Notes under the pieces: generated by a model | The model's database searches: none | What the model saw: the letters and a program-made list of their open reading frames with translations, nothing else | Told to the model about the DNA's origin: nothing | Part shown: in pieces, positions 1 to 64,000 of the stretch | Numbering within the stretch: position 1 is the first letter of the stretch | Layout: each line of letters starts with the position of its first letter | DNA from: Isoetes taiwanensis | Taxonomy: Eukaryota > Streptophyta > Lycopodiopsida > Isoetales > Isoetaceae | Direction: 5' to 3' | DNA: 64,000 bases | NCBI GenBank assembly: GCA_021234155.1 | Contig: JAJEKV010000002.1 | Coordinates: 38,927,841 to 38,991,840, forward strand | Position numbers and translations under genes: made by a program

Positions 1-600
1 CGAAGGTCTGCAATGAAGGTTCTTCTGACCTATTTGACTGCCCTAAAGTGCACAAGGCAGCTAATACTGCCACAACATTAATTATTTATGTCTACTCACT
101 CTACAATCTCTATACTTATGCCTTTATATACTCTAACCCCAAATGACCCCTTTGGCATTTGGCACTTTACTAGGCGATGAGAAAGGTACTTATTTACTGT
201 CATGGGGTGGTGAAGACTTATGGTTATGGCCATACTTGGTGTGTTGGGCTAAATTGCTTAGGTGGGGTGAATTGCTAGGATACAAGGTATGACAAAAGAC
301 ACTTGATGATGAAGCATCTATAGCATGTGTTGGTGTGTCATAACAACGTGTAACAACAATTTTTAAGCCCTTGGCAACTAGCTGGGTTTCTAAGAAAAAG
401 GTTTGATTATACTACCTATGTGTAGACAAGAAGACACTTAGCAAGATAAGTGCGACAACTAAGCCAAGATGAATGCAGATGCTGTCTCTATCTAGTTAAA
501 GGTTCTTGATTCTAACTCTAAGAGTCTTGGCCATTAATATTATCTAACATGATTAAAACTTAAATTTACTTAAGGATTATAATTCAAACATAAATGATGC
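1..600. other. no recognisable gene or element
   Basis: Both strands are AT-rich with frequent stops. I see no domain, RNA gene or tandem repeat here. It probably belongs to decayed transposon sequence like the stretch that follows. Confidence 0.4.
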
Positions 601-692
601 TCGCCCTCGGTTGGCACCTGGGAGGGGAAGGGAGGAGGGTTCATCCCTGTGGGTGGGAGGTTCGATTTTCGCTACTGTGCGATTTTTTTTTT
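600..692 (+). repeat. tRNA-derived SINE-like unit
   Basis: A degenerate A box (around CTCGGTTGGCACC, 607-619) is followed about 40 bases later by a near-consensus B box GGTTCGATTTTC (660-671), then a run of T at about 682-693. A/B box spacing and a T-run are the layout of an RNA polymerase III promoter and terminator as found in plant SINEs. No cloverleaf can be drawn, so this is not a tRNA gene. It could be chance. Confidence 0.4.
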
Positions 693-859
693 TTAAGATG
701 AGGTCCAAAAGGATGGGGAAGATATATAGAGGGCAAGAGCAAACTTGGTTTAAAAAAAAAAAAATTCAGTCAAATGAGGTCCCCTTATATAAACTAGGGT
801 TACCTAGGTTTTTGTGCCGCTGTTCGAAAAAATCTATGTTCTAGGAGCTGAGGATGCCC

Positions 860-1960
860 AATCTGGCTAATTGGAAGTGCTAATCTAGCTAAAACAAGGC
901 AAGAAACACATTAGGATAGTTTGTTGGGTGATTTTTAGGTTAAACAGAGGGAAATGGGGTTATTTCGCGCGAAAGGGATCTGCGGCCCTAATTGCAGAGG
1001 CCTCTGGCACAAATGATCGGGTGGGTCCATTTTGGCAAATTTCTAACCTTTTGGGAAATTTAAAGTGTTAGGATGCAAGATTTGCTCAATTCTAGGCTAT
1101 CTACCAATTTATCTCATACTAATCTGGCAGTTCTAAGTGCAACAAGGCAAATCGGGTTACTCCATGCGAAAGGGGTTTGCGACCTCAATTGCGAGGCCTC
1201 TGGTGCGGTTTGACTCGGGTTGACCTTTTTTTTATCTATCAATAATTCTAGGAATATATATTCCTGGGTCAATGGTGTTGCCCTGACTTTTAAGAGCTGC
1301 ATGTGTAAGCCTGGCTCTTGTTTTGGAGAGTTCAGTCGGATATGGACGTGTATTGCCACGATCCTCTAACCGCCCATGGAGCCACTATTCTCTGGAAGGG
1401 GAGATGCAACCCTTCCTACCTCATAGAACTAGGGAGATACAACCCGGAGTATTGTTGGGTAATACTATGAGACTACGTTTTCGGCAAGTTATAGTCACGT
1501 CAAAGCCTGATTTAGCCCATCTGCAAAGTATGCACAGGAGGGCAGATGGAGTGGTCAACCCTAGCCATTATCTATAGCCAGCCCCACCATTGTTATATCT
1601 CGGTCTACTTTATCTTGAGGCCCAGTCGTTAGTCTACCTCCCTTATGAGTCTGAGCCTGGGTAGGAGCTATGCTTTATGATATATTGATATCTATGATGG
1701 ATCTATGGATGGATAGATAGTACTACCCTTCGAGGTAGCTGGTTGTATTGTTATTGCTAGTGCTGATGTTTATATGTATGCTTCTGCTATTATAGGAGCC
1801 GATAGGGGAAGGGTGCGCAAGACACCTTCGTGTCCCGTTCATGCACCATGGCCATCCTAGGTGCGGGATAGACGGAGGGCCCATGCAGCAGGTGTACGGG
1901 ATAGGGGATTTCCCGCGAGATGTACGACCGGGCGTCGTATATTTGGTGGGGAACGTCACA
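860..1960 (+). mobile_element. LTR of a retrotransposon, 5' side of element 1 (left edge uncertain)
   Basis: The segment ends in CGTCACA directly before a tRNA-iMet primer binding site, as expected for the 3' end of an LTR. Inside are two diverged direct repeats: a block with GCGAAAGGG and GAGGCCTCTGG occurs at 967-1012 and again at 1168-1205, and each is preceded by a shared AAGTGC..AACAAGGCAAR block. A T/A-rich stretch near 1675-1720 could hold the promoter. No matching second LTR is in the window, and the left boundary (TG) was not found. Confidence 0.5.
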
Positions 1961-1961
1961 A

Positions 1962-1972
1962 TGGTATCAGAG
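1962..1972 (+). other. primer binding site for tRNA-iMet (element 1)
   Basis: TGGTATCAGAG is the complement of the 3' end of plant initiator methionine tRNA, the usual primer for plant Ty1/copia and Ty3/gypsy elements. It sits one base after CGTCACA, so the LTR end is at about 1960. Confidence 0.75.
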
Positions 1973-2285
1973 TAATGATCTTGGTTGAGCAGGATCCAGC
2001 ACTGGATAGATTAACTGGCCTAGTTAAGGAATGGAATAAGAATTCCAGCCTTGAACCACAAAAAGTGGGAGAATTTTTTTTTCCCATTAGCAGAGTCATA
2101 ATTTAGATTAAGTTATAGTCTAGGCTGAAGAAGAAGAGGAGGAGGAAGCTGAAAAATAGACGGAGCCTACACTCGGCCACCATATCCAGTGCAACCCAAG
2201 CCACCCAAGAAGATGGCCAAAAAGTACAAGGTGAGCGAGAAGCCATTTAAGCTAAAGTAGGACATCGAGTACGAGAAGAAGAAGC

Positions 2286-2777
2286 TTGCATACAAGATTT
2301 ATCTCCGCCGATGGATCCGACAAAATTACTGGTACTGCAAGCAGAGTGCTGAGGTCCGTCAAAGACGGCTGGTCAACCGACCGACCAGGGTCGAAAAGCA
2401 AGCCTCCACTACCTCGACTCGACTCTTCGAAGAAGGTCCGCCATGGGCCAAATTTCAAGCACAGTAGAGCTTCCCGGGAAATCCAGCACTTCCAATAGTG
2501 CACCAATATGTGGATTTGAAAAGCCTCTTTTCAGTGCCTACATCGAGAGATTATGCAGGAGTTGAAGATGGACTATCGAGTCACACCAACGATGGTGCGG
2601 TCTTGCGAGGAAGAGGCCGAAGCGGAGCAGACTCAACTTTTCGAGGAGGCCAAGAGCTACGCCATTCATGCCAAGAGGATGACTGTTATGCACAAGGACA
2701 TGAACTTGGCACGGAGGATTAGAAAAGATAAAATTTGTCGGACCTATACCCGGCCCACACGAAGTGATCAGCTATAG
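2286..2777 (+). pseudogene. histone H3-like reading frame, broken by two stop codons
   Basis: One reading frame runs through this segment, interrupted by TAG at 2496 and TGA at 2517. The C-terminal part (from 2520) aligns with the H3 histone fold end to end. It has K-A-S-F-Q-C-L-H-R-E-I-M-Q where H3 has KLPFQRLVREIAQ, then FEEAKSYAIHAKRMTVM (H3: FEDTNLCAIHAKRVTIM), then HKDMNLARRIR. Upstream in the same frame are SKKVRHGP and SREIQHFQ, matching the H3 alphaN region (REIRKYQ), after a basic, proline-rich tail. Conserved histone core residues (IHAKR, KD, LARRIR) are kept while much else has diverged. The length of loop 1 equals canonical H3, not the longer loop of plant CENH3. The frame starts about 320 bases after the primer binding site of element 1, where gag would be expected. 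It is either an H3 (variant) pseudogene inserted there or a captured H3 sequence. Confidence 0.65.
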
Positions 2778-2779
2778 GC

Positions 2780-3660
2780 CTAACTCACTATGGGTCCCCA
2801 GTAGCCGCGCTCAGCAGGAACCTCCCTCCACTTTGCCACTTATGTGATGCTCAGTCACTCCATAGCCTCCACAGCCTGGTGGGCTCTATCCACAGGCCGC
2901 ATATAATAGGAACTAAGGGGTCTAAACTAGAAGCATCATCTAAATAATGGGTACTATATCTCTACCCCCCTTCCCAATACAAGAGGTGCAAACATGATCA
3001 ACCAACATCATATATCCACATAACATGATAAATAATGAGTAACATATAATCCTAATTACATGCATCTAACTTACAGTTCGGCTTTATTGATTAGGGTTCA
3101 AGATCCAGACTAATGGGTCTTAGGATAGCTCTACTAGAGATACAATGCTAACTCATCTGGAATCTTAACTTCCAGATGATCTACCAAGGAATCTACCCCA
3201 AATACCTACTCCGGAGGATTTCCGCCTGCTCTCGGCATCTCCACAGCTTTGCAAGTGATTTGGAGTAGCTCCCACTCCTTCTGACGCGCGCATGCTTCGG
3301 GGGCTGCTGAGCCTATGCCGTACTGCAGCAGACGATTCTCGAAACGAAGTTTTGAGCACAAACAAGGTTCCAAGAGTGTTGGTGCCAGAAAATGGCCTAG
3401 GGTTAGGGTTTGGCCGTTAATAGATTAGGGTTGCCATGTCATGTCGTGGCTCCAATTCAGTGCGTCCGTGTGGCGGGTGCCCAATAGGATGGGGCCATGT
3501 GGAAATAGTTCCATACCTAAGCTTGTATGGTGACATGGTCTAGAAATATACGTATTTATACCATATATTTCAGGGAAATGTCACACAATCCGAGATCTTG
3601 GTGCAGTCCAAACTGCGTATGTCCTCCTTGTTTAATCTGAAACTCTTCAATGACTGCTCC
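2780..3660. other. no gene seen; probable retrotransposon interior
   Basis: No reading frame with a recognisable domain. It lies between the H3-like frame and the minus-strand gag fragment. The short plant-telomere-like phrase CTAGGGTTAGGGTTTGG at about 3401-3417 is isolated. Confidence 0.35.
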
Positions 3661-3669
3661 ACAACAACA

Positions 3670-3897
3670 CTAGCCAGGTACATCCGGGTCCACCACTACT
3701 GTCGGAAATTTTCCTTTCTCCGCAGACTTACCATGGTCATCTTTGCCAGCAAGGGTCTCCAATACAGTCCTCATAGCAGCCCGAGTGTTTAAAATTGCCT
3801 TGAGGCTCTGTTGCATACCCAACAAGTCCTCATCCCACTTCGTCTGCATGGTCTCCAGCTTCTTCTGGTTTCTTGTACACGAGTGGCCAGCCCTCAT
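3670..3897 (-). pseudogene. gag N-terminal fragment of LTR retrotransposon element 2
   Basis: The minus-strand frame of 75 residues is charged and coiled-coil-like, with the phrases KLETMQTKWDEDLLGMQQSL and VLETLAGKDDHGKSAEKGKF. Such a short amphipathic N-terminal gag segment is common in plant Ty3/gypsy elements. It lies just downstream, in the minus direction, of a degenerate primer binding site and LTR, which supports the call. No nucleocapsid or pol follows, so the element is truncated. No catalytic or zinc motif is present. Confidence 0.4.
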
Positions 3898-4005
3898 GCA
3901 TCAGGTTGCCCCTCCATGGGAGTCGCCTGTCCTGCTGCAGTATGTGCACCCATACTAGTCTCAACGTGTTCCATCTTAGCTACTCAAGATCCAAGCCGCA
4001 ACTTA

Positions 4006-4016
4006 GCCTGATACTA
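4006..4016 (-). other. degenerate tRNA-iMet primer binding site (element 2)
   Basis: GCCTGATACTA matches the complement of the iMet primer site (CTCTGATACCA) at 8 of 11 positions and is followed by CTGTTACGAACC, a typical LTR start phrase on the opposite strand. It faces the plus-strand primer site at 1962. Confidence 0.45.
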
Positions 4017-5330
4017 CTGTTACGAACCAAAATTTTTAATCTCAAAAACTTCGATTCGTATTCACATAAATCATCAGAGTACACAGAACAAGTACTGCCT
4101 CCCACGACGCTATATACATGAAAGCCAAGTATAAGATAACAAGATGACAATACAAGATAACTTATACACGTAGTCCCGCCAGCTATCAAATAGCCTGCAC
4201 ATACTTCCATGTGTTAGTAACATGCATAAGAGTTATCCAGTAGAGTCAACATGAAGCAATGGCTGATCGATTGCAAGAACACACATATGGAATCCACCAC
4301 ATGCACCATAGCATCTGCCACGCAGATGCACCCCACCATATCTAGACAGTATGTCGTCTGGAACCTCGTGCACTGTTGGATCCAGTGTAAGGGAGAAGCT
4401 ACAAGCAACAGAAGAACCTAGGCTGCCAGACTACTAGTTACATCTGCCACCATCCTATACCAGTAACAGATTCCACCTCATCAGCACCTCTAGCCCCTAT
4501 CTGGATAAGCTACACTCATCTAATGAAACGCCAGCATAAACTCCATTGAGTAAGTACACATTGTACTTATCACAATATCATAAGATACTTAACTAATGGA
4601 GCAAGGCTCCATAGAGCTTCCAAGTACCCCTGGCCTGATGACAAATACATGATCTTGTCCCATACCAAGATCATATACTTGTCTTACCATTATACTGAAG
4701 TTCTTCCAATGAAACAAGCTTATGCTTGCCTCCATAGATGACGGAATCATCAGAAGGATGAAGCCCGATAGCTCCGTAACAACTCTACTGGCCAGCAGCT
4801 TCTTGGTTGCTACCGCAACCTGCTGCCCCGCCAGGACTGGATAAGCAATCCAAACTTATCTTAGAAGCTTATTAATTATGGTAACCCTTAAACCACTGTA
4901 TATTTTACAGTAGATGATGCCCATAAGGCCACAACCAGATTACTCCATCTCAGGACTGACCAGTACAAGCTTCCTTGCTGCAACGCTTGGTCCAGCATAT
5001 AATCATCCAAACGCCCCTTTCCAATTGCTTATTCCGGCGATCTGTCTCTATAGTTTGTTTCTCGGCCGGCACAAATTGTATTGCCGCCGCCTTTTTGCTA
5101 AAGGCACTTGCCACCGTGGCAAGGCCACGTGGCGCCTACCTGTACCCAGGTGTCCGTCGGCCTACCCAGATTGGACTGTTATAGCAGCATGTAGGTGGCA
5201 TTCCCTATATTCGGGGTGCTCAACCTTTTATCACCAGTCATTAAGGTTTGCCTTGCCCTTACATAATTTGCCACCAAATTATAATTTTCTACAAGGCCAC
5301 CTTAGCAACTAGATTGATCGTATCCACCTA
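4017..5330 (-). mobile_element. LTR-like segment of element 2 (outer edge uncertain)
   Basis: By position this should be the LTR of the minus-strand element whose primer site is at 4006-4016 and gag at 3670-3897. It has no coding potential. The frames on both strands are short and low in complexity. The outer end was not located. Confidence 0.35.
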
Positions 5331-5930
5331 AGTTGCCGTAGTGCACTTTGCAACTAGGCGACCACAATAATCTCAATGCTAACTACATCAGATTATTTCA
5401 TTTGCCCACAAGGACATGCATGTCAAATTCTGTACAATAATTGGGCATATGCTCATCTCGTTCTTGTTACGATGGTAGCCAACGTGTTGTTAATTGAACT
5501 TACAAAACTCTAGTGTTGTTGGAGCTTCTACTTGACAAAAGGACTAGCTTAGCTTTACATACAATTGTCATGTGTAATTGTCATGTGAAAATGCAAAACA
5601 TGTGCTTTCAACTTCTTAGAACATTATGTTTTGCAAGAAATTTAGCTCCATGGCAAGTGGTTGCAGGGGAGATTTGCCTGAGGTTGGAACATGCTTAAAG
5701 AGACTCGATGTCTGACTATAACTGGGGTAAGACCAAAGCTTCATCAAATCTTGAGAAACTGTAAAATGCAAAGAATTAACTTCTTATATCTATTGCAAGT
5801 TGGTGATCAATGTTTTGGACATATGGAACATATCCATTAATGACCTCCAAACCATCTTAGATCTTGTTATACAATTCAACATACTCTCTGCAGGGTTACT
5901 TTTGGAGACTAATAGGAATGATATGATTAC

Positions 5931-6246
5931 AATGTGTTCTTTCATGGTCTAGAGGTCGTTTTGGTCTTCGTGGATGATAAAATTCAATTCAATTCTTTGC
6001 CCTATAGTGTTTCTATCCACTGTAACGAAACAATTGACTATGAAGAAGAGTGGTAAACCAACTCTAAGAGTTGGCGTGTGGACACTAGTAGGCATGATGT
6101 GACTACGATGTGTCCTTTCATCCTTTTGGTTGTTGTGCACGAAAAAATTCAATTCTTTGTTCTATAGTTTCTACCCACCGTAACAAAACAATTGACTACG
6201 AAGAAGAGTCGTAACCCAAGTATGCGAGTTGGCGTCTGGGAAATTC
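5931..6246. repeat. 158-bp tandem duplication upstream of the ABC1K gene
   Basis: Two head-to-tail copies share CAATTGACTAYGAAGAAGAG (6031 and 6189) and AAAATTCAATTC, with TGTGTCCTTTCAT / TGTGTTCTTTCAT at their starts. The spacing is 158 bases. They end about 125 bases before the ABC1K start codon and so lie in its likely promoter or 5' leader. No clear TATA box was identified. Confidence 0.7.
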
Positions 6247-6371
6247 CCCTACATTTTAAGGGTGCAAACCAGTCCACATCAGCCAACAAAATCAATAGTT
6301 ATGGTAAACCAAAGGAAAAAGAAAAGAACAATTTATTTGGTTGCCGTGGTCTCAGTGTGTACGATGGGTAG

Positions 6372-9300
6372 ATGATAGGAGGCATGGCGCTGCTCTGTAA
6401 TTCCAATCCGTTGTTTGCTGCACAAGCTCCCTCAAATGCCAAGCATAATCATACGAGCGGACGCTGTTGCATCTCTCAAGGTCGTCGTCCTCAGAACAAT
6501 CAATGTCGTGGACGTTCGGAGAACCCAGTAACTCGTTTCCCAGCTTTGCCCAATTTAACTTTAAAGTTTGGTAATCTTTTGTACATATTATCAGTAGCTT
6601 TTACCGATACTAAGCTCGCCCAAGCAGCGACTCTGGAAGCTATTTCAGTCACAGATGCCAAAGTAGGTTCTGATTTGCTTGACAAATCAATAACAGTAAG
6701 CATATCTAATGTCAATGAACTTACCCAAAGTCTGCAATCTCTGCACAGTCTGCTGCAAAAGGCAGAGATTGGAAACAAGTGGTTCCTGGCCACTTTGGAA
6801 AATTTCGTTGTTTTGTTAATTGAAAAGACGAATATATTTACAAAAGAAGCAATCTCTGAATTAGAAAGAGGTTTGCAAACTGTGGATGGATGGTGGAAGC
6901 CAGATGCATCAAGCTTAAAAGAGCTTAATAATTTTGCAAATAAACTGCTGCATGGTCTGGACTCCCCAGATGGGGGAGTTGGTTTTATGGCAAGTCAGCT
7001 CAGTTCATATGCATCTATATTTCAGACATATTTGTATTCTAAGGGAGCAGATTTAAGTATGTCAGTAAAGCATCTGATTTCGGCCGTTGTAGCAGATTTG
7101 GCTGTACAATATGGTAGCCTTTCACAAGATGAAAGACTTGTTGCTGCTACTCTTATTGCTACTGTTGCTGGTGCAGCTGTTTTTAGTGTGTCATCTATAA
7201 GTTTTAAAGGCACGGAAGAGTTCATTGAGGGGCAGAGCCTTCCCCTGAGGTACAATCCTGATGCTATCAATGCCTATTTTAGGACAAAGCCTTCAGATAT
7301 AGTTTTGCGTGCCCTACAAGTAGCATTAAGATGTTCAGTTTTAACAGCAAACGTAATTCTAGATATATATACTGGCAAGCAGAAAGAGAATGAAAGGCTA
7401 CGAGCTACCCAACTAGTGGATTTAATTACAGGGCTTGGTCCAACTGCTATCAAGGTACGTGATTGCAGAATGTTAGAGAATTGTCTTGTTTTTAGCAATC
7501 AGTATTTTTCTCAAGCACTTTTTGCTTTTTCTTTAGTCAATCATGATATTAGAATTTAATGGCTGAATTTAAGTTGGTGGCTGAAATTGTGCAGATTGGC
7601 CAGGCTCTTAGCATTAGACCTGATATTTTGCCTCTTGCATACCTTGAGGAACTCCAAAAGCTCCAAGATAGAGTTCCTCCCTTTTCAAACCAGGAAGCAA
7701 AAATGATTATTCAAGAAGGTTTGGGCAAGTCAGCAGACGAGCTATTTTCTGAGTTCTCAGAGGAGCCTATTGCAGCAGCTTCCCTTGGGCAAGTATGCAA
7801 CCTGTCTGCGCTTGCAACATAACCAATCTATAATTTTTATAAATAAAGTTATATTATTATTTATGTTTTAGGTATACAAGGCAAGATTGCGCAAAACTGG
7901 CAAGGAGGTTGCTGTGAAAGTTCAACGACCTGGTGTATTGGAAGGAATATCTCGTGATCTTTTTCTGCTGAGAGCAGCTGCTGCTTTACTGGAGACTCTT
8001 CCAAATATAAATTCAGACTTTGTTGCTCTTCTTGATAACTGGGCGTTCCGTTTTTTTGATGAGCTAGACTATGTTCAAGAGGTATTAAGTTTGCCTACTT
8101 GTTTTTTTGTGTTTCTATGACACATCATTATTTAATGCTTGCAAACATGGCCTATGTCAAATTCCAGTGTTCAGCTTAATTAAAGCTTATATATGCAGAT
8201 GATAATGATATTGAACAAGTTAGCTCATATAATTTGTTAAATGGTCAGTATGTTGAGGGTTTTGTCTGTGTTTGTTTACACACATTACATCTAATGCTTG
8301 CAAACATCGGGCCATGACAAAGTTCAGTCCAGTCTAATTGAAATTCTGTGCGACGATAATGATGTCTAAGAATTTAGTTTGTAGGATAGTCAACATATTG
8401 ATGGTTCTAAGAACTGAATTTTTGGATTCAGGGGAAGAACCAATTGAAGTTTGCATCTGATATGAGGGGACTACCAAATGTTGTTGTTCCTAAAGTTTAC
8501 ATGGATTACACTTCTCGCAAGGTATCGTATGTGCCCCATTGCAGCTACAGAAAAGTGCTATATAAGACTTGTCAATCTCTTATGTAGGTGTTAACCACTG
8601 AATGGATACAAGGGGAGAAGCTTTCAGAAAGCTCAGCAGCAGACCTTTTGCAACTTATAGCAGTTGCATTAAATTGCTACCTTATGCAGCTTCTTGAGAG
8701 TGGGTTTCTTCATGCAGATCCGCATCCAGGAAATCTCTTACGGACTCATGATGGTCGTCTTTGTGTACTAGATTTTGGCCTGATGACAGAGGTTAGAAAA
8801 ATTCTCTAACTCTGTAGAACCACTCATTTTGCACCAAAATGACCCCCATTAAAATATTTTAGTCTCTATTATGTATTTCCAGGTAACCGAGGATCAAAGA
8901 TACACTTTTGTTGAGTATATTTCTCACTTGGTAAATTCCGATTATTCAAAAGTTGCCGATGATCTTGTACGATTAGGATTTGTGCCGCCAGAACTCGTTG
9001 ATCCAGTAAAAACTGCAGCAGCTGTTCCACAACTTAGTAGAGTTCTTGGGGAGCTTGTCCAAGGTGGTGGTGCACGGAAAATAAATTTTCAGCAGGTATT
9101 GGTTCCTTAGCCTTTCAGCAGAGGCTTTTGCATAATCATCATTCTTTCCTAACCAAGCTGCAACTACACAGATAACAAATGATTTGGCAAAGATATCAGA
9201 GGACTATGTTTTTGTAATCCCACCTTATTTTGCACTGATTCTCCGTGCATTCTCAGTATTGGAAGGCATTGGGCTGGATGCCAATCCAGACTATGCAATT

Positions 9301-10528
9301 GTGGATGAATGTTACCCTTACATTGCGAAGCGTCTCCTAACTGATGACAGGTAATGTGCTGCAACTTATTTTTAGATTTTGAAAGGATAACATGTGCCCT
9401 TGAACATGTCTTTACTTTTATATTCTGAAAGGGTATCATGTCCATTTCCATTTGTTTGGCATCTTAGGGGTCAGGTAGGACTAGTTGTTACGTGAGACTG
9501 AATGCTGTAATGCATTTCTTTAATCAGAACATTTAGCTAATACATCCTGAACTACGAGGAACTTTTTTAACCTTTGACAGTTCCCTATGCATATTTTGCT
9601 TCCAAAGCTGGTACTGATGAAGGATTGTGTTTCAGTCCTCGGGCACGTGCTACTCTCAAGTACTTCTTATATGCGGGAAATGATCAATTGGATGTTCAGA
9701 GAGTAGAGGACATGATTCTGGGCTTCCAGGCATTCCGTCAATCAATGGCTCCAATCAATTCAGGCAATGTGTCGAAAAAGATAACACCAGGTGTGGATTC
9801 TGTTACGAAGGAAGCTTTGCTCACAATTTTTGCTCCAGAAGGCAGTTTTCTTCAAGAACTACTTTTGGCAGAAGTAAGACTTCTTTCTTTTCTTGGACTT
9901 TTTGTTATGGTTCTTTATTTTATGCATTCACCACTATTATGATTAATACAGCTGGTTCGTTCAATTGATGCACTCTCGCGTGAAGCTCTTTCTGAGTTTT
10001 GGCGATTTTTTGCTCTGCGTATTCCTTTTCCTGCTGCACTTTCCATGCCAGGAACATGGCCAATTCCCTTGCCAGGATTTTTCTTGGGCATAGCTCCTGT
10101 TGCGACATTATCTGAAGAGGATCAAAAGTCGCTAGAAACTGTCCGAAGACTATGGATTTTTGTAGAGCCCTGGCTTTTTCAACAGATTACCTCTGCAGGT
10201 ATTAACAGTAATTAGTTTTTTTGATTCAAAACAAAAGGTTGACCAATAACATGAATCTACAGAACTTCAGAAGTTTGCAGTGGGATCAATACCACTGATG
10301 AGGGATCTGTTTCCTGGAGTCATTACAGTGGTGCAAAGGTTCATTGTAATGTTGCTGCAACGCCAAGCACTTCGTTTAGCAGATGATCTGGATGGCAGGG
10401 ATTCAATCAGAGTCTGGAATAGGGACCCCGCTGTTGTTGCCCGCCAGATTCGACCTATTAGATTGTTGCCCAAAGTGAATGCTTCAGATTTGTCAAATCA
10501 GGAAACACCCAAAGGTAAAACTGCTTGA
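6372..10528 (+). CDS. plastid-type ABC1K (UbiB/ADCK-like) atypical protein kinase
   Basis: Ten exons fit GT-AG rules and join to 2,928 bases (975 residues): 6372-7454, 7595-7792, 7872-8081, 8432-8521, 8588-8791, 8883-9095, 9172-9350, 9636-9873, 9952-10198, 10263-10528. An in-frame TAG directly precedes the start; Met5 (6384) is an alternative. Family motifs in order: KIGQ (361-364) of the KxGQ motif, the alanine-rich loop PIAAASLGQ (about 419-427), VAVKVQRPG with Lys443, HADPHPGN (569-576) and LDFGL with Asp589. The N-terminus is Ser/Ala/Arg-rich and poor in acids, like a chloroplast transit peptide. A long N-terminal region of about 290 residues precedes the kinase core. Plant ABC1K proteins of this type act in chloroplasts, often at plastoglobules, on prenylquinone metabolism. 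Phrases such as LPLRYNPDAI and VIPPYFALILRAFSVLEGI recall the ABC1K1/ABC1K3 class, but I cannot name the orthologue. The frame has no breaks, so it is probably functional. Confidence 0.92.
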
Positions 10529-11104
10529 ATCCAAATGGTATAGGCCACTTTGTATCCTAGAATTGCTCTTTTACAATGAATGTGTGCTCCAACAAATTGG
10601 ATGCATAATAGGCATTGTAGGGATGTAGATAAAAGAAGGCTTCTTTCCAGACTGCAAGAAGACGTATAGCAATGTATATCAATTGTTTTAGCCAACATAC
10701 TTTGGGTGTAATTACCGCCCATAAGGGAAGTAAATATGTGCTACTTGGTGCTGCCTGCGAGATTGTGGAATTGTAAATTATTTTCTTTCATGTTCTTGTA
10801 CATTCTTGCAACTCTTTAATCATAGGTTTAGAGTTGACTGTTACAATTCATACCTAGAGTATCGGTAGCAGAGTGTAGATTGATTCGCGTGGAGCTAATT
10901 GGACCAAACTCTTTGGTCAATACTGGGCTTATGTCGGATTGTCTTCCTCGTATTGGGAGGGAGTCTTGTTGATAGTCATAATTTGGCTCGAATGGCAATA
11001 ACATTCTTGTGATCAAATAACTAAAAAAGTGCCCTTCGTAAAACTTATAGACGAGAGTAAGGGCTATCCAAATAGCAGTAGAATCGTCTAAAACAGAGTT
11101 AAGG
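10529..11104 (+). other. 3' flank of the ABC1K gene
   Basis: It should contain the 3' UTR. The AT-rich stretch around 10770-10800 is a plausible polyadenylation area but shows no strict AATAAA. No other gene is seen before the repeat field starts. Confidence 0.4.
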
Positions 11105-11344
11105 CGGACCCTTTTCATTTAAGCTATTCCTCGGCTCCGTCTCGGCCAAGGCCTCGCTTCGGTTTGGACATCATTGGTATTATTCCTCAGCTTGGCCTCT
11201 GCCTTTGGCCGAGGCCTCGCCTCAGTTTGGACAAAAGCAAGCCTACCCATGGTACTATAATTCCAAAGTATCGCCATTAGGAGCTTACTCAACCTCGGCT
11301 TGAATTCGGCCTTGGGCCGAGGCCTCGCCTCGGTCATACACACC

Positions 11345-12160
11345 TACTACTAATTGCAAAGTATCACTCATTGTGAGTTTACTCACACCTACTATCAATT
11401 TTAAAATCTCATCCATTAGAAGCTGACTCACACCTATTGTACTCAACATTCATTTCTCAATCTATGCAGAGCTTACTGCCACTTATTGCCAATTTCAAAG
11501 CATGACTCACACCCACTACCAATTTGAAAGTATCACACATGAAGAGCTGACTCATACCTACTACAATTTCAAAGTATCACCCATGTAGAGCTTATACACA
11601 TCTACCACCAACATCTGTGATGAGGGGCTAACTCATACCTACTACAATTTCAAGGTATACCCCATGTAGAGCTTATACATACCTACCACCAACACCTCTC
11701 AATTCCAAAGTATCATCTATTGATAGCTACTGCCAATTCCAAATTCACACCCATTAGAAGCTGACTTACATCTACTGCCAATTCCAAAGCATCACACATG
11801 AGGAAAGCATCACCCATGTGGCTCAACGTCCATATCGATGTCACTGAACATCCATCTGACAATTTCTGAGACGTTTACTGCCATGTACTACCAATTCTAG
11901 AGAATCACCTTTGAGAAGTCATACCTACTACCCATGGGGAGCTTATTCCCACCAACTACCATTTCCAAAGTATTGTATATTTCGAAAACTTTCTATTTTT
12001 GAACTGAGCTTGCACATCTACTGCTAATTCCAAAGCATCACACATGAGGAAAGCATCACCCATATGGCTCAACATCCAATACTACCAATTCTAAAGAATC
12101 ATCTATTGAGCAGTCACACCTACTACCCATGAGGAGCTTACTTCCACCTACTACCATTTC
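11345..12160 (+). repeat. CCAAT-type minisatellite, array 1
   Basis: Degenerate units of about 40-55 bases of the type CTACTACCAATTCCAAAGTA, then TCACCCATKRGGAGCTTACT, then CACACC. Most units keep CCAATT or its variant and many keep CCCAT(T)GGGAG. Units are diverged and of variable length. Confidence 0.7.
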
Positions 12161-12179
12161 CAAAGCATTGCATATTTTG

Positions 12180-13060
12180 AAAACTTTCTATTCTTGGATT
12201 GAGCTTGCAAAGTTTCAAAACTTTTTATATTTAGACCGAGGTACATATCCTTGAGCATCTGGAACATGCCAGAACATTCTATTTTGGCTTTTTCCAAAGT
12301 TTCAAAACACTTTCTATTTTTAGACTGAGGGGCTTACCCATGAGACTTTCTATTTTTGGACTGAGCTGCTTGCTCATTAGCCTTTGAGCATGTAGAGCAT
12401 TCTACTTTGCCTCTTTGCAAATTTTCAACAAACCTTCTATTTTTGGACTGAGGTGTTTATCCATGAGCATCTAGCATATTCTAGAACTATCTAGAACATC
12501 TCATTTTGATTTTTTTGTAATTTCAAAAAAACTTTCTATTTTTGGACTGAGATGCTACCCATGAACATCTGGAACATTCTAGAACATTCTAGAACATTCT
12601 ATTTTGACGATATGGGAAGTTTCAAAACACATTCTATTTTTGGACTGAGGTGCTTACCTTAGCATCTAAACATTCCATAACATTCTATTTTGGCTCCTTA
12701 CAAAGTTCCAGAAAAACTTTTTGTTTTTAGACTGAGGTGGTCACACTGAGTATTTAGAACATTCCAGAGCATTCCACTTTGGCTCCTTGCAAAGTTTCAA
12801 AAAACTTTTTATTTTTAGACTGAGGTGCCTCCCCATAGGCATGTAGATCATTCCAAAATATTCTAGAAGATTCTAGAGCTATCTAGAACATTCTAATGAG
12901 AAGTTCCAAAAAACTTCCTACTTTTAGATTGAGGTGCTTGCTCATGAGCATCTATATCATTCTAAAATGTTCCACAACATTCTAAAAGATTCTGCAACCA
13001 TCTAGACCATTCTAGAACAATATAAAACATTCACGAATTGATTTGCTCTCACGCTTAACT
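12180..13060 (+). repeat. heat-shock-element minisatellite, array 1
   Basis: Units of about 85-90 bases: GAGCATCTGGAACATTCTAG followed by AACATTCTATTTTG, a TTTGCAAAGTTTC block and CTATTTTTAGACTGAGGTGC. The core GGAACATTCTAGAACATTCT is four contiguous nGAAn/nTTCn pentamers. At 12571-12600 the core is extended to six perfect pentamers. Confidence 0.85.
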
Positions 13061-13094
13061 ATATGTGAACTTTTAATTATCTTAACAAATCAAT

Positions 13095-13152
13095 TGACTT
13101 AGTGGTAAGGATTGGGGGGTTTAGAGGGCATGGACTAGGGTTTCAATCCCTC
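13095..13152 (+). repeat. tRNA-like A/B-box unit in module 1
   Basis: TTAGTGGTAAGG (13099-13110) resembles a tRNA A box and GGGTTTCAATCCC (13138-13150) a B box with its T-stem partner. Spacing fits an internal Pol III promoter. No full cloverleaf, so this is SINE-like and not a tRNA gene. Confidence 0.5.
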
Positions 13153-13599
13153 ACAAAACATGAAAAGTTTTGGAAAGGGCTAAGAAGATTCTAGAAGCTT
13201 TTAGAATGTTCTAAAACTTCCTTGAAGATTCAGGAGGCTCTAGAATGTTTTAGAAGTTCCTAGAAGATTTTCGGAGCTTCTAGAAGATTCTAGAAGCTTC
13301 TAGGACCTTCCAAGGACGGATGAGATAGCGCAACGTGGTGCCTTCTCGGCCGTAGAACCTTCCAGGGATCCGACGGGTGAGATAGCGCAACGTGGCGCCT
13401 CCTCAGTCGTCGATGGGGCGTGGAAGACAGACTCATGAACGCTTTATTATATTATTAGAAAAACGGCCGGGCCCTTTTCTTTTGCACCATTCCTCAGCGA
13501 ATGCCGGGGCCTCGCCTCGGTTTGGACATCCTTGGTATTATTCCTCGCATCGGCCTCGGCCTTCGGCCAAGGCCTCGCCTCGGTTTGGGCACATCCATG

Positions 13600-14820
13600 T
13601 AGTCCTACTACCAATTCCAAAGTATCACCTGTTAGTAGCTTACTCAACCTCGGTTCGACCTCGCCTTGCATACAGACCTACTACCACCATCTATTACCAA
13701 TTCCAAACTATCATACATTGGGAGCTTACTCACGCCTACTACCAATTTCAAAGTATCACCCATTGGGAGTTTATTCACACCTACTATCAATTCCAAAGTC
13801 TCACCCATTAGAAGCTGACTCACACTTACTACCAACTATCATCTATTACCAATTCCAAACTATCATACATTGGGAGCTTACTCACGCCTACTACCAATTT
13901 CAAAGTATCACCCATTGGGAGTTTACTCACACCTACTATCAATTCCAAAGTCATTAGAAGCTGACTCACACTTACTACACCAACTATCAATTCCAAACTA
14001 TCACCCATTGGGAGCTTATTCACGCCTACTACTACTTCCAAAGTATCACCCATTGGGAGCTTACTACATCTACTATGAATCCCAAAGTACAACCCCTATA
14101 TCTTCAAGAAACTTCCCACGTTACTCAGCATCCATTGCTCAACCACCCATGAGGAGCTTACTCATGCCCATTACTGAATTCAACGTATCACCCATGAGGA
14201 GCCTACTCACATATACTACACTTCAGAACACTTGACATTCTTATTCATACTTGCTACCGATTCCAAAGTATCATCCATGATGAGCATACTCACACGTACA
14301 CCCATGAGGACCCATACCACATCGACACCCATGAGGACCTTTACCACATATATTACTTGGCATCCATGCATGAGGAGTTTACTCATACCTATTATTAATT
14401 CTGAAGTATTATCCATGAGGAGCCTGCTTACACCTACTACCATGCAAGTCCATATACACACATGCCCTACTACCAATTCTAAAGTATCACTCATGAGGAG
14501 AACACTACGAATTCCAAAGCATCACCTATGAGGATGTCCAGAGCATTTCACATTCTTATTCATACATACTGTTCAACCCTCTATTCTATTACCATCAAAG
14601 TATCATTCATGAGTAGCATACTCACACATTCACCCATGAGGACCCATACCACATCTACACCCACGGGGCCACATCTAGTACCTCTACTACCAATTCTAAA
14701 GTATGCCCATTCTAAAGTACCACCCATGTGAAGCTCACACACCTATCATACCGAGCACACCTACTACCAATTCCAAACTATCACCTATAAGAAGCTCACT
14801 CGCACCTATCACACCTATTG
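13600..14820 (+). repeat. CCAAT-type minisatellite, array 2
   Basis: Units such as ACTACCAATTYCAAAGTATC and ACCCATTGGGAGCTTACTCA repeat clearly between 13605 and 14070; then a variant with CATGAGGAGCYTACTC and ACCCATGAGGACCCATACCA dominates to 14820. Larger blocks are themselves duplicated: 13690-13825 matches 13848-13975. Confidence 0.75.
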
Positions 14821-16920
14821 AGGTGCTTATCCAGGAGCATTTGGAACATTTTAGCACATTCTATTTTGAGTTTTTGCAAAGCTTGAAAAAACTTGCTATT
14901 TTTGGACTTAAGGGCTTGCTATGAGGATCTGGAACATTTTACAACATTCTATTTTGAGGTTTTGCAAAGTTTAAAAAAGCTTGCTATTTTTAGACTGGGG
15001 TGCTTGCTCATGAGCATCTGAAACATTCCAGAATATTCTATTTTGAGTGCTTGCAAAGTTCCACAAAACTTTCTACTTTTAGACTGAGGTGCTTGCCCAT
15101 GAGCATCTGGAACATTCCAGAACATTCTATTTTGAGCTGCTTGTGAAGTTTCAAAAAAGTTGTTGAGATCTTGCCCGTGAGTATCTAACATTCTATTTTG
15201 AGTGTTTGCAAAGTCACAAAAAACTTGCTATTTTTAGATTGAGATGCTTGCCCATGAGCATCTGGAACATTCTAGAATATTCTATTTTGGGTGTTTGCAA
15301 AGTTTCAAAAAACTTTGTATTTTTAGACTGAGGTGCTTGCCCCGGAGTATCTGAAACATTCTAGAACATTCTATTCTGTAAAAAATATTCTATTTTGAGC
15401 TTTTGCAAAGTTTAAAAAAGCTTGCTATTTTTAGAATGGGGTGCTTGCTCATGAGCATCTAGAACATTCCAGAATATTCTATTTTGAATGCTTGCAAAGT
15501 TCCACAAATCTTTCTACTTTTAGACAGAGGTGCTTGCCCACGAGCATCTGGAACATTCCAGAACATTCTATTTTGAGCAGTTTGTGAAGTTTCAAAAAAG
15601 TTGCTAAGGTCTTGCCCATGAGTATCTAACATTCTATTTTGAGTGTTTGCAAAGTCACAAAAAACTTGCTATTTTAGATTGAGGTGCTTGCCCATGAGCA
15701 TCTGGAACATTCTAGAACATTCTATTTTGAGTGTTTGCAAAGTTCCAAAAAACTCTGTATTTTTAGACTGAGATGCTTGCCCCGGAGTACCTGAAACATT
15801 CTAGAATATTCTATTTTTGAGTTTTTTTCAAAACTAAGGTACTTTCTATTTTTAGACTAAGGTGCCTGTCCATGAGCATCTGGAACAATCCAGAACATTA
15901 TATTTTGAGCAGTTTATAAAGTTTAAAAAAAGTTGCTATTTTTAGGATGAGGTCTTGTCCATGAGCATCTGGAACATTTTATTTTGAGTGTTTGCAAAGT
16001 CACAAAAAGCTTCCTATTTTTAGATTGAGGTGCTTGCCCAGGAGCATCTGGAACATTCTAAAACATTCTATTTTGAGCATTTGCAAATTTTTAGAAAACT
16101 TTCCATTTGTAGACTGAGCTACTTTTTATTTTTAGACTGAGCTGCTTGCTTCTGAGCATCTGGAACACTCCAGAACATTGTATTTTGAGCATTTGCAAAG
16201 TTTTAAAGAACTTTCTATTTTTAGACTGAGGTACTTACCCATGAGTATCTGGAACATTCTAGGGCATTTTAGAAGATTCTAAAACCATCTAGAACATTCT
16301 AGAATATTCTAGAGCATTCTATGTTCAGACTGAGCTCTTGCTTATGAGCATCTGGAATATTCTAGAATATTCTATTCTGAGTATTTGCAAAGTTAAAAAA
16401 ACTTGCTATTTTTTTAGACTGAGATGCTTGCCCATGAGCATCTGGAACATTCCAAAATATTCTATTTTGAGTTCTTGCGAAGTTTCAAAAAACTTTCTAT
16501 TTCTAACGTATTTTCTATTTTTAGACTGAGATGCATCTGGCACATTTAGTGTTTGCAAAGTTTTAGAAAACTTTCTACTTTTAAACGAAGGTACTTTTTG
16601 TGTTTAGACTGAAGTGCTTGCCTAGGAGTATCTGGAACATTCTAGAACATTCTATTTTGAGTTTTTGCAAACTTTTAGAAAACTTTCTATTTTTACACTA
16701 AAGTACTTTCTATTTTTAGACTGAGGTGCTTGCCCATCAGCATCTGGAACATTCCAAAACATTCTATTTTGAGCGTTTGCAAAATTTCAAAAAAATTTCT
16801 ATTTTTAGACTGATGTGTTTACCCATGGGCATCTTGAACATTCTAGAACATTCTAGAAGCTTCTAGAAGATGCTAGAGCATTCTAGACATTCTAGAACAT
16901 GCTAGAGCATCCTTAAATTA
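14820..16920 (+). repeat. heat-shock-element minisatellite, array 2
   Basis: About two dozen units of about 85-100 bases. GGAACATTCCAGAACATTCT at 15109-15128 and again near 15550 are perfect four-pentamer heat-shock elements; others read GGAACATTCTAGAATATTCT. Blocks of several units are duplicated (14930-15270 resembles 15390-15720). The array ends in dense TTCTAGAA words at 16835-16915. Confidence 0.85.
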
Positions 16921-16959
16921 TTTAGCTCTCACCCTTAACTATAATGAATTTTCTATTTT

Positions 16960-17018
16960 ATAGTTAAGCCAATGCTTATGGGGGTTTTGGAGGGCACGAA
17001 CCAGGATTCGAATCCCCT
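16960..17018 (+). repeat. tRNA-like A/B-box unit in module 2
   Basis: TAGTTAAGCCAATGCTTATGG (16961 on) stands in A-box position and GGATTCGAATCCCC (17004-17017) is a near-perfect B box with a self-complementary T-stem. It is placed exactly as in module 1. Confidence 0.5.
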
Positions 17019-17065
17019 CCATAGCCAGAAAGTTTTAAAATAAATGGGAGATAAGAAGGGCCGAG

Positions 17066-17090
17066 ATTGCACCACGTGGCGCCTCCTCCA
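17066..17090. promoter_or_regulatory. G-box (CACGTG) in module 2
   Basis: ACCACGTGGCGCC contains the palindromic G-box core bound by plant bZIP and bHLH factors. It recurs after the HSE array in each module. Binding is inferred from the motif only. Confidence 0.4.
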
Positions 17091-17317
17091 CCATCGATAG
17101 GGCGTGGAAGACAGATGGATAGACAGATAGACCGGCCCTCTTCTTTTCTCATTACTCGGCTTGTCGGGGCCTCGCCTCGATTTCGGAACCTTTAGTAGTA
17201 TTCCTTAGCTCGGCCTCGGCCTGGCCTTGCCTCGGTTTGGACAAAAGTATGCCTGCCACCCATGTACTCTTACTACCAATTCCAAAGCATCACCCGCAAG
17301 GAGCTGACTCACATGTA

Positions 17318-18879
17318 AACCATCGTTCAATTATTTTTAGAATATGTCTTAATTTTTGGACTAAAATTAGATTGCCGCTTTCCGTTGTTTTCTTTCTTGT
17401 TTTGCGCTTTTGGTTTCCCGCCCGTGTGCTCAAATTTTTTTGACTTTTTCCCTTTCCCTCACGTTCTCGCGTTTTCTTTTTCCCTCGCCTTCTTTTCTTT
17501 TCTTTCTATTTTGCATTTTCTCTCATGCGCTTCTGCGTTTTCCTCTTCTCTGGCCCATCTCTATTTTGCCGCAGAAGAAAGGAGAAAAGCAGGATGGGCG
17601 CCGCTCCAATACCTAGGGCGATTCCGGCCGCTCCAACGCCTGGGGCGATTCCGGCAGCAGTTAGGAGAGTAAGAAGGCGAGACTTAGGCGCCTTCTGCTA
17701 TGTAAAACCCCTGTTTCCTGCATCCGGCCCACTGCTCTGTGCCCCTGCTCTGCCATAGCTCCAAGCTTCGAGCTTCAATGTATTACTAATTATTAATAAA
17801 TGCAATGCAGAGATGGAGCTGGAGCATATGCATGTGACACAGGTATTTGTTTCATTTCTGGATTTCAGAAAACTTGAGGGCATTCTAGACTTGAGAAGAA
17901 GCTCTAAAGGCGCAGTTGTGCAGGTTTTTACACCCACTTCCGTCCAATTTTTGCAGGCTCTCATTGTTTTGCAGGTTATGGTGCATGCAAAGGATTATTT
18001 GCATTGTAAGATTTGATTTGCTGGCATATCTACACATTTCGGATTTGCAGAAAGAGCACAAAGTACTCCAATCCATCTTAAAAGCTCTGCAAGCTTCAAT
18101 TTGCTACTGGATCTGTTTGTTAAGGCTTTGCAAAAAAGATCACAGGGTATTCCAATCGGTGTAAAAACTCCCCTTTGAATGCAGGGGATTATTTGCATTG
18201 TAAGCTAATTTGCCGCCGGATCTGCTCAATGGGAGTTTACAGAAATAGCACAGAGTATTCCAATCGATTTTAAAGCATCCTGCACCAATTTTTGGTTGCA
18301 TAGCATCAATCGCAGCCATTTTTTGTTGTTCCATTTGCATAATATCAAATCTGCAGCCAATTTTGTTGTTCCATTATAATGTCAAATCTACAACTACTTT
18401 AAATTGATAAATTGATGTATAGCAGGAGCGTTTATTGGATTATCAGGAGTGTTTATTGGATTATAGCTTGTGAAGGGAAGGAAAACAAGCAGTTTTAGCA
18501 AGCATTAGTTTTTGTTGTGCTTGTAAAACCGCGCTTGGCGCGATTTAACACTGTCTACACTTTTAACAATTGTCTCTTTTATAGTGTTTTAAGAGGACGG
18601 TTCTAGATTGAAGAAGGTTAAAAACGTGGTTAAAAGATTGCCAATTGAAAATTTTATGTTTTATTTATTCTAATATTTGCTTGATTTTGTTAAGGAAGTA
18701 GTTATTTTTCTTGTGATGTCTTATTGTTTGAAGTATATTTAGTATGTAATGCTATATAATCTCTTGATGTTTTGAAATGAAAAAAAAAAAGAACTGAAAA
18801 GCACTAGATTTGCTAAAAATAATGCTTATTTGGCGCGATTTTGGAATAGACATAATCCCAAAATAAATGAATGATGGTT
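17318..18879. mobile_element. non-autonomous TIR DNA transposon, 1.56 kb, in module 3
   Basis: The ends are inverted repeats matching at 27 of 32 positions (consensus of the outer part AACCATCRTTCAWTTATTTT, inner part ..GA.TATGTCT), flanked by TGTA on both sides (17314-17317 and 18880-18883). The flanking satellite rejoins correctly when the element is removed: GAGCTGACTCACA on the left and TGTACTCAATATTCATTTG on the right correspond to the uninterrupted GCTGACTCACACCTATTGTA and CTCAACATTCATTT at 11420-11455. The interior has a long pyrimidine tract (17385-17545), a short GC-rich frame, degenerate internal repeats (GGATTATTTGCATTGTAAG at 17991 and 18185; CCAATC..TTTAAA words at 18069, 18148 and 18257) and an A-run at 18779-18791. 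There is no transposase. The superfamily is not assigned. The interior could be captured host sequence. Confidence 0.75.
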
Positions 18880-18883
18880 TGTA

Positions 18884-20000
18884 CTCAATATTCATTTGTC
18901 AATTTGCGAGGAGCTTACACCAGCTACTGCCAATTAGGAAAGTTGACTCACACTTACCACCAGTTTGAAAGTATCATATATGAGGACCTTGACTTATATC
19001 TACTACAATGTTTAAGTGTCATCCATGTGGAGTTTATACACACCTGTTACCAACGCCTACTAAAAATTCCAAAGTATCACCCATTGGAAGCTCACTCACA
19101 TCTACTATCAATTCCAAGGTTTCACCCATTAGAATTTGGCTCACACCTACCATACTCAACATCCATTTGGCATTTTAAAGTGTCACCCATGCGGAGTCTA
19201 TACACACCTACTCTCAACGCCTACTACCAATTCCAAAGTATCACCCACTGGGAGCCCACTCACACCTACTATCCAAGGTTTCACCCATTAGAAGCTGACT
19301 CACACCTACTATACTCAACATCCATTTGGCAATCTATGAGGAGCTTACTGCCACCTATAGTCTCATCCATTAGAAGTTGATTCAATGTCAATTCTAAAGT
19401 ACAAGGTATCACCCATGTAGAGCTTATACACACCTACTATTAACACCTATCAATTCCAAAGTGTCATCCATTAGCTTACTCATACGTATTGCCATCTCTA
19501 AAGTTGCACTCATTAGAAGTTGACTTGCACCTAGTGTCAATTCCAAAGCATCACACATGAGGAAAGCATCACCCATGTGGCTTAATATTCATATTGATGT
19601 CACTCAACATTCATTTGACAATTCATGAGAAGCCACATGAATTGTCATGAATGTTAAGCCACATGAATTGTCATGAATTGTCATGAAGCCACACAATATC
19701 AATTCTAAATAATCACCTATTGAGGAGTCATACACCCATGTGGCTTAACATTCATATCCATATTACTCAACATTCATTTGTCATAAACCCATGATGACCT
19801 TTATCACATCTACTCCCTGTTCACATGAGGAGTTTACTCATACCTACTCCAATTTCAGAGTGTATCACATGAGGAGCGGACTTACATCTACTACCAATTC
19901 CAAGAAACATCCATTTGAAGCTTACACACATCTATCATACCCATCACACTTACTACCGATTCCAAAGTATCACCCATGAGAAGCTGACATGCACCTATCA
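18884..20000 (+). repeat. CCAAT-type minisatellite, array 3
   Basis: It continues the array interrupted at 17317. Units carry CCAATTCCAAAGTATCACCC and CATCCATTTGGCA. A short sub-repeat with CCACATGAATTGTCATGAA occurs two to three times at 19617-19690. Confidence 0.7.
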
Positions 20001-20009
20001 CACCTACTA

Positions 20010-20840
20010 AGGTGCTTATTTAGGAGCATCTGGAACATTCTAGAACATTGTATTTTGAGTTTTTGCAATAAAAAAATTTGCTATTTTTAGACTAAGATGC
20101 TTGCCCATGAGCATCTGTAACATTTTAAAACATTCTATTTTGAGTTTTTGCAAAGTTTCCAAAAAACTTGTTATTTTTAGAATGAGTTGCTTGCCCATGA
20201 GCATCTGGAACATCTTAGAATATTCTATTATGAGGGTTTGCAAAGTTTCAGAGAACTTGCTATTTTTAGACTGAGGTATATGTCCATGCTTTGCAAAGTT
20301 TCATAAAACTTGCTATTTTTAGACTGAGATGCTTGCCCATGAGCATCTGGAACATTCTAGAATATTCTATTTTGAGTATTTGCAAAGTTCCAAAAAGCTT
20401 GCTATTTTTAGACTGACGTGCTTATCTAGGAGCATCTGGAAGATTCTAGAACATTCTATTTTGGGTGTTTGCAAAGTTCCAAAAAACTTTTTATTTTTAG
20501 ATTGAGGTGCTTGACCAGGAGCATCTGGAACTTTCTAGAACATTCTACTTTGAGTTTCTAAAAAGGTTTAAAAAACTTTCTATTTATAGACTAAGTACTT
20601 TATATTTTTAGACTGAGGTGCTTACCCATGAGCATCTTGCACATTCCAGAACATTCTATTCTGGAACATTCGGAAGATTCTTTAAAAACTGTCTATTTTG
20701 AGATTGAGGAACTTTCCACGAGCATCTACACATTCTAGAACATTCCACAACATTTTATCTGAAAAATTTTCGATCTTAGATTCAGGTGCTTGCATAAAGC
20801 ATATAGAACTCTCTCTGCCACATGTTTGAAAAGTTGCTAT
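20010..20840 (+). repeat. heat-shock-element minisatellite, array 3
   Basis: Same unit as arrays 1 and 2. From 20085 on, this stretch and everything to 23160 recur at 60936-64000. Confidence 0.8.
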
Positions 20841-20865
20841 TTTTGGATGGACCTACTTACCCACG

Positions 20866-20880
20866 GCCAAGATCGTGCCA
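20866..20880. promoter_or_regulatory. perfect palindromic G-box GCCACGTGGC
   Basis: The ten-base palindrome GCCACGTGGC is the strong form of the plant G-box/ABRE core. Further CACGTG motifs lie at about 21095-21108 (two close together) and 21198-21203. Function is inferred from the motif. Confidence 0.4.
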
Positions 20881-20977
20881 CGTGGCAACATCCTGGCCTT
20901 TGATAGGTGTGGGAGACATGCACATGCGCCTAGAGCATCCACTTTAACTATGTTTGAGCCATGTATTTCATAAATAA

Positions 20978-21036
20978 TGCTTGGTCTAATGGTTGGAATT
21001 GGGGGGTTTGGGGGCTAGACTTTGGTTTGAATCCCC
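20978..21036 (+). repeat. tRNA-like A/B-box unit in module 3
   Basis: CTTGGTCTAATGGTTGGAATT (20980-21000) resembles the D-arm of a tRNA and TGGTTTGAATCCCC (21023-21036) the T-arm. It is the best of the tRNA-like units and recurs at 61829-61890. Confidence 0.55.
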
Positions 21037-21189
21037 ATGCACACAAAAATTTTGAATAGTGGTTGGAAAAAAGGCGGTGGGCCTGGGATCGCGCCACGTG
21101 ACACGTGAAACGATGCATTAGGACCATCCGGATCGCGCCAAGTGGTATCACAGAGACCATTAATGGGGGTGGAGTTAGATTCGTGATTC

Positions 21190-22020
21190 ACGTGGTACTT
21201 TCAGTGTTTGGAAAATCTAAAAAGACTTGCTATTTTTAGACTGAGGTGCTTGCACATGATCACCTAGAACATTCTAAAACATTATGTTTTGAGTGTTTGC
21301 AAAGTTTTAAAAAACTTTCTATTTTTAGACTGACGCTTGTCTAGGACCACCTCGAACTTCTAGAACATTCTATTTTGAGTTTTTGCAAAGTTCTAGAAAA
21401 CTTCCTATTTTTAGACTAAAGTACTTTCTATTTTTAGACTGCAGTGCTTGCCAATGAGCATCTGAAACATTCCAGAACATTCTACTTTGAGCATTTGCAA
21501 AGTTTCAAAAAACTTGCTATTTGTAGACCGAGGTGCCTGCCCATGAGCATCTGGAACATTCCAGAACATTCTGTTTTGAGTATTTACAATGTTTCAAAAA
21601 ACTTGCTATTTTTAAATTGAGGTGCCTGCCCATGAACATCTAGGATATTCTAGAATGTTCTGGAATATTCTATTTGAGTGTTGCCCATGAGCATCTGGGC
21701 TTGTCTATGAGCATTTGGAACATTCTAGAACATTCTATTTTGAGTGTTTGCAAAGTTTTAGAAAACTTTCTATTTTTAGACTGAGGTGCTTACCCATGAG
21801 CATTTGGAACATTCTAGAACATTCTATTTTGAGTATTTGTAAAGTTTCAAAAAACTTGCTATTTTTAGACTGGGGTGCTTGCCCATGAGCAGCTGGAACA
21901 TTCTAGAACAGTCTGTTTTGAGTATTTGCAAAGTTTCAAAAAACTTTATTTTTAAACTGAGGTGCCTGCCCATGAACATCTGCAACATTTAGAACATTCT
22001 ATTTTGAGTGTTTGCAAAGT
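21190..22020 (+). repeat. heat-shock-element minisatellite, array 4
   Basis: About nine further units of the same family run to within 210 bases of the copia primer binding site. They are followed by a G-box-like CCATGTGGCGCC segment (22052) and another B-box-like word GGGTTCAAATCCC (22188-22200). Confidence 0.8.
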
Positions 22021-22228
22021 GGAGGAGGGGAGATGGAGGGCCGAGATCGTGCCATGTGGCGCCTCATCGGCTGATTGTCGAGTCATCTGGAGCTCTGCTA
22101 TGGTTGTCGCAGAAGGAATCTTGGAAGCAAGATTTGTTGAAGTTGTGTGACAAAGATTGTTGGCGGCCGAGTAGCGGAAATTAAATTTGGGTTCAAATCC
22201 CAAGCTCAAGATATTTTGTTTATTACAG

Positions 22229-22239
22229 TGGTATCAGAG
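22229..22239 (+). other. tRNA-iMet primer binding site of the copia element
   Basis: TGGTATCAGAG follows TTTATTACA with one spacer base, the standard LTR-end and primer-site junction. It fixes the 3' end of an LTR at about 22227, so the repeat field upstream is in or next to that LTR. Confidence 0.8.
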
Positions 22240-22259
22240 TCAGATTCACCAGGATAGCT

Positions 22260-23023
22260 ACAAGATTTGGAGCACCGCTATTGAATACTTTGGATGTTTT
22301 TAAAGGCGAAGGAGGGTTTCAAGTCTGGAAAGAGACAATTCATTTTGATGTTTGAAGGGCTTTGGGGTATAGTAGACCCGTCTGCCACCTACCATTGAGC
22401 TGAAGGCTACTGTCAAATCTGAGGATGAAGCTGGTAGCAGTGCAGATGATGGTGCTGTTAAAGTTAAGGTATCAGATGCTCCCAAGGTACTTCAAGCCAA
22501 GTATATCATTATGTGAAAGGTAAGTCCTGGAATTTTGTTTAAAATCAGAGGGCTTTGTCCTAAGGAGATGTGGAAGTACATGATAAATCAATATGAGAGG
22601 AAATCATCTTCACAGATAGATGTGCTAGAGTCGGAATTAAGGAAATTGAAATATGATGGTCAAATCAGTGTCGATGATTTGTTCCAAAGATTTGATGGCT
22701 TGTGTGCAGACCTTGAGGCTGCTAGTGCAGGGTTATCCAAAGAGGCACACATAAATAATGTAGCTAAGATGTTTTCAGATATGGAGAATCTCTCTACTTT
22801 AATCAGGCAGGTGACAAAAGACAGAGATCATGCAGAGAGAATAGTTCGAACTGAACTTGAGGAAAAGAAAGTTATACAAGCTGAGATAGGTGAGTCCTCT
22901 GAACTACTTGTTGTTAAAAAAGGGAAGGGAAAGCTTCAAGATAGTACGGAGAATAGAGCACCAGCTGGAACTTGCTTTAAGTGTGGACATCATGGGCATT
23001 TTAAGTCAAATTGTCCAAAGGTT
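22260..23023 (+). pseudogene. Ty1/copia gag, N-terminal part
   Basis: The start resembles copia gag: a VFKGEGGFQVWK phrase, then, after a one-base shift in the run GGAAAGAGAC, LMFEGLWGIVD. A frame with no early break runs 22535-23044. It contains the gag helical region (LCPKEMWKYMINQYERK, FQRFDGLCADLEAA) and the zinc knuckle CFKCGHHGHFKSNC (C-x2-C-x4-H-x4-C, about 22974-23015). Gag coats the RNA and forms the particle; the knuckle binds nucleic acid. The frame is cut by the LINE at 23024 and resumes at 25044. No pol follows, so this copy is dead. Confidence 0.8.
23008..23023 (+). repeat. left target-site duplication of the LINE insertion
   Basis: AAATTGTCCAAAGGTT here is repeated exactly at 25041-25056, immediately after the A-run of the inserted LINE. 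The leading AAA of the right copy merges with that run, so 13-16 bases are duplicated. Confidence 0.85.
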
Positions 23024-25040
23024 TTCAAGATCCTATCCATTTGAGAAGACTGCAGCAACTCAAGATACACCTGGTACACCGACTCACCAGCCCACTCCCA
23101 ATAAGTCTAAAAGAACTCCACAGGGATGCCATCCAGCCCAAGACATTTATCCTTGGCCATGCACATACATGCCACAGCTAAATCCTCTCACGGAGGAGCT
23201 CTGCTCCAAGCTCTCCTTGTGATGAGGTGAGAATAGATGGCTTAACAGCTCCCAAAACAAGCTCCTGCATCTCCTGTTCATAAGAAGAGTGCGCTGTGCA
23301 AAAAACCCTGAGAAATGGGCATGCACATACCTCTGCAAATCAGCGGGATCCTCCAAACTCCGGCCATCAGGCAAAGCAAGGGGCGCCATGGATCTTTGCA
23401 TATCGCCCCATTTTGTACCTAGGCTGCTCACGAAGAACAAGCGAACTTGTGTCCCCCTCCTTCAACCGGTGGGGCCGCCTTCACACGTGCCTCCCGCACT
23501 TTAACCTGCTCGAAGCAACAATACGTTTGCTGCTTGCATTCTCCCTAATGCCATCGGAAAGGCTGCTTTAGAATCTTCTCCAACTCTGATAGAGACCATG
23601 CAACTCCTGCCGCTCTGCGCACCTGCTTGCCTACCAAATACCTTGGCAAAAGCGGCTTCACCACAGGCCATACCAAGGCGGTTGTTAAAGTGGCTTGGTG
23701 GAAGTGTCTCGCCCGGGAGGATGGGGGCTTAGGCCATTACGGATTTTGGCTGCATAGTGGGTGTTGGTCTCCAAGTTTGTTTGGAGCGATGCGAGGGATG
23801 GAGCATCTTCTCAGTCTTGTATTTGTTGTTGCGATCTCTTAAGCCATTGTGTGGCATTTGGGAAGCCGTCTGTGCATGTGGAGTTGCCACAGGCGCTTTG
23901 TTGTATGGTCTCACGGCCTTTCCACATGCATCCCCTTTTTCGCGGGGGGTGTTGCGGGCTTGGGATCATGTGCGTGTGCTCTTCGGCTAGATTATGCCTC
24001 GGTTTATCACCACTCTTCTCCTTTCTTGTGGGTTCCTCTACCCCCTGCGCACTTGCCCTTGGCGCCCTTTGTGCATGCATGCTCGGGGCCTTGAGGGCCC
24101 GTTGGAGGCAGTCTTTGTGCTCACCTTGGAGGATTGGTATTGGGGTGGTCAGGCTAACCCGTGGGAGTTCTTTTCGAGCTCGCTTTCGCTGAGGCGTGGT
24201 GGGCTATCGGGAACTGCGTGGTGGGGAGTATTCCGTTACACATACCTATAGTCCCTGGGGATGATGTGGTGGTGCAGGTTTGGAAGGTTCATCCGGATGT
24301 TGTGTCTTCTTGCTTTGTCGCGGTCTTCTTCTTTGGGTGCTGGCTATTCATGACTGCTTGCCCCCCGCCAGGGCAAGTGGTCTCTGCGACTTCGGGTTCT
24401 CGATGGGCTTCGGTTTGGGCGTGGACATGGAGCTCACTTCCCATAGAAGGTTAGAGTATACGTGGCGGTGGTGCACCCGATGTATCGGGGTGAATGCCCT
24501 TGTGAGTCGGTTTATTTTGGGGTGTGGGCCCTCTTTGCCCTTGTTGTGGCCTTCATCGTGAGGCTGTGGAGCATTATGCGGTTTTATGCCCTCACTTGCG
24601 GCACGGGATTGGGTTAGGGCTCTGTTTGGTGAGATTGACTAGCCGGCCGATTCTTTGCTTCATGTGTATCCGGTGCTTGGCGCTCTTGCGGCGGCAGCGG
24701 CAGTTGGTGTGGCTGATTTGGGCGGCGGCGGTTGTGGACCTTTCAAAGGGATTGACCCTCTGAGCCCCTCGATTCCTCGACTTAGGTACAAGCTATTTCA
24801 AAGCTTTCTGGTGTTCCCGGGATTAGTAGAGCGGAAGTTTGCCATTTGGCGGGACTTCTAGGGTGTTGTAGATGGTGATGGTCGGTTTGTACAGCAGTAG
24901 AGTTGCAGTTTTTCTGTGAGTTTGTTGTGGAGTGTCGAGGTATCGCTGTCTCTTTGGGGCAGTTCTCCTTCCTCCTCACTTGCTTTGTAACATTACCATT
25001 CTTTTAATGTATTGATGACACAGTTCTTCAAAAAAAAAAA
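23024..25040 (+). mobile_element. LINE insertion with inverted 5' part and poly(A) tail
   Basis: About 2.0 kb flanked by a 13-16-base target duplication. Left part (23024 to about 23610) reads on the minus strand: VREARVKAAPPVE, SSLGTKWGDMQRSM, LPDGRSLEDPADLQ and, in a neighbouring frame, MAKDKC..DGIP, i.e. the region between endonuclease and reverse transcriptase. Right part (about 23630-25040) reads on the plus strand: VAWWKCLAREDGGLG (post-thumb motif), then CPCCGLHREAVEHYAVLC (zf-RVT zinc ribbon, about 24528-24580), then a 3' UTR ending in an A-run (25030-25043). The catalytic core between them is missing. This arrangement is typical of 5' inversion by twin priming. All frames are broken. 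Confidence 0.75.
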
Positions 25041-25043
25041 AAA

Positions 25044-25215
25044 TTGTCCAAAGGTTCCAAAGACCGAGGTTAGGACCAATGTAACTTGTTACAATTGTGG
25101 AGGCTATGGTCATTTCTCCACTACTTGCTCAAGTCCTAGAAATACAAATAGGGGTAGAGGACATAACAACCCCAACATTTGGTCCACAATTGAAATCAAT
25201 AGTAAAAACAAAACA
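25044..25215 (+). pseudogene. Ty1/copia gag, C-terminal part after the LINE
   Basis: It continues gag across the insertion: NCPKVPKTEVRTNVT, then a second zinc knuckle CYNCGGYGHFSTTC (about 25093-25134), then SSPRNTNRGRGHNN. Two knuckles in tandem, one on each side of the LINE. Protease, integrase and reverse transcriptase are absent. Confidence 0.75.
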
Positions 25216-25475
25216 CGTGTTGTTTTTTTGAAGATTATAAAAAAGACTACACGTAGTTATATGGAAGTGTGGTTTTTCAAGGATATGCCATAGTTTTTTT
25301 TAAGGAGCTGTTTTTTCTTTTAAGAATGTGTTGTTTCTTAAGAAGGTGTAGTTTCTTTTTTAAGGATGTGTTGTTTTCTAAGGAGGTATGGTTTTTTGAA
25401 GGGATGTTTTTTTTTTTTAACGTGGCGTTTTTTAAGGTAGTGTTTTTTGAGGTGTGGTTTTTTATGGTTTTCTAA
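25215..25475 (+). repeat. GT-rich minisatellite, units of about 22-28 bases
   Basis: Variable units of the form AAGGATGTGTTGTTTTTTTT. On the opposite strand the same words (AAAACCACACATAAAAACTA) occur at 33480-33790 and 38480-38570. Confidence 0.65.
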
Positions 25476-25479
25476 GCAT

Positions 25480-26050
25480 CTATTTATGACCAAGTTGTCC
25501 ACATGCCATTGCTGCCACAAAATGATAGCATAGAAGAGCGCTCGACACACTTTGCTAACATTTGATCATATGTGTGTGATCTTCTAAAGCATGAAACTTG
25601 AAAATATCCATCACTTGGCAACTTGTAGAAGACACATTGATATGAAGAACCAAAGATCATTGGTTTGGAATCATATAGGCTTTTCTTGAAGGACATTTGA
25701 TCACCTAAGTATCTTGAACACTTGAAGTCAAAGGTTGAAGACCTCAAAGTCAAAGTTTAAAAGACCTCTCAAAATTCAATGGTACTTTGCATGATTCAAG
25801 CTTTTGGCATGATGCTACTTCTTAAGGAATGTTTTGCTATTTCCCAAGGCTTTACTACCATCATTCCACCCAAAAAAATCATCTCTTATACCTCATTTTC
25901 TGTCCTTTTATACATCATTGCCATTTGCCAAGACCAAAGTTAGCAAGATCATTTTTCCTAGTCAAAAGTACATCATTCATCCATCACATATGAAAAATTG
26001 CTAAAGTTCCATCCAATTTGGCTATTTCTAAGGTCCAAAACCATCCTCTC
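25480..26050. other. no gene; edge of a tandem repeat family
   Basis: The last part (about 25975-26050: GAAAAATTGCTAAAGTTCCA and CCAAAACCATCCTCTC) matches 27610-27680, i.e. a unit of the tandem repeat at 27480-27900. The rest is unassigned. Confidence 0.5.
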
Positions 26051-27478
26051 TAGCTCCCTTCTCTATCAGATCATCAGACAGTTAATATATGCTGATGATG
26101 TGAACCTCCTAGCTTACACACCAGCAGACATGCAACGACATCTCGATGCCACGGACACGATACGCATAGCGGCCCGATATCGGCGTCAACTGGCCAAGAC
26201 TAAGGTGGTTTCATATCATCTTCCGCGTCGGTAGGGTCCCCTCGCCGATTACCAAGGCGAATGTGGAAGTTGCGTCCACATACAAGTATTTAGGAGTGGA
26301 GTTTCCTTCTACTATGCTTTGGGACACATCCATGCATTTCTACAGTGATGGTAATTTTGGAAGGCACTATATGCAATGCAAAACAATAGTCATAGGCGGA
26401 GTTGTATGATTGGGCCCATCGGTCCACACCTATTCAAGGTCTTAGTAGAGCTGTCCTTTTTATCACGGGGTGGAAGTATGGGGCCCGGTAGTATCACTTG
26501 CTACTTGGAATGACTTGGGCAGGTCGAGAGAAAGCCTTCTTGAAATGCGAGCACTAGGGGTGAAGTCCACGGTCCCATATCAAATTCTCTGCGGGGAGGC
26601 GGGATTGCCTCTTGAGGAGGCTGGCCTTAATCGCCACATTGTCTATTTTTGAGAAGATGGTCAATATGGGCCGATGCCCGTCTCCTAAACTAGCTTATAT
26701 CATGGCAATGGGGCTTGGCGCCCTCAAGGCTCTTTGGAGGAAAAGAGAGCTCAATGGTTGGCTAGATGGAATGTGCGGGAGCACGAGGTGCATACATATG
26801 CAAAGCGGTCGCCATAGCTTGAGGCAATATCTTGGCGCTTGCTTCCTCGGCAAGCTTTGGGATGCCAATGCCCTTGAACATGTCAAGGCGGCACACTATC
26901 GATTGCCACATAAATCCCACATTGGAGCGAGGCCCGCAATGCTACTGCGTACCCACTTGCCCATGAAAAGCGCGGACTCATTGCCTCCATTCGCCGCGAG
27001 GGGCACATCATCTTGAATTGAGGCAGGCGGATGGATTGGTGAGCCACGCCCGGGGCAGAGCTCTGTCAATCTTTGCCAAATGGGAGTCATTGAGGATGAA
27101 TCTCATACCCTTCAAAGTTGCCCGGCATATGATCAAATTCCGGGCGCTATCTTTGAGTTGGTCAGGGGCACGGCCAGCCATTACATGTGACATTGAGCCA
27201 CGACATCCGTGCGGGTCTTTGGGATCATACAACCGAGGAGGTTATGGACATGCGAGATCAGCTATGTCCTCGGGCACACACTTGACATGTATATATACAT
27301 TGATGTATACTTGTACAGTTTGACAGCATTCTTATTACTGCCACGGTTTTTCCCTCGAAAACCCTTCGGGGCAGAGGTTTTTTAACCCGGACAGTAATAA
27401 GTTTGATGCGCTCCTTGTGGGTCCCATAGGCTGATTGGCCTCAGTGGACAATAAAAAATCATTCTCATTCTCATTCTC
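26051..27478 (+). mobile_element. 5'-truncated LINE fragment, plus strand
   Basis: It starts inside the reverse transcriptase with IRQLIYADDVNLLAYTPADM (YADD catalytic motif, about 26087), goes on through decayed connection and zinc-ribbon regions, and ends with a conserved tail (TTATTACTGCCACGG, ACCCGGACAGTAATAAG, GGTCCCATAGGCTGATTGGC) and (CATTCT)n. It splits a 210-bp tandem repeat; the neighbouring unit at 27655-27705 shows the uninterrupted site. It pairs with the inverted copy at 29868-31310. Frames are broken, many at CTG/CAG positions. Confidence 0.75.
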
Positions 27479-27479
27479 T

Positions 27480-27905
27480 AAAAAATAAAGATAGAGACAG
27501 AAAGTACCTTTGATATGACATTTCTAGAAAAGGCAAAAAGTTAGCCTAAACATCTCGAAATCAAGCACCATTGTGCATACATATCAAGATTTTCATTATA
27601 TCACCTCCACATCATCATACATCATGAAAAATTGTTAAAGCTCCATTCAATTTGGCCATTTCTAAGGTCCAAAACCATCCTCTCTCTCTAAAAACAAAGG
27701 TAGAGAGGGAAAGTGCACTTTGACATGACAGTACAAGAAAAGGCAAAAAGTTGGCGTAAAAATCTTAAAATCGAGCACCACTGTGCATACATGTCAAAGT
27801 TTCCATTATATCACCTCCACATCATCACCCATCATCCATATCACCTCCAGATCACCTCCATGTCATCACCATGTCATATCCATGTCACAAAAAGTTTTTA
27901 ACTAT
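27480..27905 (+). repeat. 210-bp tandem duplication with CATCACC-rich end
   Basis: AGAAAAGGCAAAAAGTTRGC occurs at about 27526 and 27736. Both units contain ATCRAGCACCAYTGTGCATA and TTATATCACCTCCACATCAT. The second unit runs into a degenerate CATCACC/CCATGTCA simple repeat (27805-27890). Confidence 0.7.
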
Positions 27906-28930
27906 GAAAAAAGTTGTTTGCCAATTTTATTGCCACATCACCATCCTCACATTGCCATGTCATTCTTTGGTTGCCAAGTCATCACCTTTGTTGCCAAATC
28001 ACAAATCCTTAGCCATTCTGGCCATGAAAACAAAAAATCCTTATTTTCCAATTTTTCTTTTTCCAAAATTGTAATGGGCTTTCAAAAATTTGAATTTGGC
28101 CAAATTTAAACCCCCAAATCGACTTCTTGAGATGCGTGCCAAAATATAAAATGAGAAAACTAGCATATCTACTCCTAGCTTGCCCTACACCTAGTTTCCT
28201 CTTATCCCCATCTGCCACAATTTATTTTAGAACATCATAAAAAAGTAAAAAAAATCTTCAAGTTCTAAGTCATTGTTCCAAAGTGATAGTCTATCAACCA
28301 AAAATCAGTTTCTGATGTCATATTTGCATATTTTTTTCTTGAAAAGACCTAATGTATTGTGCCTGCAGGCATATCAGAGATAGCTCTAGGCATAAGGATT
28401 GAAAAAATATATCATTTGCTCATTCTGCAAATATTTGATTTCTGTCAAGAACATTGACTTTATTCTGACTTGGTCAAATTGTCAAATTTGAAAGGGTTTT
28501 ACATATTTTTTTGAGCTAGACATTTGATCATAGATTCTTTGCCTATTAGAGCACCTGATCCTGTCAAAGCCTGAAGATTTCATATTCTGTAAACCAGACA
28601 ATGAAAATTGTCTGAGACGAGAGCATTTTAATAAAAGACATCCTGGGTGTATTTATTTTATGAAAAAAGAGAAGTATTTTGACAAATTGTGGACAACCGT
28701 AGTCCAGTCGTCAATAAAAAAGAATCTAACAATGCTATAAACAAACACTTTTAAATTTGTCGGCCTTCAAATGTGATGGAAATAAGGCGCCATTTCACAC
28801 TGCCGAAACTAGCTATGGCAGCCATCTTGCTTCCGTTCATTATTTTCCTCCCTTTCGCGCATCCTCACAGCAGTTTCTACAATATGGGTTGAATCAGACA
28901 ATCTACAACAGTGGATCATTCTTTGTGAGT
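27905..28930. other. no recognisable feature
   Basis: AT-rich, with many stops on both strands. Short frames here have no domain or family resemblance that I can see. Confidence 0.4.
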
Positions 28931-28934
28931 CAAG

Positions 28935-29213
28935 ATGGAAAAAATTATTCCCTTGCAGTTCTTGCATATGATAGCAACTCATAGAAATCTTATTCCGGCG
29001 ATAGAACTTGAAGAGAGAACCATAGGATTCTCTGATTTGCTTGGCAGAGGGGGATTTGGACCTGTAACAAATGGTCAATTGGTTGCAGTAAAGAAACTTG
29101 AGTCAACGAGGCGGTATGAAAGAATTCCATCTTTGAAGTTTGATGTTATGCATGCGAAGATTTTGTCAAAGCTTCAAGATTTCAAAGCTTCAAGATTTTG
29201 TCAAAGCAGGTAG
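28935..29213 (+). pseudogene. receptor-like kinase fragment
   Basis: Around residues 25-50 the frame reads ERTIGFSDLLGRGGFGPVTN then GQLVAVKKLEST. This is the glycine-rich loop (GxGxFG) and the VAVKK lysine of a plant receptor-like or cytoplasmic kinase, with the usual linker to the loop shortened. The sequence diverges soon after into a direct repeat (CAAAGCTTCAAGATTT twice near 29168-29200). No catalytic loop follows. It is a fragment of no more than the N-lobe. Confidence 0.55.
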
Positions 29214-29867
29214 AAGATCATCCTCTTGTTTTTCCCTTCGATATGTCAAAGGCTCCATTAGCAAAGAAGCGTTGTACGGCCACAGAAATTCATGCTGGAC
29301 GACAGGATTATGACTTGTTTATGCTAATTTTGTTGCGATTTAATACGAAAATCAACTTTTCTTTGTAGGCTATCAATTTGTTTTAGTATCCTTTTATTTT
29401 TGAGATTCGAAGGAATTTTTTCGAACCAAAATTTTATTACTGGGATAATCCCATCCAAATTTGTAGGTGCTCGTTCATCCCATGGCTAGAAGGCAATTTT
29501 CCTATTCGTTTAAAATACTTTGCAATAAACTGATTCTCTATCTATACTCTTCAACCATATATTCTAAACCCTTCGAGGCTCCAACTCCGACTGCATGTCG
29601 AGGCTCCAACTCCGGCCCTTTGCGAGATCCAACTCCGTGCCTCTGATACTCCAGCCGCTCCTCTGCCGGTGCAACAAAGTGAAGAGAAGATTAGCTGCAG
29701 CGGTCCCCCTATCGTAAGCCTTAAATTTGAACATTGCAATGCCATTCAAAAGGCCTTTGGCCCTTCAAAAAATAGTCGTCTTTTTTTCGGCCATGCAAAT
29801 GAACGGCAAGAGGAAAAAAATGCCATTCAACTTGAATGGCTTTCGCAAATGTCCATTCAATTAATAG
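29214..29867. other. no gene seen
   Basis: Contains a small direct repeat (CGAGGCTCCAACTCCG, 29574-29610) and GCCATTCAA words near the LINE edge. GCCCTTCAAAA at about 29760 recurs at about 32345 on the other side of the LINE and hAT block. Confidence 0.4.
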
Positions 29868-31310
29868 AATGAGAATGAGAATGATTTTTTATTGTCCACT
29901 GAGGCCAATCGGCCTATGGGACCCATAAGGAGTGCATCAAACTTATTACTGTCCGGGTTACAAAACCCCCGCCCCAAAACCGTGGCAGTAATAAGAATGC
30001 TGTCAAACTGTACAAGTATACATCAAAGTATATATACATGTCAAGTGTGTGCCCGAGGACATAGCTGATCTCGCATGTCCATAACCTCCTGAAGATATGA
30101 TCCCAGCACCCGTACGGATGCTGTGCTCAATGTCACATATAGCGGTGGCGGGCGACCAGCTTCGGCATAAGCGTCGTCGAATTTGATCATATCTTTGAGC
30201 AACTTTGAAGGGTATGAGATTCATCCTCAATGACTCCCATTTGGCGGCATTGTGTGAGCACTGTCTTGGCGTGGCTCACCAATCCATCGCCCATCTCAAT
30301 TCGAAGATGATGTACCCACAATGCGAATGGAGGCAATGAGTCTGCGCCTTTTCATGGGCAAGTAGAGATGCTTGAGGTAGCATTGCGGGGCCTCGTTCAA
30401 TGTGGGATTTATATGGCCTTTGGTAGTCTTGTTGTCTTGACATCAAGGGCATTGTCCCAAAGCTTCTTTGAGGAAGCAAAGCGTCAAGATATTACCTCAA
30501 GCTATGGCGATCTGTCTCTGTTTGCACATGTATGCACTGTGCTCTGCACATTCCATCTAGCCAACCATTGAGCTCTCTTTTCCCTCCAGCCCAGGCCTTG
30601 GTGGCTGCGGGCCCATGCCATGATATAAGCTAGTTTAGGGAGGCGAGCATCCTCCATATTGACCACCTACGAAAATAGACAATGTGGCGATCAAGGGCGC
30701 CCTCACGAAGAGGCAAGAATCTGTCTCTCTGCGGTAGAATTTGATATGGGACTGTGGACTTCACCCCTAGTGCTTTCGTACTAAGAAGGCTTTACGGACT
30801 GCTCCAAGTCATTCCAAGTAGCAAGTGATATTCTTGGGCCCCATACTTCCACCCGTATAAAAGGGCGGGGCTCCACTAAGACCTTGAGCGGGTGTGGTGA
30901 TGGGCCCAATCATACAACTCCAGCTCTCGACTATTGTTTTGCATTGCATATAGTGCCTTCCGACTGCCGTCACTTTCGTGGCCCGTATGGATGTGTCGGT
31001 GCATAGTAGAAGGAAACTCCACTCCCAAATATTTGTATGTGGATGCAACTTCCACATTCGGCCTCGATGGCGAAGGAGGGACCCTCGGTGGCGTGAAGAT
31101 GATATAAAAACCACCTTAGTGTTGGCCAGGTTGATGCGCATATCAGTCGCTTGGCAGAATGTGTCCAGGGCATCAAGATGTCGTTGCATGTCTGCTGGTG
31201 TATAAGCTAGGAGGTCCACATCATCAGCATATATTAACTGTCTGATGATATGATAGAGAAGGTGAGCTCCATCGCCCCCATTATCAGCAAGCCAGCTCTC
31301 CAATTGATCA
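29868..31310 (-). mobile_element. 5'-truncated LINE fragment, minus strand
   Basis: In minus orientation it reads LIYADDVDLLAYTPADMQRH (YADD motif, about 31235 down), DALDTFCQATDMRINLANTK, later connection region, and ends at 29868 in GAGAATGAGAATGA, the complement of (ATTCTC)n. The tail GGCCAATCGGCCTATGGGAC is the complement of the plus-strand LINE tail. This copy keeps intact CTG/CAG words where the plus-strand copy at 26051-27478 has ACG/CG, and its RT frame stays open for 164 residues. Confidence 0.8.
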
Positions 31311-31419
31311 ATGTAAAGAAAGCTTAAAAAAATAATTTATTTTCTAGTATATAATTATTTTTATAGTTTTTCTTTGTCACAACTCATTTCATTATTGATA
31401 TGCATGTATTTCCGGAAGA

Positions 31420-32035
31420 CAAGGATGAAATAAAATCCCCAACAAGTCTTTCCCCAATTTGTGCCAGGCGATGGTTCAAGAGCATCAAGGCCACTTGCTT
31501 TATAAGGATGATGGAGGTTTTCATCATAGGTATATATGAATTCTTTTGATAGTAAATGTTCGTTTTGTATTGTCATGTCGTAGTTATATATTTTATTGCT
31601 TATTCATGTTTGAAGCAAAGATTTAATGATCGAAGGGAAGATTTGTTAGCAAGCACAAAGTTATTCTCCACAAATGAATATCCTATGGATTCAAAGGAAA
31701 TGGAAGATCAAACAAATAAGTGGACTAGCACATTATGCAACAATTTTGGGGAAGGGAAATGCGCATTTCTTGATATTGAAAAGTGCAAAGGGCAAGCATA
31801 TTCATTTGTAGTAAGATTACAAGTGCAACAACCATAAGAACATGAAGACTTTATGGAATGCTCGTAGAGTGTGTGATTTCTATTTTGATGTCTATGATGA
31901 CGTGATGAAGTAATTATGGCAAGCATTTCTAGTTCTTCCAGCATCTTCTGTAGAATGTGAACATGGATTCCAAAGGCAAAACTTGATAAAGAATGATGAT
32001 CGAGAATCTTTGAATCTAAAAGACTCTTGAAATGT
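31420..32035 (+). pseudogene. hAT-type transposase C-terminal fragment
   Basis: The frame near 31919-31990 reads LWQAFLVLPASSVECEHGF and QRQNLIKND, matching the hAT dimerisation region (LPVSSVxCERGFS..NxIKxxxR). Upstream, the 31682-31840 frame (PMDSKEMEDQTNKWTSTLC) may be part of the same protein. Stops and shifts divide the pieces. It lies next to the minus-strand LINE, which may have inserted into a hAT element. Terminal inverted repeats were not found. Confidence 0.6.
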
Positions 32036-33479
32036 TGATGTTCTTATCGTTATCATCGCCTGACGTGATAGATGCAGACTATGACATGATCTATGCTAGT
32101 TGGATGGATCATAAGCAATGCCGCATGGTGCTATTGTAAACTTTGGGCTAATTACTTTGAATACTAATATGAAGGCCTTTAAGCTTTATATGTGAAATAT
32201 ATATGATGAAGTGTTTTTGCTTTTGTATCGAAGATGTGCTTGTTTATTGCAGCTTTAATGAATAGCTGAGAAAAAATTTAACCTTCAAATGAATGGCATC
32301 TTGACAAAATTGCCATTGAACATGAATAGCAACTCTAAAAGTTGCCCTTCAAAACAATGGAGATACCACGGTGCAATAAACAGACCCCTGTTCTTGCTCT
32401 TGATCTTCGCTTTTCATTTTTTTTTTCTCAGAGCTGAAGGATCTTTGCTTACCCTGTTTTCTTTTGTCTGAAGGCAAACAAGGAGTATGGAGGCCTTGAA
32501 ACAGAGAGCATAGAGGCAAAAAAGGATTTGGAGAAGAAGATGCAGTGAAATGACAAGCTCTGCTAGCAAAGAAAGGATGAATAGCTGGGATTGAAACAGG
32601 AAATAACAAACTTCGTCCATAGCAACGGTTAAGGAAATGGTTAAGTAGAAATGCCAGAAATAAATCAAGAAAAAGGGAACAACCATGTTTGAAGGGGAAG
32701 CTCTTTGCAAGGGAAGGTCCAGCGAACTTGCAGCCTTCTTTAACCTTTCTATGATTTTTGTGTTCCCTTTCTATGATTTTTTCTATTTTCCTGTCCTTAA
32801 GTTCAAGGGCCTACCTTTGGATATAGGAAGATCTCACTTCAGATTGGTACAATGCAAGTTTCAGAGGAGCAGATTCTTGAAGAACAAAGACTACCCCCTT
32901 CTGGTATCTCCTGTTCTATTTTTTTTTTTTTTTTTAGAGGCATATTTGTACTTTTTCTAACATATTTTCTACTGATCTACTCGTTTTTGCAATGCAGATA
33001 TTGAAGCCCCTTGTTTTAACTTATTTCTGTCATTGGAGATATGAAAGCATAAAGCATAAAGCTGAATGTAATTTGGAATTGATTTTAATTTGGAATATAT
33101 TGCCGATTACATTATATTATTATTTGCTACATTTAACAATGCGTAATATAGTGCAAAATGCATTGATCTATTTCAGATTGTAAAGTTTGGAATCTGTTAT
33201 TTAAAAATAAGACGATACTTCGGAAATGAACGATGTGATTGTATACTTTGAAATTTGAAGTAGAAATGTATGCTCATTAGACAATGAATTTCTTTGTTAA
33301 CTATTGCAATGTAATTCCTTTTCCTCATGACAATGAAAAACAATGCCATCCTTAAGTTTTTTATAATTGTTGTTTTTGTTTTAGTTGACACATTATTTAA
33401 AACTACACAAAAAAAAACATGTGTTATTGTACAACAACATAACGCCTAGTTGCACTACAAACAACGAAAATAACATATG
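32036..33479. other. no recognisable gene
   Basis: AT-rich sequence with a T-run at about 32923-32937. No family similarity could be seen on either strand. Confidence 0.4.
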
Positions 33480-33795
33480 GACAATTTAAGGAAACTACGC
33501 TAGAAAATCTTCCATATAAAGGCTATGCATTGTTTTTAGGTGAATAAGATAAGATAAGAGAAATTTTTACGTCCACTGGAACCCAGCGGGTTATGGGACG
33601 ACACATGCAAGGGCAACAGCCCATCTAAAAACTATGCGCTATTTCTATTTTTTAGCGAAAACCACACATAAATCTACGCGTTGGTTTTCTTTGAAAACCA
33701 CAGTGAAAAATTACACATAAAAAATATGCATTGCTTTTTGTAAAAAACCACGCATAAAAACTACATGTTTTGTGTGCAAAAAACCACACTAAACA
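33480..33795. repeat. minisatellite of AAAACCACACATAAAAACTA type
   Basis: Four to five degenerate units with AAAACCACGCATAAAAACTA and CTACGCGTTGGTTTT words. This is the inverse complement of the family at 25215-25475. It also contains a LINE-tail remnant (GTCCACTGGAACCCAG, GGTTATGGGACG, about 33572-33602) preceded by a GAATAAGATAAGATAAG tail. Confidence 0.55.
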
Positions 33796-34145
33796 AGGTG
33801 CCGCGCACGGAGGGTTGCCCTTCGGTGGCCCGAGAGTGTGTTTTCATGTTTCTGGGACGTGGACCTACATTCTTGTGTATAAACCCTAAGGAGCTCTTGA
33901 TTTTCCTTCAACACGCCAGTAAAACAATCGTAAGCCACATTTTCTCGACTCCTTTGATCCTCTTTCATATCTTCCGAGTTGCCTGATTCTTCATCTAAAG
34001 ACATATATTCAATATCCAACATATCGTCTTCATCATCCTCTTCCTGGCAATGCAAACTCCTCAGAAACTCAAAAAATTTTGTTGGCACTTTCATTTTGTT
34101 TTTTTGGTCTTTATGTACTTCTTGATTATCTTTGCCCGGATGCAT
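33789..34145 (-). CDS. hypothetical frame of 118 residues, acidic
   Basis: I do not recognise the family. The minus-strand frame is lysine- and glutamate-rich with an acidic block (CQEEDDEDDMLDIEYMSLDE). It has no membrane segment or known motif. It starts next to the minisatellite and could be a chance frame or a retroelement gag tail. Confidence 0.2.
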   Translation of the reverse strand: MHPGKDNQEVHKDQKNKMKVPTKFFEFLRSLHCQEEDDEDDMLDIEYMSLDEESGNSEDMKEDQRSRENVAYDCFTGVLKENQELLRVYTQECRSTSQKHENTLSGHRRATLRARHLV

Positions 34146-34670
34146 AACCTACAACACTCGCCATCTCGGCCCCTCCCCTTACGTCGTGAATTAGCAAAAT
34201 TATTCCTCGCCTCCTGCCCGGACAACACAACCAGCCTCGGTTGGGTTCTTAGCCAAGGAAGCATCTCCGGCCAAACCTTATAGCGACCACTCGGCCTTGG
34301 GAGCCATCCCTTCCGCGATCCCCTCGGCAAATCCGGCATCTTTGGCATGGTATACATAGCGCCCACAATAGTGGGCGGTATGAGTGCCATGCCCATCGAA
34401 TCCGGCGGATTTGAACTCAGAGGTCTCATTTATGGGTCGCTCACGTAAAAATAACGAGCCCCCACAAGCTTGTTATTACAATGTGAACATTGAACCCGGG
34501 ACAACAAGCAAAAGAAGAGCAACACGGTGAGCAACATAGCCATAGCGGCCGGAGTCCTTAAGGGGTTGAGGCGGACTTGGGGCTGACGCCGGTTCTTGGC
34601 AGCGACCCGGTTGGGCGATCACCCGGCATATGCTAGGCATATCTTTGGCATATTTAAATATGCTACAAAC
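34146..34670. other. unassigned, GC-richer stretch
   Basis: Overlapping frames on both strands, none with a known motif. TTGAACCCGGGAC (34490-34502) is a B-box-like or tRNA-like word on the minus strand. Possibly part of an LTR. Confidence 0.3.
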
Positions 34671-34674
34671 CCCA

Positions 34675-35060
34675 TAAGCGAGGGTTTGCCCCTAGGGGGG
34701 CAGCAAAAATAATGTGGCGTGACATGCTCTTGGATTTTGTAGCAATGGCTCATAGAGCATTTGCTGGTGATCTCGCATCGTTCGATAGGTTCCAGTGGTG
34801 GGTGCTGCGGTGAGATGCATGTCGGTTTGCCCGGTCTGAGTGGTGGGTGCTGCGATGAGATGCATGTCAGTTTGCCCGGTCTGAACAAGGGCAACTGGTT
34901 CAATCACCAACATAGGGGGCAGGCAAAATGACTGGCCACACCAGGTTTAGGGCAGTCATCAAGTATATTCGGGTATATTCCAGCATATACCCAGAATATC
35001 CCACATCACCACATGAATGAGGGCTTGCCCTTAGGGGCAACCCAATAATGAAAAAGACAT
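34675..35060. repeat. repeats with palindrome GGGTTTGCCCCTAGGGGCAACC, two copies
   Basis: GAGGGTTTGCCCCTAGGGG (34680-34700) and GAGGGCTTGCCCTTAGGGGC (35020-35040) are each preceded by GCATAT words; a third copy is at 38420-38462. Between them is a duplication of about 45 bases with GAGATGCATGTCRGTTTGCC (34812 and 34857). Confidence 0.6.
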
Positions 35061-36185
35061 GTTTGAAACTTGTGACATCATATTGTCTTGGCGTAATTTT
35101 CTTATCGAAGAGGGAAATATCGCATAGCCGGGCCATAAATTTCACAATTTAGGACTATTCAAATAAAGCCACACACTATCCTTTAACTGCTTTTCCTAAA
35201 ATCTAAACCTGCATGGAGAGCTTCCACGCCTCATTTTTCTTTGGTGGGAAGACATGGGCACTCATAAGGCGGTTGCCATTTGCAAGAAGAAAAATGAAAT
35301 TGATGTTAAAGAAGAGCATCTGCTAGCACAAAAAGGGTGCTTTTTATTGCCTCATATTCATATCCTCGTTGTGAAGTTGAAGATTCAGGTGCCATAAAGT
35401 CAAAAGTCGTCTTCTTGTTATCTTTCCTATTGCATTGTCGATTGATTTTGGGTTTAAAATCCACGGAACATGTTCTCTAAGTCCCTGCATGCGAAGAAAA
35501 GCGGCGTGTATTAGAAGAAAAAAAACAAGATACAATATACAATTACGCTCAAAAATGAGCGAGAGGGTTATCCATGCAACATCATTTAACAATAGGATTA
35601 AGAAAAATAATGAAATTCAAACTCAGGTATCTGCTAAAGACTTAGCTTTGTTTAAACAATCTTCAAATGGTGAACTTCATGATTAACGGTACCTTCTCGA
35701 GTCACAATCTGACAAAATGTGTCAGCGAGGAGAATAAGAACTTGGTTGTCGTGTCATCAATGACAAGCTCCGACTGTAGGTAAGCGTCATGATTATGCAA
35801 TTTTCATATTTTGTTTTGCGAATCCGCCGGGTTTGCCTTACTCTCGCATAGTGTTGTGTTCATTGTGAGGCGGTTTGTCTTCAAAAAGCCCCGACATAGC
35901 ACGGAGACAAAGGTGCCATCAAATATGGTGAGTCTTTAACATGCAAGTGCCACCTCCTTATTTTTTAAGAATTTGCCATCCATTGTGCGAGAAGCCCATG
36001 TCACCAAACATATGGCGACCACCAATGGGAAAAAAATGGTTATGAAGAGTGGCTACAAAATCAATATATTTCCCAAGCACATGAAAATCTAACTCCACCT
36101 TATGGTTAAAGCTTAAGCAGTCTTTCATATAGTGCAACAGCATAGACAATTATCTCTTTTACGATGTTTGAAATAATCAGACCAG
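35060..36185. other. no recognisable gene
   Basis: No domain or repeat seen apart from the end of the ARO pseudogene, which begins at about 36190. Confidence 0.4.
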
Positions 36186-36189
36186 AGTC

Positions 36190-37480
36190 CTCAGTAATAA
36201 GTACCTATTTCTAAGTCGTAATGACCACCCCGGCTATCACTTTGGTATAATTCAAGCTTTTCTATTGCCGTTGAAACTAAGTTCTCCATATCGGTATCGC
36301 ATCGGTGACTTGATCTTGTAGCTTTGTTTTAAAGCTCAAAGCATCTACTTTTTTCGGGGAATCATCATCCCCCGCATTCACAACAATATTACATAACAAG
36401 ATCAAAGAAGGAACTTGTGCAGGACCTTCAAACAAAACAAGTTGAACCAAATAAAATGCTCCATTGGCATCTAATATTGCTTTAGAGTCTTTGTTGACAA
36501 AGGAAATTATCCTTTTACGTGAATTTTCCTAGGGCTATTGCAGCCTCTTTTTCAACTTCATAATTGTTAGATGCTAGGCTGGCGGCAATTGTATGTACCG
36601 CCTTGACCTCCTTTGCGGGGAAATATTCTTGCGATGCATCAATTGCCTTTAAACAACATACTGCTGACTCACGGTTCTCTGTTTCAATGACTCTTAATGC
36701 TTGTTCTACAATGGCCCTCACGGATGGCGAGTTCATCTTAAATGCTGCCCTCTTTAACTCACAGGTCGTCTTAATTTTGCAATTTTTGCAATTTCCATAT
36801 TTGCCATGATTGAGTTTTTTACGCACTTGTCTGTTTCCTACTCAATTAATTGTGCAAAACAAAGTAATGCTCTTTGTGTCGAGTAATAAATTTGCAATTC
36901 CTTACATTCTTAAGCTGCTAGTTTCCATAGTGCATGTGCCATACGCCTTCATCTCGGATATGGTTTGTGCATCAACCTGCTCTCTTTCCTTTCTATTATA
37001 GTCCCTTTGAAACCCCAAGCATTGAGTGCGCCATTTTCCCCTTTGTTGCTTCTTGAATGGTGGTGGTTAGGAGATGCCAAATAACTTGATGGAGCAGCAT
37101 CAAATGGACCTTTTGGCTTCCCTTGAGGCCAATTACCAGAAGCTTTTGAAGGATCAGCCACTTTTTTCTCTAACCATGCTGGTTTTTCTGACCCAAACTT
37201 TTCATATGTTTGTCTCAGCCTTATTTTGATATTCTTCCCAATTGTTTCCTACATTTGGTTGAGCTCCAGCCTTGCTTTGGGCCACGCTCTTAGCTATAGT
37301 GTGCATTGTTGGTGGATTCTGTGGTTTTGTTGGTTCTTCAATGGTATCATATGAAAGAAGTGTAACCAAATACCTTATGGCACCCCCAACACCAAAAGCA
37401 TTCTTGGCTTCTTGAGCTTTTGTATCGTGGTCAGCCATATGAGCTATTGCAGTTGCAACTTGTGTTTGCACCTTCATAGT
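36190..37480 (-). pseudogene. ARO-type armadillo-repeat protein, broken
   Basis: Reading down the minus strand, several frames join into one protein: KVQTQVATAIAHMADHD, GGAIRYLVTLLSYDT, a linker (ADPSKASGNWPQGKPKGPFD), AHALWKLAA, RALLCFAQLIE, ELKRAAFKMNSPSVRAIVEQ, EVEKEAAIALGKF, LVQLVLFEGPAQVPSLILLC and the C-terminal IEKLELYQSDSRGGHYD. The order and end (..RLELYQSRGPRGYH in Arabidopsis) match ARMADILLO REPEAT ONLY proteins, which guide polarised growth. Breaks: a frame shift near 37198, another near 36935, and in-frame TAA and TAG around 36850-36915. No clear introns. The left end is complete to the stop; the N-terminal part is missing. Confidence 0.75.
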
Positions 37481-38380
37481 CCGTCAAGTAAGTATTGCTA
37501 TAGGAACTATTGCTTGCACCAATTACAATGCACTCTACTCACTTGAAACATATATGCTTACTTTATTTGCTTGACATGATATCACAATCTATTTCTGCTA
37601 TCGATGCCACAAAACATCTACTCGGTTCGGTTTCAAAAATTTCAAAGCTGCGTTTGACATTGCACAACTTATAACTTCTGAGGCTAGCTTTCTTTGGGTT
37701 CGCGAAGCTATGTCGAAATAGCTATGTCGACAAGTTTCTTAGCCTTTAAAGTGGTCTTGGCATGTTGTGCCGGACTAGTTAGGTGTGCGAACTTCTTCCA
37801 TCGCAAGGAATCCTCTCATCATAATTTATACATAATTTTCATATTTTACAAATGCATTCATTAAAAAAATAATAGCCCACTTACAGCGATTCCACATGCA
37901 ATACATTGTTAAATATCATATTATCTAAGCCCACGGTCTTTGAGAATTGGACCATTCCATGCAAGGCTACCTACTCTAGCGAGAATGGGCTTTAAAGGGA
38001 TCGAACTGCATTGACCATTAAACAAATCAGGTTAAGAAACCATGGAGAAATAACACTATAGACTAAACCAAAAGTCTTGACCTGCCGAAGAGAAAAGAAT
38101 CCCATAGCTGAACAACGAGTTATTTAAACCAAGCGCAATATGTTTTCCATCGGGGCCCAGAGGCCACACTAGTCTGGGGCCAACCTCATCGGACACTTGC
38201 ATGAGCTCTTGATGGAACTGGTTGTAGCATTCGAGTGCTTGGTATTTCCCGATTACTGCTTGACCACAACATTATTCTTGCCCGGTTCTGTCTTCCCAGT
38301 TAGCCGGTTCAAGCATCCCCGACGACAACGCATGTGACCGCCAATTTACAGAGAAGGATAGGTTTGTAGCAGTCACCAGC
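37481..38380. other. no gene recognised
   Basis: It may hold decayed N-terminal ARO sequence near 37490-37760 (minus strand), but I could not make a convincing match. Confidence 0.3.
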
Positions 38381-38384
38381 ATAT

Positions 38385-38575
38385 CCTAGGGATATTCTAG
38401 CATATACCTAGGATATGCCAAAAACCCACATAAACAGGGTTTGCCCCCTAGGGGCAACCCAAAAACTACGCGTTATTTCTAGCATTTTCAAAACATTACT
38501 ATGCATGGCTTTTAAGTGTTGTTTTTTTGCAAAAAACACAGCAAAATGCTACACGTAGGCCCACGTAGGGCAGAT
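38385..38575. repeat. third palindrome copy plus minisatellite fragment
   Basis: AGGGTTTGCCCCCTAGGGGC (38432-38452) follows GCATATCC/GGATATGC words and is followed by AAAAACTACGCGTTATTTC and TTTTTTTGCAAAAAACACAG, linking the palindrome family with the minisatellite family at 33480. Confidence 0.6.
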
Positions 38576-39140
38576 TTTAGGGTTATTGTGGAAGGAAAAG
38601 GAAGAGCAAGTTTTAGGAGAAGAGGCAGAAGAGGTGGAGCATCGGCTTTGAAAGTGGAAACTGAAGAAATGGGAACTGTTGATAATACGGAAGATGAAGA
38701 GAATGAGGTAATTCCAATTGCATGTTCTTCTTTTATGTCAAAAGAAGACATTGATGAGAATGCCTTGATTGTAGATAGTGGAGCTGAAGCAACAGACTTG
38801 AAAGCGTCAGACTTGTTGACTAAGCAAGAGGATCGGGCCAAAACTTCACATGTGAAGCTGGAAGATGGAAGGGAGCAAAAGATATTGAAAAAAGGAATAT
38901 TGCAACTGTACAATTTTGAGGGTTGGCCAGTGACATTAAAAAATATTTTATGTGTACCAGGGCTTGTAAAGAACCTAGTTTCTGTTTGCCAATTGGTAGA
39001 TTTGAATTTTGAGGTGCATTTTGATAAATGCATATGTAAAATCTTGAAAAATAATAATGTTCATTTCTTGGCAAAGCGTGTTGGAAAATTGTTCGTGTTG
39101 AATGATGTTTGTTCTCCACATCTGTTTAGTATTGATGATA
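38576..39140 (+). pseudogene. Ty1/copia protease and pre-integrase fragment
   Basis: The frame contains a glycine/arginine tail (FRRRGRRGGA), the aspartic protease motif ALIVDSGAEATD (copia: WxLDSGAxxH), HVKLEDGREQKILKKG, then LKNILCVPGLVKNLVSVCQL (copia: NVLYVPxLxxNLLSVxQL), VHFDKCICKI and VGKLFVL. This is the stretch between nucleocapsid and integrase. The protease histidine expected after SGA is absent, and no integrase follows. Beyond 39140 the frame runs into unrelated sequence. Confidence 0.8.
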
Positions 39141-39269
39141 AAGCAGCTAATTGGTACTTCTATTTTTCAATTTTTGGCGATCATTACAGCTCCATTACAG
39201 CTTCACATTATTTCTGGAAGAATCGATTTGCTGTGAGTTTAAATAGAGTTATTTTTCCTAGATGAATCC

Positions 39270-41380
39270 TTAGCCGAACCAAAAGTTTATCTAGCATCTA
39301 GCTAACTGGGACTTTGATTTTTAGTGCTTCATTAAGCAAAGATTGGCAGGGTTCTTATAGTTCGGCAGATACTATAAAGTTCTTGGTTTCTTTTTTGGTA
39401 AGGTTTTCTTTTCTTAATTTCTATCAGTGGAGCCTCAAGTTCATCTTCGAAGTTGGAAGCCAAAGAATTGGCTTTGCTTCCTCTCTACAATTGCGTTGTT
39501 GCTTATTTCATCTTTATTCTAGAGTTTCGGAATCAAGAACAATTCAAAGATTTATTCTCCTTTTTCTCCCTTAGCATGTCGTTCTATGTAAGAACCTGCT
39601 CATAGTGCACTCTGAAATATCAATTTCATATATCATTCTTATATTTTCTTTTCTCACTTTTTATTTTTTTATTCGCACAAGGTAAAATGGGAATTCCCTA
39701 TAGAAACATGTGTCGTTTAACTATTTTGTTCCATTCACAGAAGCAGGTCTATTCCATTTAGGAGAAGGTTAAAGCTTTTATTGTTTTGTTTTGGCACTAT
39801 CATGCAAGGGGTTTTGATGCAACTCAGCAATTTTAATTAGATGGTTGAATTGGATTGACCGTAGAAAGTTGTCCCACATCAATATGAAATTATAACATCA
39901 TCTAAAATTGAGTCACCATGTAATCAAAATTCGTATTTGCAGGTTCTCATGTATCAATCAGTAAGCTTTTCCATTCACGTTGTTTTGTTTCCATTTGGAT
40001 ACAACAGCAGGATGTGTTTACTCTTAGTGTTTCCTTTTTATTTTATAATTTCCAAATTCATGTTGTGACAACTCGCTTTGATTGTGTATCCGCGAGAACA
40101 ATGCTTTGTACATACTATAGTGCTTTCTGGATATCTCTTCCTTTGTTTTATTCATTTTACCTTCTGAATGGACATCTGAGAAAGCATTATAAAGGCTCAT
40201 AAGTCATTGCAAAACGGCAGGATTTGTGTATGTTCTGCACTGAGAAAGCAATTTGGGCCTAAAAGATTCCGATAGGAAATAAAGGTATGGCAACATGTTT
40301 TAAGCATCTATATTGTTTCATTGGCCCTAGGCTTTAATAATTTGCTTGCTTTGCTCCACTACAGTATCATTTATATTGACGTAACGAGTATATGGCACTG
40401 TGATTTATAATATCTAAAGTAACAAAGTTCTAACAGAGGTCCACTATAAGATGTTCTGTAAGAGTAAAATTGAAGGACAAGTGCAAATTCAGAATGCTTT
40501 CCAGAAATGCCATTCAAATTTACATCCAAAGAACTTCAGTAAGGCAGATTGCTGCATAGTAAGTCATGAGATCCATCTTCACGACCAACTTTTCTTTGCA
40601 GTTGTTGGCCTTTATTTCGTTAAAAGTGATTAGGTATTGGATCCATACGATGCACAGATCTTTTAAATTAGAGATGGTTAACTCTTGAAACAATTGTTTT
40701 TATTTGGGAACTAGGCAGTAAAACTTTGGAGGCTTTTGCAAGGAGGACTTATGCAGAAGAAATTCTAGGTATATGTGTTCCATTTTTTCGTTTTTATTTT
40801 ATGCTTTACTAGATCAACGAGCTAGATGCATTACATATAGCTACAAGATACCTTCTTAAAGCTAATACAACTGAATATGCTGCAGCAGCTCCTTTTGTGG
40901 GTGGCTAGCCATTGTTCTTTGCAAGTCACTCTTGCAGATGGCCTCCACTCCGTTTGCCATGCCATGGATCCCTCCAGCAATTTGTAGACGTATTACCCTC
41001 CCAAACCCCGTCACACAATAAAGAGATGCTTGCGTCCTTTGATCTAACTTAATGCCTCATAGAGATTGCACAGGGGTCTTCCAAAAAGAACAATTTATGC
41101 ATTTAGCACAAGCAAATCTACTGCCACATACCCACATACCCAGGTCCAACATACCCACAATCATATGTTTACTATTGATAGAAACTGTTCGTTTTGCTCA
41201 CCTCAAATGTGAAGGTGTTCCTCTTATTCCCGACCTTCATGTAGTGAGACCTCATCATATGGTAACTGCTTTTTGCAGGAAATTGTCGTTGGGCGGATGG
41301 TGGACGCTTGACCAGGTGCTAAGTAGGATTTTGAAAACCCCAGGTAAGGTTCTATCAGATCACTGACTGTCACTTCTCAT
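39270..41380. other. no gene recognised
   Basis: The frames at 39314-39574, 40451-40633 and 41052-41366 have no domain I can name. An AAGTTGTCCCACATCAATATG phrase near 39867 is of a kind seen in plant LTRs. Introns of an unidentified gene cannot be excluded. Confidence 0.35.
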
Positions 41381-41743
41381 CCCATTCTTGGATCGATTCC
41401 ATTTCCCACACCTTGATTCCCCCCAACAGTCACATCAACAGTTATCCATCTCTTCGCCCCACAGATTTTTCCTGTCCTTCTCGCAGCCCTATTTAATTCC
41501 CTAACCAATGGCTGTACCCTCGGTACCCATCTCTCATCATTCTCCCAAAGTGATTCCGGCTGCCTCAAGAACAACAGGCCATCCAAGCCCAAAGGACGAA
41601 TTCATCCAGTTCGGGAGCTTCGACATGGCGGCTTTTATTGCATGGATGATTTAAAACCAAGGTATCCCAGAATGGGATAACTTGCTTCGTGAAGAAGAGC
41701 CGGAACTGCCCAGACCTGCTGCACCCATCTTCTCTAACGCAGA

Positions 41744-43370
41744 ATGGATGAATATCCTTCGACAACAAAAGTTTTTACATGCTTAGATGATGACTTCATC
41801 AAAGGTATAAAACTGGACTTCCAATGCGCTTTCGAGATAAGCGCATACCTGGAAAAAAATGCGGTAATAGGATGGGTGGAAAAAGAAGGTTTTAATCTTA
41901 CGAAATTGCTAAACAAATCTATATGCTCAATCGAAACATTCAAATCGGCTTTTATGCGGCTACATTTTTCCTTCTTCTGATTGAACTAACGTCCCAAGAA
42001 GGCTGCTCTTGATCTGCTTTGCAAAGGGGCGAATCATACGAGAGAGGGTACCAAATTAAATTTCAAAAATGGGATTATCACTTTGATCCCTCCTCCCCCA
42101 AAACCCTCCCAGATTTACGGTCTTTCTGCAACCACATGGCCTTAGTCCAGTCTTCTTTGGAATGAAGATTGCTTCAAGGCAATCTTAAACTCCATCGGCC
42201 AGTTCATCTCTATAACATTCCGCCCAGACTGACCCCCCATTGTTTATGTCCAACTTGACCTTCTCAAGCCTATCCCCAGAGAAGTGGCTTTCTTTGATCT
42301 GCTTGGAACTAAACGGGTTTTGCAGACTGGAGTGGCCTCCCACCGAACTATGGCATCTGTGGGAAGAGGTTTCATGGTGGTGGTAGATGCATCCCGAGAT
42401 ACACCTCGGAAGATCCGCGGAGATTTTTCGGTCGAACAAGATCTGTGATAGCGAGAAAATGGAATCGGATGAAGCAGATTATTACCCACGACTTGAGAAA
42501 GGGAAGTTTGATATATGGTACAAATGGAACAGTCGAGAACACGAAGCGGGGAAATTATAAGAAAATCTGAGAGAAAAAAGACAAAGGCGAGAGAGAATAA
42601 AGGCGAGGCAAATTGGGACCTATCCGAGAGAGGATCCTGCGGGCTTTTGAAGATAAAAAAAAGGGAAGAAAAGCGGTGGCTCGGGTTAGCAAGGTACAAA
42701 ACAAAAAGTTTCCTTGCATTGAAACAACCACCGACTTCATAAAATTCAACAAGGACAGCCCCCCCCAAACAGGATATATATCCAAGAAACTCAAACCCTA
42801 GACACCTTGGAAACAGGGCATCAGTCCCAAACTGAAAAGGGAACCATGGCGACCAAAGGAACAAGTAATGGAGAACAGGAAACGGGAGATTCCTCAGATA
42901 TGGGAATATCAGACAAAGAAGCTGAGCAAATACAAAACACCTTCAATTGGGAGGTTTATGATACAGGGAACAGGTCCAATATCCTCAACATAGAAGAAAC
43001 ACAAGAAAACTCAGAGTCACAGGAAACAATACAAGCAAGGGACACCACAGCTAACACACAATCAAATTGCCCGGACAAACAGCTGATGGAAGCAAGTAGT
43101 GAAGGAGGATTTCAAGGAGGGTTTAAGTCTTCTCCAACTCAGTCTTCAGATATTGCATCTCGGTCTGTGGCCGTCACATCCATACAATCAATTCCAACCA
43201 CCAACTGTAACCCTTCCCCGTGCACACCCATATCAGATCCGAAACTTTCCCTGCAGCAAGATCAAGAGCATGCTGAGGAAGATATATCCTTTCTTCAAGC
43301 CTTTATAGAATGCAAAGATGATGGTCGTTATCTTTGCAGCGATGAAGCGTTTTGTTCTTTGAAGCCTTAG
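41744..43370 (+). pseudogene. LINE ORF1 (RNA-binding, gag-like), broken
   Basis: Pieces in order: frame 41744-41980 (CLDDDFIKGIKLDFQCAFEI), then WNEDCFKAI, NSIGQFISI, VYVQLDLLKPIPREVAFFDL (about 42150-42290), similar to the DUF4283-like core of plant L1 ORF1 (..IGN.IG..V..D.., R.CVELDL..PLP..V). Then comes a hydrophilic tail frame (42807-43370) rich in Ser, Thr and Glu with no motif. ORF1 proteins coat the element RNA. Confidence 0.55.
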
Positions 43371-43780
43371 AAGAGTACTGCATGTACACCTTGAGAAACA
43401 AAGGAGACTCAATGGATGGTAAAGATGCTTTAGTCTAGGTAAGTGATCAAACCTTCTCTGATTTGAATAATGTATCACCCAATTCTTGTGTTTCCAATGA
43501 GGTGGGAGAACCTTGCACTCCAATCCTGTCAAAATTCTGGGTGCACATGGATGATGAAAAGGAATGTCGACAATGAGAATCTACGATATCACCAGAGAGA
43601 TTTTGAAGTTCTTGGAGCCTATCTAGACAAATGTAAACCAGGCCTTACCCCTAACAAGAAATAAAAAAAATAAAGAAAGACATATCTAAAGGATCCCAAT
43701 TTCAATGGACCAGCATCCAACACCAGAAAAACTAAAGCTTGCTAAATTTTCCATTCCTGGCCTTCCTTGCACCACCTTAG

Positions 43781-46700
43781 ATGAAGATTGTTACATGGAA
43801 TGTCAGAGGAATCAAAGGCCCCATAAAGAGAAGAAGATTCATTGCCCTGGCTAGGGAGTATAAAGCTGATCTTCTCATGATCCAGGAACATCACCTCCCC
43901 CTTTTTGAGGCCTCAAACTTAGGAGGATGGTTAAAAAAAAGGGGCTAGCTCTGCCTATATAACTGCTGATGGATCCAAGGGGGGTCTGGCCATGATCTGG
44001 ACCACTCTAAATGTGGTGTCTTCTTACTGTAGCCCCTCGAATAGGTGGCACTGTGTTACTATTGACATGCAAGAACATACCACAGGGATAATTGCGTTTA
44101 TGCTCCCTCTTGCACGAGGCTGGATCCTTGATCAAACTTCCACTAAGAATTTGGATCATGGGAGGAGATCTCAATAACACCCCAATGGGACCTTAAGCTT
44201 GGCAACAAAATTAACATTTCTAGGAATGAAAAGGCGGAATCACGAAGAATTGATGCAAGCTACGAGGGGTTGACCTACATTCCCTCGACCAATGCCAAAT
44301 ATACGGTCCAACAAAAAGCGAGTGCGAGAGAACTTACTGCACCCTGGATAGATTCTATATTACCAACCCCAATATTTCTAGTATTGACAATTGTATTGTC
44401 ACTGGGGATGAAGGGAACATCCTCTCTGATCACTTTCCTCAAATTCTAGAAACCATTGACTTTCACTCCAAACCAAAGCCTTCCAACTCTCCCTTCAAGT
44501 TTAATTGTTCTCTGCTGAATAATGCTTCCTTCTGCCATAATTTTAGACAATTCTATCTTGCCCAACCAACAGTAGGCAGTCATCAATCGATGAAACAATT
44601 CAGTAATAAGCTTAAAGCTTGCAAGAATTGGATTAAATAGTGGGGAAAGATAAAAGGCGGAGAAAGAAGCGAGAGAGGAAAAAATAACTTTTGCTCAAAG
44701 ATATGAAAAGATGTCAGGGCGAGAAGCTAATTGCCAACCCTCTATAATTTGACCTTCATAAGCGGGGAAGTCTTGTTGGAAAATAAGGCCATAGAGGAAA
44801 AGGAAGCAAAAGGTATGGCTCACGAGAGCTAAAATTAGCCAATATAATAAGATGGATCAAGGCAGCACCAAATATTTTTAGGAGTAGCTAAAATAAGCTG
44901 ATCAACAACACTATTACAGTTTTAGAAGCGAGGAAAATGGGGCGAGAATTGAGGATGAAGCGAGAATATCAAAAGCGAGTTCCTTGACCAATATGGTAAT
45001 ATGTTTGGGGATAAAAGGTATAACACTTTCGGGGAGGAGGAGGAGGCTGGATAAGTTCTTCAAGAATATCCGAGCTTCCAAGACTATGGAGGAAAGTTGT
45101 GATGAATACCACGAGGGAAAAAAATGCGCAAGTTCTAAAAACATGGAGAAAGGCAAGAGCCCAAGGGCGATGGGCTTCCACGAGTTTTTAGACCTATACG
45201 GATAGTCATGAAAGAGGATTTTATGAACTTCATGAAAGGTGCTTGGGATGCTACATCTCTTTACCCTTCTTTTAACTCGACCTTATCACTCTAATTCCCA
45301 AAACTAAAAATCGAGTAGGCTAAATGGTAGCCCTATATCCTAACCAACACCACTTATAAAATCCTAGCTAAAATTCTTTCAATCAGAATCCTCATGCACC
45401 TTCACCATACTGTTAGTAGCTGTCAATCTGGGTTTCTATCAGGCAGATTTATCTTGGATAACTACATAGCAGCCAGTGAAGCTATTCATTGGAATAGGCT
45501 ATCTAAACAAATTTGCATCTTTGCTTAAGCCCTGGACTTTAAAGAGCTTATGATTCTATTTCACGGACCTTTTAAAAGCTATGCAACATATAGGGATTCA
45601 TCATTTACTCATTGATAAGATCATGGCTGGCTATTAATAGTCTGGTCTCCTATAGTCTCGTCATTAATGGATCCCCCACCAGTTTTTTTCCCCATAAGAA
45701 GGGGAGTTAGACAGGGGTGCCCCCTGGCCCCATACCTTTTTCTGTGTATAGCTGAAATGCTCACTAGAACTGTTAAAGCTCTTCAATAGCAAAACCTGAT
45801 CCAAGGATTGCAAATGCCAGGATCAGAGAAACAGCTCACAATAATGCAGTATGCAGATGACACCTTTATCCTTTTAAAAGCTCAACAGGCAAGTTTCAAT
45901 CATTTGCTGGATAGCATCCAGAACTTTGCCTCTGTTTCAGGAGTTCAGCTCAATTTAAACAAATGCAATATTCTCTGGGAGGAACCCCTAGACTCAATGG
46001 ACACCAAAAGGATCGAAGTCAACCCTCCTAATCAAGCCATCACTTTTCTTGGGCTCCCTTTGGCTATAAATATGCCTAATAAAGAGGTCTAGAGACCTAT
46101 AGTAAATAGAATTAGAAAGAAACTTCAATCTCTTTCTCCCAATTTATCCTTTGCTAGCAGAGCCTTAATAGCTAATGTGGTGCTTGCAAGTACCCATGTT
46201 TATTTTTCCTCTGCTCTTATTGCCAATAAAGAGACCTATAATGATATTGAAAGATGTCTCAGAGATTATGTCTAGAAAGGTATGCATTTTATTAACTGGG
46301 ATGAAATCACCCATAGTAAGAAGGAAGGAGGTCTTGGTTTTAAAGTACTGCAGAAATATAGTCAAGCTCTAGGTGCCAAGTATGTGTGGAAAGCAATAAA
46401 TGGATGGAAGTCCCCTGCCATGGAATTTATAAGATACTGGCTGCAAATTAGTAGACCTTTTGGTATGAAAAAATACACTCACCACCTCCCTGACTCTGCC
46501 TACTATCAATTCAAGAGTGCTCCAAATACCTCCCCTCTCATGAGGAAAATTTTTGAGGCATGGAATCTGGTACACAAAGATATCAACTTTGATAGTGCCA
46601 ACTTCTCTCTTTTCTGGTCACCTAATGTTTCCAAAGAAAATGATGTTTGTTGGGCCCTTAAACGCCCCCAAATTTGGAAAAAATGGAAACAGGCAGGTGT

Positions 46701-47560
46701 TACCGAGCTTCAACATCTCTGAGATGGAGATAAATGGCATAATTGGGAGTATATTAAGCAGCTTATAGGAGGAAAAAGGATCGACAAGATTATCTTTGAT
46801 GCTATCATGAACGTTGCTGGTTCTCAGAATGAATGCCAAAGCCCCAAAAATCCAGACTGGCACCTAAATAACTCTGACCAGTACAAAGTTGCCTTGGGGT
46901 ACAAAGTCCTGGCACCTTCCAAACCCCTGACACACTCTGATTAAACACTTTATAAATATTCTGAGAAACAATTGGAAATCTTACTCTCAGCCCAAAGTGC
47001 AAATGTTTATTTGGAGATGCACGCATCCGCTCTCCCAACTAATCACAGTATGTCCAGAAGATGTAAAGATACGCAAATCAATCCCAAATGTAAACTTTGT
47101 GGACATAGCCCTAAGACTACGGTCATATTTTTATTTGCCCCAAAATTAGAGACTTACGGAGATGGTTAGATGACTATCTTAAGGCAAAAGGTCATAATAT
47201 AGGCAAGCTGGGCCAATCGATGGACCTTCTAAAAGGGTCTAATAAATTTCTTAACACTATTAAGCGGGCCAGCCCTTTGGATTATTTGGAAACGGGGAAC
47301 AAGGTCAATTATTCAAATCATAAGGTGGATATTGCACGGATGAAAGTAGCTTTTCAAATAGAGATATCCAGAATTGCAATGGCTCACAAGAATGGCAAAC
47401 AAGATAAATCTGATAATGCTTGACTCACAATAGGGAAATTTTTAGGCTTTAATTACATCTTTGTGTGTAATGGTATGATTATTACTGACGATCATTTTGT
47501 GATATTCAGAGCTGTTGATTGCTTTCACCACGAGGATGAACTGTAAGCCCACCTTTCCTA
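43781..47560 (+). pseudogene. LINE ORF2: endonuclease and reverse transcriptase, broken
   Basis: It starts MKIVTWNVRGIKGPIKRRRF, the N-terminal strand of APE endonucleases with the catalytic Asn, and then IQEHHLP carrying the Glu. RT motifs: ISLTNTTYKILAKILSIRI (about 45340-45395), CQSGFLSGRFILDNYIAASE, LDFKRAYDS, GVRQGCPLAPYLFLCIAEM (about 45702-45758), MQYADDTFIL (about 45844), GVQLNLNKCNI and LGLPL. After these come INWDEITHSKKEGGLGFKVL and the zinc ribbon NPKCKLCGHSPKT. Endonuclease nicks the target and RT copies element RNA there. Stops at about 43949 and many later points make it non-functional. Confidence 0.8.
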
Positions 47561-48167
47561 ATTTTAATTATGCGGCTGCTACAGAGATATTCAACAATTG
47601 TGGCCTATTCCTCCCTCCATTGATCAAGACCTGAACAAGCTCAAGTCTTTTCTGCTGAATGGATACCAGGCCCATATCCTTGATAGGTTTCTCTTCTGTT
47701 ATGAAAGGCTGCTTACTGATAGCCAATTCCTCCATTTCAGAGACATCTTCTACCATCATAAAGCCTTGCATGATGCTCATGGAGAAGCTCTCATCCTCTT
47801 CTCAGATGCGCCCCCTCTTTGGTTCTTCGCCTTTCCCCCCAAATGGAACGAAATTGGATGGCAATTGGACCCAATGGCTACAGATTTGGTGATCATTGAA
47901 GAAGGCGACCTTTGGATCGGGCAGTTTCATCCTTCAAGATCTTTAACCTTCATCGGGCTTCCTCTTCTTCGGCTCAGTGTATGTAATGGACCCCTGTCCC
48001 AATTTTGCAGGCTGTGACTTTCTGGTTACCCGAACTCCAATGTATATACAATCAGTTGGAATTTTGGAAATTGCTGAACCTAACGTGTTCTCTTTTGTCC
48101 TTTATGTAACCCTTTTATGACTAATAGAAATCTTCCTTTTCTCAAAAAAAAAAAAAAAAAAAAAAAA

Positions 48168-49620
48168 CCTTCTTTAAGTCGATTTACATCGGACCATTAA
48201 GACCTCTAAGTAAAGCTTGGGCCGGAGAAGACTTCTAGGCTGCGACTCGATCTGAATAAGATACAGGTGACATATCCAATCCAGGCCTTGTTTTGAGATA
48301 TACAGTCAAATGAGATTAAAGAAATAAGGCAAAATGTCATAGAAAAATAAGATGGAAAGAACTTAGAAATAAAAAGCAAATAAAGGACTCAGTGAAGAAC
48401 TTAATGTAATGTTTGGAATAAAGAAGGAAAAAGCTTCAACATAAAATATTTTTTGGAAAGTAGAACATAATTAGAGAGAAAACATCATACATAATACATG
48501 TAGAACTGAAGTGAAAACAGAAATAAGATCAACAAGCAGAGTTTTTGAATAGACATTTAAGTAAAGATCAACAAAATAGTAAGGACATCATATGCCATAA
48601 TAGTATGAGAAACATGGCAGCAAGAAGATAAAGTTTGAATCGGTTCGGATAAAAATCTTGTAGTAATAGTCTCCAATGTGTTGTAATCCAAATGAAGAAA
48701 TATTGTTCTGCTATACGCACAGATCAGCAAGTCGTGTTTAAGCAAAAATTCCTTTGCCCAAACTATCATTATAAAAAACTTGACATGGAGGAACAAGTTT
48801 GGTTACTGCCGGTGGAACCAAATGCAAGTTAGCCAAGAACTGGGTAAATGCAAAAGCCACTAACAGGTAAGCTATAAACTTGTTCGGCTTAACGCCCTTC
48901 ACCACAAATATACCATAAGGAACGTTAAGACTATCAACAACAGTTATGCGTGTATGAGATGAGCTGAAAAGCAACTTAAGTGCAAGAGATCTACATTACT
49001 AAAAGCGTATAACTTTGAAAAATGACTATAGAGTGCAAAGTTTGAAAATCAATACATTATGGCAGTCAGTAGTGATGAAAAGTACCAAGCGTAATGTAAA
49101 ATGAATTTAAACCTAACAAGCTAGGTCATCCAATCACTTTAAGGAAAACATCTATGATAGATCAGCGAAAAGGTTAAGTCAGTCCCTAGATCTGGACAAG
49201 CTAGTTGAGTCTAGATTAATCATAGCGATAGAAATCACTACGGACAACAAATTAAAGAATGAGCGAGGGGATAAAATATATAAGTTGGGTTCAACAAGGA
49301 GAACAAGATAATCAGATATGCAAAAGGAGCACAATACAGTAAGAAATTAAGTATGAGACTACTGTCAACAAGGATAATTGAAGATATATTAAAAAAATTC
49401 AAAAGGAAACCTGATCAAGGTTGGCGATGGAATAAGCAAAAACAGTAAGTCTACAAGATATTATGGTCTAATTTAAGATCTACAATACAACTATTATTTT
49501 GTACAGATAATATAACTTAAAGATAATAGCAGGGGACAATAGTTAAGATAATACTAGCTAATATATATCAAAGAGAGCATAATAAACAGAATATGGGATG
49601 AATATGCATTAACGCTATAG
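48168..49620. other. no gene recognised
   Basis: AT-rich, purine-skewed sequence without motifs. It may be intron or upstream sequence of a minus-strand retroelement. Confidence 0.35.
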
Positions 49621-49699
49621 GCCAGCTAAGCTAAGTTTAGTACATCAGAACATGAAGGGGACAGGTTAAATATCAAGAGAGTTAAGATAGATGTATAGG

Positions 49700-50190
49700 G
49701 AACCTGGTTGGTGTTGATGCCATCAATCCTATCGATAGGTGTGCTTGCTTGAGTTGTTGGGACAATAATCACATCCTCGGCAATATTGTCAGTAGGATTG
49801 GAAGGGCCAATATTCGCAGGAGTTGGAATTGAGTCAATCTGTGCAGAGCTGCCTTCCCCTTCTAAAATAATCTGGTTCTTCATAGCAACAGTGGCTGCCA
49901 TCTTAGCAGGCTTATGGTAATCGAAGATCTTCCTTCTTTTCTCTTCTTTCTTTCTCTCTTCTTCCATTTTGATCAGAGTAGATTTGTTAAAACCTCCTTT
50001 GCGTCTACCCATACAGAGGGTATTCTCAGAATGATTTAAGCTGGCCGGATCATAACAGTAAGTAGGAGAACTAAGAAATCGGGGTTACCATTCTTTGTTA
50101 TAAGGCGAAAAGACTTGGAAGGCGAAGAGACTGGATCGTTGATCCTTAACAAATCTTTCGGCGAGATTAGGTCTCGTCTCGGCCATGGCG
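49700..50190 (-). CDS. hypothetical minus-strand protein, possibly two exons
   Basis: From an ATG at about 50186 the frame reads MAETRPNLAERFVKDQRSS and LFAFQVFSPYNKEW, then meets GTAACC, a possible donor. A second frame (50012 down) reads MGRRKGGFNKSTLIKMEEER then KKEEKRRKIFDYHKPAKMAA, and ends in a Thr/Asp/Ile-rich tail with INTNQ before another GT (about 49707). It is a charged helical segment followed by a disordered tail. I do not recognise the family; retroelement gag is as likely as a host gene. Confidence 0.25.
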
Positions 50191-50514
50191 GCGGCGTGAA
50201 CAAAAAGTTAGCCCTAAAAAATTAGTGATTTGGGATTATCGAAATAATAATGTCGAGAATTAGAACAAAGGTTAAAAAATGTAAGATGTGCATATAGTGG
50301 AAGAAAAATTCAAGATACAAAATCATGTAGCTTAAATACTATGGTAACATGGCCGAGGTCATAAGGATAAGCTGAAATGTAGAGCCCAATGTATAAAAAC
50401 AATAAGTTTGAAGTAGTCTAGACTGCAGATTGTTAATGAGTAATACTACAAGGTGTGTTCAAATGACATTTGAGCAGTGTGGTTATTGCATAAAATTGAT
50501 ACCTACTAGGCAAG

Positions 50515-50517
<3 letters not shown>

Positions 50518-50545
<28 letters not shown>
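50518..50545 (+). repeat. A28 homopolymer
   Basis: It ends at 50545 and is followed by GAGAGACCTCG. It could be the poly(A) tail of a plus-strand retroposed sequence, whose body I could not identify. Confidence 0.5.
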
Positions 50546-50548
<3 letters not shown>

Positions 50549-50568
50549 AGACCTCGTCATATGGTTGG

Positions 50569-50720
50569 GAAAGAATAGAATAGAATAGAACAGAATAGTT
50601 TTTTTAACGTCCACGGAGACCAATAGGTCATGGGACCCATACAATGGGCTAGTACAATCATTACTACTAGGATTAAAAAACCCCTGCCTCGAAAGGTTTT
50701 CAAGGGAAAGTAGAAATGGT
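50569..50720 (-). mobile_element. LINE 3' tail remnant, minus strand
   Basis: (AGAAT)n at 50569-50600 followed by GTCCACGGAGACCAATAGGT and CATGGGACCC. This is the same tail family as at 27410, 29890, 33575 and 60905. Only the tail is present. Confidence 0.65.
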
Positions 50721-50759
50721 TTAACCTCAGTTGCCAACCAAACATGTTACTCGCATTAC

Positions 50760-52230
50760 TTTTTTTTTTTTGACGGATCAGATTAATTAACATTAATACA
50801 GAATAAGTACAAGATGAGCGATACTAGGGTACTCAGCCCACCACGGGGGAGAGCCCACATGTCATGTACCTACCTACGACTCATGCCACAAACCTACCAA
50901 TACTGTCCACAATGAGGAGGGTCCTTTCCCAGACCGCTGCCTTGAACTGCTCTTTCCGAGGGGACGCTAGATAAGAAAGATATAATTTATATCTTAGCTG
51001 CGGGATCAAAACCCTAGGCTGCACCTCCTCATTCCTAAACACCTTCATGCGTCATTAGCTTCCAAATGAGCCCACAGCGGCCCGGGCTTTACACAAATGG
51101 AAGGCGGACTGCAGGGTTTGGGACCTCCAGATTAGGATACACCCCAAAAGAATCTCTGGCTGCGAGGCGGGGACATGAAGCATTTGGACCCTTTGCCAAG
51201 AAATTTGGATGTCTGTATAATGAAGAGAAACATACAATGCTCGAGTCTCCACATTGGCCACACATTGGGCGCAATTCATTTGTCGGTGGATTGACCACAA
51301 TGAACCCAGTGTTCACCGGGGATCGGTGCACTATACGCCAGCAACACAGAATCTTGGGGCGCGCGGTGGGTTCCACACCCGTCTCGGATGTTGCCCAGTC
51401 ATCCCGGCACGGGAGACTCCCCCATCAAAGAGGCAGCTCATCTGAATTGCCAACGGCTCGCCGCGGGACTTAACAAAATTTGAGGATCAACTTTTGGATG
51501 ACACCTCCATACTTGTCACGGCGATTCGCGGGGGGTGTAGCGGCGAGGCGTTAACAGCACAGCGCCCGAATAGCGCAATCCGTTCTTGAAGTCAAACACT
51601 GTGGCGAAAAATTTGTCGGAGTGCAATCTACCCGTCGACATACCACTCCCCCACCGTCAAAGACCCCAGCTGTGCCCATCGCTTGGACTTGGACTTCGAG
51701 GATCGGCGGATCCGCCAACCACCCGGTGATACACTGTCCGGCCCGGGATCCACCATGGTGATGCCTCTATTTGAATGGCCCGGCGGCGTCAATGTCATAA
51801 GCAATGGCCGGACTGCTCAGGGCTCGCGGGAGCCTTCAAAAAGGAGAGGCGTGAACATCGGCTGATATTAGCGAATGCGCCCGCGAACTGGCTGCGAGCG
51901 CGATACGACTTCGCGGAAAACTATGGAATGAGCGGCCCGATGAAGCAAGACCATGCACGGAGAGTCGAGCTTCGTTCTCAAGAATCGCCAAAGGCGAACT
52001 TGGACAAGAGGACCTTACAATGGCGAGAGGTCAAGAAGCCAAGTCCACCAGCGGCTTTAGGGGCCGCGCATTTCCACGGGGACACCTTGGCGGTAGCCCC
52101 TTCCTCGTTGCCTCCCCATACAAAATTACGAACCATCGAGGAGATTTCCCGAATACTTTGCTGATGTATATGCAGGGTATAGACAACACATGCCATTAAT
52201 GCAATAAGGTATTTGTTGTGAATCGAGTGC
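50760..52230 (-). mobile_element. 5'-truncated LINE, minus strand
   Basis: The T-run at 50760-50771 is the poly(A) tail. Going up the minus strand: a C-terminal phrase similar to LRYKLYLSYLASPRKEQFKA (as in the LINE at 24780), a zinc-ribbon region with RPMCGQCGDSSIVCF (about 51220-51270), and, near 52020-52160, SMVRNFVWGG followed by WKCAAPKAAGGLGFLTS (post-RT motif). No RT core remains. It belongs to the same general family as the 23024-25040 insertion. Confidence 0.65.
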
Positions 52231-53270
52231 ATTGCATGAGTGCAAAAAATATGCAGGACAAACTCTTCCCCATTCTCTACACCTATTAGTTATTCACCTT
52301 TTGCAATATCATATAAACAATAGAGAATGTCATTTGACATCTTAAAAAAGATCCAGCATGCAAAATTTTCTAAATTGTATAGTATTTATTTAAACTTTGT
52401 AATATAAATATTGATATTACATTATGTTGCCTTTCTTTACTTCAATATGCAACATGTTCTATGCTGTCCAACTTCATACGCATCCAACTTGCTAAATGTA
52501 TACAACTACCATGTTCTAATGCAAAACCCATATGCTACTCCATCCACGGAATCTAGAAGAATCTCATGGAATCTAAAAAGACTTTTAAGGTGAGGATATT
52601 AATTGGAATGCTTAGTATAAGGGTTTTAGAATCGAAGTTTTGGGGTTCTTGGTTTACAAGTTTATATTAAGATTTATTTTGATTAGGGTTAGGATTTCAA
52701 GTTTAGGGTTCATGGGTTTATGGTCTAAGATCGGGTGTATGGTTTATGGAGTTTAGGGTGCTAAGGTTTACCTCTTACCATGAATTCTAAAGATTTAAGA
52801 GGATATAATGTGCAAATCACATCATTGAGCTGTTGGTCTTCCATAAATGTTAATTATGCACTAAATCGTAACATCCACTCGAATCTCCCATTGTACAATT
52901 TGTCACCCACACGCAAAATACCTCAACCCTAAGGTTTGCTATTGTTTGTTTTATAAATCATTCTCACGTGTTCCCTGTTCGTGCAACGATCATTTCTCTC
53001 TCACGTTCCTTTTTAATACCTTATGTTTTCTCATGAGTTGTTTGTTTAATAAACCGTTTAATACAATGATCCTTATCGTGAATACCCTTATCATCGTGCA
53101 CCCATTTACTTATGACATGGTAAAAGTAGTCATTGCTCAAGATGACCCATAGAACATTTATCCATCACATAGGTTCTAAAATCACATAGGTGCAACAGAA
53201 CAAAGAGGCAATAGGGAAAGTGGAAGAACGGGTGCAGGTGGTGGAAGATCTGAGAGGTGGAAATTAGGAA
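52231..53270. other. no gene; degenerate telomere-like words
   Basis: 52640-52780 is rich in TTTAGGGTT, TTAGGGTTAGG and GGGTTTATGG words, related to the plant telomere repeat TTTAGGG but never in clean tandem. Otherwise AT-rich without motifs. Confidence 0.4.
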
Positions 53271-53279
53271 GAGGATGGA

Positions 53280-56200
53280 AGAGGTAGAAAAAGAAAAAGC
53301 GGAAAGCATACAAAGGTTGGTGATATTAGAAAAGCAACAAATAGATCTAGATCGTGGCGAGTTTTGATAGGATTAAGCCGCACATAGTGGAGTTCAAAGA
53401 ACAAGAAAGGATTAAACTTGATGTAAGATTGATAGGAGTAGCCAGGGGCCTACTTGAAGACACCGCGTTTACGTGTCATCCTGCGAAGATTATGGAAGCG
53501 TTTTTTCGGGGAACGGGGAATGTGATAGTGAAAGCGGCAAGAGCATGGGCTTGGAGAGGGGAAGCGAGACATATAAATGTGACTATGAAAGGAGATCTGG
53601 CTAACCAAAGAGAATCATCCATGTAGGGTTCAAGCTTCGGGAATGGTCTCAAAGTACAAGAGGCACTAACACCCATGCGAGGACGAGGGGGCTACCGGAA
53701 GGCTGGCCGAGAAGTCGAGGCGGAGTCGAGGCGGGGAGTACAGCGAGGGGTAAAGAATGGGAAACTATACCTCAAAGAGGGCCGGGAGAACACACCACAG
53801 AGCAGCAGCAGCGAGAGATGGGATGGACCCTTGGCCCAGGGAAGATAAGGAATCAAGCGGAGGTAGTGAGAGGGCAAGGGCAATTTGGCGGATGAGGGAA
53901 ATAACACCATGGGGGGCAATAGGCAGGAAATAGCCCCAAGATTCTAACACAAACCTGTTGATTAGGATGGGGAGGCGGAAAAAGAGGTCGGAAGGGACCT
54001 AGACAAGAACATAAAGCTGACAAGGGAGAGTGGGGGACGAGGGAGCAGAGCGAGAGGGGCGGTGAGGGAAAGGACCATAATAGAGCAATGAGGGAGGCAG
54101 TGCGAAAAAGGAAGGAAAAGAAATAACAATGTCAGTGCTACTTTGGGGGTATGCGGGATATCCTTGGGATGATGGGGAGCGCCTAAGCGAAACCACGAGA
54201 CCGGGATATCATATGTATGCAGTAGAACATGGGAACCACAACAGAAGAGGCTACAGAGACGAACCGAGGCTACACTTTGTTCACTGTTGGAAGAAAAGAA
54301 CTACAAAATAGGAAGGGGTAAGAGGGGATAGCTGTTACATTAGGAATAGCGATTATCGGAAAAGCATGTATTTTGGAGAAGCGACATTAATAAAAAATAC
54401 ATGCTTATAAATGTTGTGTTACTTGATTCTGAAATCTGTATGTGCTAATAGTATACTAAAGCCTCAATGTGATAAAGCTGAAACTATTAAGCATGGGAGA
54501 GATCATCATGAGACATAGGGATAAGGGAATGTTGATCATAGTGGGGATATTAATGCAGGGGCGGGGCCGGGAACAATCACATAAAGCGGATAGACACTTG
54601 AGAGTAAACGGTGGACACATACTATAAGAGGGAGGAATGGCGGCGAGAAGCGGTGAAGCCGAAATGGAGGCCCGGCAGTGAGAGGAGAAACAATGATGGA
54701 GGTATGTCTGGCTGGCAGATACAATTATATACAGCGGTTTAAGAAGATGGGAGGATTCAGGCCAGCTCAAGCACAAAATGCCCGCAGGGGGGCGGCATGT
54801 GGAGCTATGTGATAGCAAATGAGGAAGCAATAAAGGAAATGGGAAAGATGGAATTAGGGAATGGCGATAGGAAGGAGGGAGGGACCACAGGACCCATATT
54901 GCTCAAGATAAATGTGACAAGGGGAAGAGCAGGATAGCCGAGCAAGGAAGAGGTAAACGAGCTGAGATAACAATTAAATTCAGAAAAAAACAAAGTGGGA
55001 ACATTCATAAAAGCGGTACAAAAGGAAATAGAAGCGGAAGGAATGGGGAGAGGAATGAAGAAGCGAGAGGGAATGATATGAGCGACATCTTGGAAGAAGC
55101 AGCTAAGTGGCATTAGGGAGAAGAAAGAGGAAGGAGGGCCATAGCATTTTGAAGGTCGAGTATGGTTTGATGAAGGGTGCATGGAACAACGAAGGAAAGC
55201 CAAGCAGCAAAAAGGCCGAGGCATACCAAGAAGGCGGCAAGTATGTGAAAATTACGAAAGAAAGAAGGACCCGGGACTGAAAAAAACCATCAATGGGGAT
55301 TGGTAGAAGACACGAAAAGGAGACCTAAGGTATTCGGAACAATATGAAAAGTGGCTCAAAAACAAAAGCGGGTACATCAAAAGGGAAGAGGGGAGAAGAA
55401 TGGAAATAGAAATAAATTTGGACAAGATACCTAGAGCGGTTGTACAAAGCAGGAGCTGCACCAATCATGGACCCGGAAGGTAGACACAAACCCCCTTTCT
55501 CCAAGGAAGAAGTGACATGGGCACTAAACAAAATGGCAAATAACAAAGCTCGGATCTATATGGGCTACTTGGAGAGATCTTTGAAGTCGCGTAGAAACGA
55601 GAGATAATAGGGATTATAGCGAAATATTCAATGAGGTAATACATTTGGGTCTTCGGAAAGATGGCGGTTTAACAAGGTAATCCCTGCACAAAGGAGGAAA
55701 CAAGGAGGAAGAGCAATTCTGGGACTATTATGGTCAGCTCGGTATTAGCGAAAAATAGTTAGGAAAGCGCTGGATCAAAAGCGAAAATAGGCGCGAGAAG
55801 AAGGGCTCGAGCACAAAGGTCGAGGCGGGTTTTTCGACGGAATATTCGACCACGGACCACTTGGTGACTCTAAGGATAATGATAGAAGCGGACAAAAGGA
55901 GAATAACAAGAAGATCATATCTTTGCTTTGTGGACTTTAAAAAGCGCCCGACCACGGTGCCTAGAGATAAACTTCTACTTAGGCTAATAATTTGAGAGCA
56001 CGGAAGGGTTAGTGGGATCAATCATAAGGCTATACCAAAGGTGTATGCCAAAAGCGGTGGAGGGAGGAGAAGCCATAGAATGCGTCACGGGGAGTTAAAC
56101 AAAGGTTGTCACTATAAGCCCACACTATTTGGGATATACATAGATGCTTACGGGGAATTTGTCGAGGGAAAAGAGGGGAGGCAGTGAAGCACCAATGATA

Positions 56201-57612
56201 GGGAAAACAAAAGTCCCAATAATGCTATATCTGAGATGATTTAGGTATGATGGCGACCAAAACCAAAGGGATGCCTGAGAATGCTAGAGATACTAGAGGA
56301 ATTTTGTGAGGAGGCAGGGCCCGGCAGTCAACTTGGGAAAAACAAAAATAGTGACCGGGACAAAGATAAAACACAGGCCATTTAGATACAAGGGGGAGGC
56401 TGGAGGGAGGCCACGAGAGTGCGGTATCACAGTGCGACACACATGGGGGAGATGGTCAAGAGGAAGCGGATGCAATTCAAAGCGACAATAGGCAATTATT
56501 ACATCATGATGAATTATTGCAACAACAACGAGGATCACCAATTGGGGAAATCAAAGCATATTTATTTAACACGATAGTAGCATCAACACGGTTATGCGGA
56601 TGTGAACATGGGGACCAGGCTGTCCGGAAAAAAATGGGAAAAACAAGAAGGCATCTTGAGGCAGGCAATGGCGGACGGAATTCGGTGAAGGCAGGTACAT
56701 CATTGGCAACAATCTTATATGAGGCGGGGAAAAGCCAATGGAAGTGAGGGCACAGGAAAAAACAGTTAGATACCTAGTAAAGGACAATAGCTATGGGAAA
56801 GAAGACAAAGCTGGTCGTCAATAGCGATAGATGAATCGACAAAAGCTTGCACATAACGGCCCGGGCAGGGATGGTTTTAGCGAAATTGGCGAAATGGACG
56901 GCAAATATGGATGGATGGGGCCGAAGAATGGACAGGAAAAGCAATATGGCGGGCGGTACGGCACGAGGGCCCAAAGGCGGTGGAAACCTTCAATCGGGGG
57001 GCCGAGATAGGGCGCTATCACATACAAAAGCGGCCACGTTGAATAAAATGCTGAGGCTGGCGGATTTGGGATGGGAAGCCCCGACCTCGAATTGAGAAAA
57101 GATAGATGGAGGAAAATAGATGAAGCGAGAGAATATGCGGTATGTGACTCGGGGAAAAATAGAAAGGCGAAAAGCACACATGGTAAAGGAGTGCCGGTTT
57201 ACAACGACATAAGGTCAAATTTAACAAGGTCGGTGGGATCTCCCACTCCCGGCGATGGACAAAGAAGAGACACTCCACGGATATAGCGAAAGCTATAAAA
57301 GAAATGATAATAAGACAGGGGGTGCACAAAGAGAGGGCTAATAATCACGAAAAGCGGATGGCGGATCGGAGAAGCCTACAAAATCTGATTCAAAGCATTT
57401 TATAGCGATGCATTTGTGTATGGCCAAGCGGATATAAAACGATGCGGGTAATATATAAAGAACAAGTGAAGCCCGCTAGATGGCTACATAAAACCTATCG
57501 TCTGTTTCTTTGGCGGCACCCTATGGGAGCTTTCGCGAGGATGCTACATAAGTCAAGGGGGGCCTCGGCTGGAGGGCGTTAATGTATTCTATTCTATTCT
57601 ATTCTATTTACG
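53280..57612 (+). mobile_element. decayed LINE with (TATTC)n tail, plus strand
   Basis: ORF1-like part (about 53354-53640, with ARAWAWRGEARHINVTMKGD). RT part: PPFSKEEVTWALNKMANNKA (about 55490-55550), remnant of AGFRRNYSTTDHLVTLR (about 55815-55870), FVDFKK then decayed AFDTVPRDK (55926-55970), LFGIYIDA (about 56125-56147), a distorted YADDL (56226-56243). Tail GGGCGTTAATG then (TATTC)n at 57582-57610. LINEs ending in short tandem repeats and with this RT signature recall RTE-like clades. Many breaks fall where a conserved CAG or CTG is expected and CGG, CGAG or ACG is found. Confidence 0.7.
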
Positions 57613-58250
57613 TTTGTAAATATGATTTCTAAGTAGTTTAACTAGGCACTGTCATGTAGAGCATATGGAAAACAATTCATATGAGGAGGCCATTCATATA
57701 CGTTTGGCAAAATGATTATCCATTGTCATCAAAAAGTAAATGGTCTAGCAATTGGCAAAAAAATATTTTGTTATAGGTGCAATGTAATACACCACCATCT
57801 TACACCACCCTCAATTGCATTTTCCACTCATATGAATGTAAGCATACATAACATTCCCACATACTTTTTGCCGCATATTTCACACACTCTGCTAATATAA
57901 CCTTACAAATTTGAATGACCAACTTTTACCAAACTTCCCCTTTGCCATCATCTTCATTTTTTCACAAGCATCAACAAATATGATAAACTCTAGACACTAT
58001 TACATTCCACTCAACTTATGCACTCTATTGCATCTACCCATTCCACATATTCAACTAATGCCCGGCATCGTAGGGCACGTTTCTAGTTGTTATTACTAAG
58101 TAGTGATGGTAGAGATAATCTTAGGGTGAGATTCAACTATGACATTTCGAGCTTAACTTTTAATCACAAGCAAAAGGAGGCTTAGGCAGGTCAGAAAATT
58201 AGGACCCTTGATATTTTCCACTTTCCTTGGTCTTTAAGTGCATCTATCCT
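57613..58250. other. no recognisable feature
   Basis: AT-rich sequence, short frames without motifs. Confidence 0.4.
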
Positions 58251-58489
58251 GTTGCCGGCTACATATTCTAAGCGAGGTGCACTCACGGATTACCGGTCGT
58301 CGATTCATCGATCCTACGGCCCCGAGATCATATGTTGGGGCCTTTGAGCACCTCTCGTTTAAGCTTATAGTTATTTATGATTGGAGGTGCCTATGATTTT
58401 GAAATATGAAATCACGATTTAAGCCTAAAATTTAGAGAATATCCGAACCTCTATACGGCTTTGCCTAAGATTTTAGAATATGAAATATA

Positions 58490-58562
58490 GAGGCTCGAAC
58501 CTCTACCCAAATAACTCAATGTCTTAATAAGACTACTTTAACCAATATACCCAGTGAGCTAT
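58490..58562 (-). repeat. tRNA-like segment, copy 1
   Basis: On the minus strand: AGCTCACTGGGTATATTGGTT (A-box position) and, about 45 bases on, AGAGGTTCGAGCCTC (B box). There is no complete cloverleaf. Such tRNA-derived heads drive Pol III transcription of plant SINEs. Confidence 0.5.
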
Positions 58563-59014
58563 TGTGATTATTTTTTTTTTCTTGAATCTATGAATCTATT
58601 TTTTTTTTTATAACAACCCATTCAATTGTTTTAGGGATATATGGACTATGGTTTTGGGGAATTGTTATTTTTACATCCATATCAAATCCCCACAGGAACC
58701 CTGTTATTTTAGCTACATATATTCTAAGCGAGGTGCACTGGACCACAGTCATCAATTCATCGAAGACCAGATCGTATGTTGGGGCTGTGAGCACCTCTCG
58801 TTTAAACTTATAGTCATTTATGATTGGAGGTGCCTATGATTTTGAAATATGAAAATCGATTTAAGCCTAAGATTTTGAGAGAATATTGAACCTTATAGTC
58901 ATTTATGATTGGAGGTGCCTATGATTTTGAAATATGAAATACGATTTTGCCTAAGATTTTTGAGAGAATATCGAACCTCTATACGACTTTGCCTAAGATT
59001 TTTAGAATATGAAA

Positions 59015-59086
59015 TGGGGCTCGAACCTCACCAAAAATAACTCAATGTCCTAATAAGACTACCTTAACCAATACACCTAGTGAGCT
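59015..59086 (-). repeat. tRNA-like segment, copy 2
   Basis: Same layout as at 58490: AGCTCACTAGGTGTATTGGTT and GAGGTTCGAGCCCC on the minus strand. The two differ at several positions, so the duplication is not recent or one copy carries sequence errors. Confidence 0.5.
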
Positions 59087-59240
59087 AATGTGATTATTTT
59101 TTATCTTGAATCTATTTTTTTTTTTTTATAACAACCCATTCAATTGTTTTAGTGATATATAGACTATGGTTTGAGGGAATTGTTATATTTTACATCCATA
59201 TCAAATCCCACAGAAACCCACATTATTTAGCTACATATTC

Positions 59241-59860
59241 AAGTTGTCATTATTTTAACTATTTTTTAGCATTGTTAGCCAATAATCCATGTCCTCTAAA
59301 AATAAAGTACAACCACTTGTCTCATGTCGCCACATGGAAAACATCCCATTCTTGATATGCTTTCTTTTCAATGGGACATGCATGAGCATGGAATCTCACG
59401 TGAAAACACTCCATTTTAATATATTTTATTTAATATGGAGACTTTAGTGTCACGTCTATAAAAGATGCCCACATGTAGTGGAATCTCACCCTTATATATT
59501 TTTTTAAACTCTTAATATTTAGCAGGGCTTGCCTACCCTAACCCCCAACAACAACATTTCTTGCCTTTTCACATTTCTTGCCACGTCATCTAAATCTATA
59601 TTACATTTGTTAGATCTATAGAAATTACCATCTATGGCTAAAAAATTCTAAGAAATCAGAAAATCCACCTTTCCTTCCTTCGTTCTAGTCTTCTTTGTGG
59701 GCTGTTTCCACCGGTTTTTGTTTCTTCTACCATCCTTGTTCCTTACTTCCTTTTCTTTATTTGAAGCTCTTGAGGAGTGAGACTTTGCATTTTTAAGGAG
59801 AGAGAGTTTTCTTCCTCTCATTTTAGATGGTCTCGGCATAGGACATGCAGTCTGATTGTT
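59241..59860. other. no recognisable feature
   Basis: AT-rich sequence, with no frame or repeat of note. Confidence 0.4.
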
Positions 59861-59869
59861 TGGTATCGT

Positions 59870-60500
59870 TTTTGTTCAAAGCGGTTGAAGATTTTCAAGG
59901 AATAAGATTGCAAGACTTGAACCTGATCAAATCACCATTGTTGATGTTTTTTAAGAAGCTTCAAATGATATTGTGCGGCACGCAAAACATATTATTTAGA
60001 ATGCTTGTTGGACTGCTTTATTTCAGATTATGCTGAGCAGAAAATGGGCAACAAGCACTGGTTGAACAAATGGAAGTAGAAGATGTGCGTCTATATGCTG
60101 TAATATTTGCTTGTGGCTTGAAGGCATGTGAGGAACCATAGATAAAGGTGGTGAAATAGGATCAGCTTCTTGCCATTTACTTGGTTGACATGTATGTCAA
60201 GTATGGCTCTCTTGTGGAGGCACAAGAAGTCTTTGAAAAGATGCCAGTCAAAGATTTTGTATCATAGAACATGTTGATAACTGTGTATCAGGAAAAAGGG
60301 TTGAGTGAGAATGCCTTAAGTTGCTATGAACAAGTGCATCTTGGGAGAATTCTTGCTTATGCTATTACAAACATTGGTATCTTGAAGGCCTGTGGTAGTA
60401 TAGGAGCTATAAGAAAAGGTCAGCAGTTACATATTGAGATTGCAGAAAGAGGGTTTGGAAGGGACACTTTTGTTGGAGGTGCAGACCTGAAAGGGCATAC
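59870..60500 (+). pseudogene. PLS-type pentatricopeptide-repeat (PPR) protein, broken
   Basis: Pieces fit PPR motifs in order: VRLYAVIFACGLKACEEP (60087-60137), LLAIYLVDMYVKYGSLVEAQ and EVFEKMPVKDFVS (60169-60265), MLITVYQEKGLSENALSCYE (60270-60330), ITNIGILKACGSIGAIRKGQ, QLHIEIAERGFGRDTFVGG (60420-60480). Plant PLS PPR proteins bind organelle RNA, often for editing. In-frame TAG at 60140 and 60266 (where the family has Trp in the W-N-x-M/L-I phrase) and shifts at both ends make this a pseudogene. No E or DYW domain follows. Confidence 0.75.
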
Positions 60501-60889
60501 CTCAAGGGTGCCTGTTGCAAGTAAAAGATCTGTCTCCCATTGCCTATATGTTGTTGAAAGAGGAAACTAATTTCGTATGCTTAGAAGGATGGCATACGTG
60601 CATGTGCCTGCATAGCCTTGATTGCTCTAATATTAATTTCACTACTACAGATGAAATTGTCATGTATGGTTGTTCGAGGATGAATTCAAGATTCTAGTTA
60701 GGAACAAAACTGTCAATCTGCTAGTACTTTCAATGGTATTTGCGTTCAAATATGTAGCACAATACTTGGGGGGTTCGAGGGGGGATATGGATATAATTCT
60801 GAAATCATAGACCATGCCCATAAAGTAATTGAATGGGTTGTTACAATTGTCTGTGGGGTTTTTTAATCTGTCGATAATGCGGCTTATTT

Positions 60890-60935
60890 GTTCTCTTTTT
60901 TGTTTGGGTACCATAGGCCAATTGGTCTCCGTGGA
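60890..60935 (+). mobile_element. LINE 3' tail remnant, plus strand
   Basis: GGGTACCATAGGCCAATTGG and TCTCCGTGGA match the LINE tail family (27410, 29890 inverse). It abuts the second copy of the HSE array, so this may be the junction at which the duplicated block begins. Confidence 0.6.
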
Positions 60936-60939
60936 TTTT

Positions 60940-61660
60940 AGACTAAGATGCTTGCCACCCAGGCATCTGTAACATTTAAAACATTCTATTTTGAGTTTTT
61001 GCAAAGTTTAAAAACTTGTTATTTTTAGAATGAGTTGCTTGCCCATATGAGCATCTGGAACATCTTGGAAATATTCTATTATGAGGGTTTGCAAAGTTTG
61101 AACTTGCTATTTTTAGGCCGAGGTATATGTCATGCTTTTACAAAGTTTCATAAAACTTGCTATTTTTAAACTGAGATGCTTGCCCACTTGAGCATCACGG
61201 AACATTCTAGAATATTCTATTTGAGTATTTGCAAAGTTCAAAAACTTGCTATTTTAGGTGGCGTGCTTATCTAGGAGCATCTGGAAGATTCTAGAACATT
61301 CTATTTTGGGTGTTTGCAAAGTTCCAAAAACTTTTTATTTTTAGATTGAGGTGCTTGACGGGAGCATGGAACTTTTCTGAACATTCTACAACTTTGAAGG
61401 TTTCTAAAAGGTTTAAAAAACTTTTCCTATTTATAGACTAAGTACTTTATATTTTTAGAGTGAGATTGCTTACCCATGAGCATCTTGCATTCGAGAACAT
61501 TCTATTACGGAACATTAGGAAAGATTCTTTAAAAAGCTGTCTATTTTGAGATTGAGGAACTTTCCCGCGAGCATCTACATTCTAGAACATTCCACAACAT
61601 TTTATCACGAAAAATTTTTGATCTAGATTAGTGCTTGCATAAAGCATATAGAACTCTATA
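60940..61660 (+). repeat. heat-shock-element minisatellite, copy of array 3
   Basis: Retains units such as GGAAGATTCTAGAACATTCT and CATTCTAGAATATTCT. CATCTGG of the first copy is CATCACGG here at 61193-61200. Confidence 0.75.
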
Positions 61661-61828
61661 CGCACATGTTTGAAAAGTTATATTTTGGATGGACCTACTT
61701 ACCCACGGCCAAGATGGGTACCCGCGTGGCAACATCACGGCCTTTGATAGGTGTGGGAGACATGCACATCTTTTCAGAGCATCACACGCTTGCCCCAACT
61801 ATGTTTGAGCCATGTATTTCATAAATAA

Positions 61829-61890
61829 TGCTTAGTCTAATGGTTGGAATTACTTGGGGGTTTGGGGGCTAGACTTTGGTTGAATCCCCA
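61829..61890 (+). repeat. tRNA-like A/B-box unit, copy of 20978-21036
   Basis: CTTAGTCTAATGGTTGGAATT and TTGGTTGAATCCCC are kept, with a TACTT insertion between them. Confidence 0.5.
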
Positions 61891-62039
61891 TGCACACAAA
61901 AATTTTTGAATGAGTGGTTGGAAAAAGCGGTGGGCGCAGGGATGCAGCGCCCGCATTGACCACGATGAAGCGATACATTAGGACCATTCAGGATGGCATA
62001 GAGAGTGATAATTATCCCGCGAGACCATTAATGGGGTGG

Positions 62040-62875
62040 AGTTAGATTAAGTGATTCGTGGTACTTTGAGTGTTTGGAAAATCCTAAAAGACTTGTATTT
62101 TAAATTTGAGGTGCTGCACATGATCACCTAGAACATTCTAAAACATTATGTTTTGAGTGTTTGCAAAGTTTTAAAACTTTCTATTTACTAGGCGGCGGCT
62201 TGTCTGGACTATCTCGAACTTCTAGAACATTCTATTTTGAGTTTTTTGCAAGTTCTAAACTTCCCTGTGCTGGAGCTAAAGTACTTTCTATTTTTTAGAG
62301 TACTTGATTAGCGCGATGAGCATCCCCGAAACATTCGAGAACATTCTACTTTGAGCATTTGCAAAGTTTCAAAAACTTGCTATTTGTAGGCCAGAGGTGC
62401 ACCTTGTGAGCATCTGGAACATTCCGAGGAACATTTTGAGTATTTACATTTCCAAAAAACTTGCTATTTTTAAATTGAGGTGCACCCATGAACATCTAGG
62501 ATATTCTAGAATGTTCTGGGTATTCTATTTGAGTGTTGCCACATGAGCATGCGGGCTTGTCTATGAGCATTTGGAACATTCTAGAACATTCTATTTTGAG
62601 TGTTTGCAAAGTTTTAGAAAACTTTCTATTTATTTTTTAAGTGAGGGTGCTTACCCATGAGCATTTTGGAACATTCTAGAACATTCTATTTTTGAGTATT
62701 TGTATGAAGTTTCAAAAAACTTGCTATTTTTAGGCAGGGTGCTTGCCATGGCAGTGGAACATTCTAGAACGATACATTTTGGAAGTATTTGCAGTTTCAA
62801 AAACTTTATTTTAAGCTAGGGTGCACGCCCATGAACATGCGCAACATTTAGAACATTCTATTTTGAGTGTTTGCA
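62040..62875 (+). repeat. heat-shock-element minisatellite, copy of array 4
   Basis: Perfect GGAACATTCTAGAACATTCT elements at about 62571-62590 and 62668-62688, with the same unit order as 21190-22020. Confidence 0.75.
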
Positions 62876-63094
62876 AAGTGGAGGAGGAGATGAAGTAGAG
62901 ATCGTGCCATGTAAGGCGCCTCATGGTGATTAGCCGAGGAGTCATGCGGAGCTCTGCTATATGGTTATGCATGAAGGAATCTTGGAAGCAAGATTTGTTG
63001 AAGTTGTGTGACAAAGATTGTTGGCGGTAGGAGTAAGCGGAAATTAAATTTGGGTTCAAATCCCAAGCTCGAAGATATTTTGTTTTGTCACAGG

Positions 63095-63105
63095 TGGTAT
63101 GAGAG
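63095..63105 (+). other. altered tRNA-iMet primer binding site (copy)
   Basis: TGGTATGAGAG, compared with TGGTATCAGAG at 22229. The changed base is the C of CAG, fitting the CHG pattern seen across this copy. Confidence 0.6.
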
Positions 63106-63119
63106 TGAGATTCACGGGG

Positions 63120-63885
63120 ATAGCTACAAGATTTGGAGCATAGCTATTGAATACTGGATGTTTTTAAAAGGCGAAGGAGGGTTTCAAGTGCGGAAAGAAC
63201 AATTCATTTTGATGTTTGAAGGGCTTTGGAAATTGCGGTGGGCCGTCTGCCACCACCATTGAAATTTGAAGAGCTCTTGTCAAATCGAGGATGAAGGTGG
63301 TAGCGGTCACGGATGATGGTCTTCCATTAAAGTTAAGGTGTCGGTCTCGAAATTACTAGGCGAAACATATCATTATGTGAAAGGTAAGTCACGGAATTTT
63401 GTTTTATCGGAGGGCTTTGTCACAGGAGATGTGGAAGTACATGATAAATCAATGAGGAGGAAATCATCTTCACGGATAGATGTGCTGCGTGGAATTGAAA
63501 TTGAAATATGATGGTCAAATCGATTAATAGATGGTTGTTCCAAAGATTTGATGGCTTGTGTGTGGGCTGAAATTTTGCTAGTCTTGAGGTTATCGAGGCA
63601 CACATAAATAATGTAGCTAAGATGTTTTTGGATATGGAGAATCTCTCTACTTTACAATGAGGCGGTGACAAAGGCGAGAGATCATCTGCGAGAGAGAATA
63701 GTTGGTGAACTTGAGGAAAAAAGTTACTTCTAGTGAGATAGGTGAGTCCCTCACAGACGCTACTTGTTAAAAGGGAAGGAAAGCTTCAAGATAGTACGGA
63801 GAATAGAGCACCGACTGGAACTTGCTTTAAGTGTGGACATCATGGGCATTTCAGAATCAAATTGTCAAAGGTTTTCAAGATCCTA
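63120..63885 (+). pseudogene. Ty1/copia gag, second copy
   Basis: KGEGGFQVRKEQFILMFEGL (63165-63225) is in frame here, whereas the first copy has a one-base shift at this point. The helical region is broken in several places. The zinc knuckle CFKCGHHGHF is kept (about 63820-63850) but NCPK after it is lost. The alternating breakage in the two copies shows neither is a faithful coding copy. Confidence 0.7.
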
Positions 63886-64000
63886 TCCATTTTGAGAAGG
63901 CTACGGCAACTCAAGATACAATTACCCAGAGCTCACGAGCCCACTCCCAGCCAAGTCTAAAAAGAACTCCCACTTGAGGATGCCACATCCGGCCCAAGAC
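63880..64000 (+). mobile_element. left edge of the LINE insertion, second copy, truncated by the window
   Basis: TTTTCAAGATCCTATCC and the following LINE sequence (CAAGATACA, CCCACTCCCA, AAGTCTAAAAAGAACTCC) match 23024-23150. The target site TTGTCCAAAGG reads TTGTCAAAGG. Confidence 0.7.

What the first reader, a model, noticed from the sequence alone, without database searches (positions are those of the whole stretch)
12180..22020. Minisatellite built from perfect heat-shock elements
The unit core GGAACATTCTAGAACATTCT is four contiguous, alternately inverted nGAAn pentamers, the exact binding-site grammar of heat-shock factors (three pentamers suffice). At 12571-12600 there are six in a row, and dense TTCTAGAA words close two arrays. 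The pattern recurs in dozens of units of about 85-90 bases over nearly 10 kb, and again at 60940-62875. Keeping this dyad while the rest of the unit drifts suggests more than chance. Heat-induced transcription or HSF sequestration, as with human satellite III, is an inference.
Basis: partly seen in the sequence, partly recalled or inferred. Interest (0 to 1): 0.85.

Follow-up and report, generated by a model that had tools for sequence, protein, structure and literature searches.

The report
Heat-shock-element arrays in Isoetes repeats
In what appears to be the quillwort Isoetes taiwanensis, several families of repeated DNA carry chains of perfect heat-shock-factor binding sites a short way upstream of a TATA-like box, and the arrays seen here are expanded copies of such a block; this suggests, but does not prove, that heat switches these repeats on.

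Summary
In detail: window 12180-22020 holds 31 chains of three or more alternating nGAAn pentamers, against 0.24 in shuffles. The claim that the dyad is kept while the rest drifts is not supported: GAA/TTC columns are not significantly better conserved than base-matched columns (P 0.05-0.15), and intact four-pentamer units equal the independence expectation.

The genome matches Isoetes taiwanensis in size and contig number. The plant HSFA2/HSFA3 ChIP motif TTCTAGAAnnTTCT has 23,888 matches, against 643 for the reversed pattern. The 89-bp arrays belong to a non-coding composite element and lead into a TATA-like box and a tRNA-like block. Searching with that block alone, without any HSE, 35 of 40 loci have an HSE chain upstream; a second subfamily gives 20 of 20. 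An LTR family has a five-pentamer HSE 71 bp upstream of TATATAA.

Best reading: transposon-type promoter modules that bind HSF, as in ONSEN and Caenorhabditis Helitrons, tandemly amplified and decaying here. HSF binding and heat response are untested.

The parts
12180..13040 (+). Array 1 of about 89-98 bp units with HSE core
12572..12599 (+). six-pentamer HSE chain
13055..13070 (+). TATA-like box TTAACTATATGTGAAC downstream of array 1
   Evidence: sequence; same block is conserved
13094..13149 (+). tRNA-like block with A-box-like and B-box-like words
   Evidence: ARAGORN and Rfam do not call it a tRNA
13183..13303 (+). decamer block (TTCTAGAANN type) with a five-pentamer chain at 13278
13439..13458 (+). 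3' end of the composite element (ACGCTTTATTATATTATTAG)
   Evidence: by comparison with L022, L037, L038, L039, L044
13679..14088 (+). 45-bp repeat array of the composite
   Evidence: landmark order
14819..16920 (+). Array 2, about 89-bp HSE units
16836..16868 (+). seven-pentamer HSE chain closing array 2
16934..16949 (+). TATA-like box downstream of array 2
16970..17015 (+). tRNA-like block; A-box part missing in this copy, B-box-like GGATTCGAATCC kept
20000..20745 (+). Array 3a, HSE units
20943..20959 (+). TATA-like stretch (TTTAACTATGTTTGAGC)
   Evidence: sequence
20981..21034 (+). tRNA-like block
21196..22020 (+). Array 3b, HSE units
60936..62875 (+). Array 4: difference-rich duplicate of 20085-22020

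Best explanation
The arrays are the upstream regulatory part of a non-coding, repeated (probably mobile) composite element of this genome. Its usual order is GC-rich dyad, 45-bp repeats, 89-bp HSE units, HSE decamer cluster, TATA-like box, tRNA-like A/B-box block, conserved tail. HSF trimers would bind the HSE chains, mainly the cluster that ends about 60 bp upstream of the TATA-like box, and switch on transcription under heat, as shown for the ONSEN LTR of Arabidopsis. The 89-bp units are then extra copies of HSE-bearing DNA made by tandem duplication that now drift nearly neutrally. SHOWN: HSE grammar, genome-wide excess, recurrent placement relative to TATA-like boxes in two tRNA-like subfamilies and one LTR family. 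INFERRED: HSF binding, heat induction, which polymerase, mobility of the composite.
For: Excess over shuffles in the window. Genome matches: GAAnnTTCnnGAAnnTTCnnGAA 7,338 vs 108 for the reversed pattern; TTCTAGAANNTTCT 23,888 vs 643. With the tRNA-like block alone as query (no HSE in it), 35 of 40 fetched loci (of 42 matches listed) have a chain of 3 or more upstream, and 34 of the 93 such chains start 150 to 101 bases before the A box. The TATA-like block lies outside the query and is the best conserved upstream block (0.922); TATA start to CAA is 33 bp, A to B box 42 bp, median gap from HSE to TATA-like box 57 bp in the 28 of 30 aligned rows where both were found. Second subfamily: 20 of 20 fetched loci (of 40 listed) have HSE chains, TATA-like word at about -35 in 17 of 20. 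LTR family: five-pentamer HSE 71 bp before TATATAA, paired LTRs, 5-bp target duplications in 3 of 6 pairs. HSF genes present.
Against: Column conservation does not significantly single out GAA/TTC positions in the 89-bp units (P 0.084, 0.052, 0.154 for three sets), in the LTR (the HSE window is equalled or beaten by 99 of 496 windows with 24 rows and by 216 of 496 with 23) or in the second subfamily (P 0.078). In the window's own family the free NN positions of the decamers are nearly as conserved as TTC/GAA (difference 0.06, CI 0.00-0.13 at offset 10; 0.03, CI -0.03 to 0.10 at offset 20), as plain tandem decamer duplication would give. Loci within a subfamily are related copies and are the best-scoring of 1,475 and 2,215 rough candidates, so 35 of 40 and 20 of 20 are not independent events. 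No expression or binding data. The genome excess partly reflects copy number of a few families, and a long chain counts several times.
Confidence: 0.55

Rival explanations
1. Neutral tandem repeat: a 10-bp palindromic word (GAACATTCTA) and the 89-bp unit around it were amplified by slippage and unequal exchange; the match to the HSE grammar is a by-product with no role.
For: HSE columns not significantly more conserved; four-pentamer units at the independence expectation, 98 of 258 = 0.380 vs 0.388; NN nearly as conserved as TTC/GAA in this family.
Against: Same grammar at promoter position in an LTR family that gave no BLAST match to the window and no match over 200 bp to the other sampled groups; in the second subfamily NN is freer than TTC/GAA (difference 0.21, CI 0.13-0.26, 8 loci), although column conservation there is not significant; recurrent distance to the TATA-like box.
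Confidence: 0.3
2. HSF sink or heat-responsive satellite: thousands of HSE chains titrate HSF or seed stress bodies, as human satellite III does.
For: 23,888 motif matches against 16 HSF-domain matches; up to 13 tripartite HSEs in one kilobase here.
Against: Sites sampled are dispersed in repeats with promoter-like anatomy, though the second subfamily also occurs in short tandem runs; no dosage data.
Confidence: 0.1
3. The HSE arrays regulate the neighbouring ABC1-type kinase gene, as insertions of heat-responsive transposons can do.
For: ABC1-family exons on the same strand at 7658-8800; the arrays begin about 3.4 kb downstream.
Against: The same arrays occur at many other places; no expression data.
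Confidence: 0.05

Closest known systems
ONSEN (ATCOPIA78), Arabidopsis heat-activated Copia (PMC3907296, passages read)
   Same: A heat response element in the LTR couples a retrotransposon to HSF; HSFA2 binding to the LTR was shown there by EMSA.
   Different: [quoted passage not shown] here there are thousands of chains in several families, and a tRNA-like composite that is not a Copia. No HSF test here.
Caenorhabditis Helitrons carrying clustered HSEs (PMC6927752, passages read)
   Same: Dense, tandem-like HSEs dispersed by transposons; [quoted passage not shown]
   Different: Animals, one transposon class, HSF-1 ChIP available. Here a land plant, an LTR family and tRNA-like composites; Helitron ends were not looked for.
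Human satellite III (recalled; review PMC8535310 seen only in the search listing)
   Same: Tandem DNA with HSF sites.
   Different: Here units are about 89 bp, arrays are short and attached to a TATA-like/tRNA-like block.
Plant tRNA-derived SINEs (recalled)
   Same: A and B boxes with a TATA-like box about 33 bp upstream of CAA, the geometry of plant Pol III genes (recalled).
   Different: ARAGORN and Rfam see no tRNA; long upstream HSE arrays; target duplications not established.

Membership tests
Heat-shock element | At least three contiguous alternately inverted nGAAn pentamers | tested here: met
Heat-shock element | Match to the plant HSFA2/A3 in vivo motif TTCtaGAAnnTTCt | tested here: met
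   33 matches in the window, 29 in the four arrays and 4 in 13183-13303; motif from PMC10230730
Heat-shock element | Binding by HSF | not testable with these tools
   none
ONSEN-like heat-responsive LTR retrotransposon | Paired LTRs with target duplication | tested here: met
   for the separate LTR family only: 3 of 6 pairs with a clear 5-bp duplication; not for the array-bearing composite
ONSEN-like heat-responsive LTR retrotransposon | HSE in promoter position of the LTR | tested here: met
   71 bp before TATATAA in the consensus and in the 4 of 6 5' LTRs where the script found both; 15 of 20 LTRs fetched by whole-LTR similarity keep all five pentamers
ONSEN-like heat-responsive LTR retrotransposon | Copia superfamily | tested here: inconclusive
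   only weak SH3_Tf2-1 matches (best E 0.0024, 18.4 bits, cut-off 30), which point to Ty3 type
ONSEN-like heat-responsive LTR retrotransposon | Heat-induced transcription | not testable with these tools
   none
tRNA-derived SINE | A and B boxes at Pol III spacing | tested here: met
   A to B box 42 bp, TATA-like 33 bp upstream of CAA in the 30-row alignment
tRNA-derived SINE | Recognisable tRNA homology | tested here: not met
   ARAGORN 0 genes in 9 sources; Rfam 0 matches in 4 sources at gathering score
tRNA-derived SINE | Target-site duplications | not tested
   5' ends not defined
Helitron with HSEs | Helitron termini or Rep-helicase | not tested
   no dedicated search was made

The most novel reading that the evidence does not exclude
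A lycophyte genome in which HSF has been recruited many thousand-fold by unrelated transposon promoters, including a tRNA-like (Pol III-type) non-coding element driven by HSF from an upstream HSE array, so that heat switches on a genome-wide wave of non-coding RNA and loads HSF on repeats.
Probability: 0.2. Interest if true: 0.82.

Novelty: new variant of a known kind. Interest (0 to 1): 0.6.

Why it matters
Heat-responsive transposons with HSEs are known from ONSEN in Arabidopsis and from Caenorhabditis Helitrons. A seed-free plant with some 24,000 matches to the HSFA2-type motif, placed at promoter distance in several repeat families, would make transposon capture of the heat response testable at genome scale, and would ask how a plant with few HSF genes copes with such a load. 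Coupling of HSEs to a tRNA-like promoter would be unusual.

Tried and rejected
Copia LTR as carrier of the arrays: rejected. The Copia fragment (primer site at about 22222, gag at 22517-23044) abuts array 3b. Apart from a 95% copy and the window's own duplicate, which span the junction, other relatives match only from about 22103 or later, two matches on one contig (C1050) from 22067. So it most likely inserted beside the array.

tRNA or Rfam family: no hits. Ends of the composite: the 3' end recurs, the 5' side varies (pyrimidine tracts, GC dyad), so no transposon class could be assigned.

Decamer test: one search mixed a selected with an unselected measure and is not used. In one search the L029-type value was inflated by mixed strands; it was repeated with strands oriented and only that value is used. 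LTR mismatch test from a list ranked by mismatch (72 perfect and 28 one-mismatch rows of 313): 2 of 28 mismatches in HSE columns, P 0.019 by events but 0.35 by distinct changes; not relied on.

Dropped rows: of 42 tRNA-like matches 40 were fetched. In one search the A-box search fell back to a default or shifted place for some loci (for example L045, L050, L055, L059, L063, L065, L074, L084), so their distances are off by 10-20 bases. Of the 40, 26 were put into the alignment and 14 left out by choice (L045, L049, L050, L055, L056, L059, L065, L074, L075, L080-L084), together with 2 window stretches, L038 and L039; all five loci without an HSE chain are among those left out. Five of the six LTR pairs were chosen from perfect HSE-block matches, and the sixth had one such block, so their intact HSEs are by selection; the script cut one LTR (L097) short, so that pair was not compared. 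The less biased figure is 15 of 20 (20 of 40 listed).

Literature: searches listed no report of HSE arrays in Isoetes repeats; the genome paper's main text has no 'heat shock', 'satellite', 'tandem repeat' or 'HSF'. The library holds open-licence PMC papers only.

Full report
What is there. The window lies in a 1,658,258,908-base genome of 1110 contigs. Size and contig number fit Isoetes taiwanensis (1658.30 Mb, 204 scaffolds plus 909 unplaced contigs; PMC8566536, passages). Arrays of units of about 89 bp lie at 12180-13040, 14819-16920, 20000-20745 and 21196-22020. Chains of phased nGAAn pentamers are far above shuffles there and chains of three or more are absent from 1-11400 and 22021-60939. 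The densest kilobase has 13 tripartite HSEs.

Is the dyad conserved? I collected 393 unit matches from the window and 28 loci, of which 288 distinct ones cover at least 66 of 87 columns. Conservation of the 12 GAA/TTC columns is 0.924 against a base-matched null of 0.891 +- 0.025 (P 0.084); window alone P 0.052; loci found with a query lacking the HSE (20 loci less L026, which overlaps L004) P 0.154. The G of the first GAA is among the more variable positions (0.76). Units with all four pentamers intact are 98 of 258, 0.380, against 0.388 under independence.

Where else the grammar occurs. The chain of five pentamers has 7,338 matches in the genome against 108 for the reversed pattern; TTCTAGAANNTTCT has 23,888 against 643. 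A long chain counts several times, on both strands, so these are matches and not loci. Sixteen stretches around listed five-pentamer sites (chosen from the first contigs of the list, not at random) fall into three groups by BLAST: an LTR family (L033, L034, L035, L041), a family with HSE decamers and a tRNA-like block (L029-L032, L036, L040, L042, L043), and relatives of the window element (L037-L039, L044). Five of 16 carry 89-bp-type or window-like units over several hundred bases at most.

Anatomy of the carrier. In sense orientation the usual order of landmarks is GC dyad, 45-bp repeats, 89-bp HSE units, tRNA-like block, CACGTGGC-type box; not every locus shows all of them, and some show 45-bp repeats again after the array. 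After the tRNA-like block come stretches like GATCGCGCCACGTGGCGC and CGTCGATGGGGCGTGG and a 3' end like GGACGCTATTTCTTTATAATAT, after which flanks differ (L022, L037, L038, L039, L044 and window 13439). Several copies lack 89-bp units and have a pyrimidine tract, a short HSE cluster, the TATA-like box and the tRNA-like block (seven printed). Hence the proximal cluster looks like the basic module and the 89-bp array like an extension (inference).

Test of association with a query that holds no HSE. A 98-base tRNA-like query gave 42 matches out of 1,475 rough candidates. Forty were fetched with about 450 bases upstream: 35 of 40 have a chain of 3 or more pentamers, and 34 of the 93 chains start 150 to 101 bases before the A box. 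L045, L049, L056, L074 and L075 have none. In an alignment of 30 rows (26 of the 40, two window stretches, L038, L039) the TATA-like stretch, outside the query, is the best conserved upstream block (0.922), the HSE decamers 0.73-0.86. The gap from the last TTCnnGAA to the TATA-like word has median 57; in 18 of 28 rows it is 17, 37, 57, 67 or 87, i.e. it changes by tens. In the second subfamily a 140-base query without HSE gave 40 listed matches of 2,215 rough candidates; 20 were fetched and all 20 have chains. In 17 of 20 one starts at -117 to -106 (typically -112, four pentamers), so it ends about 59 bases before the TATA-like word at about -35, which was seen in 17 of 20. Copies within a subfamily are related and are the best-scoring ones, so these are not independent events.

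LTR family. An LTR of about 519 bp (TGTGACGACC...GTTCATGACA) holds GAAGGTTCTAGAATGTTCTAGAA 71 bases before TATATAA. Sixty-one bases around the HSE have 313 matches with up to 3 mismatches; among the 100 listed there are eight same-strand pairs 5.28-5.46 kb apart. Six LTR pairs were fetched; CTAAA, GTTAC and GATAT duplications flank three of them. Of twenty LTRs fetched by whole-LTR similarity (of 40 listed), 15 keep the five-pentamer chain and the other five each have one broken pentamer. The HSE window is not unusually conserved there. Assignment to Ty3 type is weak (SH3_Tf2-1, E 0.0024, below cut-off).

Decamer grammar. If HSF binding shapes the clusters, TTC and GAA should be better kept than the NN between GAA and TTC. 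In the second subfamily this holds (difference 0.21, CI 0.13-0.26, 8 loci); in the window's own family it is marginal (0.06, CI 0.00-0.13).

Reading. Promoter-distance placement in three families, two of them related through the tRNA-like block and one without BLAST match to them, together with the exact in vivo motif of Arabidopsis HSFA2/A3, is best explained by transposon-type promoters using HSF, as ONSEN does (PMC3907296, passages) and as Caenorhabditis Helitrons do (PMC6927752, passages). The 89-bp arrays are an amplified form that now decays. Lack of column constraint is expected for dead copies and does not decide the point for living ones; it does mean that no function of the array at this locus has been shown. 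The tRNA-like block with a TATA-like box 33 bases upstream of CAA has the geometry of plant Pol III genes (recalled), which opens the bolder reading of a heat-driven Pol III-type element.

Limits. No other plant genome, no expression and no binding data were available. Candidate counts of the genome search are rough. The genome excess of the motif depends on copy number of a few families.

Noticed in passing
60936-64000: Difference-rich duplicate of 20085-23144 (85% identity; 346 substitutions, 104 deleted and 109 inserted bases). The published Isoetes assembly used nanopore reads and LR_Gapcloser gap filling, so this may be a poorly polished gap fill rather than a true divergent copy.
   Followed up: partly
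22103-23044: Copia-type fragment: short LTR, primer site TGGTATCAGAG at about 22222, gag with a CCHC knuckle at 22517-23044 (weak Pfam scores); a Pol_BBD piece at 38516-39265. Ten genome relatives have 84-88% gag identity over nearly the whole piece, nine of them without a stop inside.
   Followed up: partly
7658-8800: Exons of an ABC1-type kinase gene upstream of the arrays; the 395-aa open frame at 6372-7559 may be its first exon (inference; no Pfam match).
   Followed up: partly
G000:C907:37245502-37248374: Copies of the second HSE and tRNA-like subfamily (L030 type) repeat in tandem at about 1.36 kb spacing.
   Followed up: no
L034:900-965: The LTR also holds a tRNA-like stretch on the opposite strand, upstream of the HSE in LTR sense.
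   Followed up: no
alignment A2, gaps: Distance from the last HSE to the TATA-like box changes mostly by tens of bases (18 of 28 rows), which would keep the helical face.
   Followed up: partly
13460-13600; L021:230-620: GC-rich dyad of the type GGGCCCGGCC...GGCCGGGCCC at the 5' side of the composite, a possible hairpin.
   Followed up: no
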